DNA of 64,000 bases from Apoderus coryli (lineage: Eukaryota > Arthropoda > Insecta > Coleoptera > Attelabidae): assembly GCA_911728435.2 (NCBI GenBank), contig OU452201.1:23002001-23066000 (forward strand), written 5' to 3'. Of the stretch, positions 1 through 64,000 are shown piece after piece (position 1 is the first letter of the stretch; each line of letters starts with the position of its first letter). Both the position numbers and the translations under genes were made by a program. A model generated the notes under the pieces. The model searched no databases and had not been told where the DNA came from. It saw nothing but the letters and a program-made list of their open reading frames with translations.

Positions 1-990
1 TTTGAAAATTTAATATCGCATCGCTTCTATCAGAATTCTCCCCATATGGCAACTAATAAACTTTTTTTTTGAAGACCGGCATTAAAATTGCTTCTGTCAG
101 TCTGAACTTTAATAAGAAAGCAAATACTTGTTTCGAACCTAAGAGTTAATAAAAAATGGATAAAACATCAACATTTAAATACTTAGACAGTTGTGTTGTG
201 AAGGCGTAGTTATATTGACAAATGATGAAGCGGGGACAGAGGAAAGATGGTGAAAATACACCCACTTAGTATTTACTGTGAGAGTAAATGTCTGCTAATA
301 TTTGGTATCTCCTCCCATCTTTTTGCAGAACCTTTGCGACTCAGTGGCGGATCATATTTCCCTTATTTGAAGCTGAACAAATATGGGATAATAAAAATAA
401 CATACAAATAAATATATTATTTTTAGTAAATAAAAACTAACATATATATAATTATAAACATCAACAATATAAAAAAAATAGTTAATACTAAAGAAACTTT
501 GGTTCTGAGAATATTTGACTCGGATGGTCTGACTCAATTGCAGAACGGGCCTACAACAACTCTGATCAATATGAAGGTGCATATCATTTTGAACGCAACA
601 AGAGTGAGACCCCGGAGGTCAGATATCAGATGGCAAGTTCTCGCATTCATGTTTGTCCACTTTTGTAAATAGGTAGTTTAACTAGGTAACAAATTTGACT
701 TTTCGCTTCTATTTGATTCCTGTATCATTTTGCTATAAAAAAGTTGTACCATATCTTAATCGATATTTTGTACCGTTTCGGAGAAAATCGCCTAAGCACT
801 AATAATAAATTTAGCAAATAAATTTGTAATAAATAAATTTTACTTTATGTTAGTATATTATCCTAAATAATATTCTAAATAGGTATTACACATTCAATAC
901 TACTACACACACAAAAAAAAAAACAACTTAAAACTACAATGTCAAATTATCAAAACTAAAGACTGTAAAACAACTTTCGACATTCCCTAC
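1..990. other. anonymous AT-rich DNA
   Basis: No coding signature, RNA gene or paired repeat was recognised here. Short open frames on the minus strand are low complexity and look like chance ORFs. Confidence 0.5.
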
Positions 991-995
991 GAAAG

Positions 996-2540
996 CTATA
1001 ATAGGTCAATTTTTTTAACATAATCAGGAATACCATTATATACAACATATGTTTGATACCAAAAACTTCTTCTAAACATAGGCGAACTGAATCTTGGAAT
1101 GCTTAGAACACTTTGACCTCTTATATTGATGTTATTTAAGTCATGACGAAATCGTAGCTTTATTCGAAGATAAGGTGGAATCGACGCACGAATAATACGG
1201 TAGGCAAAAGTTGAGTAATGACAGTTAACGCTATTAGTTATTCTCAACCTACAACAAGTATTTTGGGTAAACTTATCTAAACAAGGAAAATAGCAAAGGT
1301 CGGCGTAGTTTAAGATCGATAAAACCAATGATTCACATAATTTTTTCCTTAGTTTAAAATTTATAATGCTAATATTTGAGTAGAGTAACTTTAAGTGCCA
1401 TGTAGCACTTCTTGACAAGAATGGCCACATGCTCTTGAAAACGCAACTTTGTAGGTATCAACAGTAACACACAATTCTTAGCACTACTCACAATATCAAT
1501 CGGCACGCCATTTATGTTGGACTTTAAACGATGTTCAATGAAAGCATGTGATTTCTTTGGACAGAAGAAAATCAGTGTACTCTTTGTAGGATATAAGTGT
1601 AGGTTATGTCGCTGTGCGATACGAGCCAAATCCTGATTTAGTTTAACAACAAAAGAAACTGTAATTTTATGTAAATGTAATTGACTATGTTTTGCCCAAT
1701 CAAAAAAATCCGCAGTGTATAGGAGAAACAGAATCGGTCTCAAAATACTCCCCTGGGGTATTCCAGAACTCACAGATCCAATATTGGAAACTATATTCTC
1801 AATTTTGGTAACCGGATGGCGGCGTTCAGATAAATAAGAATACAAGAAATTAACGGACGTATTATCAAAACTAAAATAACGAGCCTTAGAAATTAGTAAA
1901 ACGTGGTCAAGCGTATTAAAAGCTTTGGAAAAGTCCAACTAAGTCAAAGCTGATTGATAAAGGAACGATCAAACCGAATTGTCACATTTATCACCTAGTG
2001 CAAAAGTGCGAACATTAAGCCAACCACTCTTTCATCCAACCCTGTGTAAAACAGACATACTCAACAGCAATGTTATGCGATAATTAAATTACCAAAATTT
2101 CTTTGATACCGTGTTAATCGCTTAAACGTTATCAACTAAAATAATTTGTTTAAATCGCAGTTTCAAGGCTATTAATTCCTTAACGAAGCTCGCTAGACAA
2201 ACATTTTATATAAAGAACTATCATTCCTTTGTCGTCAGTTACGACATAACCTTTCCGGGCACCCTGTATAAAGGTCTTGGCAGTACAAAACTGCAATCTC
2301 TCAATAAATTATTACAAGGTAGTTCATCTGGCCCAGTACCCTTATTTGGATCGACTGTAGAAAGTTGTTCATATATATTTCTGATATTGAGATTTTCCAG
2401 GTCCTAAAATTAATGTCGTTAAGACTACGTAATGTTGACATAACAATAGTGGAATGATTAGCAAAGAGAGTATCCACAGATTGTCCCGCAATAGCTCTAT
2501 CAAGAGAGGACTATGCATTTAAGTCGGTATGTCTACGCAT
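996..2540 (-). pseudogene. degenerate non-LTR retrotransposon (LINE) reverse transcriptase
   Basis: Minus-strand remnant of a jockey/CR1-type reverse transcriptase. The upstream part (about 2250-2540) keeps a VDPNKGTGPDELP block typical of the region before the RT fingers. Open frame 1369-1938 holds the palm: motif A as DFSKAFNTLDH, motif B as SGIPQGSILRPILF, then LYTADFF where YADD is expected, so the catalytic aspartate pair is damaged. Frame 996-1430, overlapping it in another phase, carries the C-terminal thumb-like part (YNGIPDYVKK near its end). At least two frameshifts and several stops separate the pieces, so this is a dead copy. Clade assignment is by motif only. Confidence 0.8.
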
Positions 2541-3122
2541 ATAATTAACAACGCCAGTACCTACAAATAATTTATATACGTCAAAAAGTATTGACTCGAA
2601 AATCTTTTGTATAAATATAAAAATTCAAATGCTTTGTACAATATAGAATACAATTCGTTCAAATCAAAAATCTATAGGGATTTCAAATCGATTCTATACA
2701 TATTTTCAACATATTCCCCAGACCCAATATCATAATACTAATCCCTCTCAAGCTCCACGCTCGTCACAACAGCTCAAACAATTATTGTGGAAGCTGCTAT
2801 ATATTGTTACTATTGGTAGCCTTTATATAAGATTCAATATTATAATCCTAAACATAAGCTCTGAAGTTCAGAACCGTCAAATTTTATAGTTATACAAGCG
2901 GCCAATGGACTCAATTGCAATCCTCGAGACAATAGGTCAACCTTAAACAGAAATTGAGATCGAATGGAATATATCGATACATTTCTTGCGTCTCTAATAA
3001 TTAAAGAAATAATATATCGTTACGTTTCTGGTTATTATAGATCCGCAAAAATCAAAAACACGCATGTGTGACGTAAAAGCAAATGAAATACTATTATTTT
3101 TACTTAGGACATGTAGGTACAC
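2541..3122. other. anonymous AT-rich DNA
   Basis: I see no gene, RNA or paired repeat between the LINE remnant and the Harbinger element. Confidence 0.45.
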
Positions 3123-3125
3123 TAA

Positions 3126-3260
3126 AGCTACGGTTTCCTAGAACTGTGTGCGGCGCACAACAAGCGCACAGTGCGCCGTATTGCGCCGAAATCTAACCTG
3201 TGGAAATAAGTTGGTCTGCATTCCTCCGTCGGAGTGCGCCGGCAATTACGCCGAAATCTA
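3126..3260 (+). repeat. left terminal/subterminal repeat of Harbinger element
   Basis: Contains the perfect terminal 17-mer, the GC-rich GCGCACAACAAGCGCACAG block and two GCGCCGAAATCTA-like subrepeats (about 3183 and 3249). The same subrepeats reappear in the internal palindrome near 5.45 kb. Confidence 0.75.
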
Positions 3261-3372
3261 AAATCTACACAGCCGCATACGCTTGTAGGCACAAGACGCA
3301 CTTCGCAGTTGAGAGCAAACTGTTGGTTAATAAGCAAGGTTACGAGGGTGTGTAATTAAGTTAAGTACAGAC

Positions 3373-3454
3373 ATGTGTTCCAAATTTTCGCCTAAAGAAG
3401 AACAACAATTAATTGATTTAATTAAAGAAAACCCGGCACGACGATCTTTGACTT
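3373..3454 (+). pseudogene. N-terminus of Harbinger-type MADF (Myb/SANT-like) DNA-binding protein
   Basis: The frame begins MCSKFSPKEEQQLIDLIKEN and resembles the start of the MADF-domain partner protein encoded by PIF/Harbinger elements. The 54.3-kb element starts similarly (MCSQDK...). Only about 27 codons remain. The reading frame stops at the loop of a perfect 14-bp palindrome (3441-3477), so the gene was broken there. In this superfamily the MADF/Myb protein helps bring the transposase to the DNA ends; that role is family knowledge, and this copy is dead. Confidence 0.55.
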
Positions 3455-3477
3455 GATATAATTAAGTCAAAGATCGT
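3441..3477. repeat. perfect 14-bp hairpin at the MADF break
   Basis: ACGATCTTTGACTT (3441-3454) pairs with AAGTCAAAGATCGT (3464-3477) around a 9-base loop. It sits exactly where the MADF reading frame ends. Confidence 0.8.
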
Positions 3478-3579
3478 AGTTATAGGAATAATATATGAAA
3501 GGAAATAAGCAAAACAAACATAAGACGGCTCACTACATAATGGTCCCTATGAATCAATTGCTACATTAAAAATATTTTA

Positions 3580-4626
3580 CGGTTTTCGCGACACGTTGCT
3601 ACTTTTTTGTGAAACTCACGATGCCCTAATCAAATTTTGGGTAACATATTATGTACTATGTAGTTTTCGTGATACAGGGCCGAATTCAGAAAAGTCGGAC
3701 CCCTCTCATATCTCGGAAACTATGACAGGTATTGGTAATGTATAAACGGTGTTTGATAGATATTTTTTATGCAGAGTTCCCCTATTGACTCTTAGCCTTA
3801 ATTTTGTTATTTGTTCTCAGTTTGAAAATATTACCCAAACCACTCTGATTATTGTACATATTTAAATTGATTATTTTTCCTTTCAAATGATATATAACAC
3901 TTAATAGTTTGATTTTTATAAATATCAAAAATCGAGAGTGGTCTAGAAAAATGTATTCACTATTATTAGTTTTCTGGACGCGCTGTAATTTTAATATATT
4001 GTTAAATTCTTTCGCGATTATGCGTTATTTAATTTACTCGTTAAAATACCTACCAAAATCTATATAGGTTCAATAAAAATTGTAATTTTGATGATTTCGA
4101 TTTAGGCCTTTATTTTCACATAATATATTTTAATAGAATTAAAGCTTGAATATAATAATAAATAAAATCAACAAAAAAAAAAACGCAAAAAATTAAATAT
4201 GTTTTAAAAGAAAGTTATTTTGTGAAAAACTACGTGTAAACTTAAGGGTATTTACATGAACCTAAACTACTAATTTCAAACAGAAATACTTACATATTCT
4301 ACATAATTATACCTACTAATATTAATTTCATAAAAACTCATTTGTTCAAAATTAGCTCCGTTTACTTCGAAGCACAATTCAATAACTTTTCATATTTTTC
4401 TAATTGCATTCAATATAATTATAGGGCGTTTTTTGAGGATTGCACATAAAAACATATATATCAAAAACCGTTTATATATTTCCTTATCTGTCATACTGTC
4501 CGAGATATGAGAGGGCTCCGAAAAGTGAGTTTTTTTGAAGTCGGCCCTATAACTCAAAAATTACATGTGTTACCCAAAATTTGATTAGGGTATCGTGAAT
4601 TATACAAAAAAGTGTCGTGAAAACTG
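3580..4626. mobile_element. nested ~1.05-kb element with long (~170 bp) inverted repeats
   Basis: The segment 3580-3752 is repeated in inverse orientation at about 4466-4626. Shared blocks in the same order include CCTAATCAAATTTTGGGTAAC, GGGCCGA, CCCTCTCATATCTCGGA and TATAAACGGT. The core of about 700 bp is AT-rich with no coding signature. It lies inside the Harbinger element, so it is either a later non-autonomous insertion or a foldback-like module; I did not find a clean target duplication. Confidence 0.7.
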
Positions 4627-5263
4627 CATCCCGTTAACTTTCAAAATAACGGAGCAATTATAATGAAATTTGGACACATTGTAGATACTATACACAAATA
4701 TCTGACATAAGTGGTGCAAATTTAATGAATCTGGACATCATATATATTAAAAGAATATTTTCATAATTCAGTGTCCATAACTAGGCTGGGATCCTGTGTA
4801 AGATTCGTTCTCACACGTTTAAACATGGCGCTGACTTGACCAATATCCACGATAACTTCGCACATCCGCAATCAAAATCCGCCCCAGCTCTCTCGCTTCT
4901 TTGTGGTGGCCAGTCTTGGGTTACTTCAGCTTGACATACCCATTTGAAATTTAATTTTTTTTTAATTATTATTCAATTTTACTGAATTATAATAACTGAC
5001 CACCCTGTACGGTTGCTATATAATAATATAGATTTTTTTTTTCAGTATACAATATTAGATGATTTCATGTTTCTATATTTATATTATACAGTGTTAATTG
5101 CTTATGTTGAGTGGATTCCTTTCATTTATCTGGTGTTTGCAGCTTGCAATGAGATATAACAATGCATTGTGGCAGTGTGTCGTCTTTAAATTTAAAGATC
5201 TCAAGGTAGCACTGCACACAGAAAACGCGTTAATGTATACGGACTGAGAGATATTTCTTCTAT

Positions 5264-5340
5264 GTGCCACGTTAGTGCAATTGGTTGGAACACCTGAAAG
5301 GAGATTGGGAGATGTTGGTTCGAATCCAACATGTGATACG
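5264..5340 (+). repeat. tRNA-like / SINE-head module with Pol III A and B boxes
   Basis: TAGTGCAATTGG fits an A box and GGTTCGAATCC is a perfect B box, about 40 bases apart. The T-arm pairs (TGTTG with CAACA), the outer seven bases GTGCCAC and GTGATAC pair at 6 of 7 positions counting one G-T, and a T run at 5344-5351 could end Pol III transcription. The anticodon arm does not form a convincing five-pair stem, so a functional tRNA is unlikely. It is better read as a tRNA-derived SINE head or decayed tRNA pseudogene. Confidence 0.45.
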
Positions 5341-5433
5341 GAATTTTTTTTCACTTCATATACAATATTATTTTATTTCATGTTTCTTTATTCATAATAA
5401 TACCTTCAAACACACGAGAGTCGCTCGCTGTGC

Positions 5434-5478
5434 GCTGTGCGCCCAAATCTATTTGAAATAGATTTCGGCGCACACAGC
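5434..5478. repeat. GC-rich palindrome sharing Harbinger TIR subrepeats
   Basis: GCTGTGCGCCCAAATCTATTT is followed almost immediately by its near-perfect reverse complement AAATAGATTTCGGCGCACAC. The arms are copies of the GCGCCGAAATCTA subrepeat of the surrounding element's ends, suggesting an internal remnant of a second, related element end. Confidence 0.65.
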
Positions 5479-5995
5479 AGCAAATCTCGAAAACACTTTT
5501 TAAATTTTGTTTTACATAATCACAGTTTCTTTTAAAAAAATATGGTTGGAAATAATCTATAATTGACATTATCTACATTTATAGATGTTCGCATTCAGTG
5601 GCGTCGCTAGGAAAAAGTTCTGAGGGGATAATACGAATCTCAAATTTAATGAATTATATTATTCATATATATACTGTGGGCCAAATTAAAGTTCCACACT
5701 TTGTCATCGCTAATAAACTTTTTACGTGTTCCACCGAATCGATTTATTTTTGGAGAGTCGGTAGGCTCTGGTATGTTCTTATCAGGCTCTCCAGTTTTGA
5801 TCTAAAAGTTTTAGACAAGAGTTTTTCTAAAATGCTACATTTAACTTCGTTCCGAAAGAATATCACCATTATAATCAACATCAATCTTCTAAGATTATGT
5901 TAAACTTGTCGAATTTTTAGATAAAAAAAAAACAATCAAAAAATATAGAAATTGTTTAATAAGAACTTAGAAACACTTTTACATTTAATTACAAA

Positions 5996-6380
5996 TTAAG
6001 TAGGTTTGGAGATTATATTATTTTCCCAGTGCACCGAACCTTGAGCAGTGTTGAAATAGATTCTAAATTTATCTCGTACTGCAGAAGCTTCAAATGATGC
6101 TCTTCTCTGAATGGAAGATTTTAAGGATAACATATTGTCTTTTGGAAGACGTTGTGTATTATGCATGCTGCAATAATGACATTGTCAGCCGTATCAGGTG
6201 AAACTGCCATTGGAGTATAAAATACTCTAAAAGTTTGAAATAATAAACCAAATGCATTTTCTGAAGTTCTCCGAGCTCTTGAATGTCTGTTATTATATAC
6301 ATCCTTTGTATTGTCACCTTGTGCCTGAGCCTTGAGGTATGGCTTCATCATATATGTTGTTAAACATATGCTTCCTCAAG
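5996..6380 (-). pseudogene. PIF/Harbinger transposase (HARBI1-like), C-terminal third
   Basis: The frame at 6121-6375 reads TTYMMKPYLK, then YNNRHSRARRTSENAFGLL and FRVFYTPMAVSP, ending ACIIHN. This is the highly conserved C-terminal part of the Harbinger DDE nuclease, which cuts and joins transposon ends in the nucleus. After about 6125 the frame shifts and continues as AVRDKFRIYFNTAQGSVHW to a stop at 5996, matching the usual C-terminal tail. A stop lies upstream near 6377 and the N-terminal two thirds are not recognisable. It is encoded toward the element interior from the right terminal repeat. Confidence 0.85.
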
Positions 6381-6899
6381 CAGTAGCCAATAAGCCACTT
6401 GGACTAGTTTCTTTTTATACAAATCCATTTTATGGTAATGCATTGTACCTACAGGGTGTTTTCTTGAGTTCCCTCAAATTAGTCTACTAAGGAAAATGTT
6501 GCACCTTATATAGTATAAAAGGTGTTTAGTAAAGAATGAGTCAAACTTTAGATTATTTTTCGACACCCGTACTATAATAATACACTTATATGCCAAAAAT
6601 CCATAATAATGAGATCCATTATGATACAGATTTTTCATAACGATACAGATTTTTAACCAATAGAGACCCATAATTTTTCAATCAAGCATGTTGTGCATTT
6701 GACGTTTGTCAATGCAAACATAAATGTATTTATAATTCCTCATTATTTATCGGGTGTAGCGTATGCAACTCTCATGTGATTGTTATTAACCATCATTTAA
6801 TCAATGATCGTTGTATAGTACTATTATTTAACAACAAAAAACCCCGGTACACTTTAAACAAAACAGCATTGACGCAACACACAACTTCTTGAATAATGG

Positions 6900-6995
6900 T
6901 AATATTACTGGATTCCTAGAAATACACGCGCAGTGCGCCGCACTGTGCGCTGTGCGCTTGTTGTGCGCCGCGCACACCTCTAGGAAACCGTAGCT
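6900..6995 (-). repeat. right terminal/subterminal repeat of Harbinger element
   Basis: Inverse counterpart of the left end: TCTAGGAAACCGTAGCT at the outside, and GCGCTTGTTGTGCGCCGCGC plus GTGCGCCGCACTGTGCGC inside, followed by the second TAA. Confidence 0.85.
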
Positions 6996-6999
6996 TAAG

Positions 7000-7570
7000 C
7001 GTAACAATTATATACGATTCTAAACTAAATATAGTTAAGTAGAATTACTCGAAATATAATAAATGAATATTAAAATAAGTGAGGTGAGAAAGTTGACAAC
7101 GGTTATCCTAATGTGTTCGATAAAGTTCTATAAATGAAGTAAAACTCTTACCATAAAAATGTGTACAGTTTTAAAGTTTATGTAACAATTTTCCGTATTT
7201 TTAAACCCATTGTACTTATACATGGACGGCCGTAAAAATTAGTTTCCAAATAGAGACAAAAAATGGCTTTGTATAATGCTTCTCTACCTCCTATTATTAC
7301 CACTCATACCATTCCGCGATATGAAACACTTTTTGTTAAATATTGGTTTTGCCACACAATCAAAAAATGCATGAAACAGAATATCCCGATGTACAATAAG
7401 AGCCCTTTAAAAAGTCGTCCATGAATAGTTTTGCAACAGTATTTAACTGGAAATCCTGTAAGTGGATTAAATACTGTCCAACTGTTTGAATTTCCTATGA
7501 AATGGCAAAAAAATGAGTTAATACGAATACATTGCTGGTTTAGATATATCTAAAAAAAATGAGTTGTTAT
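7000..7570. other. anonymous DNA
   Basis: No feature recognised between the Harbinger right end and the hAT end. Confidence 0.45.
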
Positions 7571-7574
7571 TAGC

Positions 7575-7590
7575 CAGTGGCGGCTGGTGA
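7575..7590. repeat. hAT-type terminal inverted repeat (one end only)
   Basis: CAGTGGCGGCTGGTGA fits hAT ends (CAGnGnnG type). It lies about 65 bases beyond the stop of a hAT C-terminal coding remnant, as expected for the 3' end of a minus-strand hAT element. The matching opposite end was not found, so no element length can be given. Confidence 0.5.
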
Positions 7591-7656
7591 CGTTTGAAAG
7601 GGAGGGTAGGCACAAAAAACTAGCCTACTATTTTTTAAAAATGAAAAAAACATCAA

Positions 7657-7785
7657 TTACTTTGTTGTCAAAATCTGGAATAAACTGGACGAACTCCTTT
7701 TGTATTTGATATGACCCAATGCATTCAGTTGATCGTCTGACATTGTGCTTCTCAGAAAAGTTTTAATGCGTTTCACGATTGAAAA
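7657..7785 (-). pseudogene. hAT transposase C-terminus (dimerisation domain remnant)
   Basis: Reads FSIVKRIKTFLRSTMSDDQL followed by NALGHIKYKRS, then a stop at 7657. SxLKRIKTxLRSxMxxxRL is the hallmark of the hAT C-terminal dimerisation region of ZMYM/ZBED-like insect and vertebrate hAT proteins. A stop codon lies directly upstream (7786-7788), and I could not follow the frame further with confidence. It is a fragment of a cut-and-paste transposase, not a working gene. Confidence 0.65.
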
Positions 7786-8031
7786 CTATCGTTTATCGTT
7801 TACATTTGACTGTCAACATGCGAGTTGTAGAAATAATATCCAACAAATTATATGATTCCGTCAAAACTTTTTTTTTTTAATGTTAATGTCTGATTGAACA
7901 TTGAAAGTGTCAAGTATCACCTACAGCACACATGTCATCACGTTCATATAGTGCTAAAATTATTATTATTATTTATTTTTATAATTTAATTCTAATGAAG
8001 TAAAAATGTTTCTTCTTTTGAAAAATAAAAA

Positions 8032-8249
8032 ACAGAATCTGTCGTCACAAAATCAATATTCCAATTTATTCCGAAGACGATAGAATACTAGTTAGTTAAA
8101 CATGTTTTGGGATGCAAATCCCATCATCAGTTACATTTAAAATTATGAGAAGTTAATTCGTAGTGAACGTCGGCCTCAATGAACAAATTAACTAGTATTC
8201 AATCGTGTTCCGACTAAATTGAAATATTGATTTTGTGGAGACAGACTGT
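8032..8249. mobile_element. 218-bp MITE with ~60-bp inverted repeats
   Basis: The left arm (ACAGAATCTGTCGTCACAAA onward) and right arm (reverse complement of ACAGTCTGTCTCCACAAA onward) pair over about 60 bases, sharing ACAAAATCAATATT and GAATACTAGTTA. The centre holds a hammerhead-like core on the minus strand. There is no coding capacity. Confidence 0.75.
8100..8133 (-). other. hammerhead-ribozyme-like core in MITE
   Basis: On the minus strand: CTGATGA, then the perfect stem TGGGA/TCCCA with loop TTTGCA, then AAAAC and the palindrome ACATGT. This follows the order CUGANGA, stem II, GAAA, short palindromic stem III, UH. The canonical G of GAAA is missing and stem I is weak, so it is probably a decayed or look-alike motif. 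Confidence 0.35.
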
Positions 8250-11017
8250 CTTTATTGTACAAAATAAATTACACTCCACCTATATATTCAAAATAATTAA
8301 AAAATTGTTAAAAGATGGTTGTATTTAATTGTGAGATGGTGGCTAACGCCAACAAATGGTTTGCTCAAAGCTTTTGAAAAAATTGGAAAAACATAAAGAA
8401 TATCTAATAAATCGAATATATTGATAAAACAACAAAAATCCAAACATTACTTTTGGTATATTGAGGCGCATCTGTTATTAATAAATAGATTTGAGAAGTT
8501 CTGTATCATATAAAAGAAGTTTCAACTTAAAAATACTAAATAATAATAAGCAATTAATTTTTAAAAGACTTTTAACGATTTCCTTTTATTTATTTTCACA
8601 GTTTATGCCTATATATAGCTGCTTCCTACTTGGAAACTTCAATCAGCATACTTTTTCAAGTTCCAAAGTTTATGTTGTGGTTGCTATTTTATATATTTAC
8701 TTAGTGTCTCCCATTCTCATCAAGTATTCATCTGCCGTTAAAGTTTGTCGTAATTAGTAATAGTATTATTTCCGCTATAAATACCGTACTTATTTTAATT
8801 CCTTTAAAATCCGTTTATTTTCTTTTTCTCCAAATTACATAATGCAGAGCGGAGACCAGAATTTTAATAGAAAATCTCTAAAGATATTAAGATGATCCTC
8901 TTATAGTGCAAGTTAAATTATATTTCTACTGAACAAACAGTGGTGTACGAGGGTGGTTTTCCCAGAACTTGTTCAATGAAATATTAATAATTTTTAATTG
9001 CACTGAATCAAAATATTTTGCTTATTGGTACGCTACTGGCTCTAACAAAATTTTAATCCTATAACAAAATAATTATTATAATAACGAAACTTTTCTTCTA
9101 TAAAAGCGTGTAAATGGCACTAAGACATCTTTTTTAAAATATTTAAGAGTAAAGTTTGTTATAAGAGAAAAACTCCACAGGCCAAATGAGTTTCCTGTAA
9201 CTGTGACCCTTATATAATGCCAAACAATTACGCTGAAAGTAGAAAGATGTACTTTTTGAGTTTCTTTTCATGGAAAAGGGATTCAACAAGTAAATTATAA
9301 TTTAATTAAAATATATGGGCATGCTCTTTTTACAAGTTTTGAGAAAGTTGCTCTTTTTAAATGAAATCTTTTAGAGTGTACTTTACAGTAATTTTCCTAA
9401 GTACCTTCAACTAATGATTTTCGTTTAAATTTTATTACATTTGTGTGGCTTCAGGTTCAATTACGTGGCTATGTAGGTCCATTCAGTTGAGGACTTAAGC
9501 TTCGACTAATTTTATGAGACAGGCAAATTTTATCGTATAAAAAACAAAATTAGGTACACGTTTTGGTTTGGTACGAGGTGCTGTGTTACTACTGACTTAC
9601 TGTATTGGATCATATATATATTTTTGGCAATTAAATATGGTGTGTTTCTAAAGGATAATTACTGACCGTGCATCAGCCGAGGCAAAAGGTTTCAGAAGTT
9701 TAATAAAACATATTTAAGGATTATTTTAATTGTTGATTTTATTCCATATATTAACTCGTAAGTTATATAATTGCAAAATTGCCATGACGAAGTAATCTGT
9801 CTAGTGCAAATCAATGACTAATGTTTGAAGTGATTCAGAGTATTACTATAAGATGTGACCAAATTGTCTAAATCTGATTTTTTCTTATTAGTGTTCTGTA
9901 TGTACATTTTTTTGTGCTTTCGTTTTTTTTAACAACAACGAAGCTGCATTTTTTAAGCCTTAGTTGCCCCGACAGATCGGCAGTGAGTACTGAAGAATAA
10001 AATCTTACCTATGAAATCGCATGGTTAAAAAAGCTGGTATGAGTATTATTTGAGAGATAGTTTTAAGGTTCATCCAAATTTCGTTAGCGCAGGTATTAAT
10101 TGCACACTTTTCTAAATTGTGTAGTTGATAGCTTACACTAAACTTACGTAATTGAGCATCTAATTAATAATAATAAAACGTAAGTGAAAAAAAAAATAGG
10201 CAACTTCCTGCTGAACCATTCCAGTAAGTTTTTGCCGCATGGCGGTGAAACGGGGCTACCAAAACAAAATACCACAATGAGGAAGCTGTTGCTCTGCTCG
10301 AGCAAAGTGTAACAAAATAAAACAACACACGCCACTTACGTTACAGTACGAGTATATTTCACCCTAGATACTTGGGTGGCAGTTTTTCTCACTAGGTATT
10401 CAAATTTCTAAAGTTCTTATAACTACATTATGTTCTTCTGTAACATAAATATTCTCATAGATTTCTGTCGACTTTTGGGCTCATAATATAGAAACGGTGG
10501 TTCTTAATTTTTTTTTATATATGTAAATAAATAGAAACGTACACTTATACCGTTTTATGACAAACACATGGGTTTTGACAGGCCAGTAAAATTATATGCA
10601 TAAATATTATCAAAGCTTTTAAAATGGATATTTCTCTAAAGACAATATGTTTTTTGTTTGTTTCCTTTTCTTTGTTCAACTTTTGTGACATAAAGTTACA
10701 ATATTAATGATGTAACAGTGGTGGCGATTTGCTCAGGGTTGCTTTCCTTAACATTGTCGAAATACCTACTTATTAATTAGATGTTAGATTAGTATTGTAT
10801 ATTAGAGTGCTATCATGGTTTCCCACACCAAAGTATGATTATTAACGGGCTAAGAATAGAAGTGCGGGTTTTTCTCCAGTGGCTTTTTCTGGGAATTAAA
10901 AAGTCATTATATAATCATATTGTATTGTAGAAAATTAAATAATTAAATTATATTATAATTTAATTCTCAGAATGAAACAACTAACGACATCTCATCGACA
11001 AGATGTTGTGTATTTCG
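8250..11017. other. anonymous AT-rich DNA
   Basis: A 2.8-kb stretch with no recognised gene, RNA or repeat pair. The few open frames (for example 8491-8757 and 10144-10335) are AT-rich and resemble nothing I recognise. Confidence 0.5.
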
Positions 11018-11961
11018 TTTGAAATGCCTCTTTTTAATTGGTTATCATATACTTTCCTTCTTCAAGGAGGGGTATTTTTCGTTGATACGAGGTGATTTGA
11101 AATGCCTTTGCATTCTAGTTTTTCTACAGCTCAGGCCTATTAGTTAAAGAATTATTTTAATCTTATTTTTAAGAGTTTGAACTTCTCAGTTTTGCTAAAG
11201 TTTAAGAATTGTTTTCTATAGTTCTTGTAAAGTATCATAAAGTACTATTTCAGTTTATAAGGTCCAGTTCATTCTCAGTTCCTGAAATAGTCGTCGTCGT
11301 TTAGGCGGTTTGGCCTCCCCTCACTTCGACCTGCAAAAGATCTTTTGTGAATCCTGAAATAGTAAGTTTTCTAAAGTTTCTTAATAGTGAGTCTACCTAA
11401 ACTTTTTCAGTAAGTTCTTTTGTTTATCCTTTTTGATTTCTCTAAAGTTAAAAACCTTTTTGTTTCTAATTCAGTCAGTAAAGTTAAAGTTGGTTTGTTT
11501 TGTAATTGTTTAATATTTCGAATAGTCGAATTTAAAGTCTGTTATAATTGTCAGATTACAATTATAGTTGAAGTTTTATGTGGAAATTCAGATTCAATTC
11601 ATTCAACTATACGTCATTATATTAATTTACCTTCACAAGTTTGTTAAATTAATATTTTCTTCCTTAGATTTTCATTTTCTTTTAATGTTTTATTCTTTTT
11701 ATTTCTATATATTTATTTCTTTTGTTGTAATTCATTTTTATTATATATAAATAAATTATTTTTGTGTCTTATGCTTTTATTTAAAATAAAGCTTCTAATT
11801 GGGGAAACCTTTAGATCTATCTTAGTAAACAAAAGGGTCATTATTTAAAGAGTGTTTTACATATAAATAAAGTGTGTTAAGTTACCGGTGACATATATAA
11901 AGTATATAGCGATCCACAGTCGTAAAGGTCAGTTAGTTTTATTTTAATACAGAATAATAAA
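11018..11961. repeat. 944-bp direct repeat, copy 1
   Basis: Begins TTTGAAATGCCTCTTTTT and runs to AATAATAAA, where copy 2 begins immediately. The two copies agree wherever I compared them by eye, and both contain the same 75- and 60-codon chance frames. No protein signature is present. Near the end of the unit is a TATA-like and initiator-like pair, and an AATAAA-type signal lies near 11746. Confidence 0.93.
11894..11936 (+). promoter_or_regulatory. core promoter-like TATA plus initiator (copy 1)
   Basis: TATATAAAG at 11895 is followed about 35 bases later by TCAGTT, which matches the arthropod initiator TCAKTY. This spacing suits Pol II. Because it sits in a repeat, it could be an LTR promoter; transcription is inferred, not shown. 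Confidence 0.4.
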
Positions 11962-12905
11962 TTTGAAATGCCTCTTTTTAATTGGTTATCATATACTTTC
12001 CTTCTTCAAGGAGGGGTATTTTTCGTTGATACGAGGTGATTTGAAATGCCTTTGCATTCTAGTTTTTCTACAGCTCAGGCCTATTAGTTAAAGAATTATT
12101 TTAATCTTATTTTTAAGAGTTTGAACTTCTCAGTTTTGCTAAAGTTTAAGAATTGTTTTCTATAGTTCTTGTAAAGTATCATAAAGTACTATTTCAGTTT
12201 ATAAGGTCCAGTTCATTCTCAGTTCCTGAAATAGTCGTCGTCGTTTAGGCGGTTTGGCCTCCCCTCACTTCGACCTGCAAAAGATCTTTTGTGAATCCTG
12301 AAATAGTAAGTTTTCTAAAGTTTCTTAATAGTGAGTCTACCTAAACTTTTTCAGTAAGTTCTTTTGTTTATCCTTTTTGATTTCTCTAAAGTTAAAAACC
12401 TTTTTGTTTCTAATTCAGTCAGTAAAGTTAAAGTTGGTTTGTTTTGTAATTGTTTAATATTTCGAATAGTCGAATTTAAAGTCTGTTATAATTGTCAGAT
12501 TACAATTATAGTTGAAGTTTTATGTGGAAATTCAGATTCAATTCATTCAACTATACGTCATTATATTAATTTACCTTCACAAGTTTGTTAAATTAATATT
12601 TTCTTCCTTAGATTTTCATTTTCTTTTAATGTTTTATTCTTTTTATTTCTATATATTTATTTCTTTTGTTGTAATTCATTTTTATTATATATAAATAAAT
12701 TATTTTTGTGTCTTATGCTTTTATTTAAAATAAAGCTTCTAATTGGGGAAACCTTTAGATCTATCTTAGTAAACAAAAGGGTCATTATTTAAAGAGTGTT
12801 TTACATATAAATAAAGTGTGTTAAGTTACCGGTGACATATATAAAGTATATAGCGATCCACAGTCGTAAAGGTCAGTTAGTTTTATTTTAATACAGAATA
12901 ATAAA
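11962..12905. repeat. 944-bp direct repeat, copy 2
   Basis: Follows copy 1 with no spacer and appears identical to it, including the TATA/initiator pair (about 12839-12880). After 12905 the sequence diverges (GTTTGATATAATTC). It could be a recent tandem duplication, two adjacent LTRs, or an assembly artefact. Confidence 0.93.
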
Positions 12906-13488
12906 GTTTGATATAATTCTTTTGTACTCATCAATTAAAACTTAAAAGTAAAAGCCGCTACTAAAACTTATTATCGAACCCGTGTACAGTTTAAATAGCA
13001 TAATCGGGGTTAACTTGGACTGAGGATTTTAATCAGATTTCTTTCTAAATTGTGAGAACAGTATACATGACATTAAATACCTACATAGATAGATGCCATT
13101 TTCATATTACGTATATTATGAAAAAGATTAATACATTAAGCCACAGTAAAAATATCTGACGTCGTTTAATTTGTTCTTGTAAAAATACAGATATAATGTC
13201 GCTGTTTGTATAGATCCTTGCACAGGACCAGATGATATTTATTTTATTCGACAAACAGAAAATCTCATTTCCAGGAAAAGCCAAAAATGATCAGAAAGGT
13301 CCATGATTATTTGAACAGACGTGGCAGTTGTGGTTAAGCTCAGAAACCCTAGCTGGGCGCAGTGGCTATGAAAACAAAAAAAGCTAATTAAAGAAGCGAT
13401 AAGTTTTGAAAATCATTAAAGTTAAAGTTTTTTTTCTTTCCATGGTCCGTTTCATCTGAGATCTGTAATATCGCTGCAGTCTAATGGC
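12906..13488. other. anonymous DNA
   Basis: Nothing recognisable between the 944-bp duplication and the small coding remnant. Confidence 0.4.
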
Positions 13489-13710
13489 TTATTTTGCTTT
13501 TGCGTCGACCTTGAACAAATCCTTGACTGGGATGTTAAACATTTCCGCCTCCCTTACTGGTTGCCGTAAAGTGTTCACTTCTGCTCGCATTCGCATTGTA
13601 CGTGTTTCACTGTTTCTGCTCTTTGCATGATCTGCACGCAAAGTTCGCAAGTGAGGGAAACTTCCTATAAAGGGTTCGCCATGTTCTTGCTTGAAAAAGT
13701 TGAGTATGGT
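13489..13710 (-). pseudogene. unidentified coding remnant (~74 codons)
   Basis: A minus-strand frame with no ATG at its start reads TILNFFKQEHGEPFIG, then FPHLRTLRADHAKSRNSETR, then QPVREAEMFNIPVKDLFKVD to a TAA at 13489. Its charged, non-repetitive composition and the local rise in GC make it look like real coding sequence, probably a terminal exon or transposase fragment. The opening resembles a short conserved block seen near the start of some DDE-type insect proteins, but I cannot name the family. Confidence 0.35.
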
Positions 13711-14608
13711 AATACATTTTTGTCGGCATTATGTCATATTTGATAACAATCATTATTGTACTATAGAACTAAACAAATTTTAAATTAAAATCCTATGGTT
13801 TTACAGGACTATATTAACTAAATTAATAATATATCTTTATATTCGTCAAGCCAGCATGAATTCGAAGCCATTTTCCCAATTTAGGAGACCGCATGAATGG
13901 AAATAAATGAGCAATTTGCACGGAATAATCGGAATTGGCTTCGCCTCAAGGAAAACGGCCCGTTTTGTTATCAGCATAACAATGAGAACACTCTTCATAA
14001 GACCCTTTTTGGATGTACAATTAACTCGATGAAAGAATAATGAGGATAGGAAAAAACGAGAAATTTCTCTCTATGGTTATTCTCACTCGTATATCTGTAA
14101 GAGGAAGTGAAACCTGTATTAGGCAGGCTATTATATATCTCTTTTGTGGGGGATCGAGATTCAAAATATAATTGGGTATGGAATGCTTTATTTTATTTTT
14201 GTATTCATTAAAAAATCCGCCATCTTTAATAGTCTATATTACAGGGTATCCGGACTAATGATGAGTTACTTCTAAACAAGTAGTAGTTGCAGTAGTAGAT
14301 AAACAGTTTATAATATTGCAGTTTTCATATAATGCCACCATAAGATTTTCTGTACGTGAACCGAAATTTCTTCGCACACATATTACATACAACATTTTTT
14401 CTACAGCTGCAGATTTTTCGTTTCATCAATAATAATTATTTTTCTAAAGAATGCTCATAATATCATTTACTTTTTTATAATAATTATAAATATACCTCGT
14501 ACATGTCGCTACTATGGAAAGTCGAAAATACCTACATAAGTTATTTTTAATTTTGACAAAACAAAAGTTTTTATTGTAATTTCTAATAGTTAAGTACGTA
14601 ACTTATGA
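13711..14608. other. anonymous DNA
   Basis: No supported features were found. Confidence 0.4.
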
Positions 14609-14821
14609 AAGATAGAGCTAAGCAGTGATGAAGAATTAAGCGCTACACCTCGTGATATTGCTGAATCTGCTAGTTCTGCGATTTGCACAATCATACCGGC
14701 AAAGTCAAAGAGGCAGTATGAAAGGACACAGTCAATTCAAACAGTGCAGGGGTGTAAAACGAAAAAACTTGAACAAGTGAGCCGAAATGTTCTGTTATGT
14801 ATGTATTTGGAAACGAATTAA
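14609..14821 (+). pseudogene. tyrosine-recombinase-like N-terminal fragment
   Basis: An open frame without a start codon reads ELSSDEELSATPRDIAESAS, then IPAKSKRQYERTQSIQ and KKLEQVSRNVLLCMYLE, ending at TAA 14819. The pattern PAKSxxxYExxxxxFxxWCxxxxV...VLLxYF is what I associate with the N-terminal core-binding helical domain of eukaryotic tyrosine-recombinase-type proteins (Crypton/DIRS-like and their domesticated relatives). The catalytic R-H-R-Y part is absent downstream, so this is a fragment or a single exon. The family call is inference from motif memory. Confidence 0.42.
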
Positions 14822-15567
14822 CTTATTAAAGTTAGTGCACGCAGTATTCATTTGTCATATTAAAAGTGGTGAAAAAATTTAACTCTTTTTTCACAGTTGT
14901 AGAAAAAATTTGTTATTATCACATGCTACAAAATGTCACCATTTATTTTCATCCAATAAGTTAGGCGATTGTAAAAGTTATTTATAACAAAGATTTTGTG
15001 TACTTATAATCTTTGCCTATAATATTTAACATTTGGTCTCTTGTTGCTCAATGGAGGTTCCAATGATTTTATATTTTATGTATCTTATAGGTCATTTCCA
15101 CATGTTAAAACAACTCATATAAGTAAATCTAACCAGCATCCTTTTATTCTCAAATTTTTCATTTAACATAGTATATCAGAAAAAACGTTCACGTTGGTTG
15201 TTAAAAACTATCTAATATGTACAAATTTGGTTTTTAAAAAAATATTCAAAACGCCATTGCTGAAAGATAGTTAACTCCATTTACAATATAAAAATTTCCT
15301 TTTTAATGATTTATAAAAATAAAAGAATTATTTTATTCACGTAATGGTGAGTTTGAATATTGATACTTATTATAATACATCAAAATATTGAATACATCCT
15401 TCGTTCCAGAATTAATACATTTCTTCTAACACGACATAAAATTATAGAATAATAATGAAATAGCTTTTGTAATTCTCTAACCACTGATGATGGGTGATCC
15501 GAAACATCTCTGGTAGATATAAGAATTTTAGAGTGACCTATTAAATTCATTTCGTGGAGGTTGACTT
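14822..15567. other. anonymous DNA, possibly LINE 3' UTR near its end
   Basis: No coding signature. The last 190 bases lie directly downstream (minus strand) of a LINE ORF2 end and may be its 3' UTR. Confidence 0.35.
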
Positions 15568-16025
15568 TCATTTCAAAAATAAATTGTGGAGTTCAGTTAT
15601 GTGTCGGGTGTCAATATCTGCTGTGGCAATCAGCGCATGCCCAAAAATAACGTGTCGCCTTTGTTGCAAGGCTACACACTCACATATTACATGGTAAGCT
15701 GTTTCAACTGCACCATTACACAATCGGCATTGCAGGTCCCCGTTATACAGTCCCATCTTATTTAGGTGGTCTCTCAGAGCGCAATGCCCAGTAAGGAGTC
15801 CCATAGTTACTCGGATCTGACTCCTGCTGCGCAGGTTCCGTATGGAGTTTCAGAGGCTTGTCTAGCCAGCCAATTCGCTCTCTCGTTGCCTCCGATTCCC
15901 GGTTGACCCGAGACCCACACTAGATTAACCCTATTGTGGTCCGCCCAGGCCCTAAGTTCGCTTTGGCATTGCCATAGCAGTTTAGTTGTAACCTTAGGGT
16001 TTTTCCTGAAGAGCTTAGTCCGTAT
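15568..16025 (-). pseudogene. LINE ORF2 C-terminus: RNase H end plus zinc-knuckle tail
   Basis: Minus-strand reading gives WADHNRVNLVWVSGQPGIGG followed by NERANWLARQASETPYG, the final RNase H block (VWVPGHxGIxGNExAD) with the last acidic residue changed to N. After a stop and frame change near 15800 comes LLTGHCALRDHLNKMGLY, then CRLCNG and HVICEC, the CCHC-like tail of RNase-H-bearing LINEs. Only the 3' end of ORF2 is here, as expected of a 5'-truncated insertion. The same domain pair occurs near 51.5 kb and in the complete LINE at 58-64 kb. Confidence 0.8.
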
Positions 16026-19000
16026 ATCTCTCTAACAAACACAGGTGTAAAATTGAATAACAATGTATTTATGACAATATATCTTCTTCTTCAACCGGTA
16101 TGGCCTCCATCTTTCAGTGATTTAGCCAATTTTTTAGTGGAATTGCCTTATCGGGATTGTCCAATTAAGGACGCCTGAGAGGTTCTCATAATCCCTTTTA
16201 TGTCCGTTATTAGCACTTTTATATTCTGATTCAGTTCACTTTTTCATAAGTTCTTCAGTTACTTTTATTTTGTTACTTTAGACGATCATTTCGATTTATT
16301 ATGCTATTCTTTACTATTTATTCTTTCTTTTTTCTTTTTTCACTTTGATATTATTCATTCACTTATCACTACCATATGTATTTCATTATTAAGAGTTTCA
16401 TTATTAAATGAGGGTTAAAATGACAATATATACATAGAAATCACAGTAATAAGCTAAAATAATGCTATAAATAAGTATCTAATAAATACAAATGCTTGAA
16501 GACGCAGTACGGATAGCGGATATGTGTACTAGGTAATTAACTATAAGTGTATTTCCCCACGTGGTGAGATCACGGTCTTACAGATTGAAAACTAGCCACT
16601 TCGGAGAGTCGCACCGGTCGGCGGTCCAGGGTTCACGGACGTCCATGTATAATGAGTCAAGCCGCATTTTGAGAACAAATTTTCTAAAATTCGCAAAAAA
16701 TCTTTTTTTACTTATATTATCCTTTATTACAACAGCCTTCACGGACGCTCTATGTACGCTAATTTTATATCGCAGAATTTGGTTAAGTTAGGTTTTTATT
16801 CACATTTCCCATTTTTTACAATAATACCGTTATTATGTACATCAACATCAACGTTTTACTTTTTATAGCAGATTTTGTAGACCAAGTACCGCACACTTTC
16901 TCAAACAAATTTTATGGTGTGGCAAACCTAGTTGGACAGAAACATTATCTCAAAATGTCTGGTCTGGCAACCCTAGTTTTATTATAAAGAACATGTATTA
17001 TACTCGGTATATAGCTTTACTAGGTTATTTCACTCGTCGTGGATATTTTTGGATTTTTGGTAGAGTAACTATACCTCCACATTTTTCAATTAATTCTATT
17101 GACAAATGCCAGTCGACCAAATATCTTTACAACTTAACCCTTCAGCTTCACTATCGAGATATTTGTAAAGAAATTTCATCTCGTGCCATTTTTGCACAAA
17201 ATGGACACAAACATGTCAAAGTGTATTCATCACATGTGAAATAACTAAATTAATATTTGTCTCAGTCAAAAATTGTTCAGAAATATAGCGACAAATGTAT
17301 TTTTTACCCTTTTGTTTAGTAAAGTAAAATTCAATATAAATTAATTCAGATATTGTTGTTATATTGTATGTTACTATTTTCCCAGTCCTTTCTTAGCGTT
17401 TTGCACTAAAGGCAGTCAAAAAGTCCCAGGCTAAACTTTGAAAAACAACAGTAATAAGTAATATCAATAAAGACTTAAAATTAAATGATGTATGAATCAG
17501 GCAAAAAATTAAAATGTACAACAGGTAACACTATGTTAAAAATAATAGCAATCATAAGGATGGCAAGTAAAATTGTGCTCCGGTAGCTTAAAAATATTAG
17601 AAATCTCGCTGTTTGTTTTCATATTTTGAAGGGCTGTGGCCATATTACCGCTTTGGCATCGTTTACATTCTGCCCAGCTGTACATACAGCAATTTTATGT
17701 ATGTACAGGTACAGATTGTTAATATTTATATTTATTTATAAAAAACATCCATTTTTGGATCTGCAAACTCCCTATACCTATATCATAATATTTTTGAGAA
17801 ATATCATTCAACCTAGTATTGGGTTGAAAATTTCTGCACATATAATGTTTTTATACCTTTTACATGAGTACTTAAATTAAACTCACTCCCGTATACCATG
17901 TGTAAATTTCGATAAATATGTTGAGAATCCTAGAAAAGATTATTTTTTTCAATTACCTACACTATGTTGCATTGAAATTGTGTATGCAAATATGTTGAAA
18001 ACTGAAATCTTTTAAATGATTCTCCACCCGACCTGAAAGAGGATCATGTAAAATGTTTTAGTGATATGATTTCAAGGTTTACTAAATGTGAATTTATTTC
18101 AAGTAGAGCGGGCTACAGGTATATTAGAAAAGGCCTACGTGAATAAATATTGTCTAAATTAGGGGGAATTTACTGTATACAAAAAACAAAAAAAAAGTAT
18201 TTGCCAAGCTTTTATAGATACTAAACCAAACCATTTAAGTTTTACCGTTGATTTTCATTAAATGTAAATGTGTTTAGAAGAATACATTTTGCAGCCTTAC
18301 GTACCTACTTTATACTTTGATGAGCTTTAGTAAAACTCAAATGTAACTATATTATGTTGAAGAATTTCACAGTGATTTTTGATTTTGTTATGTAAATTTG
18401 GTTTCCAGTTTATCAGGATATTACAAAGAGCAAAGAAATATATATTTTTTTGAAGGGAGCAACTTTCACCCTACTCTTTTCTTTATAAATCCATTATCCT
18501 TATAATATGTAGGGTGCGTAGAAATTGAGTTAAAGTTAAAAGGGAAACTTCTGAGTTTTCACCACATCTTATGTATACCTTGATGAAATAAAAAGAAATA
18601 ATTTTGATGCGCGTTTCTCCAAGACTGTTGTTTTGGATGTCATGAATTCTCCTATATTAAAAATAGAAGTTTTATATTGGTAAAGTATCTTGTGAATAAA
18701 ACAAATACCACACAGGCCAACATGACGCTGACGATAATGCTTCTTAATCACTAATAGGTGTGTAATTTATTTAAATAAGTTTTCCTAATTTAAAAAATAC
18801 ATCCTGTCACCTAACACACCTTATAAAAGAGAAAAAAAGTAAATAAGTCTGCAGATACGGATTTGAAGCCGGGACGCCCTAATTCAACCTAATCTATTTT
18901 CTAAGAGAACTCATTATAAGTAGGTAATTCACTTATGAATTTTCAATCGAATCTGTAAGAACAGGCGTATAACCTTAAGCACTATTTGACAAAATGCTAT

Positions 19001-19200
19001 TAACTAAATTTATAGCAAAGTATGATAATTGTCAAATTTAGTAACATAGTAATAACAAACATATTTCTAAATCACCCAACATGATTTGGGTAATAAAATA
19101 ACTATGGAATGGAATGGAAGGAAAATTGAGTTCACACCTCTAAATTGAGATATAAAAACACTATGCACGTACATATCTGGGCTTGTATTCGTTATATGTG
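16026..19200. other. anonymous AT-rich DNA
   Basis: About 3.2 kb without a supported feature. The open frames at 16561-16791, 16993-17244 and 17626-17880 have no recognisable domain. Confidence 0.45.
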
Positions 19201-19755
19201 TGATGATGAGTGAAGCCAGAGAATGACTTCTCTGCTATACTTACAGCACTCTTGGTAAGCCGTATTGCCTGTTGCCGCAACAGTGCGACAACAAAATGGA
19301 CGACTTTGATCTCGTTCTACGTGGCACCACAGGGCCTCTATCAGGCGTCGTCTAGGTTGCTAACCCACCATCTTACAGTAGAGCTGGAGTGTCGTCCAAT
19401 CATTGTGTGATTGCAGCATTACCACGTTAAAAAAATTCATGCACAGGGGTATTCGAACGAAGGAGAAGTCCAAAGGTCACTCACTCGCAAAAGCCCTACG
19501 GCGATCAGGGAGTCGGAAGTTCCTAGTGACAATGACAAACAGTAGGCGTTGAGTGTGTGATGGCCGTTCAGCTTCAGAATTCGGACTTTGGAGCTGCTGG
19601 TGTCCTGCAGTCGTGACTAAGCTATTTTTAGGGTACACTTTGCTCAACCCGCATGAGGAGGGGGCTATAAAAAGTGCCCTAAACATAGTCAGCCCACCCA
19701 TCCACCTGAACTTCGCGACATGGATACTAACCCCAGTAATAATAGTGAACTAAAA
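19201..19755 (+). other. GC-richer block upstream of mariner, possible retroelement 5' end
   Basis: Composition differs from its surroundings. It includes a TATA-like GGCTATAAAAAGTGCC (about 19665) and ends in a short frame MDTNPSNNSELK with a stop at 19756, just before the mariner homology begins. I cannot identify it; a LINE 5' UTR and ORF1 start cut by the mariner remnant is one guess. Confidence 0.25.
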
Positions 19756-19758
19756 TGA

Positions 19759-20690
19759 TTCAGCATTGACATTGCTGCATTAAGTGAAACCAGAAGATCA
19801 GGTCGTCCAAAATCAGTTGTTGTTCCGAAAACCATTGATGCTGTGCGCGAACTGCTATTGCAAGAGATTGAGACAACCCTAGGCATTAGTGGGACCAGCA
19901 TTCATTCAATATTGCATGAACATTTAACTGTCAAAAAAATTTGTACGCGTTGGATCCCACACAATTTGTCAATCGCACAAAAAAAGGCTCGTGTCGATTG
20001 GTCGAAAGAAATGCTCAAAAAGTACGATCACGGTGCTTTGAAACACGTCTATGACATCGTGACAGGTGATGAATCGTGGATTTACGCGTATGAGCCCGAA
20101 AGTAAACAGCAGTCGACTGTATGGGTGTTTCAAGATGAGCCAAATCCAACGAAAGTTGTTCGCGCACGAAGCACTTCCAAGCAAATGGTCGCCTGTTTTT
20201 TCGGAAAAACTGGACATGTCGCAACCTTACCACTAGAACAACGCAGAACAGTCAATTCTGAGTGGTACACAACCATTTGTTTGCCAGTTGTCTTTCAAGA
20301 AATCAGGAAAACCAACCGCCGAAGTCGGATCACTCTTCACCACGGCAATGCGAGCTCTCACACATCGGCTCAAGCAACTGCATTTTTGAGCACCCAAAAC
20401 ATCGATTTGATGAGTCATCCGCCGTATAGTCCTGACTTGGCACTGAATGACTTCTTTTTATTCCCGTAGGTCCACGTTTTTTGACACCTGAAGAAGCAGT
20501 TGCTGCATTTAGAATGCATGTTTTGGAGATACCTCAATCAGAGTGGCAAAAGTGATTCGAGAATTGGTTCAAACGCATGCAAAAGTGTATAGACCTTCAT
20601 GGGGAATATTTTGAAAAGCAATAAAGTGATTTTCGATGATTAATATTTGTTTTTGTTCTCTAATCCCGAAATATAAAAGGCAACCCTCGT
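19759..20690 (+). mobile_element. mariner element, left end lost
   Basis: The right terminal repeat (20658-20690) reads CTCTAATCCCGAAATATAAA then AGGCAACCCTCG, a classic mariner end, with TA following. The matching left repeat is absent: homology begins inside the coding region at about 19759. The copy is therefore deleted on the left and cannot move. Confidence 0.85.
19774..20624 (+). pseudogene. mariner transposase (DD34D), inactivated
   Basis: The Tc1/mariner transposase excises and inserts at TA. The remnant enters at SETRRSGRPKSVVVPKTIDA, lacks the first helix-turn-helix and a short piece (about 7 residues) before EIETTLGISGTSIHSIL, then keeps the second HTH and most of the catalytic domain. 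Motif 1 is GDESW (D present). Motif 2 reads LHHGNASSH where D is expected, so the second catalytic aspartate is replaced by glycine. Motif 3 keeps HPPYSPDL. A deletion after FFLFP causes a stop (20467) and frameshift; the tail resumes as RFLTPEEAVAAFRMHVLE and ends EYFEKQ at 20622, with one more stop at WQK*F. Confidence 0.93.
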
Positions 20691-21866
20691 ATTAAGAACA
20701 ACTGGGAGCAGATCCCTAACGACCGACCGAGATATAGGCGTACCATTTACGAGGGTAAATTTTTTTATTCCAATTATTCTGAAAGACACTATAGCACAAT
20801 TCCTAAAACTTTTGTATGTAAAATTTTTCTATCATCCATAAGAACGGCTCCAGGTGGGTGTCAAACTATAACAAATGACCCTCTACAAAAATTCAGTTAG
20901 CAAAATACTGTTCTCTAATATTTTGAATTGAATATACCTACGCAAATCTATCTGATTTCATATATATGTATATATTTTAAATATCATTAAATGGAAAAAC
21001 GGAAAAGAAGCATTAAACGTAATTTCCAAGTAAAAAGGATTTTAGCTGGGAAATGTAGTAAAAGGACGGCGAGCGTAATTTTCTAGTAATTGAAACTGCA
21101 TGGAACCGCAAAGCATTTATAAAGAAACAAATTTAAATATCTTGTCCGTCATTTAATTTCAGTGGCGTATTCTTCAGAATTAAATTAGACTGTGTTTAAA
21201 ATCATCATATAAATTTTATTAAAAAATGATACCTTATATTTGATACAGATATGCTCTTTAATTAAATAGTGTGGCATTAAGACAGTAACTTAAAACTAAC
21301 ATTATTGGCAATATTGTTGAAAGTACTCCGATGTTAATAAATACTTAATATACTTATATTAAGAGTCAGCTGGCTTTCAAGTTTTGAAAATAATTAAATT
21401 TACATAATGTTTAAAACTATTTAAAAAATTAGTACAATTAACAAAACGTCTGACATATTGTCTCTTCCGCCAATCTTTAAACTCGCTGTAATTTTTTTTC
21501 ATACTGCCGTTTGGATTTTTCAGGTATTCGGAAATATCCACACGTTTACCATGTTTTTTACTTCTGGAGGAGCACAAGATACCGAAAGATTATTATCAGA
21601 GTCAGACATAATTTTTGATGTTTTAACAAAAACTGTCAGCATAAAATAATGTTTATACTAGACAGAATAAATGGACTCTCCCGTGTTGACAAATGTGTCG
21701 ATATAATTGCGCCATCTACTGGTTTGGAAATAAGCAAAAACAAACTGCATCGATATAAAAGGTAACCGTAATGCGTAGTAGACGAGTTTTGAATCTCGAC
21801 TGCTAGAGGTCTCTATTGCTTTAGGCGGGATATTTGAATTATTACTGATAGTGCAACATGAAAATG
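20691..21866. other. anonymous AT-rich DNA
   Basis: No supported gene. A 66-codon minus-strand frame (21377-21577) is lysine- and arginine-rich but matches nothing I know. Confidence 0.4.
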
Positions 21867-21958
21867 TTTTGTATTGTCCAACTTACTTTTTTTAAAATAG
21901 ACGTAGTCGCAGTATTTTATATAGTGCGCCTATTTAAAAAAAGTTGGACAATACAAAA
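21867..21958. repeat. foldback hairpin
   Basis: TTTTGTATTGTCCAACTT (21867-21884) pairs perfectly with AAGTTGGACAATACAAAA (21941-21958). Pairing continues imperfectly inward through TTTTTTTAAAATAG and CTATTTAAAAAAA. The spacer of about 30 bases reads through ACGTAGTCGC. Confidence 0.75.
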
Positions 21959-22271
21959 ATCTTATTTTTTTAAAACAAAGTTGTTTGAATAATTTAGGGA
22001 AATATTAAGTGTGAAAGTGCCTCCACTTATAGGTTGAAAATAAAAAAATGCCTCATTTATACAATACTTTATTTATAAACAAAGTCCATTTTACAATAAA
22101 TTTAATTTTTACAGATTTTTAATATAATAGAAAATGTTTCAACATAATTATGTATCTCATTAAAAAACCACAATAAATTAAGTTAATGTTTTGTGTACAC
22201 TATTTTTAATTTCAAATATGAAAGAACACAATATATGACAATGTTTAAAAACCAAATAGAAATGAACATAC

Positions 22272-22425
22272 CTGACAGTTTTAATGCAGGCAATACTCCC
22301 ATTTTGAGAGTTTTGGTATAAAATGCTCCGAACAAACCCTACAATTGTTATAGGTCTTCTCTGCTGTCATTTCAGTAACCAAACGTTTGTTTACACATAA
22401 ACTAACCCCCTGATGAAATAGTAGC
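22272..22425 (-). pseudogene. THAP-domain exon remnant
   Basis: The minus strand reads VNKRLVTEMTAEKTYNNCRV then CSEHF, matching the second half of the THAP zinc-finger (the C..H part, xxCSxHF). A one-base frameshift then restores KMGVLPALKLS, which parallels the usual ...GxxPxLxLP end of THAP exon 1. The exon ends at 22272 with a good splice donor (CAG/GTATGT on the minus strand). THAP domains bind DNA and are common in P-element-type transposases and their relatives. The first zinc ligands (CxxC) were not found upstream, so this is a broken exon. Confidence 0.5.
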
Positions 22426-22569
22426 GCTAAATAAAGTATATAATATAGTTTATAATAATTAAAACACTTCCCACAAAAACTTAGAAAACAAACTAAGTAA
22501 TACAAATACAAAAATCTAGAAACCAGTACAAAACTAACTTCTCTATAACACAAAAAACTACTGTCAAAA

Positions 22570-22680
22570 AAACTCGACCCAAAAAAAAGTGTACACCTTG
22601 GCCGCGAAACTCCGGCAAGCGGCCTCGGCGATAATTTTTCTTTTGGTCGGCTAAAATTATATTTCGCGGCCTAGGCATAC
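22570..22680. repeat. GC-rich inverted pair
   Basis: GGCCGCGAAACTCCGGC (about 22599) and TATTTCGCGGCC (about 22660) form an imperfect inverted pair around an AT-rich core. It may be a MITE end or structured remnant. Confidence 0.3.
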
Positions 22681-23017
22681 AAATAATTATTATTTTAACC
22701 TCTAATTAGAAGTATCAGATCGTTGCGAACTGTATATATCTTTGTTTTGTGTTTGGTATTTAGACGAGCGTCAATATTTATCGTCCCATGCCCATGCTCC
22801 ATGTAATTTAATTGCATTGTAATTTCATTGAGGCTCTGTTAATTGAAACAAATTCCTCTGATGTAAAATAATGTGTTTGGCGACATCTAGTTTCTGTTGG
22901 TAGTACGCCGAGCGAACAACAATTCACTATATCGACTGCTTGGGAGGTCACTGACCTGATAAAACACAACCACCAACACTTAGATGCGCCGATACTGCCT
23001 TTATCAGGACGCCTGTA
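22681..23017. other. anonymous DNA
   Basis: No supported feature. Confidence 0.35.
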
Positions 23018-23141
23018 TTAGAAATGGGCTTGTTTAACAAAACAAGATTTAATGCCGAGAGCTTATCTGTCAACCACTATACTTTCATCAGTGGTGATCG
23101 GTCAGTAGTTGACGTATATTGTCAAACAAGCCCATTTCTAA
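23018..23141. repeat. short inverted-repeat element (MITE-like)
   Basis: TTAGAAATGGGCTTGTTT (23018-23035) and its exact reverse complement AAACAAGCCCATTTCTAA (23124-23141) bracket about 88 bases. A second pair lies inside (GTCAACCAC and GTAGTTGAC). Non-coding. Confidence 0.6.
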
Positions 23142-24710
23142 AATCCTCTGTTTAAACAATTTTGTGCCACAAAATTATTTCTAGGTTACACCATTATTCT
23201 ATGAGCTCCACTAGTTTGATTTTCCAAAAATCATGGTTATATTATGAAAGTATTGAGGTCATGTCGTAAATTTCGAATTAGGTTTTTGAATTTCACAAAC
23301 TCGAGTTAGCGTGGTTAAAATTATATATAGAAGTGTCGAGGACAACGACTAACGCAGTTTCGTGTTAAATCGATTTCCAATTTAAACACACCGGAATAGG
23401 TACTCAAATATCTCTCAATAATAAAAATTCTCTTTTTTATAAAAAATAATTTTCATTTAAACGTTTATATTTAAATTTGATTCATCAAAGGTGTATCCCT
23501 CGCCACACAATATGCAAATTGAAATTTTCACTTTTGTTTCGTAATATTTCACTCAGAATGATAATTAAACAGCTTTAGTGTTGGGAAACGGCAATTATAC
23601 CTGGAATTTAATAATATTTTAATTGCCCTTTCTGGAGCGTCTAATGAGATGTACCTATTTTGTTGTCTTTTCCCGAACATAAATTGCACGTAAACCATTG
23701 AATTTGTGGTTGTGGAGAATAGGAAATTTCGACCTTTGTCTTCAGCGTGTTTCTTTTCCCGTTTTAAGGATGAAATGTCCTAAAAGGAAGAGTATCTAAT
23801 TGACGTTGACATAATTTGGTGAAGTATTATTATAATTTTAACGAATATGCTTTTTGGATGAGGTTCGAACACAAACTATCATATTACTGGAACTCTACTT
23901 TTTTATTTAGTGAATTATGATCAATGTTTTGTCAATATCGATAAGTAATTTGTTATCGAAGTTTGAACAATCGATATCATACATTTTCAACCGATAAAAT
24001 GGTGACATGTTTAGTAGGAATCCAACAATAACGAGAAACTGCACTTATCTTAATAAATACGAATGTGTTGACGCTGATACATTGGCGCTACCATTGGCCA
24101 CGCCGAGAGATATTGAATGAAATATATCGATATATATCTGCTAAATGAAATATGGGTAATATATCAGGAAGTTCAAAAATGATTGTATGACATGTTTTAA
24201 AGAAAACAGACAATAGTAGAACATTCGTTGCTGGACACGGATACGGAACACACGAAATATTATCATCTACATTTAATAAACACAGTTTTTACTTTAAATG
24301 GGTGGTAAATCGATACACATGGCAACATGGCGGCGTATCATAACCTTTAACCTAATGCGTAATTTAAACTTCCGTCGGGCAGGCAGTCATAGGCGTCGTG
24401 AAAAGGGTTTAGTATAATTAACAAACCAATTATTTTCAGCTTTAAAAAAATTTTGGAAATTTTGTGAAAGGCGATTCTGTTAAATCTTATTTTTCTCTAC
24501 TTCCAGTTAAAATGTTTGTAATTTTTGTAAGTGATAGTTAACCCTGTATAAAAAATATATTGCGATCAGTTAAAAAATTCGATATAGAAATTTTAATGGA
24601 CGTTTTGAGGTTCCTTGATTATGAATGTCCTGTTTTTAGAAACATGTATGTGCCTCAGTGTGTCTGTGTCTGCGTGAAGATATTTGGATGTTTTTTTTTT
24701 TTTTAAATCA
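23142..24710. other. anonymous AT-rich DNA
   Basis: Nothing recognised apart from a poly-T tract at about 24691-24705, directly before the LINE fragment. Confidence 0.4.
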
Positions 24711-24711
24711 G

Positions 24712-24885
24712 GTTTAAATACTTGGTTGCCATGATTATTCCAATTTTGACACATATATTCAATACTTGTATCTTAGAAAAAAAGTTTCCATCAAGTTGGA
24801 AGCAGGCGCTGTGGTTCCATTGCCAAAAAAAATAAATTCTGAACAGTTGTCAGATCTAAGGCCAATAAGTCTATTAACAATTTAA
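24712..24885 (+). pseudogene. LINE reverse transcriptase, N-terminal RT block (piece 1)
   Basis: Across one frame change the plus strand gives IIPILTHIFNTCILEKKFPS and VPLPKK, then SEQLSDLRPISLLTI, the fingers region of a jockey/CR1-type RT (LRPISLL motif). The frame then breaks into unrelated sequence, and the next part of the same protein is found on the opposite strand (25112-25395). It is the first of several pieces of one LINE that runs to about 28.25 kb. Confidence 0.75.
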
Positions 24886-24913
24886 AAAAATAGTCCATTC
24901 TTAAGTGGAGTTG

Positions 24914-25110
24914 CAATTTTAGTTTTAAATGAAAGTCGAATCTCCACAAAATAAATTTAATAGAAACTATCGGCCACACATGTTTCGGGACTAGACCAGT
25001 CGCATCGTCAGTGGCATGTCAACAATCGAACAAACACAACGCTAAGACATACAATGTTCCATTAAATTTCTATTGAAGTCTGGAAAACACACCTCATTCT
25101 TAGTTCGTTT
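24914..25110. repeat. repeat flanking the inverted LINE segment
   Basis: The block AAATGAAAGTCGAATCTCCA onward (24920) occurs again, in the same orientation, at about 25408 on the other side of the inverted LINE piece. The first copy continues into a minus-strand hammerhead-like motif (24973-25015). It may be a non-autonomous retroelement or MITE tied to the rearrangement. Confidence 0.5.
24973..25015 (-). other. hammerhead-ribozyme-like motif
   Basis: On the minus strand: GCCA, CTGACGA, a stem GACT/AGTC with loop GGTCT, CGAAAC, palindrome ACATGT, G, TGGC. GCCA and TGGC can form stem I, and the order of elements is that of a type I hammerhead with a palindromic stem III. The base at the cleavage position appears to be G, which should block cleavage, so this is probably a decayed copy. 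Confidence 0.45.
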
Positions 25111-25111
25111 A

Positions 25112-25395
25112 TCAATATGTGCAATTATCGTTTAACTTACCAACCAACCAAAGCAGACGATGTTCTATAGTGTCGAAAGCCTTGCTATAATTAAGAAGCG
25201 TCAGCGCACTTACCTCACCATCATCCATGTTTATAAGTAGATCATCAACTACTTTTGCTAACGCAGTGGTAGTACCATACCCTTTTCGAAATCCTGATTG
25301 ATATTGTGAAAAAAGAGAATTTGATTTCAAATAACCATAAATTTGTTCATATATACTAATTTTTCGCAAATTTTCGAGAAAACTGTTAATAGACT
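25112..25395 (-). pseudogene. LINE reverse transcriptase palm segment, inverted (piece 2)
   Basis: The minus strand reads FLENLRKISIYEQIYGYL, then FSQYQSGFRKGYGTTTALAK and LLNYSKAFDTIEHRLL. This is the part of RT that should follow LRPISLLTI of piece 1, including QSGFR and motif A (F/YSKAFDTIEH). It is therefore an internal inversion of the same LINE rather than a separate insertion. The segment between motif A and the YADD block is missing. Confidence 0.75.
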
Positions 25396-25529
25396 TTTTT
25401 TTTTAGTTTTAAATGAAAGTCGAATCTCCACAAAATAAAATCGTTCAACTTACCATTTTATGGAAAAATATTTGAATTATTAAAATTTAATTAAAATTAC
25501 ATATTACGTATTTAATTAAATTAATTTAA

Positions 25530-25755
25530 TTAATTACTGCTGATGACACGCAATTGTATAAAAAATTTAATAAAAATAATTATCGCTCGGTTCAAGATTC
25601 AATAAATGAGGATCTAGCCACAATTTCGAAATATTCAGCTGATAATGGTCTATATTTGAATGAACAAAAATGTGCCTTAATGTTTATTGGAAATAAATGT
25701 GAGTGGGCACATGACAGGGTTCGTTTAATGATTAATAACACTGAAATTTCCTATG
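25530..25755 (+). pseudogene. LINE reverse transcriptase YADD block (piece 3)
   Basis: The plus strand resumes with TADDTQLYKKFNKNN (motif C, YADD with T for Y), then NEDLATISKYSADNGLYLNE and QKCALMFIG, ending ISYVN at the TTAA where a piggyBac element is inserted. The frame continues exactly at 27423 (ECKNLGLIFDSKL) beyond the insertion. Confidence 0.85.
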
Positions 25756-26093
25756 TTAACAGTCGCACCTTGAAGTGGGGGGTCAGGCGATGACCCCAGT
25801 TACCTGTTTTTAACACTACTTACCTATTTTTACTTTCTTTTCAAATATCTTTTAGAACATTTATTTTACATATTTTTTCAATCCCTAGACACACAATTTG
25901 TTGGAATTAGTCAAGAGTTTCACCTTCGCCGGACGTTTATATAACGCATAGTACGACCGACGCGCCTATAAGCCTTCCTAATAATAACGATATGGATGTG
26001 TCTGGCAACTTTTTACCAGTATCATCTCAGTTGTTGCAGTGTTAGTCTAGTGTTGATTTTTTTATATTCTAAAAGATTCAGTTACATTTAGAT

Positions 26094-26940
26094 ATGAGTG
26101 GCAGATATTTGACTGATCGCGAACTGGAAGAAGCTCTTTATGAGGATGACAATGATTTGTGTAGGGATTACATAGACCCAGATTTGGAGAGTTCAGACGA
26201 AGAATCTGAAGTCGACCAAGGTTAACAAGAACATCAGGATTGCTTTTTTGAAGAAACAGAAAATGAGTCATCTTGTAAGTAATTAAATAGATGGTTTCAA
26301 AAAACTATAAAAGTATGCTATATTGGCATGGCAAATACTTGACAGGGGTTATATCCTAAATGTTTTTGTTTTCTTTTAGCTCCAAATTCTCAGTTGGAGC
26401 AGCACGAATCTGAAGAAATCATGAATGAGGATTCAGCCGAAGAAAGTAGTGATATGGAGGGAAATAATGGTGGTTGGTACATTTATTCTCAAAATGTTTT
26501 AGTAGTACTATTGATTGTTTTTTAGACACTATAACAAGACGTCGTCCACTAGCTAAATGTATAATAAATCAAACCAATTCTGACATGATTTCTGTATCAG
26601 GTCTGACATGGAAACCTAAACCCATTACTCGACGAAGGCAAATAGCTGCCAATGTAATGAGAGAAGAATCAGGTCTAAAACACGGAATAAATCCTAAGAG
26701 GCCGATTGAAGCGTTCCGACTCTTTTTCGATGATGATATTATTGATTTTATTTTGCAATATACGAATGAGAAACTCGCCCTTGTAAAAGAAAGCACTCCG
26801 CGATCTTCTTTACATACAAAAATCAAGAACTTTTGAAAAAGATGAAATATTAGGATACTATTTTTGATAACAGCAGGTGCTGACAAGCAAAATAAAGATC
26901 CACTTATCGACTTATTTAGTGAAGCGAATTTGCCAAATTA
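26094..26940 (+). pseudogene. piggyBac-like transposase (PGBD family), three exons, truncated
   Basis: Exon 1 (26094-26274) begins MSGRYLTDRELEEALYEDDN, an acidic PGBD-style N-terminus, and has an in-frame stop at 26223. It ends at a canonical donor (GTAAGT, 26275). Exon 2 (26380-26469) is acidic (SEEIMNEDSAEE) after a good acceptor; intron 2 (26470-26525) is 56 bases; exon 3 starts DTITRRRPLAK. Phases agree at both junctions. Exon 3 carries TWKPKP, EAFRLFFDDDIIDFILQYTN and, after a frameshift at about 26837, LITAGADKQNKDPLIDLFSE, the start of the DDE_Tnp_1_7 domain. The catalytic DDD core and cysteine-rich tail are missing. Confidence 0.85.
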
Positions 26941-27041
26941 CATTTTACAGATTTTAATCTGGCAGATTCAAACAAAATACCCACTAAAAGTGGTATATAG
27001 CAAAAAAAAATCTACAGAATCATGCGATGTTGAAAGGAGAT

Positions 27042-27077
27042 GTACCTGAGGAAGGCAAATAAGCCGAAACGTTGTAC
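27042..27077 (+). other. hammerhead-ribozyme-like motif (best match)
   Basis: GTAC, CTGAGGA, stem AGGC/GCC with loop AAATAA, GAAAC, then GTT and GTAC. GTAC with GTAC can form stem I, ACGT is a self-complementary stem III, and the expected cleavage site would be UU just before the second GTAC. All conserved core blocks (CUGANGA, GAAA, UH) are in order. Short palindromic stem III is a known feature of hammerheads in Penelope-like elements and retrozymes. It is followed by an A-rich tail (27088-27118), consistent with a small retroelement remnant inside the piggyBac copy. Confidence 0.5.
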
Positions 27078-27422
27078 CATTGACATGAAATAAATATATT
27101 TCAAAAGGAAAAAAAATCGCTTATAAGAACCTTAAATCTCAAGAAAAGAAAAGAATAAACAAATTGTAATATTTAGGTTTTTTGCACTTTTATACAATTT
27201 GAATACTGTTTCGTTAAATTTAATAAAAAATAAATGTTTATTTAATTTAAATAAGTTTTAATTAAAATCCTTTTTTTACGTTAAAAACTTATCCAAGTTT
27301 TAAGAAAACGTGGGGTCAGTCGCTAGCCCCCGTTCCGATTTTAATAAAACTTGGGGTTAGCCGCTAACCCTCCTGTTCCACATTCTCCGGGTACCCAGTC
27401 CTGGTTCTAGTGCGACTGTTAA

Positions 27423-28015
27423 TGAATGTAAAAATCTTGGACTAATTTTTGATTCTAAACTAAGGTGTCGGTCACATATCAAAAAGATTGTTCAGTCTAG
27501 TTATGCAGCTCTCAGACGTCTCTACAAAAATAGAAAAATCATTAATAGAAAAACTAAAATTCTGCTCTCGGAGTCACTAGTGTTGAGCCATTCAAACTTT
27601 GGTGATTGGATATACGGCATGTGTCTTGATTCTAAGTCTCAGAATACAGTTCAAAAAATCTAAAACGCTTGTGTGCGCTTTATTTTCAATTTAAAATTTC
27701 GGGACCATACAAGCCATAAATTGCGTGAGCTGAGATGGATGACTATGAAAATGAGGATGGGATGGGATGTTTTGTGAAAAAATTGCTAATTTCGATCTCT
27801 TGAACAAATTATCATATAGATATACACACCATAACTTACCTACTAGATAGAATTATATGTTTTCAATACCTAGACACCGCACTATCACCTTTAAAAGATC
27901 TTTCTCTTATAATGTAGCAAAAATTTGTAATGATATACCATCGAAGATAAGAAATCGATCATTATTTTCATTCAGAAGACGATTAAAAGAACATTTCCTT
28001 CATCGCAATTGATTG
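27423..28015 (+). pseudogene. LINE reverse transcriptase thumb/C-terminus (piece 4)
   Basis: Continues the interrupted LINE with ECKNLGLIFDSKL, RCRSHIKKIVQSSYAALRRL, then LLSESLVLSHSNFGDWIYG and NACVRFIFNLKFRDHTSHKL. This is the RT C-terminal region of jockey/CR1-type LINEs. Stops and a frameshift occur (for example KI*NACV at about 27661). A final block near 27860-28010 reads like the RHRTITFKRSFSYNVAKICN and FRRRLKEHFL end of the ORF. There is no RNase H domain, unlike the 58-64 kb LINE. Confidence 0.85.
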
Positions 28016-28252
28016 CATGTTAAGTTTGTCTTTTTATTTGTATCTTTTATCTAGTATTCCTACATCTTTTTCCATAATTTTAGTAGTAGTTTACGTTATA
28101 ATTTGTAATTTTATGTCAGTATTTTAGTTTAATTATTTGTAGAAAAATTTGAAGTTTATTCTTGTAACATTTAGCATGCTCGGTAAAGCAAACAGCTTTG
28201 CTGACCTTCGCCGAGCTTAAAATAAAGGCCTTGATTATTATAATTATTATTT
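28016..28252 (+). repeat. LINE 3' UTR with microsatellite-like tail
   Basis: Ends AATAAAGGCCTTGATTATTATAATTATTATT, the AT-rich short-repeat tail typical of many arthropod jockey/CR1-type LINEs instead of poly-A. Confidence 0.7.
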
Positions 28253-28374
28253 GTTCTGGTGGTTATCGGCTTACCAGACGAATTTTTAGAAGGGGTTCAA
28301 AGGTTAAAAAAACCATATATAAACGAAAAGACGTACATAAATTATTCATAAAATCGATATTGTAGATATTGTAT

Positions 28375-28845
28375 ATACGGTGTCGAAGATAAGAATGGAA
28401 TCTTGGATACGGTAGGAGCTACAATGTCTGTTAAATTCGAGAACAGTTGTATAATTTAAACACCTTTTAAATGGTGTTTTCGAAAGTAAACTAACTTTAG
28501 CTGATTTCGACAAGGTCTGGAAAACCAATTTTTTGCGATTTTGGTTTTTATATATTTATTTCTGACATTATTTTTCCAGATATAAAAAATTAAAGGCACT
28601 TTCTAATTGTTACTTTTTGAGGATAATTAGATAGTGTTTACAAATTTTCACTACGACGCCACGTTTCGTTTTCGAAAAACCAACATGAACTTCGTTTTTT
28701 TAAATACGGCCCTGGATTTTTATTGTTAAATTTAGAGCCAATTTCAATTCAAAAATATGTGGTGTATCACACGTAATGGTTTAAACAAGTTTTCAGTGTT
28801 TTTAGCTGTTATTTAAAATTATTCAAGAAAAATCGCCATAGTGGC
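28375..28845 (+). repeat. dispersed repeat family X, copy A
   Basis: Shares ordered blocks with 31041-31500: TTGTATAATTTAAACACCTT, TTTTGCGATTTTGGTTTT, TTTCTGACATTATTTTT and TTTTTAGCTGTTATTTAAAA. Non-coding as far as I can see. Confidence 0.8.
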
Positions 28846-31040
28846 ACTTATTTTGCGTAAAACAGGCGTAACATTTAAGGGGGTCAACTAAAACTTTGTA
28901 ATAAGTAGGTATCTACTCTTTTTCCCTTCGACTTTTTGTTATTTTTAGTATGATAACTTACGTGTGTGTGCCAAAAAATCTATTTGCAATGTTTGTGTTT
29001 TGTTCATGCCTTATTCACTCTGAAAATAATATTTTAAGAAGTTGAAAATTTAATAATAATAATAATCATAAAGCTTTATTTGCCTATATAACAATAAATG
29101 TTTTTCATAGCGGCCATTAGTTTCAATGCTGAGAGTGACTCTGTCTTACGAATATCTCATATGTAAACATCCCAGTTTTCACTTACGGAATTCAAAAATG
29201 ATTAAAGCACAGTTGTTTATATACTTTTTCATCTATGCTTGCAAAAATAGCCATATTACGGACTCATATTAGTGCTTCATTTTCGGCCTAGTTCCTGAAA
29301 ATCGCCTTGCAGACTATTTTAAATAATTATTTAAGTTGGTACCTAAATTTATATTGTTTGTTATCTTATGACAAATATCTATTGACAGAACTAATTAATA
29401 ATTATTAAAAATAATAATAATGAACGTGACCAATTTGTTTTGGATGATCCACTGTGACAATGGACTATTTGTTCAAATTAATAAAAATAATTACTATCGT
29501 TTCCAATATTTTTGTAGTATTTTGTAAATTTTTGTGACATTGAATTAGGTTTTTTAAGAATATGTGTTTTTAAAAAATTTAGTTTAGTACCTTGTTACAA
29601 AAAGCTATTAGGGTATTCTAGAACAGTTTAGAAATATCATGGATTTACAAAAATAAACAGTTATTAAGAAGGTTGGAGAATTCTAGAAGAATTGCATCCC
29701 ATTTGTCACTACAATATGATTATTTATCCGTGCAAGAAATCTGATACAAAACTTGTACTGAAGGGAAAATTAAGTAATCCCCAAATTTTAAAAATGCAAT
29801 TTTCTTTAGAATTGTCATAAAATATTTCTATTATAGGCACTTATGTTTTTACGACACCATTTTATTTTACGTTAGGTAGATATACGTTCAAAACAAATCA
29901 GTCCTTCCAAATTGTTTAATATAACGAATCGTGAAATTTTATTTACGAGCTATTTTGTAAAGCCACCGTCCCTTAGATGGTGTCCCTATGTTTCTAACGT
30001 GGAAATGCGGACCAGCTGTCGGTCGGATGGAACACAAGTGTTCCTTATTACAAACCGACATTTTACGACCTTCACGAGATGGCTTCTTGAGCTCCTGTCT
30101 CTCTGCGTACGTGCACGGGGGTTTACAATTTTACAGAGTGAAAAAGACAGAATATAGATATATTATATAATTTGATTGTATTGTGTTTTTTAACATAATC
30201 TGTAGAGGTTTTTGTTTTCTTTTGGATGCAGTTCCAAGAAATTTTTTTATCATTTTATTTCAGGATTATACGTTTATTTATAATAATAAACACAATGCAA
30301 CCAAATTTCTATTTGTTTTTAAAAATATTAATTTCTAAGTCAAGTCAAACTACTATTATTACCAGCAACAACCATATAGAAATGAATATAAAAAGTTTGT
30401 CATTTTTGGCAGTTTTTATATGTGAACCCTTTTTAACCTCTTTATGGACAATACCTTTATATCGGATATTATTCGATCCCAATTCTATAGGTAGCCGAAA
30501 TAAATATAATCGTTTTAGACAGTTATTTGTATTTAACTATATATCTAGATGATTTTACCATTTTTTTATACACTTCGCCTACTCCCTATGAGTCCCAAAA
30601 TCTAATCAGTTCCTCATTGCCTCCAATAGTGTTTTTGTATAACAAAATGCCAGTGTTGCAGAATAACAGACATTTTTTAAAACGCATGCATCGAAACCTA
30701 AATTTTAAAATGGATGAGTGAGAGTGTGCAAGAAACTAAATCAGTTTAATAGCAACGTTTCTGTTTTAATCCTCAGCCGGTAGATTTTTTAGGTCTAAAA
30801 ATATTAGAAATATGAATAGATATTATTGTGTATAGATTAAATTAATTTTATGTACGGTCGATCTTCAACAGAATGTGAAAAATTGAAATATGAGAAAATT
30901 GAAAATTGATATGTGACCAAAATGACTGCTGGCTTATGTATACACAAACATTTGGTTTAAATTAGCAGAGCTCCAATCTATTTCAGTGCAATCACTAAGG
31001 CATGCATCGACAGATACTGATAATTTCGTTTCGCAATGCA
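28846..31040. other. anonymous AT-rich DNA
   Basis: Includes a (TAA)n tract with an adjoining AATAAAG-type sequence on the minus strand near 29055-29085 that could be a short LINE tail. Open frames at 29912-30170 and 30226-30721 show no recognisable domain. Confidence 0.4.
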
Positions 31041-31500
31041 AGAGAAGAATGGGATCGCCTTGGATACTTGGAAATGATAGGAGTTACAATGGCATTTAAA
31101 TTAGAGAAAAGTTGTATAATTTAAACACCTTTTAAATGGTGTTTTTAAAAGTAAACTAACTTAAGCCGTTTTCGAGAATTTTTGAAAAAATGATTTTTTG
31201 CGATTTTGGTTTTCATTTATTTCTGACATTATTTTTACAGATCTAAAAAAATTGAAACCACTTCTTTTCGTTACTTTTTTAGGAGAATAAGATAGCGTTT
31301 ACAAGTTCTCACTATAACGGTTCGTTTCGGAAAAACCATCATCAACTATTTCTTTTAAATACGGTTCTGGATTTTTTATTTTTAGATTTAGAGCCATTTT
31401 CAATTCAAAAATAGGTGTATATCACATGTAATGGTTTAAATAAGTTTTCAGTGTTTTTAGCTGTTATTTAAAATTATTGAAGAAAAATCACCATAATTTT
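31041..31500 (+). repeat. dispersed repeat family X, copy B (left arm of inverted pair)
   Basis: Matches copy A in direct orientation and copy C (31688-32130) in inverse orientation across its whole length. With C it forms an inverted pair of about 440-bp arms and a 190-bp spacer. Confidence 0.82.
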
Positions 31501-31687
31501 GTACTTAACTGAATGAATGCAGAGTAGCAGGCTTTGTAAAAACATTCTTTCGTCGCTACTGACAATTTTTCATTATTATTTGACAATCTATGTGTGTCTC
31601 GGTGCAGTAAATTTTATTCGAGGTAAAGAAATTTAGTTGAAATTGTTGTGCCTTTTGAAGTTATTAACAAAACGCCTCTCTCAGATG

Positions 31688-32130
31688 AATTGAATAATTT
31701 TAAATAACAGCTAAAAACACCCAACAAAGTGTTTAAACTATTACGTATTACGTGTGATATACCACGTATTTTCGAAATGAAAATGGCTTTAAATTTAACA
31801 ATAAAAATGAGTTTTCAGAAGCGCGAAACGTCGTTGCGTAGTGAAAATTTGTAAACGCTATCTTATTCTCCTCAAAAATTAACAATAGAAACTGGCTTTA
31901 TTTTTTTTTAATATCTGTAAAAATAATGTCAGGAATAAATAAAAACTAAACTCGCTAAAAATTTTTTTTCAAAAATTCTCGAAAACGGCTAAAGTTAGTT
32001 TAATTTTGAAAACAACATTTAAAACACGTTTAAATTGTACAATTTTTCTCTAATTTAACCGACATTGTAACTCCTACCGTTTCCAAGATTCCAATGCAAT
32101 CCCATTCTCATCTTGGACACAGTGTTCATA
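31688..32130 (-). repeat. dispersed repeat family X, copy C (right arm of inverted pair)
   Basis: Reverse complement of copies A and B, including GTAACTCCTACCGTTTCCAA, ATCCCATTCTCATCTTGG and TTTTAAATAACAGCTAAAAA. It extends as far as the family's outer GTGTCCAAGATGAGAATGG end, the same outer limit as copies A and B. Confidence 0.82.
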
Positions 32131-35100
32131 TACCAGCAAAGAGATGTATAGGCGTTCTAATCTTAGTTTAAATTTATATAAAAAAACACAACTCGATATT
32201 CCTTTGTAATGTCAATACCGACCGCAGCCGTCCATAGGCGCACCCTTTTAACTTTTCTTAACAATACATTCCCTACGATATTTTAAAAATCCTTTATGTA
32301 TTAATAATTGTATGTTTTTTTGTATAAAATATATACTGTAATTTTTTTTGCCGCTCCTACACGGCAACATATAAAACTACCTTGAAAAAAACTGTTTTTG
32401 TTTTTAGAAGTTTAGACATAGATGCACACGTACCTATTCCGTGTTCCAACAGCAAGGAACATACATTTATTATAATTAATACTATTGTTAATACTTGATA
32501 TGCATATAAGTAGATACATTTATAATAATATGCTTCTGATATTATAAACTAACAACAAATTTTACTCACTTAGTCAGTGACATTTTCTATAGAACGTAAC
32601 ACATCTTAACTGATGATAAATATTTAAAAGAAGACGCTGGCTTTGCACATGTAAATCTTGCAGCTTAAACTCCCAACGTGTTCCGCTCGTGACGTATATC
32701 GGCCGTGTATGATACAGTGACTGCAAAAAGTTTCATCCACTTGAGGTTTTTTTTAAATTATTATGTAATTTGATAGATCTTCTTTCATTTTATTAATCTA
32801 AGAAAAACTATTGAACAGATCATGGTTACAATATTCTGCCACCGTGTTTTACTGTCGGACACAAATTTTCTTGTTTAAAATCCACATTAAGTCTTCGCCA
32901 TACCATATGATGTCCATCCGATTATATTTAGATTAATCTGAGAAATAACACTTTGCCAAAAATTATTTGTTTCATTCATATACTTATTTGCAAACTCTAA
33001 TCCTTTTTTTTTCGATCATTAACCCAATACTTTCTCCAGTCACAGTAGTTATTTTTATTACTGTCGGTATCGTTTTACATCCCATGGCAGGCATGATTTA
33101 TTATTCGTCTTATATACGAGGGAGAAATGCATCAAAAAACGCTGCATTCGATGCCATTTTATAAAGTAAAGAGGCATGGGAACGGATATGCCCGATATAA
33201 TCGTTAAATTTATATATTTTACATTGACTTTGGATAGACTATACAACGATACACTCCCCACAAGGCACACACTTGTATAGGTATCGCCAGCAGTAGAGAT
33301 ACAAAAAATATAAAATAATAGAAAATTCAATAGGCTAGAGTGAGTCCATTTCATTCTTCTGCCAGCATCATAGCATAAGCAAAAATACCTATAGATAATT
33401 TGTTTCCGTGAAGATAATAAAGTAGAAATACTTTTTTGGCATAGCGGACAACATTACTTTAGAAATAATTTCGTTTAAATGATCACGACTATGGTGATGA
33501 TGATGATAAGAGCGAAATGAATTCGTCAGTATCTCTGTTGACCTATTCTTCATCAGTCTGATTGCACAGAATTAGATTAGGGGTCTGCTAATTTAAATAA
33601 ATTCCTATGTCGATTAAAGTGTTGGTGCATATTTAATAAACTATATTTCACAGACATAATATATTAATCCATTGCAACGACACAAAGTGCTTTATCTAGG
33701 TATTATCTGCAGCATATTTGGTTAGAGATTTGGGCATTGTTTCTCTACAATTTTGATGAAAATATAACTAGAATATAACGGAAGCTTGTTTATGTACGTA
33801 TTCGCAACAGCGCGGTTAACCAAACGCAATTTAGGCCGCGACAATCCCAGCACTAATACAAATTGGTTATATCAGCCGTTTCGCAGCCATTGTGATCTGG
33901 TGTACGCTATCTATCGAATTAAATACAACACATATATTGTGTGATTAAAGCTTCTGTTGTTGTTATATGCGGAAATCTAAAAATTGCAATGCGTGATTAT
34001 TTGCTTTTTAGAACCGAAAATGTATCGAGCTCGAAAAAATAGTTATTATTTTGTGCTGAAATAATATTTTTTGCAATTAACGCTTATACTAATATTTATT
34101 TTCTTTTAGTATTCCAGATTGAACAGAATATTCTAATAATATCTATGAATATAGGTACCTACAGAATAGCTAAACAAATAAGTATGTGTTATAATATCCA
34201 AATGTTCATTTATGGGGTCTTTGTAGAATCGTAATGAAAATATGATGATCCTAGAGTAATAATAATAATAATTGCATTATTGCTCAAAGTTAAAAGGCAG
34301 TCGGTATTGGTAAACTTATTAGTAGACCTAAATATAAAACCCAAAATCTTTAATGCACTCTGGATGATTGCGGAATATATGATAGTTAAAGTTGAAGCCA
34401 TTTTCTACAAAAACCTCGACGTCCCCGATCACAGAACACCTTTCCAAGCTCGCGCCATCAATATCATAATTATCTAATAATTATGTACATTCAGAAAGAA
34501 TACTAATGTTATATAGCTCAGTCCGAATGAATCCCAATATGCTATTCAAATTGTTACGGTTCGATTCAAGTTTTACGAGCGGTTTCAAATAAAGAAGAAC
34601 AAACAAAGAATATCAACTTGAATAATAACAGAATCATATTATTAAATGAAAGAAACAACAACTAAAATAAGCTTTATTAATCTGTATCAAAATAATGCAA
34701 AATTACTCACTATTATAATTTTGGATCACTTTTTATTTAAAAGAAAATATTTAATTGGTTGACCCTTTTGTCAATGATTCGTCGCAAACTTTATTAGAAA
34801 TAAAACGCATAATTTCGGACTAAAAACAACTAATTTAATAATTAAAACTAATTAAAGAAAATGAATAACAACAAGAAATAAATATGTATAAATAAAAGAA
34901 AAAGAATAAAACAATCAAGCGATAATGAAAATTTAAAAGAAAACCTTAGTCATTACTTGTACTACTCAAAATAGGAAAATTAATATAATTACGAATAATT
35001 ATATTAATTCCTATACGAAACTTTAATCACGAAAAAACTGAATTTATTACAATTACTAAAAGAAATAACTTTAAACTTTATATAAAAAAAACTGATTAAA

Positions 35101-35559
35101 ACAAAAAGGCCTTCAATTAAAAGAATATCAAAACTTACGGAATTTTATACAATTCACTACTTCAGAATAAAATGAAATGGACTTAATCTTTAAACAAAAA
35201 CTAGAAAATAATTCTTAACTGACAAATCTACTAAGTCCAAAAACAAATTAAAATATTTAATTTACCATTATATAATTAGAGAAAACACGACTTGACTGAA
35301 CCAAGGCTAGAACGGATCTCATCTTAAAGTCTTATTGCCTTTCCAGAATTGCCTCATAAAAGTCACATAGTAGGTAATACAGAATGAAAATAAGCCAATC
35401 AGAAAAAAGGACATTTACAATATATACCCAAATACATCTACAGGGTGAAAAAGATTCACAAAATAAGATACATTTTTATTTGTATGTCGACTTTAATAAA
35501 GATTCTTGATATTGGAGTTCGCGACTGGACAAAAACCCATTATTGTTTTATGCGTCCGT
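32131..35559. other. anonymous DNA, with a shared repeat and an A-rich block
   Basis: 33490-33620 resembles 56500-56640 (shared AATTCGTCAGTATCT and CAGTCTGATT). 34540-35440 is strikingly A-rich and T-poor on the plus strand, with no coding signature. No gene is supported. Confidence 0.4.
33490..33620 (+). repeat. dispersed repeat family Y, copy 1
   Basis: Shares ATAAGAGC, GAATTCGTCAGTATCT, TGACC, CAGTCTGATT and GGGTCTGCTAATTT-like blocks in order with 56500-56640. Divergent, non-coding. Confidence 0.5.
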
Positions 35560-38165
35560 TATATCCCAACTAGCAATTCGACATTCTTAAAGAACTAATA
35601 TATTTTATAATTATTTTATTGCCGCTTAGTAAAAACTTTTTTGTTCTTTAAAGGTTCGTTTGGTGATAAAACTGCTGTGTTAAACTTTTCTGTGAGAAAA
35701 ACTGTTTTAAGAACGTTTTTACAGCAAAATAATAAAATAGTTATAAAATATGAAATCGTAACAGTTTTATAAACGTTTATAAAATATTTTTTATAGGACG
35801 AATTTGTTCCGAATGATAATTGGTTTTAAAAGCATTTTGTAAAAGTACTAGTCTGGATTAACTTGTTCCTTTAAAAACAATTACAAAATTATTCTGTTAA
35901 AGTACGTTTCGTAATAATAAAATAGTTTTTTTATTGTCGTTATTAAGAGCGATTTGTTTGCTGCAGCAAATTTGTGCGCAAATTAATAATTACAAAATTG
36001 TTTTTTAGTTATTTTATTAAAAACAATAAAAAAATAAATATGTTGCCAATGCATATTTTATAAAATTAAAATGCTGTCATAAACATTACCTAGAACTAAT
36101 ATATAACATAGTCTTATTTATTTTCAACTGATATTTATTGTTATATCATACACAGGTTTAAAATGTCCAAACGAAAAGCAGTTGTGCATTTAATAGAAAA
36201 TTAATTACAATATTATAAATTATCAAAGGGAAAGCATTAGTGACTATAATAATGAGTAGGAAACTGTAATGGAATCTAATCAAATTAATGACAATTTATA
36301 AGACACCAAATATTTTGGAGACTGATAAATTCTCAGGAGGAATTATTACGAGATGGTGAGCGGGTAGCCGAAATAGAGAATTGGTGATCAATATCATGCT
36401 TCAAGCACAACAAGTGAGCTAGAAAAAAATGCAAAACTAAGAGAAAACATGGGCAGTATCAAATCATGTTCCGCATTTTTCCAGAAGAAGCTTTTTGCTA
36501 TACTCAATAAACGCATGCCAAATTTTCTACCTCAAGATCCTCGAACTCTCTTAAAGACACTCAACAAACCGTTTTAATAACGGCAGTTATAACATACATA
36601 CCTACATAACATAAACAAAGAGCTCAATTTAGGTTATGTTTAAATTACTCCCGTAAAAGCTAATAAGAGAGTAATTATAAAAGCATTTTGTTTTATAAGA
36701 ACACATTAAAAGCTTTTATAAAACATATTATATTAAAGTTTGTTTTGTAAAACTCTGTTTACTATTTTATTATTATTCCAATATTGCGACGATGCGACAC
36801 ACGGCGGCGACTCACACAAACATCAAAGTATCAAGCACGAATACTTCAAGTAGACAGGAGTAGACTTGATTAATTTGTATACATTTTATCTTATATATTT
36901 TTTGCAGCACCTTTTAATTAAATTTTGATTTTTTAGAGCATTTATATAAAAGCTTGTTTTAGTATGTTTCACTATTAATTTATTTTAAATAACGGCAAAG
37001 GATAACTAAATACATAAAACTTCAAGAAAAATACTTGTAATTAGCTTCATTATTCATTATCAAGCTTAGTGAAATATATACTTTTTTACACCATAACTGG
37101 TTTATAAAAAATTCTTCACGTTTACATAAAACACAGGTATCTACTTATATTTTGGCTAGTGTTCATATGATAGATATAAAAGAATCATATCATCATCATA
37201 TCATTCTTATGCTATCAAAGGGGTTTCAGGTAATATTAATTTTATATTACCCTTAAAATATAATGAGATTTACGTTTTTTAACGAATACACCCCTGTATA
37301 AAACAATTCTGCAGTTATTTTATAATAGCTATCTAAAGAGCATGTTGGGATAATTTTGTTTTATAAGCATCGTATAAGGAAGAAGCCATTTTTGGTTTCT
37401 TTAAATTGTTAGCCATGTTGACCAAACTTTTAAAATTAATATTTTTTATAATTTGTAAAATTATCTTAGCTAGTAAGGTATACAGAATCAGTCATTACAT
37501 AATGAAGGATATACCAAAAGATTATTTTCAACATTAAGTGACAATAAAAAAATTATTTTATATAATTTATAAAATCTAAATTCATTAATTTACATAATTC
37601 ACGAGGCGCATTAAAATTTTAGTAATAATATACAATATATTTAACAGTAAATTTTGTTTCGCAGCCAAATCTGCTCATGGGTGAATTTTATCTGACTTAT
37701 TTTATTATTCATTATTGGGTATTATAGCGTTTTATATTATTTTTACCTCCATGATTGTTCAGATTTTATTAATGTGTACCAACAACAATGCATAATAATT
37801 ATAAAATAATTTTGTATAAAAAGGTATTTTAAAAAAACGTTTTTATCCTTTAACTGTTGCCGCTGAGAGCAAAAATGTTGAAATTGAGGCTCTTATAAAA
37901 GATTTATAAAATATGTTTATAACAGTTTTATTTGATTTTTATTAAATATTTATAAACGTTCTAAAAACTATTGTATAATAGCAACAAGCAACATTTATAG
38001 AACCGTTAAAGAGTCGATTTGTTTTATAAATCTGCGCCTTTTTCGTGTTTATAAGGCGCGTAAGAACGTTGTGAAAATGTTTATAAAACAATGGGTGTTT
38101 TATAAAATATATTTTATAAATGTTCTTACAGCAATTAAAAAACTTAAATTGTTAGTTGGGATATA
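35560..38165. mobile_element. 2.6-kb TIR element rich in TTTATAAA motifs
   Basis: TATATCCCAACTAGCAATT (35560) and AATTGTTAGTTGGGATATA (ending 38165) are inverted with one mismatch. Between them, especially toward both ends, lie many copies of self-complementary TTTATAAA/TTTTATAA cores joined to ACGTTNT or GTTCTTA blocks. These are dense at 35600-35900 and 37850-38135. No complete transposase is present; a short frame at 36440-36575 is the only coding-like segment. I saw no clear target duplication, so the superfamily is unknown. Confidence 0.65.
36440..36575 (+). pseudogene. unidentified coding remnant inside TIR element
   Basis: Reads RENMGSIKSCSAFFQKKLFA then ILNKRMPNFLPQDPRTLLKT and LNKPF with a stop. 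The LPxDPRTLLKT phrase resembles a conserved segment I associate with uncharacterised insect proteins (DUF4806-like), but I cannot be sure. An earlier frame begins MSKRKAVVHLIEN at 36163 and stops at once. The two may be parts of one degraded gene. Confidence 0.35.
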
Positions 38166-38560
38166 TTATTGTGATATGGGAAACCGTGACGCCTTCCAAC
38201 TAGCTTTTGTATATAATAATAAATGTTCGACATTTAATTTACATGAAGTTATATCGATAGTTTTGAGTGTTTAGATCACGTGGTAACTATAACATCTGGT
38301 TATCTTTCCCAAGAGTTGGACAAAGAAAAATGACAAAAATCATATATTCTTGTTTACCTACTTGTAGTCGTATTTATTGCTTTGGTAAAACCTATTTCAA
38401 TAGAAGATAAGATAAATAGAAAACATACCCTTAAACTTTATGACGAAAAGGAGAGTTTAGAACATTTGTATACAATCTACTTAAATAATATTCCCAAACT
38501 AATATAAACTATAAAACCCAGACACAAATACAGGGTAGGACAAAAGTAAATTCCATTGCC
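38166..38560. other. anonymous DNA
   Basis: No feature recognised. Confidence 0.35.
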
Positions 38561-38569
38561 CGTCCGTCT

Positions 38570-38868
38570 TATTACAAAACTACGGAATAAGATCCGGGCT
38601 CCGACACATTTTAGGTTTTAAGTTTTTAATGCTGCTAGAATTACAGTATCAGTAAGCCCATCAACCGAAATCAGAGCACTGCCCAACGTTCACACTCATC
38701 ACTATCATAGTCATCAGAGACACTGTAAACACAGCTGAAACAGGAGGCAAAACAGTCAACTATGTCCTGAGGATCACTCAACTCCCGCTCGTTTAGAAAC
38801 ATGAACTCCGGAATTGATGAACTATTTGCCTTAGACCTAACAAACGGCCAAAACTGTTTAGGATCGGA
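38570..38868 (-). pseudogene. LINE ORF2 linker segment between endonuclease and RT
   Basis: The minus-strand frame 38671-38868 reads SDPKQFWPFVRSKANSSSIP, then FMFLNERELSDPQDIVDCFA and FSCVYSVSDDYDSD, ending with a stop. This is the well-conserved stretch before the RT of jockey-type LINEs (DPKxFWxFVRSK...LSDPQDIVDxFAxxFSSVY). A frame change continues as ISVDGLTDTVILAALKT and KPKMCRSPDLIP down to about 38570, the next expected block (PxKxxGPDxIP). Only this short internal piece survives. Confidence 0.8.
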
Positions 38869-41800
38869 TTAAGTCGTCCCTCAACCGAAATCGTATATTC
38901 GTTATATGTACGCCCGATTTTAAGTTTGATTAAAATTATACTGTATATTGCTAATAATTGCTTGCTTTGAAAACCCTGACCTTATATAGCAAAAGTCTTG
39001 TCTTTACAGTGGAAGTAAAAAGCTCGTTCGGAAACATTACGTTTAATATCTCTTAATTCGCAGGATTAGCATCAAAGAATATGCTACTTATTATCTACTT
39101 AATATTCACCTAGCTAAATCATTGTTAACGCCTTTCTGCCCGTGAGGCAAAATGTGCTGTTCTGTCTACTGGAAGTTTTCCTATTCTCCAACCACTCACA
39201 CACACATATACCAGGACTCTTCCAAGATTCAATCTTGATTACAATAAATTATCTCTCAACTTGTAAGTAAGGAGGTCTATGCGCTGCGTTAAATTAGTAT
39301 TTACGTGCATCTCTGTTTCTCGCTAGGTTTAAATAATGTCACTAACAGCTCTAAATTAAACTAGCTCTCTGTTTTATTTCAGCTGTTTAAACAACTCTTA
39401 TCTTATAGTGTAAATGAAATTTACAGTTTCTGCATTCAAAGATCTAAATAACAAAATATTTATTTATCTTGTGTCCAAGAAAACTCTTATTTAAATAACA
39501 AAATTCTAGAGTTTCCTAGGGTTCTGATATTTCGTTTTAGTTTGATTTAAATTCTTTACTTTCAAATTTGACAAATCCAGTATTAACCGACCAATGCGAC
39601 ATCTAAAATATCCTAAGTGGGAATAATCCTCAGATATGCACTATGAAGATGTAATAGTTAAATGTATAAAGTCCAAAATGTAGTTGTGAATAAAATTAAC
39701 ATAAGCATTAAATATATGACTTTGGTGACTGTTGCATGTAATATCAACCAGGGCAAATATTTAACTAGGTAAAAAAGTAACTTATTTTATGGTAAGACTA
39801 CCCAACCCAGCGAAGGGATTATATGAGCATTTTTTGCCTCGTTACATACAAGACTGGTTGAAAAATTAGTAGCAACATTTGCATTATTGTTAATTCTCAC
39901 ACTGACTACAAAATGTACATTACCGTACCTTCTAGAAGGGTAGCTCCAAGACTTCACTAAGGTGTGGCCTCAGCAACAAATTTTTACATCATAATCGTGC
40001 ACAATAAAATCCAAATGCAACTGATATCTTGCAACGATTCTCTAAGAGGTATTGATGACTGGAAAATAACACAATGGAGATATTCAGTACTCAAATCTCG
40101 CTTACCTAGTTCCAGTAATACAGAAGACCAAAATCACATCAAGGGCTGCGGTTTGGTAGCCAAATTCACGGTAACCAAAAAAAGCTACATCGTAAAATCT
40201 CTTCAAAATACTCTATTAAAACCCAAAACAATCCGCGTAAAATGAACTGGTAATTATTATCTTCTATTCACAAAGGGTAGAAAACGGATTTTCTACGTTT
40301 CAGGTACAAATTCTAACACCAATGGCAGATGCACAAAGTAGGGATAGTCATCAACAACTGTTTCGCGAAAGTCCTAAGCCGCAATCCATCGACCAATAAC
40401 GTGCGATCTTCAACACTCTTACCGCCAAAAGTTGGCCTTATCCAATCAAATTCTACGCGCTAAACCGTTATTAAATTGACAATTCCAATAAACTGCCACT
40501 AAAGAAATGTCAATCAACCTAGCCTGCCGCTAGACAAACATCCCACCAGTGAAGACACTGCTCTGTCAAATGGAGAGAGCTAACATATGCACGGCAAAAT
40601 ACAACATCGGTAAGTTGTGAAACGGAAGAAAATAAACACGAAACTTAGTATGACATAACTCACTAACACAGATGCCATTCACAACTCCTAAAGTAACTTC
40701 CATATAAAACGCCAACACATTATGTCCACTGACAGAAACAGACTATGTTACAATCACCATTAAGTAGCAAATTAAAATAAGCGAACTTCTTACAAAAGGG
40801 ACTCACTATCAAGTGAGGTGATACGAAATACCTATACAACGTGTGGTTTTTAGTCCAGATACCCTACACAAAGAAACTCAGCATAATTATAGCATTTGCC
40901 AAACTGAAACCTTAAACTAACATGTAGTTTCAACGCGAAGATACTACCGTCGTCATGCCCAATCGGAGTAAGAGTGTGTGATCCAGAACTTCCCACAGAG
41001 TGCGGAACTCGACATCGGCCACTCAGAGACATACAACTAGGTTATCGATCTCTATAAAAGATGGAATGAGACAAGCCTAAGTTGCACAGACCGTACTAAG
41101 CAGCGGAAAGCCTCGTTCATATGCCTTCCGATCGTATAGCATATAGTATATAGGACGTCTTTCACAGAGACAACCCTGATCCAAAAGTACAGATTGCCCC
41201 ACGACAGTACCTTCCCGTCGAACGAATTAACACAAAAATAATGAAAAGAAAACATACACCACAAGATAGGACAGAAAATGCAAATGGGGCCACTAGTCGA
41301 TTGTTCCAAAACAAAAACAGAAGACGGTTGTTCCTCCAAATGATACTGCCCCCGACCTCCTTGCCGACGATTCAGAGGATCTCAGGTGAAATTGCAGTAG
41401 CAGTATCCAGCTTCGCCGTCCGGTCTAATAGATAGAACCAGATCCTCAAATACTACCCTTCCAAGGAACCTCACCATTCAATGCAGACCTTAAGGATGCG
41501 GGAGCACCTGCAATTCGGAAGCCGATAAATCGGGAGAATAAACAAGGACTAGTGAACTATCAACTAAACAAAATAAATAAAAATGAAATATGACACATAA
41601 AAGAGGTAAGTCCAATCACTTAAATAATAACGCGTTACCGATGAATTGTATGCTAACGTTGTTAATTATTTACACAGGACAGAAGGTCGCCTGCTAAGCT
41701 TGGGAAGTCCCCGAAACACGGAACAACACCGGCTAATTAAAGTGGCCATCCATAAAGTTCATAAATAGCTATAGTATGAACCTAACTATAGCCCAAAATG

Positions 41801-43361
41801 CCAAAATAAACTACACTAACCATGGAAACTACAATCAAGTCGAAGGAAATTAGTTGACGCCCTTAGAAATTGTATACGAGGTCCATACAAAACAACTAGT
41901 ATGTAAGATAGTCAGATCTCAATAAAAATTACATATAATTATCCATTCTGTCGAATTTAGGGGAAGGTCAAGGATCTTTGATGGTAAAATCAATAATCAA
42001 AAAACCACACAGATCCGTACTCAGTATTTCACTCCCATAATAAATACAAGTAATTGTTGATAAAAGTATTATTTTATTTTAATAAAGCTAAAGATGTAAG
42101 GATAAATAACTACAATTTATATAAGGTGAGTGTTTTATTTGATTTTTAACTGTAGAATTTAAAAATATTTTTAACAATATTAGCAATAAATATATATTAT
42201 ACTTTAGCTGTCGTGGTACAAAAATGAACCGTTACATCTAGGTGTATACAATACCCGTTAATTTAAATTGTCACAACACAAGGCAAATATTACATGCTAT
42301 TGAAAATTTATTTAGTGCTTTAAAACATAATAAAAATACTCAGCAACGTGTTTCAGTAAGATGATTATTGCTAACAAAATAGATTATAGATTATTCACAT
42401 GGCTTTATCAATGAATGGTAAAGCTTCAACCTCAATTGTAGTACGAATATTAATTTCCCTCTGTCAGCCTCTAATTTACAGTGTGTGCCTGCATTGTTTG
42501 CAAGCGAAAAAAAAAAGAGTTCAAATCACCTAAAATATGAACGATAATCAGCGCAGATATAGCGTTTGTAGCGTTAACGGAAAATATTGCTATCGAATTT
42601 CATTCGGTAATATCAACAAATCTAAAATTATATTTCAAATTTTCTATGTAGTCTCATTTTTATTGTTGTTTTTTTTTTAATGTGCGCTATAAAGCAATTT
42701 TATTTATTGCACGTTTTCAATCAACAGATTTTTTTTGGCTGCATGTCGCTCAAACCTAAATTTATACAATTTTAGGTAACTAAAAGCCACGGTTTCAGGC
42801 TCAACGAATGCATGAACTGATTTACTCATATATCCGAAAATGTAAATACATTTGTATTTACATTTTCGGATCTCCTAAATAGGAGAATTAAATTGATAAA
42901 AATTGTTAACTAGGTATTGGTTGCGATAGAAAAAACTCGAATATTTTTACTCTATTTATTTGAAATCGTTTCCTTCTTGTTTTGTTTTCTCTTCGTGTAA
43001 TTGGTTTGTTAGTTAGGATTTGGAAATAAAAACCAAGAAAATGTTCAAATTTGTTTCTTGAAGAAATTAAATCTACCTTAAGAATGAAACATTGGACTGT
43101 TATCTACACAAAACATTGACAAAACAATAGAAATCTGCTAAAAACCAATGTAAAATGATAAAAATAGGATACCAAATATAACAATGATAGTATGTGCTGA
43201 TTCACTTTTTGCTTCCAATATTTATTTATATGCTTCAGAAAATATTCCTCTTATAACAAAAGCAACTTTTAAGGTCTTTTAAAAGCGATACTTACTCTAA
43301 ACTATCACATATTAGATATATAGGTATTTGTCTGCATTCATTCTTAACATTCAAAAAACAA
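38869..43361. other. anonymous DNA with an A/C-rich block at 39.8-41.9 kb
   Basis: From about 39.8 to 41.9 kb the plus strand is rich in A and C and GC content is above the local norm. Short frames such as 39964-40245 and MADAQSRDSHQQLFRESPKP (40323) look coding-like, but no family is recognised. 42.0-43.3 kb returns to ordinary AT-rich sequence. Confidence 0.4.
42833..42870. repeat. perfect 17-bp hairpin followed by a second small hairpin
   Basis: TCCGAAAATGTAAATAC (42833-42849) and GTATTTACATTTTCGGA (42854-42870) pair perfectly around ATTT. Directly after it, TCTCC and GGAGA pair around TAAATA (42871-42886). Confidence 0.85.
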
Positions 43362-43405
43362 AAAAGGAGATGTCAACCCCTTTTGTCGGGCATGAACTGT
43401 TCTGT
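43362..43405 (+). pseudogene. LINE RNase H segment, left of foldback insertion
   Basis: Reads KEMSTPFVGHELFC, part of the linker after RNase H in RNase-H-bearing LINEs (TPFxGPEPFC). The frame continues at 51409 (LFCSLGKHTYKEF) beyond the 8-kb element; the 9 bases CTGTTCTGT are duplicated. Confidence 0.75.
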
Positions 43406-43770
43406 ACCGGTGTGAAAATAGCAGCTAAAGATAGCAGCCAAAATATCCGAACAAGCACGAACGCCAGTAGCCTCGCACTATATGCGCGCGCACATCGTAT
43501 CGAGCCAGCGCTCATGACGGGCACGAACAACTTGCCACGTGGTAATAAACATATAATTTACAGACAAATAACTTATTTAAAAAATAATTCATAAAATTAA
43601 TAATGAAGTTAATATTTTGCAAAATATTGGACCAAAAGACAGTTTGAAGGTGGATGGTGAAAAAATATATTTTAATTTAAGCAAAACAGTATTGGGTAAC
43701 AAATTACGTACCCATTTGCATTAGTACAATAATTTAACTAAAAATTAGTGGAAGTGACGTAATAGGGCGT
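43406..43770 (+). repeat. outer unique part of left arm
   Basis: Mirrors 51045-51408 almost base for base; one clear difference is GCGCACATCG here against GCGCAAATCG in the other arm. It contains a chance open frame that therefore occurs twice (once per arm); I do not regard it as a gene. Confidence 0.9.
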
Positions 43771-46087
43771 TAAAAGATAGCAGCCAAAACCGTCCTAGTG
43801 GGGAAAACTTAATAACTCCGAAACTATTGACCCTGCCATATCGGGCATTCAGAGTGTGTTAGATAACAACATGGGCAATATAACGTATATACCCACTATC
43901 ACTTACAGGCCGTCGCAGGGGCGTACTAAAGCTTTAAAAGATAGCAGCCAAAACCCTCCTGATGGTGAAAAATTAATAACTCCGAAACTATTGAGCCTGC
44001 CATATCGGGCTTTCAGAGTATGTTAGATAACAACATGGGCAATATAACGTATATACTCACTATCACTTACAGGCCGTCGCAGGGGCGTACTAAAGCTTTA
44101 AAATATAGCAGCCAAAGCCCTCCTGATGGTGAAAAATTAATAACTCCGAAACTGTAGAGCCTGCCATATCGGGCTTTCAGAGTATGTTAGATAACAACAT
44201 GGGCAATATAACGTATATACCCACTATCACTTACAGGCCGTCACAGGGGCGTACTAAAGCTTTAAAAGATAGCAGCCAAAACCCTCCTGATGGTGAAAAA
44301 TTAATAACTCCGAAACTGTAGAGCCTGCCATATCGGGCTTTCAGAGTATGTTAGATAACAACATGGGCAATATAACGTATATACCCACTATCACTTACAG
44401 GCCGTCGCAGGGGCGTACTAAAGCTTTAAAAGATAGCAGCCAAAACCCTCCTGATGGTGAAAAATTAATAACTCCGAAACTGTAGAGCCTGCCATATCGG
44501 GCTTTCAGAGTGTGTTAGATAACAACATGGGCAATATAACGTATATACTCACTATCACTTACAGGCCGTCGCAGGGGCGTACTAAAGCTTTAAAAGATAG
44601 CAGCCAAAACCCTCCTGACGGTGAAAAATTAATAACTCCGAAACTATTGAGCCTGCCATATCGGGCTTTCAGAGTGGGTTAGATAACAACATGGGCAATA
44701 TAACGTATATACCCACTATCACTTACAGGCCGTCGCAGGGGCGTACTAAAGCTTTAAAAGGTAGCAGCCAAAACCCTCCTGATGGTGAAAAATTAATAAC
44801 TCCGAAACTGTAGAGCCTGCCATATCGGGCTTTCAAAGTATGTTAGATAACAACATGGGCAATATAACGTATATACCCACTATCACTTACAGGCCGTCGC
44901 AGGGGCGTACTAAAGCTATAAAAGATAGCAGCCAAAACCCTCCTGATGGTGAAAAATTAATAACTCCGAAACTATTGACTCTGCCATATCGGGCTTTCAG
45001 AGTGGGTTAGATAACAACATGGGCAATAAAACGTACATACTCACTATCACTTACAGGCCGTCGCAGGGGCGTACTAAAGCTTTAAAAGATAGCAGCCAAA
45101 ACCCTCCTGATGGTGAAAAATTAATAACTCCGAAACTATTGAGCCTGCCATATCGGGCTTTCAGAGTGGGTTAGATAACAACATGGGCAATATAACGTAT
45201 ATACTCACTATCACTTACAGGCCGTCGCAGGGACGTACTAAAGCTATAAAAGATAGCAGCCAAAACCCTCCTGATGGTGAAAAATTAATAACTCCGAAAC
45301 TATTGAGCCTGCCATATCGGGCTTTCAGAGTGAGTTAGATAACAACATGGGCAATATAACGTATATACTCACTATCACTTACAGGCCGTCGCAGGGGCGT
45401 ACTAAAGCTTTAAAAGATAGCAGCCAAAACCCTCCTGATGGTGAAAAATTAATAACTCCGAAACTATTGAGCCTGCCATATCGGGCTTTCAGAGTATGTT
45501 AGATAACAACATGGGCAATATAACGTATATACTCACTATCACTTACAGGCCGTCGCAGGGGTGTACTAAAGCTTTAAAATATAGCAGCCAAAGCCCTCCT
45601 GATGGTGAAAAATTAATAACTCCGAAACTGTAGAGCCTGCCATATCGGGCTTTCAGAGTATGTTAGATAACAACATGGGCAATATAACGTATATACCCAC
45701 TATCACTTACAGGCCGTCGCAGGGGCGTACTAAAGCTTTAAAAGATAGCAGCCAAAACCCTCCTGATGGTGAAAAATTAATAACTCCGAAACTGTAGAGC
45801 CTGCCATATGGGGCTTTCAGAGTATGTTAGATAACAACATGGGCAATATAACGTATATACCCACTATCACTTACAGGCCGTCGCAGGGGCGTACTAAAGC
45901 TTTAAAAGATAGCAGCCAAAACCCTCCTGATGGTGAAAAATTAATAACTCCGAAACTGTAGAGCCTGCCATATCGGGCTTTCAGAGTATGTTAGATAACA
46001 ACATGGGCAATATAACGTATATACCCACTATCACTTACAGGCCGTCGCAGGGGCGTACTAAAGCTTTAAAAGATAGCAGCCAAAACC

Positions 46088-46811
46088 AAAGCCAAATTTT
46101 TCATTTTTGATTTGGAAACTCAGAAGTTTTGTTTCCGTCAGTGTGTTGCGATCCTTTTATTTTGCACATGTAAACTCTGTGTTGAGCTACTCTATTGTGG
46201 TGTGGGGCAACTCACGACACATGGATGAAGTACTGATTTTGCAAATGAGGATCATTAGAACAATGATGTTTAAACCGGCAAGATTTTCTTGCCGTCAGTT
46301 GTTTAGGGATCTGAACATTTTGACGGTAACGTCAATTTATGTCCTAGAGTGTGTGTTCTATGTCTATTCCAACATAAATAAGTTCTCGAGCACTGGCCAA
46401 ATTTCCAACTATGAATTGAGACATGGATTAAATTTAAAATTACCTATTCACAGACTTTCTCTTTCAGCTAACAATTCCCTTATAATGCCTATAAAAATAT
46501 ATAATCATCTACCGCAGCATTTCAAATTAATTAAACCCCGGAAAAGTTTAAAAGTTCTGTAAAGGCATGGTTACTTCAATATAGCTTCTACTCAATAAAC
46601 GAATATTTTACAAATAACGATAACTGAAATCCTGGTCATGTAGTGTAAGGTACAATGCTTGTCTCTAGTGAATTTATTGTGAAATTCTAATTTTTGTAAA
46701 GGATGTAGTAACTGTCTAGTAGTCTTGTTTTATACAATTTATTGTTAGATGTTGTAATTTAAGCTAAGTATGACGCATTCTATGTACATTATTTTGTACC
46801 TAATGAATAAA

Positions 46812-46841
<30 letters not shown>
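46088..46841 (+). mobile_element. 5'-truncated LINE inserted in the satellite arm
   Basis: The insertion interrupts a repeat unit within CCAAAACC/CTCCTG and ends in about 24 A residues. AAAACC occurs on both sides and is a plausible short target duplication. Only the 3' end of ORF2 and the 3' UTR are present, the usual product of incomplete target-primed reverse transcription. Because it lies inside a repeat unit, it must be younger than the array. Confidence 0.88.
46107..46562 (+). pseudogene. LINE reverse transcriptase C-terminus
   Basis: About 150 codons are open, with SVLRSFYFAHVNSVLSYSIV and VWGNSRHMDEVLILQMRIIR, then RQLFRDLNILTVTSIYVLEC and YNHLPQHFKLIKPRKSLK. This is the thumb/C-terminal region of jockey/CR1-type RT (LRxxYxAxxxSxLxYGIxxWGNS). 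A stop follows LKVL, one frame short of the usual F/Y-rich end. The frame begins without a proper start because the copy is 5'-truncated; the few changes suggest a fairly young insertion. Confidence 0.88.
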
Positions 46842-46844
<3 letters not shown>

Positions 46845-47300
46845 CCCTCCTGATGGTGAAAAATTAATAACTCCGAAACTATTGAGCCTGCCATATCGGG
46901 CTTTCCGAGTTGGTTAGATAACAACATGGGCAATATAACGTATATACTCACTATCACTTACAGGCCGTCGCAGGGGCGTACTAAAGCTTTAAAAGATAGC
47001 AGCCAAAACCCTCCTGACGGTGAAAAATTAATAACTCCGAAACTGTAGAGCCTGCCATATCGGGCTTTCAGAGTGGCTTAGATAACAACATGGGCAATAT
47101 AACGCTTATACTCACTATCACTTACAGGCCGTCGCAGGGGCGTACTAAAGCTTTAAAAGATAGCAGCCAAAACCCTCCTGATGGTGAAAAATTAATAACT
47201 CCGAAACTATTGAGCCTGCTACATTAATTTTTCAGAATACGTTAGATAACAAAATTGGAAATATAACCTATAACTCATTATCACTTACAGGCGGTCGCAG

Positions 47301-49682
47301 TGTATCGCCCACCCAACACAATCTTGTTGCTGAAAAATATAATGCAATCTATTGTAGATCGCAATTTAAATGAACGGAAATTTTAGAAAAATTCATATTC
47401 TTCTTAACTTGGCTATATTTAATAAATCAATTTCAGGTACAAGGTACAACTAATATGTTATCTAATGGCCTAAATATACAGGGTGAATCACGACCTACAG
47501 TTTATTATACGAACTACTTCGGTTTCACCTTATAATTTGACAGTACATTAAAAAAATATATAGAATTTGTAGGTATTATTATTTCCTATACCTAGCTGTG
47601 ACGTTTTACGCTTATTGGAAATCGTTAAAAATTACACTTAGCATATTTTCCAATCAAAATATACAGGGTACTGCGTGTCAGAAAATGAAGTCGCGCGTAT
47701 CTATTTTATTAAAATTTATATATTCAATTCAGGACACCCTGTAGAATGTGAACTAACATTATTACCTTCATCTTTTTGTTTCGTAATTTTCCGAATTGTC
47801 CCATTAGTCATGATTCACACTGTATAAGTTAAAATAGGATGCACATCTTCAGCGCCTTTTGTAATTATATTGCAATAAAGGCATTATTATATTGTTTGAA
47901 TAAAACTATAATATACCTAAAATTACTATCAAAGTTCATCGAAGATATTTTACATGTATAGTATGGTAACCTGTATAAACAGCGTGCAAAGAGAATAACT
48001 TTTGTCGGTGGTATAGGTACGTACCTAAAATGGACAGAATCTCAGTTGACGCGGCGCAGCGGCATTTTCGACATAAAGGAATCGCGCTTTGGTAGCTTTT
48101 GGCGGCTTTGCGTTATAGACGGATAGGTTGGTAGGAAAATTAGGATTAGGATGATATTCCGACAATGCATTAAATTGTAAATATCATATATTTTCCGCTA
48201 TGCCACAAAATAATTTCTCTTCTAATTATATTTTATACATATAGATATACATTACCTATATAGATGTACATTTAGGTATTTAATATTTAATGTATTTTAC
48301 TTTCCCGCACATGGAAAGTATTGTCAACACGCTAACAAAAAATTGAGATAAAGACGGATATAACCATTTTGAAGTTCCCTGAGACGATTAAGACCATTTC
48401 CAGATGGAAGTCTGTCTGTCTTTGTGTATGTGTGTATTTTATAAGCAATAAAACAAATTTCGCACCTATGAAATCGTTGCATCAAGTCGTACGGACACCT
48501 AGTCCAATTTGGTGTGTTATAATTATTTATCTGGGGTAAAGCCATCTACTTCGTAATGAGAGGAAATGCATTTACGACGTGATCCTCACCCATATTTCTT
48601 GATAACAAAACGTTATACAATATCTAAAAATACAAAACACTATAAAATTGTTTAAATAGTAATATTTTTCTTTACCTGCATAATGCCAAAAAACAAACAA
48701 ACATTCTTTTTAATAAATACAATTTTCGATCGTTCGTTCTATAGCATTCAATTTTTGGTAATAATAGTAAACCAGCATTGAATATATCAAATCTACGTAC
48801 CTACCTACTTTCAATTTATCTAAATAGATAAAAACATACAAAATCAGTAATTACTTCTGTCATATTTAAAGAAATAATAATTTAAGAGATACGAGGTGTT
48901 ATTAAAAGTATTATATTATTTTTTTAAGGGAAATGGCTTTAGATGATTTATCCTTTAGCCACAGATTATCTAATAAAAAGTATTATTTTACTTACTTACT
49001 TTAATAGAAATAATTATATAAATTATATCTTAGTTACAAAAGTAAAAGGAGAAGGAGATATTAAGTATTTCTATGTTAAAAAATGTAATATACCTACTGT
49101 GTAGGATGCTAAAACGACCTAAATGTTTTAGTATTTATATTTATTTTGTGTAAATAAATTAAACTTTATATCTACGATAGATAAGTTTTTCATTTTACAT
49201 GTTTCATAATTTCTGTACCCTACGTGTTCCAGGTTAGGTTAACTTTCATACTATATCTAAATGGATTGTTAGGATTCTCCAACTGATTATTACACATTTT
49301 CTTGTATTTTATTTTGGTAAAATACAATTGTTTTTAATTATTTGCTTTTTTAGAATATATTGTGTAAAATTATTTTAAATATTAGGTATTTTGGATATTT
49401 TGAATCACTAGGGCAGCTGTTTTATATTTTTACATTGTGCAATTGATTAGAAATAATAGTAATATAATATAATTTTAAATATTTAGTTCATGTTCAGGTA
49501 TATAATAATAATTATTATTATGTAGAAATCAAGCTATTGATAATTATCTTCTGCGTTTAAATAAATAAATTCCTTTTAAAGCCGCAGAACCATTGGTTCG
49601 GGGTTATTTATTTTTATAAGTAGTTGCGTGATTTGGCTGCATTTTCATAGGCATTATGATTCTAACTTATTCGAAAAAATTA
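47301..49682. other. unique centre of the foldback element
   Basis: AT-rich, 2.4 kb, with no transposase-like frame. It contains several TACAGGGTG-type phrases (47480, 47664 and, inverted, 47745) that recur elsewhere in the window and may be remnants of other repeats. Confidence 0.5.
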
Positions 49683-51044
49683 ATGTGGCAGGTTCCATAG
49701 TTTCGGAGTTATTAAGTTGCTGCTATCTTTTAAAGCTTTAGTACGCCCCTGCGACGGCCTGTAAGTGATAGTGAGTATGTACGTTATATTGCCCATGTTG
49801 TTATCTAACATACTCTGAAAGCCCGATATGGCAGGCTCAATAGTTTCGGAGTTATTAATTTTTCACCATCAGGAGGGTTTTGGCTGCTATCTTTTAAAGC
49901 TTTAGTACGCCCCTGCGACGGCCTGTAAGTGATAGTGAGTATATACGTTATATTGCCCATGTTGTTATCTAACCCACTCTGAAAGCCCGATATGGCAGGC
50001 TCAATAGTTTCGGAGTTATTAATTTTTCACCATCAGGAGGGTTTTGGCTGCTATCTTTTAAAGCTTTAGTCGCCCCTGCGACGGCCTGTAAGTGATAGTG
50101 GGTATATACGTTATATTGCCCATGTTGTTATCTAACATACTCTGAAAGCCCGATATGGCAGGCTCAATAGTTTCATAGTTATTAATTTTTCACCATCAGG
50201 AGGGTTTTGGCTGCTATCTTTTAAAGCTTTAGTACGCCCCTGCGACGGCCTGTAAGTGATAGTGAGTATGTACGTTTTATTGCCCATGTTGTTATCTAAC
50301 CCACTCTGAAAGCCCGATATGGCAGGCTCTACAGTTTCGGAGTTATTAATTTTTCACCATCAGGAGGGTTTTGGCTGCTATCTTTTAAAGCTTTAGTACG
50401 CCCCTGCGACGGCCGGTAAGTGATAGTGAGTATGTACGTTTTATTGCCCATGTTGTTATCTAACCCACTCTGAAAGCCCGATATGGCAGGCTCAATAGTT
50501 TCATAGTTATTAATTTTTCACCATCAGGAGGGTTTTGGCTGCTATCTTTTAAAGCTTTAGTACGCCCCTGCGACGGCCTGTAAGTGATAGTGAGTATGTA
50601 CGTTTTATTGCCCATGTTGTTATCTAACCCACTCTGAAAGCCCGATATGGCAGGCTCTACAGTTTCGGAGTTATTAATTTTTCACCATCAGGAGGGTTTT
50701 GGCTGCTATCTTTTAAAGCTTTAGTACGCCCCTGCGACGGCCTGTAAGTGATAGTGAGTATATACGTTATATTGCCCATGTTGTTATCTAACCAACTCTG
50801 AATGCCCGATATGGCAGGCTCAATAGTTTCGGAGTTATTAATTTTTCACCGTCAGGAGGGTTTTGGCTGCTATCTTTTAAAGCTTTAGTACGCCCCTGCG
50901 ACGGCCTGTAAGTGATAGTGAGTATATACGTTATATTGCCCATGTTGTTATCTAACACACTCTGAAAGCCCGATATGGCAGGCTCTACAGTTTCGGAGTT
51001 ATTAAGTTTTCCCCACTAGGACGGTTTTGGCTGCTATCTTTTAA
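49683..51044 (-). repeat. 164-bp tandem repeat array, right arm
   Basis: Reverse complement of the left-arm unit, about 8 copies, with the same variant positions (GCTCAATAG/GCTCTACAG; AGTGAGTATG/AGTGGGTATA). The inner edge starts at TGGCAGGTTCCATAGTTTCG. Confidence 0.95.
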
Positions 51045-51408
51045 CGCCCTATTACGTCACTTCCACTAATTTTTAGTTAAATTATTGTACTAATGCAAAT
51101 GGGTACGTAATTTGTTACCCAATACTGTTTTGCTTAAATTAAAATATATTTTTTCACCATCCACCTTCAAACTGTCTTTTGGTCCAATATTTTGCAAAAT
51201 ATTAACTTCATTATTAATTTTATGAATTATTTTTTAAATAAGTTATTTGTCTGTAAATTATATGTTTATTACCACGTGGCAAGTTGTTCGTGCCCGTCAT
51301 GAGCGCTGGCTCGATACGATTTGCGCGCGCATATAGTGCGAGGCTACTGGCGTTCGTGCTTGTTCGGATATTTTGGCTGCTATCTTTAGCTGTTATTTTC
51401 ACACCGGT
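51045..51408 (-). repeat. outer unique part of right arm
   Basis: Inverse copy of 43406-43770, ending ATTTTCACACCGGT. Confidence 0.9.
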
Positions 51409-51890
51409 CTGTTCTGTAGCTTAGGGAAACACACCTATAAGGAGTTCAGATATAAAGAGGAAACAGACAGAGCAATACTCCGGAAAAATCTTCTTCTAAG
51501 AAATTCCGTGGAAACTTCATCCATAAAAGATCCAAAATCTGTTTGGATCTCATTAAGAATGAGCTACGTATGCTTACAGAATTTCTTACAGGACATTGTC
51601 GCCTTAGAGAACATATGTCAAGAATAGACATAGAAGAGAGCGACGAATGCAGATTCTGTAGGGAGGAGGAAGTAGCTCCTGATCACCTAGTAACAGAATG
51701 CGCCGATATCAGAAGCCAACCCAAGGAATACTTGTGGCATGAAATCGTGCAAGATGTCCCTGAAATCAGCCAAGCTACTGGAGTTCATAAGAGCTCTAGA
51801 ACTTGATAGAGAGTTGTAACTTGAGACACAAATTAAGTAACTCAAGACAGGAAATACAATGGACCATCTGAGGGTTTATTCTCGAGTTGA
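51409..51890 (+). pseudogene. LINE ORF2 C-terminus, right of foldback insertion
   Basis: Continues the split LINE: LFCSLGKHTYKEFRYKEETD, then after a frameshift near 51540 DLIKNELRMLTEFLTGHCRL, REHMSRI, CRFCREEEVAPDHLVTEC. TGHC...CxxC...HxxxxC is the zinc-knuckle-like tail that follows RNase H in I/R1-group LINEs. The sequence after about 51810 looks like the LINE 3' UTR. This is the same type of tail as at 15.57 kb. Confidence 0.82.
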
Positions 51891-54216
51891 TCGAAAGATC
51901 ATTGCAATTTGCTTATTCTTGAAACGTTCACTTGTATCAACTATTAGGAGAGCGCTTCCTCTTAGTTCAGAGTGAGAGAAGCGAGATCATAGAAAGAAAC
52001 ATGCGCAGGTGACAGTATTTGGGGGTTATGTTTGTTATTTTGAGTTATTTATGCTAACATTGCTATATGGTTTTGTAGAAATTCAATACTAAAATAGTTT
52101 TTGCGCGTTTTTGCCCGTGTTTTTCTTTTCTTAGCGACAGCGTCACCAGTGACTACGGTTTACATTTTTATTATAAGCAATTAAAATTACTAATAATATT
52201 ACCTATCACTGGGCCACAGATTTATAAATTTGTGACTGGGACATAAACTAACTGTGTTCAAATAATAAAATGAGCAAAAATTATGTTTATTTATTATAAC
52301 AAAAATAATAATAAATTTGAAAATTTTGAAATATCAACAACAACTATTCTGCATAAAATCAGTAAAGTCAAATAAAAAACTAGGTTAACTGTCACTCTGA
52401 AATGTAGCACCAGTGCTTAGAATCTTACACGATCAACTTTGTTTCGAGAAAACAACAGCAAGTTGTCAAGAGAACAATCATAGCATGTGAACTATCGTTT
52501 CTTTCTTCTATTGAACTGGAGAATAGATCCCCAAGGTCGCAGTGTCTCAGACACCTCTAATTTTAATCTTAACATTCTATGTTGTTCAAAATTAATATCA
52601 GCATTAGGTCAAAGATTATAGACAAAATCTTTGCATAGGTGATTATATTGGGAAATATGAGTCAAATCTCCACAACATGAGTCACTCTATGAGTGCTCAA
52701 AAACTAAAAAACCATACATATTTATTTGAAAGCACATGCTTTATCTTCAGTGGTTAAACGTAAGATTTAATATAGAAAAGCTACATGACGTAGTGTAAGG
52801 GTTTTTTGACATTGATTTTAGGAATACATGGAAAGATATATTGAAGTTTTGAACGAAACATAGAGTTATAATATTATAGTGCACGACATGACTCCACTCC
52901 AGTATGGACTATTTCTTTTGATTGGATATAGGTAATTTTTTCCCTAATTTCAACAAATATTTGTTTCCTCTGTTTCTACATAGACTGGAAGTTTTGACAA
53001 GTAGATGAAGAGGAACCACTTTATTTAAAACAATACTTTCAATTTGCAGTTATCTCACAGGTCATAATTTTACCGCTTGTTCCCTAAATTCTTAGCATTG
53101 CATTGCACTATGGAACTCTGTTGGTATATACCACATATAGCTCATTTGAACTCATTCGACGTATTCTCCTGAGACTCGCTTATGAATGCAAACATGAGTT
53201 TGAACGTGAAATAAAGTTAGGTGAGTAAAACAACAAATAATAATTGGCATAACTCAAACTCAACTTTTTGTATTTTGTTTATTAAAACAATTCGTTATGT
53301 TACAGGAATAATGGGCTAGATAAAATTGTTTAGCAAAAATGAACATGAAAGCTTTCAGCGAATTAGAAAAACCTCTAGGTTTACACACTGTTGGTGTTAT
53401 TTTACAATGTATGTACCTATATAGTAACACAATTTGTCCATCACATGTCTATGTTCAACGTACCCAACTCAATTGTCGTTTTCAGGGATGTGCGCTATCA
53501 ATCTGCATTGTGTTCCGCATACACATCTATCGGTAGACATACATACAATATTATAGACACAGATAATAATATACAGGTCATGCGTTTGCCTGTGTTGTAA
53601 ATTGTCGATTATAGCATGTTGTATTGCAGAATGGAGAATAATCGCAAGATGTCAAAGACATGACGCGTGGCATTAAGAACTTCAGTTTGGGAAATAGCAA
53701 AATTGAATTATACTCAATAATATTGTGCAAATCGGCTTTCAGAATTGACATGATATTCCTCTATGAGCAAGTTAGAAGGATTAAATCCATTTTGGTTTAT
53801 TAAATCATTTTCCATTAAATTGTGATAAAATAATCTTACTAATAGTGCAGAGTTAGTTAGCTTTAATGTTGCAGTTGACACAATAATAAAAACATTTATT
53901 TTAAATGATGGCTAAGCATTATCGGTCGACCCAATGGGATCCCCATAAAATGCTTGCCAATATCTACCTTTTTAACAAAACCCTGTAACTTCCTTAATAA
54001 GTGAGTTTCCAGAGTGAATAAAAATCTAAATTGCTCAGAAAAGATAAATTCTTAATTTGTTATTATTGAATAATTTCTACTTTTATTAGATCACACCACA
54101 GCTTGCTCCAAAAATTAACAAAAAACATTACTTTTGTTTTTACCGCTGTATACAGCGTGAATCACCGTAGACGCGATAGTCTGCTGTGGCAAAATTATTC
54201 CGATTTTGTAGACCTA
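51891..54216. other. anonymous AT-rich DNA
   Basis: No supported gene or paired repeat in this 2.3-kb stretch. Confidence 0.45.
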
Positions 54217-54219
54217 TTA

Positions 54220-54742
54220 AGGTGGGCTTCCCTCCGAGCGACTGTAGCTGGCGATAGTCGCTAAGGGTATGTTTTCCTCCCAGGGTTTGCGCAGATTAAA
54301 TTTTCCGCGTGTATCGCTAATTTTACTTCAGTTGTTCGTTCGTTCTGTGGCGGTGTAGTAGTTTTCAGAAATTTTTGGGATGCGTTTAACGCGCAAACTA
54401 CTTGTGGCCTATATGCGACCTCCTGCCAAGCATTATCTTTTGCAACTTGATCCTTATATAAAGGACAATGCAAATTAAACAGGGAGGGATGTTTACCCAC
54501 TGCCTCGATCAATTTATCATCTTCTGCGGCGCTGAACAAGATTTTATCTTGTGAACACATAGCGCACTACATTAAAAACGAAACTAACGAATAGTCGCTT
54601 GTCGCAGCTCTGAAAGCAGGCGGCTTGCGACGATCGCTAGGCCGAGCGACTATCGCCGGCGGCTGTCGCGTGGAGGACAGTGCTTCCATAAAAGCAGTAT
54701 CATAGCGATCGTCGCAACAGTCGCCCGGAGGGAATTCCACGT
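54220..54742. mobile_element. 523-bp Harbinger-type MITE with TTA duplications
   Basis: The ends AGGTGGGCTTCCCTCCGAGC and the reverse complement of ACGTGGAATTCCCTCCGGGC share TTCCCTCCG(A/G)GCGACTGT. TTA occurs at 54217-54219 and 54743-54745, a 3-bp TWA target duplication. Subterminal GCGACGATCGC-like blocks follow at both ends. The interior keeps only a MADF-gene remnant, so it derives from an autonomous PIF/Harbinger by internal deletion. Its ends differ from those of the 3,126-6,995 element, so it is a separate family. Confidence 0.75.
54261..54560 (-). pseudogene. MADF-domain protein remnant of Harbinger element
   Basis: Starts MCSQDKILFSAAEDDKLIEA, then VGKHPSLFNLHCPLYKD and DNAWQEVA: the MADF fold signature (LIxxVxxxPxLxxxxxxxYKDxxxxxxAWxEIA). 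After about residue 50 the sequence loses the middle helices and jumps to FLKTTTPPQNERTTEVKL, so an internal deletion is likely. In PIF/Harbinger elements this second protein contacts the transposon ends with the transposase; this copy is non-functional. Confidence 0.75.
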
Positions 54743-54745
54743 TTA

Positions 54746-55359
54746 GGACTACATTTTAAAATACGTGCGATTGGACAGGGTGTTACATTATCCTGTAGCA
54801 TATCAAACTTACGTTTTTTTAAATGGATATTATTTTTCGTTTGATTTAGACATCTTATTAAATGATTTTGATATAAGGTTTTTTGCTCTAAAATGTATGG
54901 TTAACTAGATATTAATTTTAAACATGCCGCATTCTTAGCCTTTTTTATAGTTACGCCAATTGGTTTTGCGAAAAGTAGTTATTTCATAAGATTTACAACA
55001 GCCTGTAGTAAAATAACCCATTACCCATTGGTTCGAAAAGCTACCCCTTATACAGGGTGATCACATTTTGCAAACCCATAAAAATCTTGATTTTTTGAAA
55101 TGGCACACCTTGTATATCTTCTTACCATTAAATAGTCAACATTCTAGCGGTTTAACAGATACCACAAAAATTATTGTTTTAATAACTTTTTTATAGTAAT
55201 ATTGGTACTCGTATAAACACAAATTTAATTGCTATTCTACTTTTACATATTGTAGCAAACAATGATTATAATATTAAGAAGACCGTGTGTTGCAAAATAT
55301 ATCATTAATTGCAAACAACAACAAAATCGACATTTTGAAAAACTTAAAACAAGTAATTT
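54746..55359. other. anonymous DNA
   Basis: Contains another ATACAGGGTGATCAC phrase (55050) but no gene. Confidence 0.4.
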
Positions 55360-55864
55360 AATAATAATAATATTTATTTATTTCAGGTGTATAACAAAAT
55401 ACAGTTATGTAAATTTTAATTCGCTAAGTTACAGAAACTTGTCAGCAATTACGATAATCTAATTAATTGGTATTTTACACAGTGAGCATACTTATATGTA
55501 TATATGATTTATTAAACAATAAAGAAAGAAAAACTAAAAGAAAAATTCAAAATCAAAACAACAAAAGCCATATAAAACAAACAAAATACAAATACAGATA
55601 GATATCCAGCCAGCATCAACTTGTAACTATTTAATTTTCGTCAAAATCCAGAAGCCACTCATTTAATATTCTCGGAATTTTTTTGAGTCTTTGTTTCGTT
55701 CTGGTATCTTGAGGCAGCTTATTGTAAATTTTTTGTCCAACGTACGTAAAACATCTCTGCGCTAATCTCAAATTTGTCCGTGGTAGGTTTAAATTTTGAT
55801 TGACTCTATGTCTGGTAGAATATTTATGATCTGGTGTATTACGTAATAGATTATTCCTCATCAT
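55360..55864 (-). pseudogene. LINE RT C-terminus and 3' end
   Basis: Frame 55631-55864 (minus) reads NTPDHKYSTRHRVNQNLNLP, then CFTYVGQKIYNKLPQDTR and LKKIPRILNEWLLD, the last part of a jockey/CR1-type ORF2 (YNxLPxxIRxxxxxxxFKxxLKxWL). The 3' UTR runs to about 55360 and ends AATAAATAAATATTATTATT on the minus strand, a microsatellite-like tail. The 5' side joins a transposase fragment abruptly at 55864, so the LINE is 5'-truncated. Confidence 0.75.
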
Positions 55865-55879
55865 TTGAAGTACAGCAAT

Positions 55880-56290
55880 AAATTCACGTGATTTAAAAAA
55901 AGGTATAACAAATGTTCAAAGTGACGTCCATTTTCATAAACACCATGTTGAAGCCTATTTTCGTATGATCTCCATAGCATGTCAGGTGTAATTGTGCTAA
56001 AAGCATCTCTAATCCTTTGCTTCATGTTTTCAGCTGTAGTGGGTGGAGTACTATAAACTACGTTTATTACATAATTCCTTAAGAAAAAATCTTCAGCTCC
56101 ATCCAGTATAGCGGTGGTAATATCGTGCATATATCTTTGACAAATTGAATTGAAGCGTTGTTCCTTTGCTTCATGTTTTCAGCTGTAGTGGGTGGAGTAC
56201 TATAAACTACGTTTATTACATAATTCCTTAAGAAAAAATCTTCAGCTCCATCCAGTATAGCGGTGGTAATATCGTGCATATATCTTTGAC
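55880..56290 (-). pseudogene. DDE transposase C-terminus (mariner-like) with internal duplication
   Basis: The minus strand reads FFLRNYVINVVYSTPPTTAE, then NMKQRIRDAFSTITPDMLWR and SYENRLQHGVYENGRHFEHL. This is the C-terminal tail seen in many insect mariner-related proteins (xxVYxTPPxTxENLKQRIxxAxxxITPxML...RLxxCxxxxGxHFEHL). The piece is duplicated: 56014-56162 is repeated at 56163-56311. The catalytic DDE domain is absent. A role in transposition is family knowledge; this copy is dead. Confidence 0.7.
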
Positions 56291-56311
56291 AAATTGAATT
56301 GAAGCGTTGTT
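56014..56311. repeat. 149-bp tandem duplication
   Basis: The segment CCTTTGCTTCATGTTTTCAG ... GAATTGAAGCGTTGTT occurs twice in direct succession and appears identical. Confidence 0.92.
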
Positions 56312-58009
56312 ATGCAATCTAGCTGTAACTCTGACATAAGTATATCAGAGCAAATAGGCGAAAAAAAAATCCCGTTTGGACTCCAAAAGTTTGAGAATAA
56401 AATTAAACACGGTACTGAAAATTCTTCATGTAAAAATCATTAGACTGAATGATGGTTGCTTGTTCACTGATTGATATCATACGCTCTATGATACTCTGAC
56501 GAGCATAATAAGAGCTAAACGAATTCGTCAGTATCTGCTGACCCATGCCACAGTCTGATTCTAGTGAATAAGACTGAGGCTCGGATAATTTAGGATCAAA
56601 ATCCAGTGTGTAGGAAGAGCTATTAATTTTCTCCGCTATGTCGGAATTATAATCACTGTATGGTATTTACCAACCCGAATTTCTTTTGTACTCTTTACAA
56701 TATTTCGTTGTTTTTAGCCTAGGCATTTTAGGTTTTTGTCATTGTCATTGCAATGTATCTACTTTCTTTTGCTCATGTTATTTTCGTTGTTTTGTTCAGC
56801 AATAATCTCAATCACCCAATTTCCGATATTTTAAAATTTTTTATTATTACTTACATTTATTTAGACATTTTTTTTGTATCATAGTGCTAGATATATAGTA
56901 ATACGTATTTACAACAGAAGACATCATTTGCCACATTAAAAAATTTGAAGCAAGCTACATGAATTATTATTCGTCTATTTAATGAACCTTATCAACATAG
57001 GTATCGTGAGCACAGAAAAATGAAATAGAGAATAATAGGAATGCAAAAAATAATAATAAAAGACCGATGCTTGTTATTTTCTGTAACAAGGGTACTAACG
57101 ATGTTTCCTTGTTAAAAATATTCGTTTGACAAACGAAACAGTAGACGTGAATACGAAAAACTTTAATAGTAACATAGAGAAACATTTTAAAGAAACATAG
57201 ATATTTATAACATTTCTGTTGGCATCATAAAATGTTTACAGATGAAGCGAGACAACAAGAAAGGTTGAAGATCAAGACATATTTATTTACACAGGTTGTA
57301 AACGAAAAACATTTAGGTGGATGGATGTTTCTTAAAATTAAAATATATTTTGTAATGTAAACGGTAGGTCAAAAGTAAAAAAAAGACGTTGCATAGTGGT
57401 TATTATTTGAAAGTAAAAATCTTGAAAGCAGGGGCGGCTGCAAAAATATTAAATTATTAAAACACATTTCATTGTAATATGGATTTGTACTGCTCTCAGA
57501 TTTGTTTATAAAACTTTATCTATACAAATAACGAGGAAGGCAAAAAACTAATTGGTCGCAGCGAGTTTCCGGGTGTTGCCGATTTTGTATAAGTATGTAT
57601 AATACTTGTAGAATTTTATAATTTAATTTTTGTTTAGTTAACAAAAAAATATAATTTTTGCAAAAATTTAGTTGTTGACTTTTTTTTATTACAAACATGA
57701 TTTAGCTGGATTCATCGCCGGATCGGAGCAAGGCAAATTCGTTTAAGTTTTTAAGTGAGAGGTAAAACGGTGAAAGAACAAATTTATTCCACCTGAGAGT
57801 ATTTGTTTACCATTTTATTTATTTATTATTTCTTTATCATCACTGATCATAGCCAAAACAACTGAAAGATTTTCGAAAGTTGTCTGCTCACATTGGCATG
57901 GTCAAAACATTGCAGGTTTTATTATTGTTGAATTGAAAACATATTTTTTTCCTTTTCTCGATAAACATATTATGTACCTATTCTATTGTTTTGAATTTAT
58001 TTAAGATTA

Positions 58010-58010
<1 letters not shown>
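56312..58010. other. anonymous DNA with repeat family Y copy
   Basis: 56500-56640 resembles 33490-33620. Otherwise no supported features up to the poly-T tract. Confidence 0.4.
56500..56640 (+). repeat. dispersed repeat family Y, copy 2
   Basis: Shares ATAAGAGC, GAATTCGTCAGTATCT, CAGTCTGATT and the following AATAAGACTGAGGCTCGG-like block with the copy at 33.5 kb. Confidence 0.5.

Positions 58011-58011
<1 letters not shown>

Positions 58012-58040
<29 letters not shown>
58012..58040 (-). repeat. LINE poly-A tail
   Basis: About 29 T residues on the plus strand mark the 3' poly-A tail of the minus-strand LINE. Confidence 0.85.
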
Positions 58041-58114
58041 ATTAATTAAAGTGTCTCGACTACTAGGTCATTGACACGTGCAATAATCTTAGCAAATATT
58101 TACATTACAGTGGG

Positions 58115-59554
58115 TTATATATCATTGTACAATTCTATTGATTTTAAATATCTTATAATGTTACTAGCATTTGTGGAGATTTCCGAGCACAGGATTGTCT
58201 TGATGTCGCCCTGAATACCACATTCGATTCGCTTGGAATGCAGGACGGGACATTCGCATAAAATATGTTCGACTGTAAGGCGATTCTCACATTGGCTGCA
58301 CGATGGTGGTTCTTCTTTCTTTAACAGATATTGGTGTGTCACTTTGGTGTGTCCTATTCGTAAACGTCTGAGAATTACCGTGTCTTTACGATTTACTGTT
58401 GGGAATTTTTGCGGAGTTGAGTAGGGTTCCAATGATGACAGTGTCGTTAGTGATGTGGACCATTGCATTTTCCATTTGGTGAGCGCTTTAGCTTTGAAAT
58501 AGTTCTTCAGGTCGCTCGCGCATTGGATGTTGGTTATGGCCATATTTTCGGTGGCACACGCCTCTTTGGCACATTGATCGGCCATTTCATTTCCTGGAAT
58601 TCCTATATGAGATGGGACCCATATTATTGTCACAATTTGATGGTTCTCTAGTAGGTCATTCCAGGTTGTATGTATTTGCTGTACAATTGTGTGCTTGGTA
58701 TGAACATTTTGAATAGCTTCCAGTGATGATAGTGAGTCTGTGCATATCGCGAATTTGCCACTTTGTCTTGGTAGAGTTTTTAGGGCGGTTATTATACCGT
58801 ACAGTTCTGCATTGAATATACTGCAGAATGCTGGAAGTTTGCAATTATTCAGCAAGAGATTTGGCGTCGTAACTGCACATGCAGTTGCCTGTGAGCTTTT
58901 TGAGGCATCGGTGTAAACAATCTTATCGTACTGTTCTCCATGTAGTAATTCGGCGAAAGCTTGTTGAAGTAATGTGGGTGGGGTTTCCGATTTGCTGAAT
59001 TTAAGGAGATATGTGTTGGTGTATGGGATTTGCTTAGTCCATGCAGGATATGGTGATATAGGAAGAGCAAGAGTGTGTTTTAGGTTTATGTTGTTCAATA
59101 GGGAATGTATTTTATCTATGATGTTGGTTGTCTGACTGGTGCGAGTTGAACGTGACGTAATAGCGAGATGAAGTGGATGTGCGGGATTTGCAGATACTCC
59201 TGCGGAGTAGTTGAGGAGTATAGTGTCTCTACGTATCGATAAGGGTAGTTCATCAGCTTCATGGTACAGTGAATCGGTAGGGCTGGTTCTGAATGCGCCA
59301 AGGCATAGCCGCAGTGCGCTGTTTTGAATAGTATCCAAGCACTTTAAATTAGATCGGGCTGCTGTACCGTAAATTGGGCTACCGTAGTCCAATTTGGAGC
59401 GAATGAGTAATCTATATGTTCGCAACAAAGTAACCTCCTCAGCTCCCCATTGCGTGTGAGACAAAGATTTTAGTATATTCATGCGACTAATGCATGCCTT
59501 CTTAGTTTCATTTATGTGCTGTTGCCAAGTTAATTTGCTATCAAATGTTAAGCC
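58115..59554 (-). pseudogene. LINE ORF2, 3' part: RT C-terminus, RNase H, zinc knuckle
   Basis: The frame resumes after the insertion with GLTFDSKLTWQQHINETKK, then LLIRSKLDYGSPIYG and LCLGAFRTSPTDSLYHEADE, the RT thumb region. RNase H follows: YTDAS (first D), NAELYGI (E), CTDSLS (D) and WVPSHIGIPGNEMADQ (last D), so all four acidic residues are present, about 190-300 residues from the internal ATG at 59482. The end carries CSQCENRLTVEHILCECPVL, the zinc-knuckle-like tail. RNase H removes the RNA strand during reverse transcription. No stops occur, so this half looks recently functional. Confidence 0.93.
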
Positions 59555-59556
59555 TA

Positions 59557-61366
59557 CACAGAGAAAAATCTATCATATCATGAACCATATGCACATTCAA
59601 TCAATGATAGCATATATTCCGTATTCCACAATCAAAGCTACATTTCTTTCAATTATACTTATATGATTAATTGCGAAATATATGACTTTATTGCTTTAAG
59701 TATAAGAATTAATTGACTTCCAATCAAATGCCTCAATTATAAGAATATATTGAAATTAAATAAAAAGTATTGATTGGACTAAGTGTCACTATCGTTGATA
59801 GAACATTTATTGCTTTTTAAGGGGAATACAGAAATTATAGACAGAATATATTTTGGTATTGAAATAATTGTTTTGTCATTTTAAATCAATTTTATATATA
59901 ATCCTGGAGAGAAATTAATTACTTAATTTAATAAAACTATCACGTTAACTAATTGTATGAAATAAAAGAAAGTTTTTATTCAAAAACAGTTTTATTAATT
60001 CTATAATACATTGTATTGTAATAAAAAAAATATTACTCTATAATCACAGTACAAAAAATAAACAATACATTAAAAAATGTATGTCATTCTAATACATGAA
60101 CATTGAACATGTACGACTAACAAAATATTAAACCAAATATCGTATTTGTGCTTTTTTACCATATCTTCGTAGTGTCCCACTCCCACTCGGTACTTTGTAT
60201 ACTGTATACCTACATCGTGTTAAAACAGGATATTTTGAATTTTGAGGTTATCTGAGGTTGCAAAAATGTATTCCATGCTGCCATGCTATACTGGTTAATG
60301 TGAAATAAAAAGCTTAATATTCATAACTTTTGAATGGAACACCCTGAATAGTTTTGTTAAAACGTTTTTATTATGCATTATAGGTACCTCTTAAATCATT
60401 TGTTGGCTAGACCGATCTTTAATAGTATTGTTCGAAAAGCTTACACAAAATTTTTTATAGTAAAAAACTTATGATTAGATATACTTAGTTAGGAGTAAAA
60501 CTTACCGGAGAATATTGGAATTAGTTTGTCCAATTCTGAGGCGTTTAAGAAGTCTTCCATAATATATTATTGCAGATTATAGAACTTAACTATAGACACG
60601 CGCTACCGGCACACAAATAGAATAAATATATAAATGTAACATAACCTATTGTTTTAAGCTTTGCTAGTGACTAGGGAGTTCCGAAATTTCCCGATACATC
60701 AGCCCGAAATCTACGTTTTTATATCAATGGTTTTGAATTCGTTTTATTATGATATCGGCGTATGAAAGCATTTTTTTTTTAAGTCAAAAACTAATATTTA
60801 CGAAGTGGGGTAGGTAGTACGAAAATCCAGTTTTTATTTAATTTATATACCTAAATCGATACATGCATGAGTGGAAAATGTTGGATACTCGACGTTTTGT
60901 GTTTCGATATATCGATGAATTTAGCCCGGCCCAATAATAACTTAAGGTTGTCCCAACAATAAGAAGTATTGACTTAATATTATTTAGTTTATTTAAATAG
61001 TAGAATATGATAGCGAGTAAAATTTGATTTTGTTAATTCAATGATATATATCTAATAATCCGAGTAGAGAAATAATATTCTTCCAATGCTTTTTCTTGCT
61101 TATCGTAATATAACAATATTTGAAATAATACAATTGCAATATTAGTTGCCAATTATTACTGTAATCATTGAAAGAAAAAATATATCTGTTTTGTGCCTAA
61201 CATATATTAAATTGAATTTCAATAATATCTGGAATGTCGGATTAAGTATATATTTAATGTTGGCCGAATTGTAATCTAATGAGTTAAGTATTACTGTCAT
61301 TAAACCAAAATAGAGGCAATCAAACATATCGCTAATATTGATATTACAGTAAGATTTTTTTCTGTG
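59557..61366. mobile_element. 1.8-kb TA-flanked non-autonomous insertion in LINE ORF2
   Basis: The ends CACAGAGAAAAATC (59557) and GATTTTTTTCTGTG (ending 61366) are inverted repeats with one mismatch. Both are flanked by TA (59555-59556 and 61367-61368), which fits Tc1/mariner-type insertion. Removing it with one TA joins TACAAAATAC to TAGGCTTAAC and restores YKILGLTFDS in frame. The interior is AT-rich with no transposase frame, so mobility must come from elsewhere. Confidence 0.85.
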
Positions 61367-61368
61367 TA

Positions 61369-63556
61369 GTATTTTGTAACTGCTGACTACCTCGAGATTA
61401 ATGCCATTTAGTGTGATCGTCGGATGGGTTATGTTATGTCTTTTGCTAAAGATCATAACTTTGGATTTAGGGGAAGAAAATTGTAAACCTGTGCTAGATA
61501 ACCAAATATTTAAATTATCTATTGTTTTTTGAAGTAGGCGGCATGTAGTAGTTACATTTTTTCCTGAGCTATATAATATTAGATCGTCTGCGTATAGACC
61601 ACATTTGACAGGTGGAGTAGCGTTTAGAGCAATATCATTTATTGCCAATATAAATAGAGTTGTGCTAATGACCGAACCTTGTGGTACGCCGTTCTTTGGG
61701 TAAATTGGTACTGACTTCTTGTTGTTGACTACAACTTGTGCGATTCGATCTTTCAGAAAGTTTTGGATAAACCTTAGGCATCTACCATTTATGTTCGACT
61801 TATAGAGCTGTTTAAATATAGTGGCATGGCTTACGCAATCAAACGCGCTTTTTAGGTCAAGGAACACTGCAATTGTGTTCTGTTTCTGAGTAAACGATCT
61901 GGTAATGTCGGATTGTAGAGCACACAAATGATCTAGGGTACTGCGATTTGGTCTAAATCCAGATTGTGTAGCGTTTAAGATTTCATTTCTATCTAAGTAC
62001 CAGAGGAGACGGTTGTTGATCATTTTTTCAAGAAGTTTGCACATTGTGCAAGTAAGTGAGATTGGGCGAAAGGATCTTATATCGGCAGATACTGCATCAG
62101 TTTTCTTAAATGGTAATATGTAGGATTTCCGCCATATTGTGGGGAGCTGTTCCATTGTCCATATATTATTGAATAGCTCTAAGAGTTTGTGAAGGCTTGT
62201 TTGGGTAAGATTCTTGATAAATATAGACGGGATATTATCGGGACCAGCTGCTGAGTTTTTGCATGAAGCGAGAGCTGAGTTTAGTTCCTCTATTGAGAAA
62301 GGGAGGTTAAGAGAGTCTGACCCTACATAAGTGGTTTGGTCGGTATGTTGTGCTGGTTGAACTGTATTATTGTCGGTAAATTTTGATTGGAAATATTCAG
62401 CAAATGTATCTGCGATTTTTTGGTCATTAGTTATTTGTTCATTATTGTAAATGAGTGCTGGAATCTTATGAATAGTGTTGTGCCCTTTTATTTGTTTAAT
62501 TTTCTTCCAGATCTGGCTTGGAGGTGTGTTTGAGGTCATAGAACTTACGAAGTTTGTCCAGGATTTTTTCTTAGCTTCTTTTAAAACTCTCCTGCTTTGT
62601 GCTCTCAGTTTTTTGAAGTTAATAAAGTCGTCTTGGTTACGTGTCCGTCTGTAGCGATTTAGTGCTCGTTTGCATGATGCGACAGCTTTGCCACACAAAT
62701 CGTTCCACCAGGGTACTCTTTTCTTTGAGAAGTCTATAGTGCATTGACCCACATAGATGTCAGCGGATTGAGTAAGGGTGTTAGAGAAATGAGTTACGTC
62801 ATCCTCAACATTGCCAGAGAAAGCCAACTGATCTGTTAAAAATTGGGCATGGTGTGAGAAATTAGACCAATTAGCTTGTTTAAGGTTCCACCTTGTTACA
62901 GTGTTCGGACTTTCAGCGGCATTGTCGGAAATTATGATTGGAAAATGGTCACTATCGAAGAGACTATCTGATGTCTGCCAGCTTAGCGAAGATACTGTTC
63001 TAGGGTCGGTAAAGCTCAGATCTATGGTTGAGAACGTTCCGGAGGCTAAGTTTGCATGTGTGTAGCTACCCGTGTTTAGGAGACACAGGTGGGAGTTTAT
63101 GATAAGATCATCCAATATTTTACCTCTATCTGAAGTGTAAGAGGAGCCCCAAAGGGGGCTATGTGCGTTGAAGTCCCCGACCAGTATGAATGGGTTGGGG
63201 AGCTGATCCAGAAGCTTCTTGATGTCATCGGGAGCTAGAGTAAAATTTGGTGGTATATATATGCTGCATACTGTAGTCTTTAATGGACACCACACGCTTA
63301 CAGCAACTGCCTCAAAACTTGTAGTAAGAGGTATTTTTTCGGAATAAATATCCATGGAGACAAATATTGAAGTTCCTCCGCTAGCGCGCATGTGCATTGT
63401 TCTAATAAAATCATAATGAATGAATCCGTTTAGGTGTGGGTTATGGGACGCTTTAAAGTTAGTTTCTTGTAAACACATAATATCTGGGCCTATCTCGTGA
63501 ATTAATTGTTGAATTCTTTCTAGGCGGGAGAAAAATCCCGCGCAGTTCCATTGCAC
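61369..63556 (-). pseudogene. LINE ORF2, 5' part: AP endonuclease and reverse transcriptase
   Basis: About 730 codons from MQWNCAGFFSRLER to SSYKIL. The endonuclease has N4 (WNCAG), E31 (LQET), GDFNAHSPLWG near residue 126 and SDHFPI near 201, the residues of APE-type LINE nucleases that nick the target. The RT has FRPISLT, TQSGFRPNRST, motif A FLDLKSAFD at 565, GVPQGS at 623 and YADD at 655-658, all intact. The open frame then runs on into the 1.8-kb insertion, where it adds unrelated residues. The first ATG is chosen because the N residue needed for catalysis lies four residues in; ORF1 ends only 24 bases upstream. Confidence 0.95.
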
Positions 63557-63580
63557 TAATGTGAATTTGATATTCAGAAT

Positions 63581-64000
63581 TTAGTATGTTGAATGTTGGG
63601 ACAATTCTGGATCATCAGTCATTTCTGCTTCGCTCGTATCGTTGGAGGTTTGAGATAGGTTGCTGCAGATGCTGATATCATCTGGAGTCTCCAGGTGTTC
63701 TCGAAGTTTTTTGTTTATGCGGGTGAATCTGTTTTTGATAGCTCTTTCTTTTAATCGTGGATATAACTGACGCATATTAAGAACTAATAACTTGATATTT
63801 TTAGTAAACTTGAGGGCCTCAGTGTAGGGGTCTGAGCTTCCATGGGTATTCTCTAGAAAGGCGATGAGGTTATCGGCGTCCATAATAAAGTCAGCTGGAG
63901 ACTCAGAGATGACTTGATAAATAGTCTGTTTTGTGTTGTCACTTAGAGTTGGTCCTAGAGAACAAACTGTTTTTCTTTTTTTTAGAATATGTTTAGGGGT
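63581..64000 (-). CDS. LINE ORF1 C-terminal part (runs off the window)
   Basis: The minus-strand frame stays open from the window edge to a stop at 63581. It reads PKHILKKRKTVCSLGPTL near the edge, then TIYQVISESPADFIMDADNL, IAFLENTHGSSDPYTEALKF and LYPRLKERAIKNRFTRINK, ending in an acidic Ser/Thr-rich tail. There is an ATG at 63883, but the open frame continues upstream, so the true start is outside. Position directly before ORF2 on the same strand suggests the Gag-like RNA-binding ORF1; CCHC knuckles, if present, must lie beyond the edge. The function is inferred from position. Confidence 0.7.
   Translation of the reverse strand, partial: TPKHILKKRKTVCSLGPTLSDNTKQTIYQVISESPADFIMDADNLIAFLENTHGSSDPYTEALKFTKNIKLLVLNMRQLYPRLKERAIKNRFTRINKKLREHLETPDDISICSNLSQTSNDTSEAEMTDDPELSQHSTY

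Follow-up and report, generated by a model that had tools for sequence, protein, structure and literature searches.

The Foldback (FB) element of Drosophila melanogaster is flanked by 9-bp duplications and has inverted arms built of repeats, with units much shorter than those described here. The present element, which spans 8,003 bp (43406-51408) with inverted ends in a 64-kb window (the whole stretch of DNA that was analysed), shares with FB the 9-bp duplication and the repeat-built inverted arms, but is made of far longer units. This contrast had been put forward in the original prediction; the difference in unit length does stand, but it gives no argument for novelty, as units of about 220 bp occur in Tetris and of about 210 bp in Galileo subfamily F.

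Tetris, from Drosophila virilis and D. americana, is described as a non-autonomous element with a flanking domain of up to 866 bp, tandem units of about 220 bp and an inner domain, with a variable non-coding middle, target-site duplications of 8-10 bp and a number of units that varies between alleles (PMC4079207). According to the same description, a 37-bp stretch, about 80% similar, is common to the flanking domain and the unit, and the unit also forms satellite-like arrays outside intact elements, with up to 66 copies (PMC4079207). The same origin for the unit as the one considered here, together with a role as binding sites, was proposed earlier by the Tetris authors, who also cite the view that the foldback structure arises from different lineages (PMC4079207). 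A 2025 review lists Tetris with other satellites that arose from short arrays carried within transposons (PMC12628747). Judged from the published description, our element resembles Tetris in its apparent lack of autonomy, its outer domain, its satellite-size units, its non-coding middle, its duplication length and the stretch common to end and unit. It differs from Tetris by its left arm, about 3.1 kb long without an inserted fragment, where Tetris arms are given as up to 1,735 bp, and by its unit of 164 bp instead of about 220 bp; given this unit length, we regard it as Tetris-like in plan without filing it as Tetris. We judge Tetris of D. virilis to be the closest precedent, the plan being already known and not of a new kind; no closer element was apparent in the literature searched, as judged by titles and abstract openings.

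Other described elements share part of this organization. Galileo, a foldback-like member of the P superfamily, includes a subfamily F with internal tandem repeats of about 210 bp, the numbers of which differ between the arms of a copy (PMC3573991); its accounts give 7-bp duplications, up to three units and a known transposase (PMC3688188, PMC3573991). In Galileo of D. buzzatii, the repeats are reported to hold secondary transposase-binding sites, bound by the THAP domain (PMC3688188). As far as these accounts go, the present element resembles Galileo by its long arms, its internal tandem repeats and the unequal unit numbers of its two arms, and differs from it by a 9-bp instead of a 7-bp duplication and by 17 and 8 units instead of up to three. 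In Aedes aegypti, the active mosquito element Muta1 and other Mutator-like elements are described with 8-9-bp duplications and arms that contain repeats, in units of 9-15 bp, with autonomous copies and many non-autonomous derivatives whose middles are unrelated (PMC5225508). The Tm1 Mutator/Foldback family of root-knot nematodes has, in its description, mostly 9-bp duplications, composite arms made of outer motifs and tandem repeats, units of about 14 bp and asymmetric 7-bp end motifs (PMC3169594). On these descriptions, our element agrees with Muta1 in duplication length and repeat-built arms, and with Tm1 in its 9-bp duplication and composite arms, but differs from both by its 164-bp units.

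Boundaries and foldback structure

The features of the locus are as follows (a strand is given where the feature has one).
43397-43405: left target-site duplication CTGTTCTGT, exact 9-bp repeat
43406-43771, + strand: left outer module of the inverted arm, starting with ACCGGTGTGAAAATA, 364/366 identical to the right module
43418-43443, + strand: ATAGCAGCYAAA motif in two adjacent copies, close to the element end, the second inside the 16-bp word AAGATAGCAGCCAAAA that is repeated in the units
43772-46087, + strand: left array of 164-bp units, L1 to L14 complete and L15 as far as its first 20 bp (tandem-repeat detection and unit layout)
46088-46840, + strand: A-tailed LINE-like 3' fragment of 753 bp splitting L15 (A-tail, target duplication, 161-aa frame)
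46841-47300, + strand: left array resumed, from the remainder of L15 through L16 to the diverged L17, which is innermost (unit layout)
47301-49660: middle domain with a GC content of 28%, its longest stop-to-stop frame being 73 aa (six-frame examination of 47301-49682)
49661-49731, - strand: right innermost partial unit R9 (49661-49718 against 47189-47246 of L17, 51/58 bp)
49732-51042, - strand: right array, units R8 to R1 (tandem-repeat detection and unit layout)
51043-51408, - strand: right outer module, inverted copy of the left module
51409-51417: right target-site duplication CTGTTCTGT, exact 9-bp repeat
51418-51806, + strand: target, LINE 3' coding sequence with a frameshift (weak zf-RVT match and 62% match to an unnamed protein)

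The predicted limits of the element, 43406 and 51408, proved correct to the base, as did the 9-bp target duplications, the exact copies of CTGTTCTGT being accompanied by a single further one on the + strand of the window, at 39157. A shift of the boundary by one base destroys the duplication, the length of which is therefore 9 bp. Both ends read ACCGGTGTGAAAATA inwards. These ends had been called perfect inverted repeats, which is true of the first 15 bp, identical at both ends, but the 2 mismatches found over 366 bp make the repeat near-perfect, in line with the near-identical outer modules, of 365 bp, that had also been announced. The longest ungapped inverted arm pair is 1338 nt long and 97% complementary, far above chance, with between 0 and 10 differences per 100 bp, unevenly spread. 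Long inverted arms made of an outer domain and tandem repeats, placed around a middle, and an exact flanking target-site duplication of 9 bp are both present, as expected of foldback elements. The foldback-type transposon originally proposed is thus supported, with its succession of outer module, tandem array and middle, and we consider a foldback-type DNA transposon with separately changing arrays as the best explanation, with a probability of about 0.85. The duplication agrees with the 8-10 bp (mostly 9) of the Mutator superfamily and departs from the 7 bp of Galileo and the P superfamily.

Within the middle, no stop-to-stop frame longer than 73 aa was found in the six frames of 47301-49682, and the element therefore looks non-autonomous. 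It is visible as a single copy, no second one being found in the 64-kb window, and no source of transposase for it was seen in the window.

Target LINE and inserted fragment

The case for an insertion within a LINE comes from the duplication and from the right flank. This flank gave a zf-RVT match (E 0.006, 17.6 bits) below the cutoff of 27.5 and 62% identity over 81 aa to the unnamed protein (P0001). A LINE frame continuous in the absence of the element had been predicted; one frame is indeed open across the joined empty site, from 43316 to a stop at 51627, but the LINE homology to the right of the site (51456-51806) lies in a different frame, which means that the target LINE is now frameshifted. 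To the left, about a dozen codons at most, recognized by eye, are possibly LINE. No LINE homologue spanned the junction, the alignment to the one protein found beginning to the right of it, and a search for a duplication flanking the target LINE yielded unconvincing candidates of 11 bp only. In the preferred reading, the element sits in a LINE that is decayed at present.

The 753-bp fragment that breaks the left array was absent from the original prediction. The 6 bp AAAACC of the unit are found on both sides of it, as a target duplication that is ambiguous with the A-tail. Pfam returned no match at E 0.01 for this fragment, and its 161-aa frame presumably resembles LINE C-termini. From the A-tail, the target duplication and this resemblance, we take the fragment to be the 3' end of a LINE. 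It may have split the left array at the present locus or at an earlier site.

Arrays and history of the two arms

The expected 164-bp period was found by Tandem Repeats Finder in three stretches, with 14.1 copies at 43770-46087, 2.8 at 46841-47300 and 8.1 at 49719-51044. Laid out unit by unit, the left arm has 17 units after its outer module, one of them split by the insertion and the innermost diverged, while the right arm has 8 and a partial innermost one; the earlier estimate of about 16 and 8 was thus short by one on the left and right for the whole units on the other side. The unit was found nowhere else in the 64-kb window.

Of the 26 units or part units, 22 were used for the comparison of the arms; the cap units L1 and R1 were left out, as were L17 and R9 for being diverged or partial. 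These 22 inner units were not separable by arm, with 5.61 differences within arms vs. 6.14 between them (permutation p 0.12). The cap units L1 and R1, by contrast, have five common variants that occur in 0/22 inner units, one of the five being present also in the partial innermost unit R9. At the other extremity of the arrays, the innermost units end in a common diverged tail (score 81, where 200 shuffles scored 27 at most). The common cap variants and the common innermost tail indicate homology of the two arms over their whole length, from cap to innermost unit, with a copy number altered separately in each.

Differences between the arms amount to 2/366 in the outer module, 5/164 between L1 and R1, about 3.7% in the inner units (6.14 differences per unit of about 164 bp) and 7/58 at the inner edge. 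This outward-falling divergence fits exchange between the two arms, if most intense on the outer side, and fits equally a tighter constraint acting on the ends. In the left arm, L2-L5 and L11-L14 differ at only 5 positions over four units (p 0.002), which is evidence of a block duplication within this arm; three block lengths were tried, without correction of the p values, the other two giving p 0.011 (three units) and p 0.20 (two units). Block repeats within the right arm were not significant (p 0.89 and 0.61), nor were ordered blocks across the arms (p 0.088 for two units, 0.80 for three and 0.40 for four), so that exchange between the arms is one reading among others.

Motif common to the end and the units

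The outer module and a reference unit have in common a 17-bp exact word near the element end, where 2000 dinucleotide shuffles gave 15 bp at most, and a 12-bp word, GATGGTGAAAAA. Within the element, the 16-bp word AAGATAGCAGCCAAAA occurs exactly 24 times, in 22/26 units and in both outer modules, and it has no occurrence in the remainder of the window, even when two mismatches are allowed. The motif TAGCAGCYAAA, located near the element end, is present in 28 copies, 25 of the 26 units and three sites in the outer modules, and is likewise absent from the rest of the window. Selection on this shared motif was considered and found to be unsupported, its conservation among 24 units being no better than that of other parts of the unit (68 of 148 windows of 17 columns had as few variable columns or fewer). 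Since the repeats of Galileo bind the THAP domain of its transposase, the 164-bp units are suggested to hold extra binding sites, and by this analogy we somewhat favor TAGCAGCYAAA as a putative transposase-binding or enhancer site.

Origin of the element

Inverted tandem arrays are difficult to assemble, and the inverted arms could in principle have been made by a fold-back read or a misjoin. The arms nevertheless differ in unit number (17 vs. 8), in unit variants and by an insertion on one side, and exact 9-bp duplications flank them, whereas a fold-back read should yield identical arms. An artefact is therefore highly improbable, even if the unit counts could still be wrong. More weight, although still clearly the lesser share, goes to a foldback-like element of another superfamily in which repeat-built arms arose by convergence. 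Foldback structures come from different lineages according to the view cited with Tetris (PMC4079207), Galileo, a relative of the P element, is such a case in its published accounts (PMC3688188, PMC3573991), and no transposase gene was seen in our element; on the other side, a 9-bp duplication suits Mutator/Foldback elements as these have been described (PMC4079207, PMC3169594, PMC5225508), when that of Galileo is given as 7 bp (PMC3573991). From the duplication length and the plan alone, we consider the assignment to the Mutator type as probable.

The 164-bp unit could also be a genomic satellite that existed beforehand and was captured by the transposon, instead of having grown from its own end. 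Indeed, the link between outer module and unit consists only of the 17-bp exact word and GATGGTGAAAAA, their gapped alignment scores 34, where 200 shuffles have their 95% point at 29 and their maximum at 36, and the array has a GC content of 42% vs. 33% for the window. However, the 17-bp match coincides with a near-terminal motif that is repeated through the units, and both arms begin and finish with the same special units, which makes such a capture rather unlikely.

Under the preferred reading of a foldback-type transposon, a Mutator-like transposase acting in trans probably mobilized a non-autonomous element of the Tetris plan. This enzyme would act on the ACCGGTGTG ends and make a 9-bp staggered cut at insertion, the insertion itself being shown by the exact duplication. 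A unit carrying the motif would have been duplicated into an array in the arm, and the arrays then lengthened and shortened independently in the two arms, presumably through unequal exchange or slippage. The likeness of the arms could go back to a single ancestral arm, or be maintained by exchange between them. With its clean nesting of LINE, foldback element and inserted fragment, the locus is an example of the building and transport of satellite-sized tandem arrays by a mobile element, and the binding-site hypothesis can be tested directly because the units hold the end motif. The spread of satellite DNA by such an element, put forward in the original prediction, is a conjecture, one copy being visible in the window. 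Should the 164-bp unit also form free arrays in this genome, the element would join Tetris as an instance of satellite DNA arising within foldback elements. It is a speculative and rather doubtful proposal that the element acts as a vehicle seeding satellites outside Drosophila, with an end motif in its unit, an array recruiting the transposase, dispersal and the founding of free arrays in the host, as an independent Tetris-like case.

Other collections and surrounding sequence

The 15-mer pattern of the ends occurred at 19 loci of viral contigs, all of which were treated as chance: BLAST of the outer modules against them gave only short matches, the longest at the end being 24 bp at 87.5% (L017) and the others 15-16 bp. 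A unit 22-mer and a 24-mer taken from the outer module had 0 occurrences in the viral contigs, as did the unit 22-mer and a unit 37-mer in contigs of prokaryotic genomes; since both collections are expected to hold little insect DNA, these absences carry little weight.

Several further features were observed elsewhere in the window. A direct tandem duplication of about 0.95 kb, with copies 99.5% identical, lies at 11018-12923, above the period limit of the tandem-repeat tool. A 149-bp unit is present in two exact head-to-tail copies at 56013-56311, overlapping a 105-aa open frame; this may reflect recent duplication or else a fault of the assembly. At 28396-32115 there are three related stretches, each of about 440 bp and 77-83% identical, two of them in the same orientation and one inverted. 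Two long frames on the minus strand at 58115-63580, with endonuclease and reverse transcriptase domains at 61142-63580 and an RNase H domain at 58115-59569, look like a LINE. A 236-aa frame at 19759-20469 matched Transposase_1 with 25.9 bits (cutoff 24), which we take to be of the mariner type, and DDE_3 below the cutoff. Together with the LINE matches, the Transposase_1 match suggests a eukaryotic host, probably an insect. Lastly, ARAGORN called a tRNA-Ser (GGA) at 5266-5339, with 33.9 bits against the Rfam tRNA model (cutoff 29), which may be a tRNA-derived SINE.
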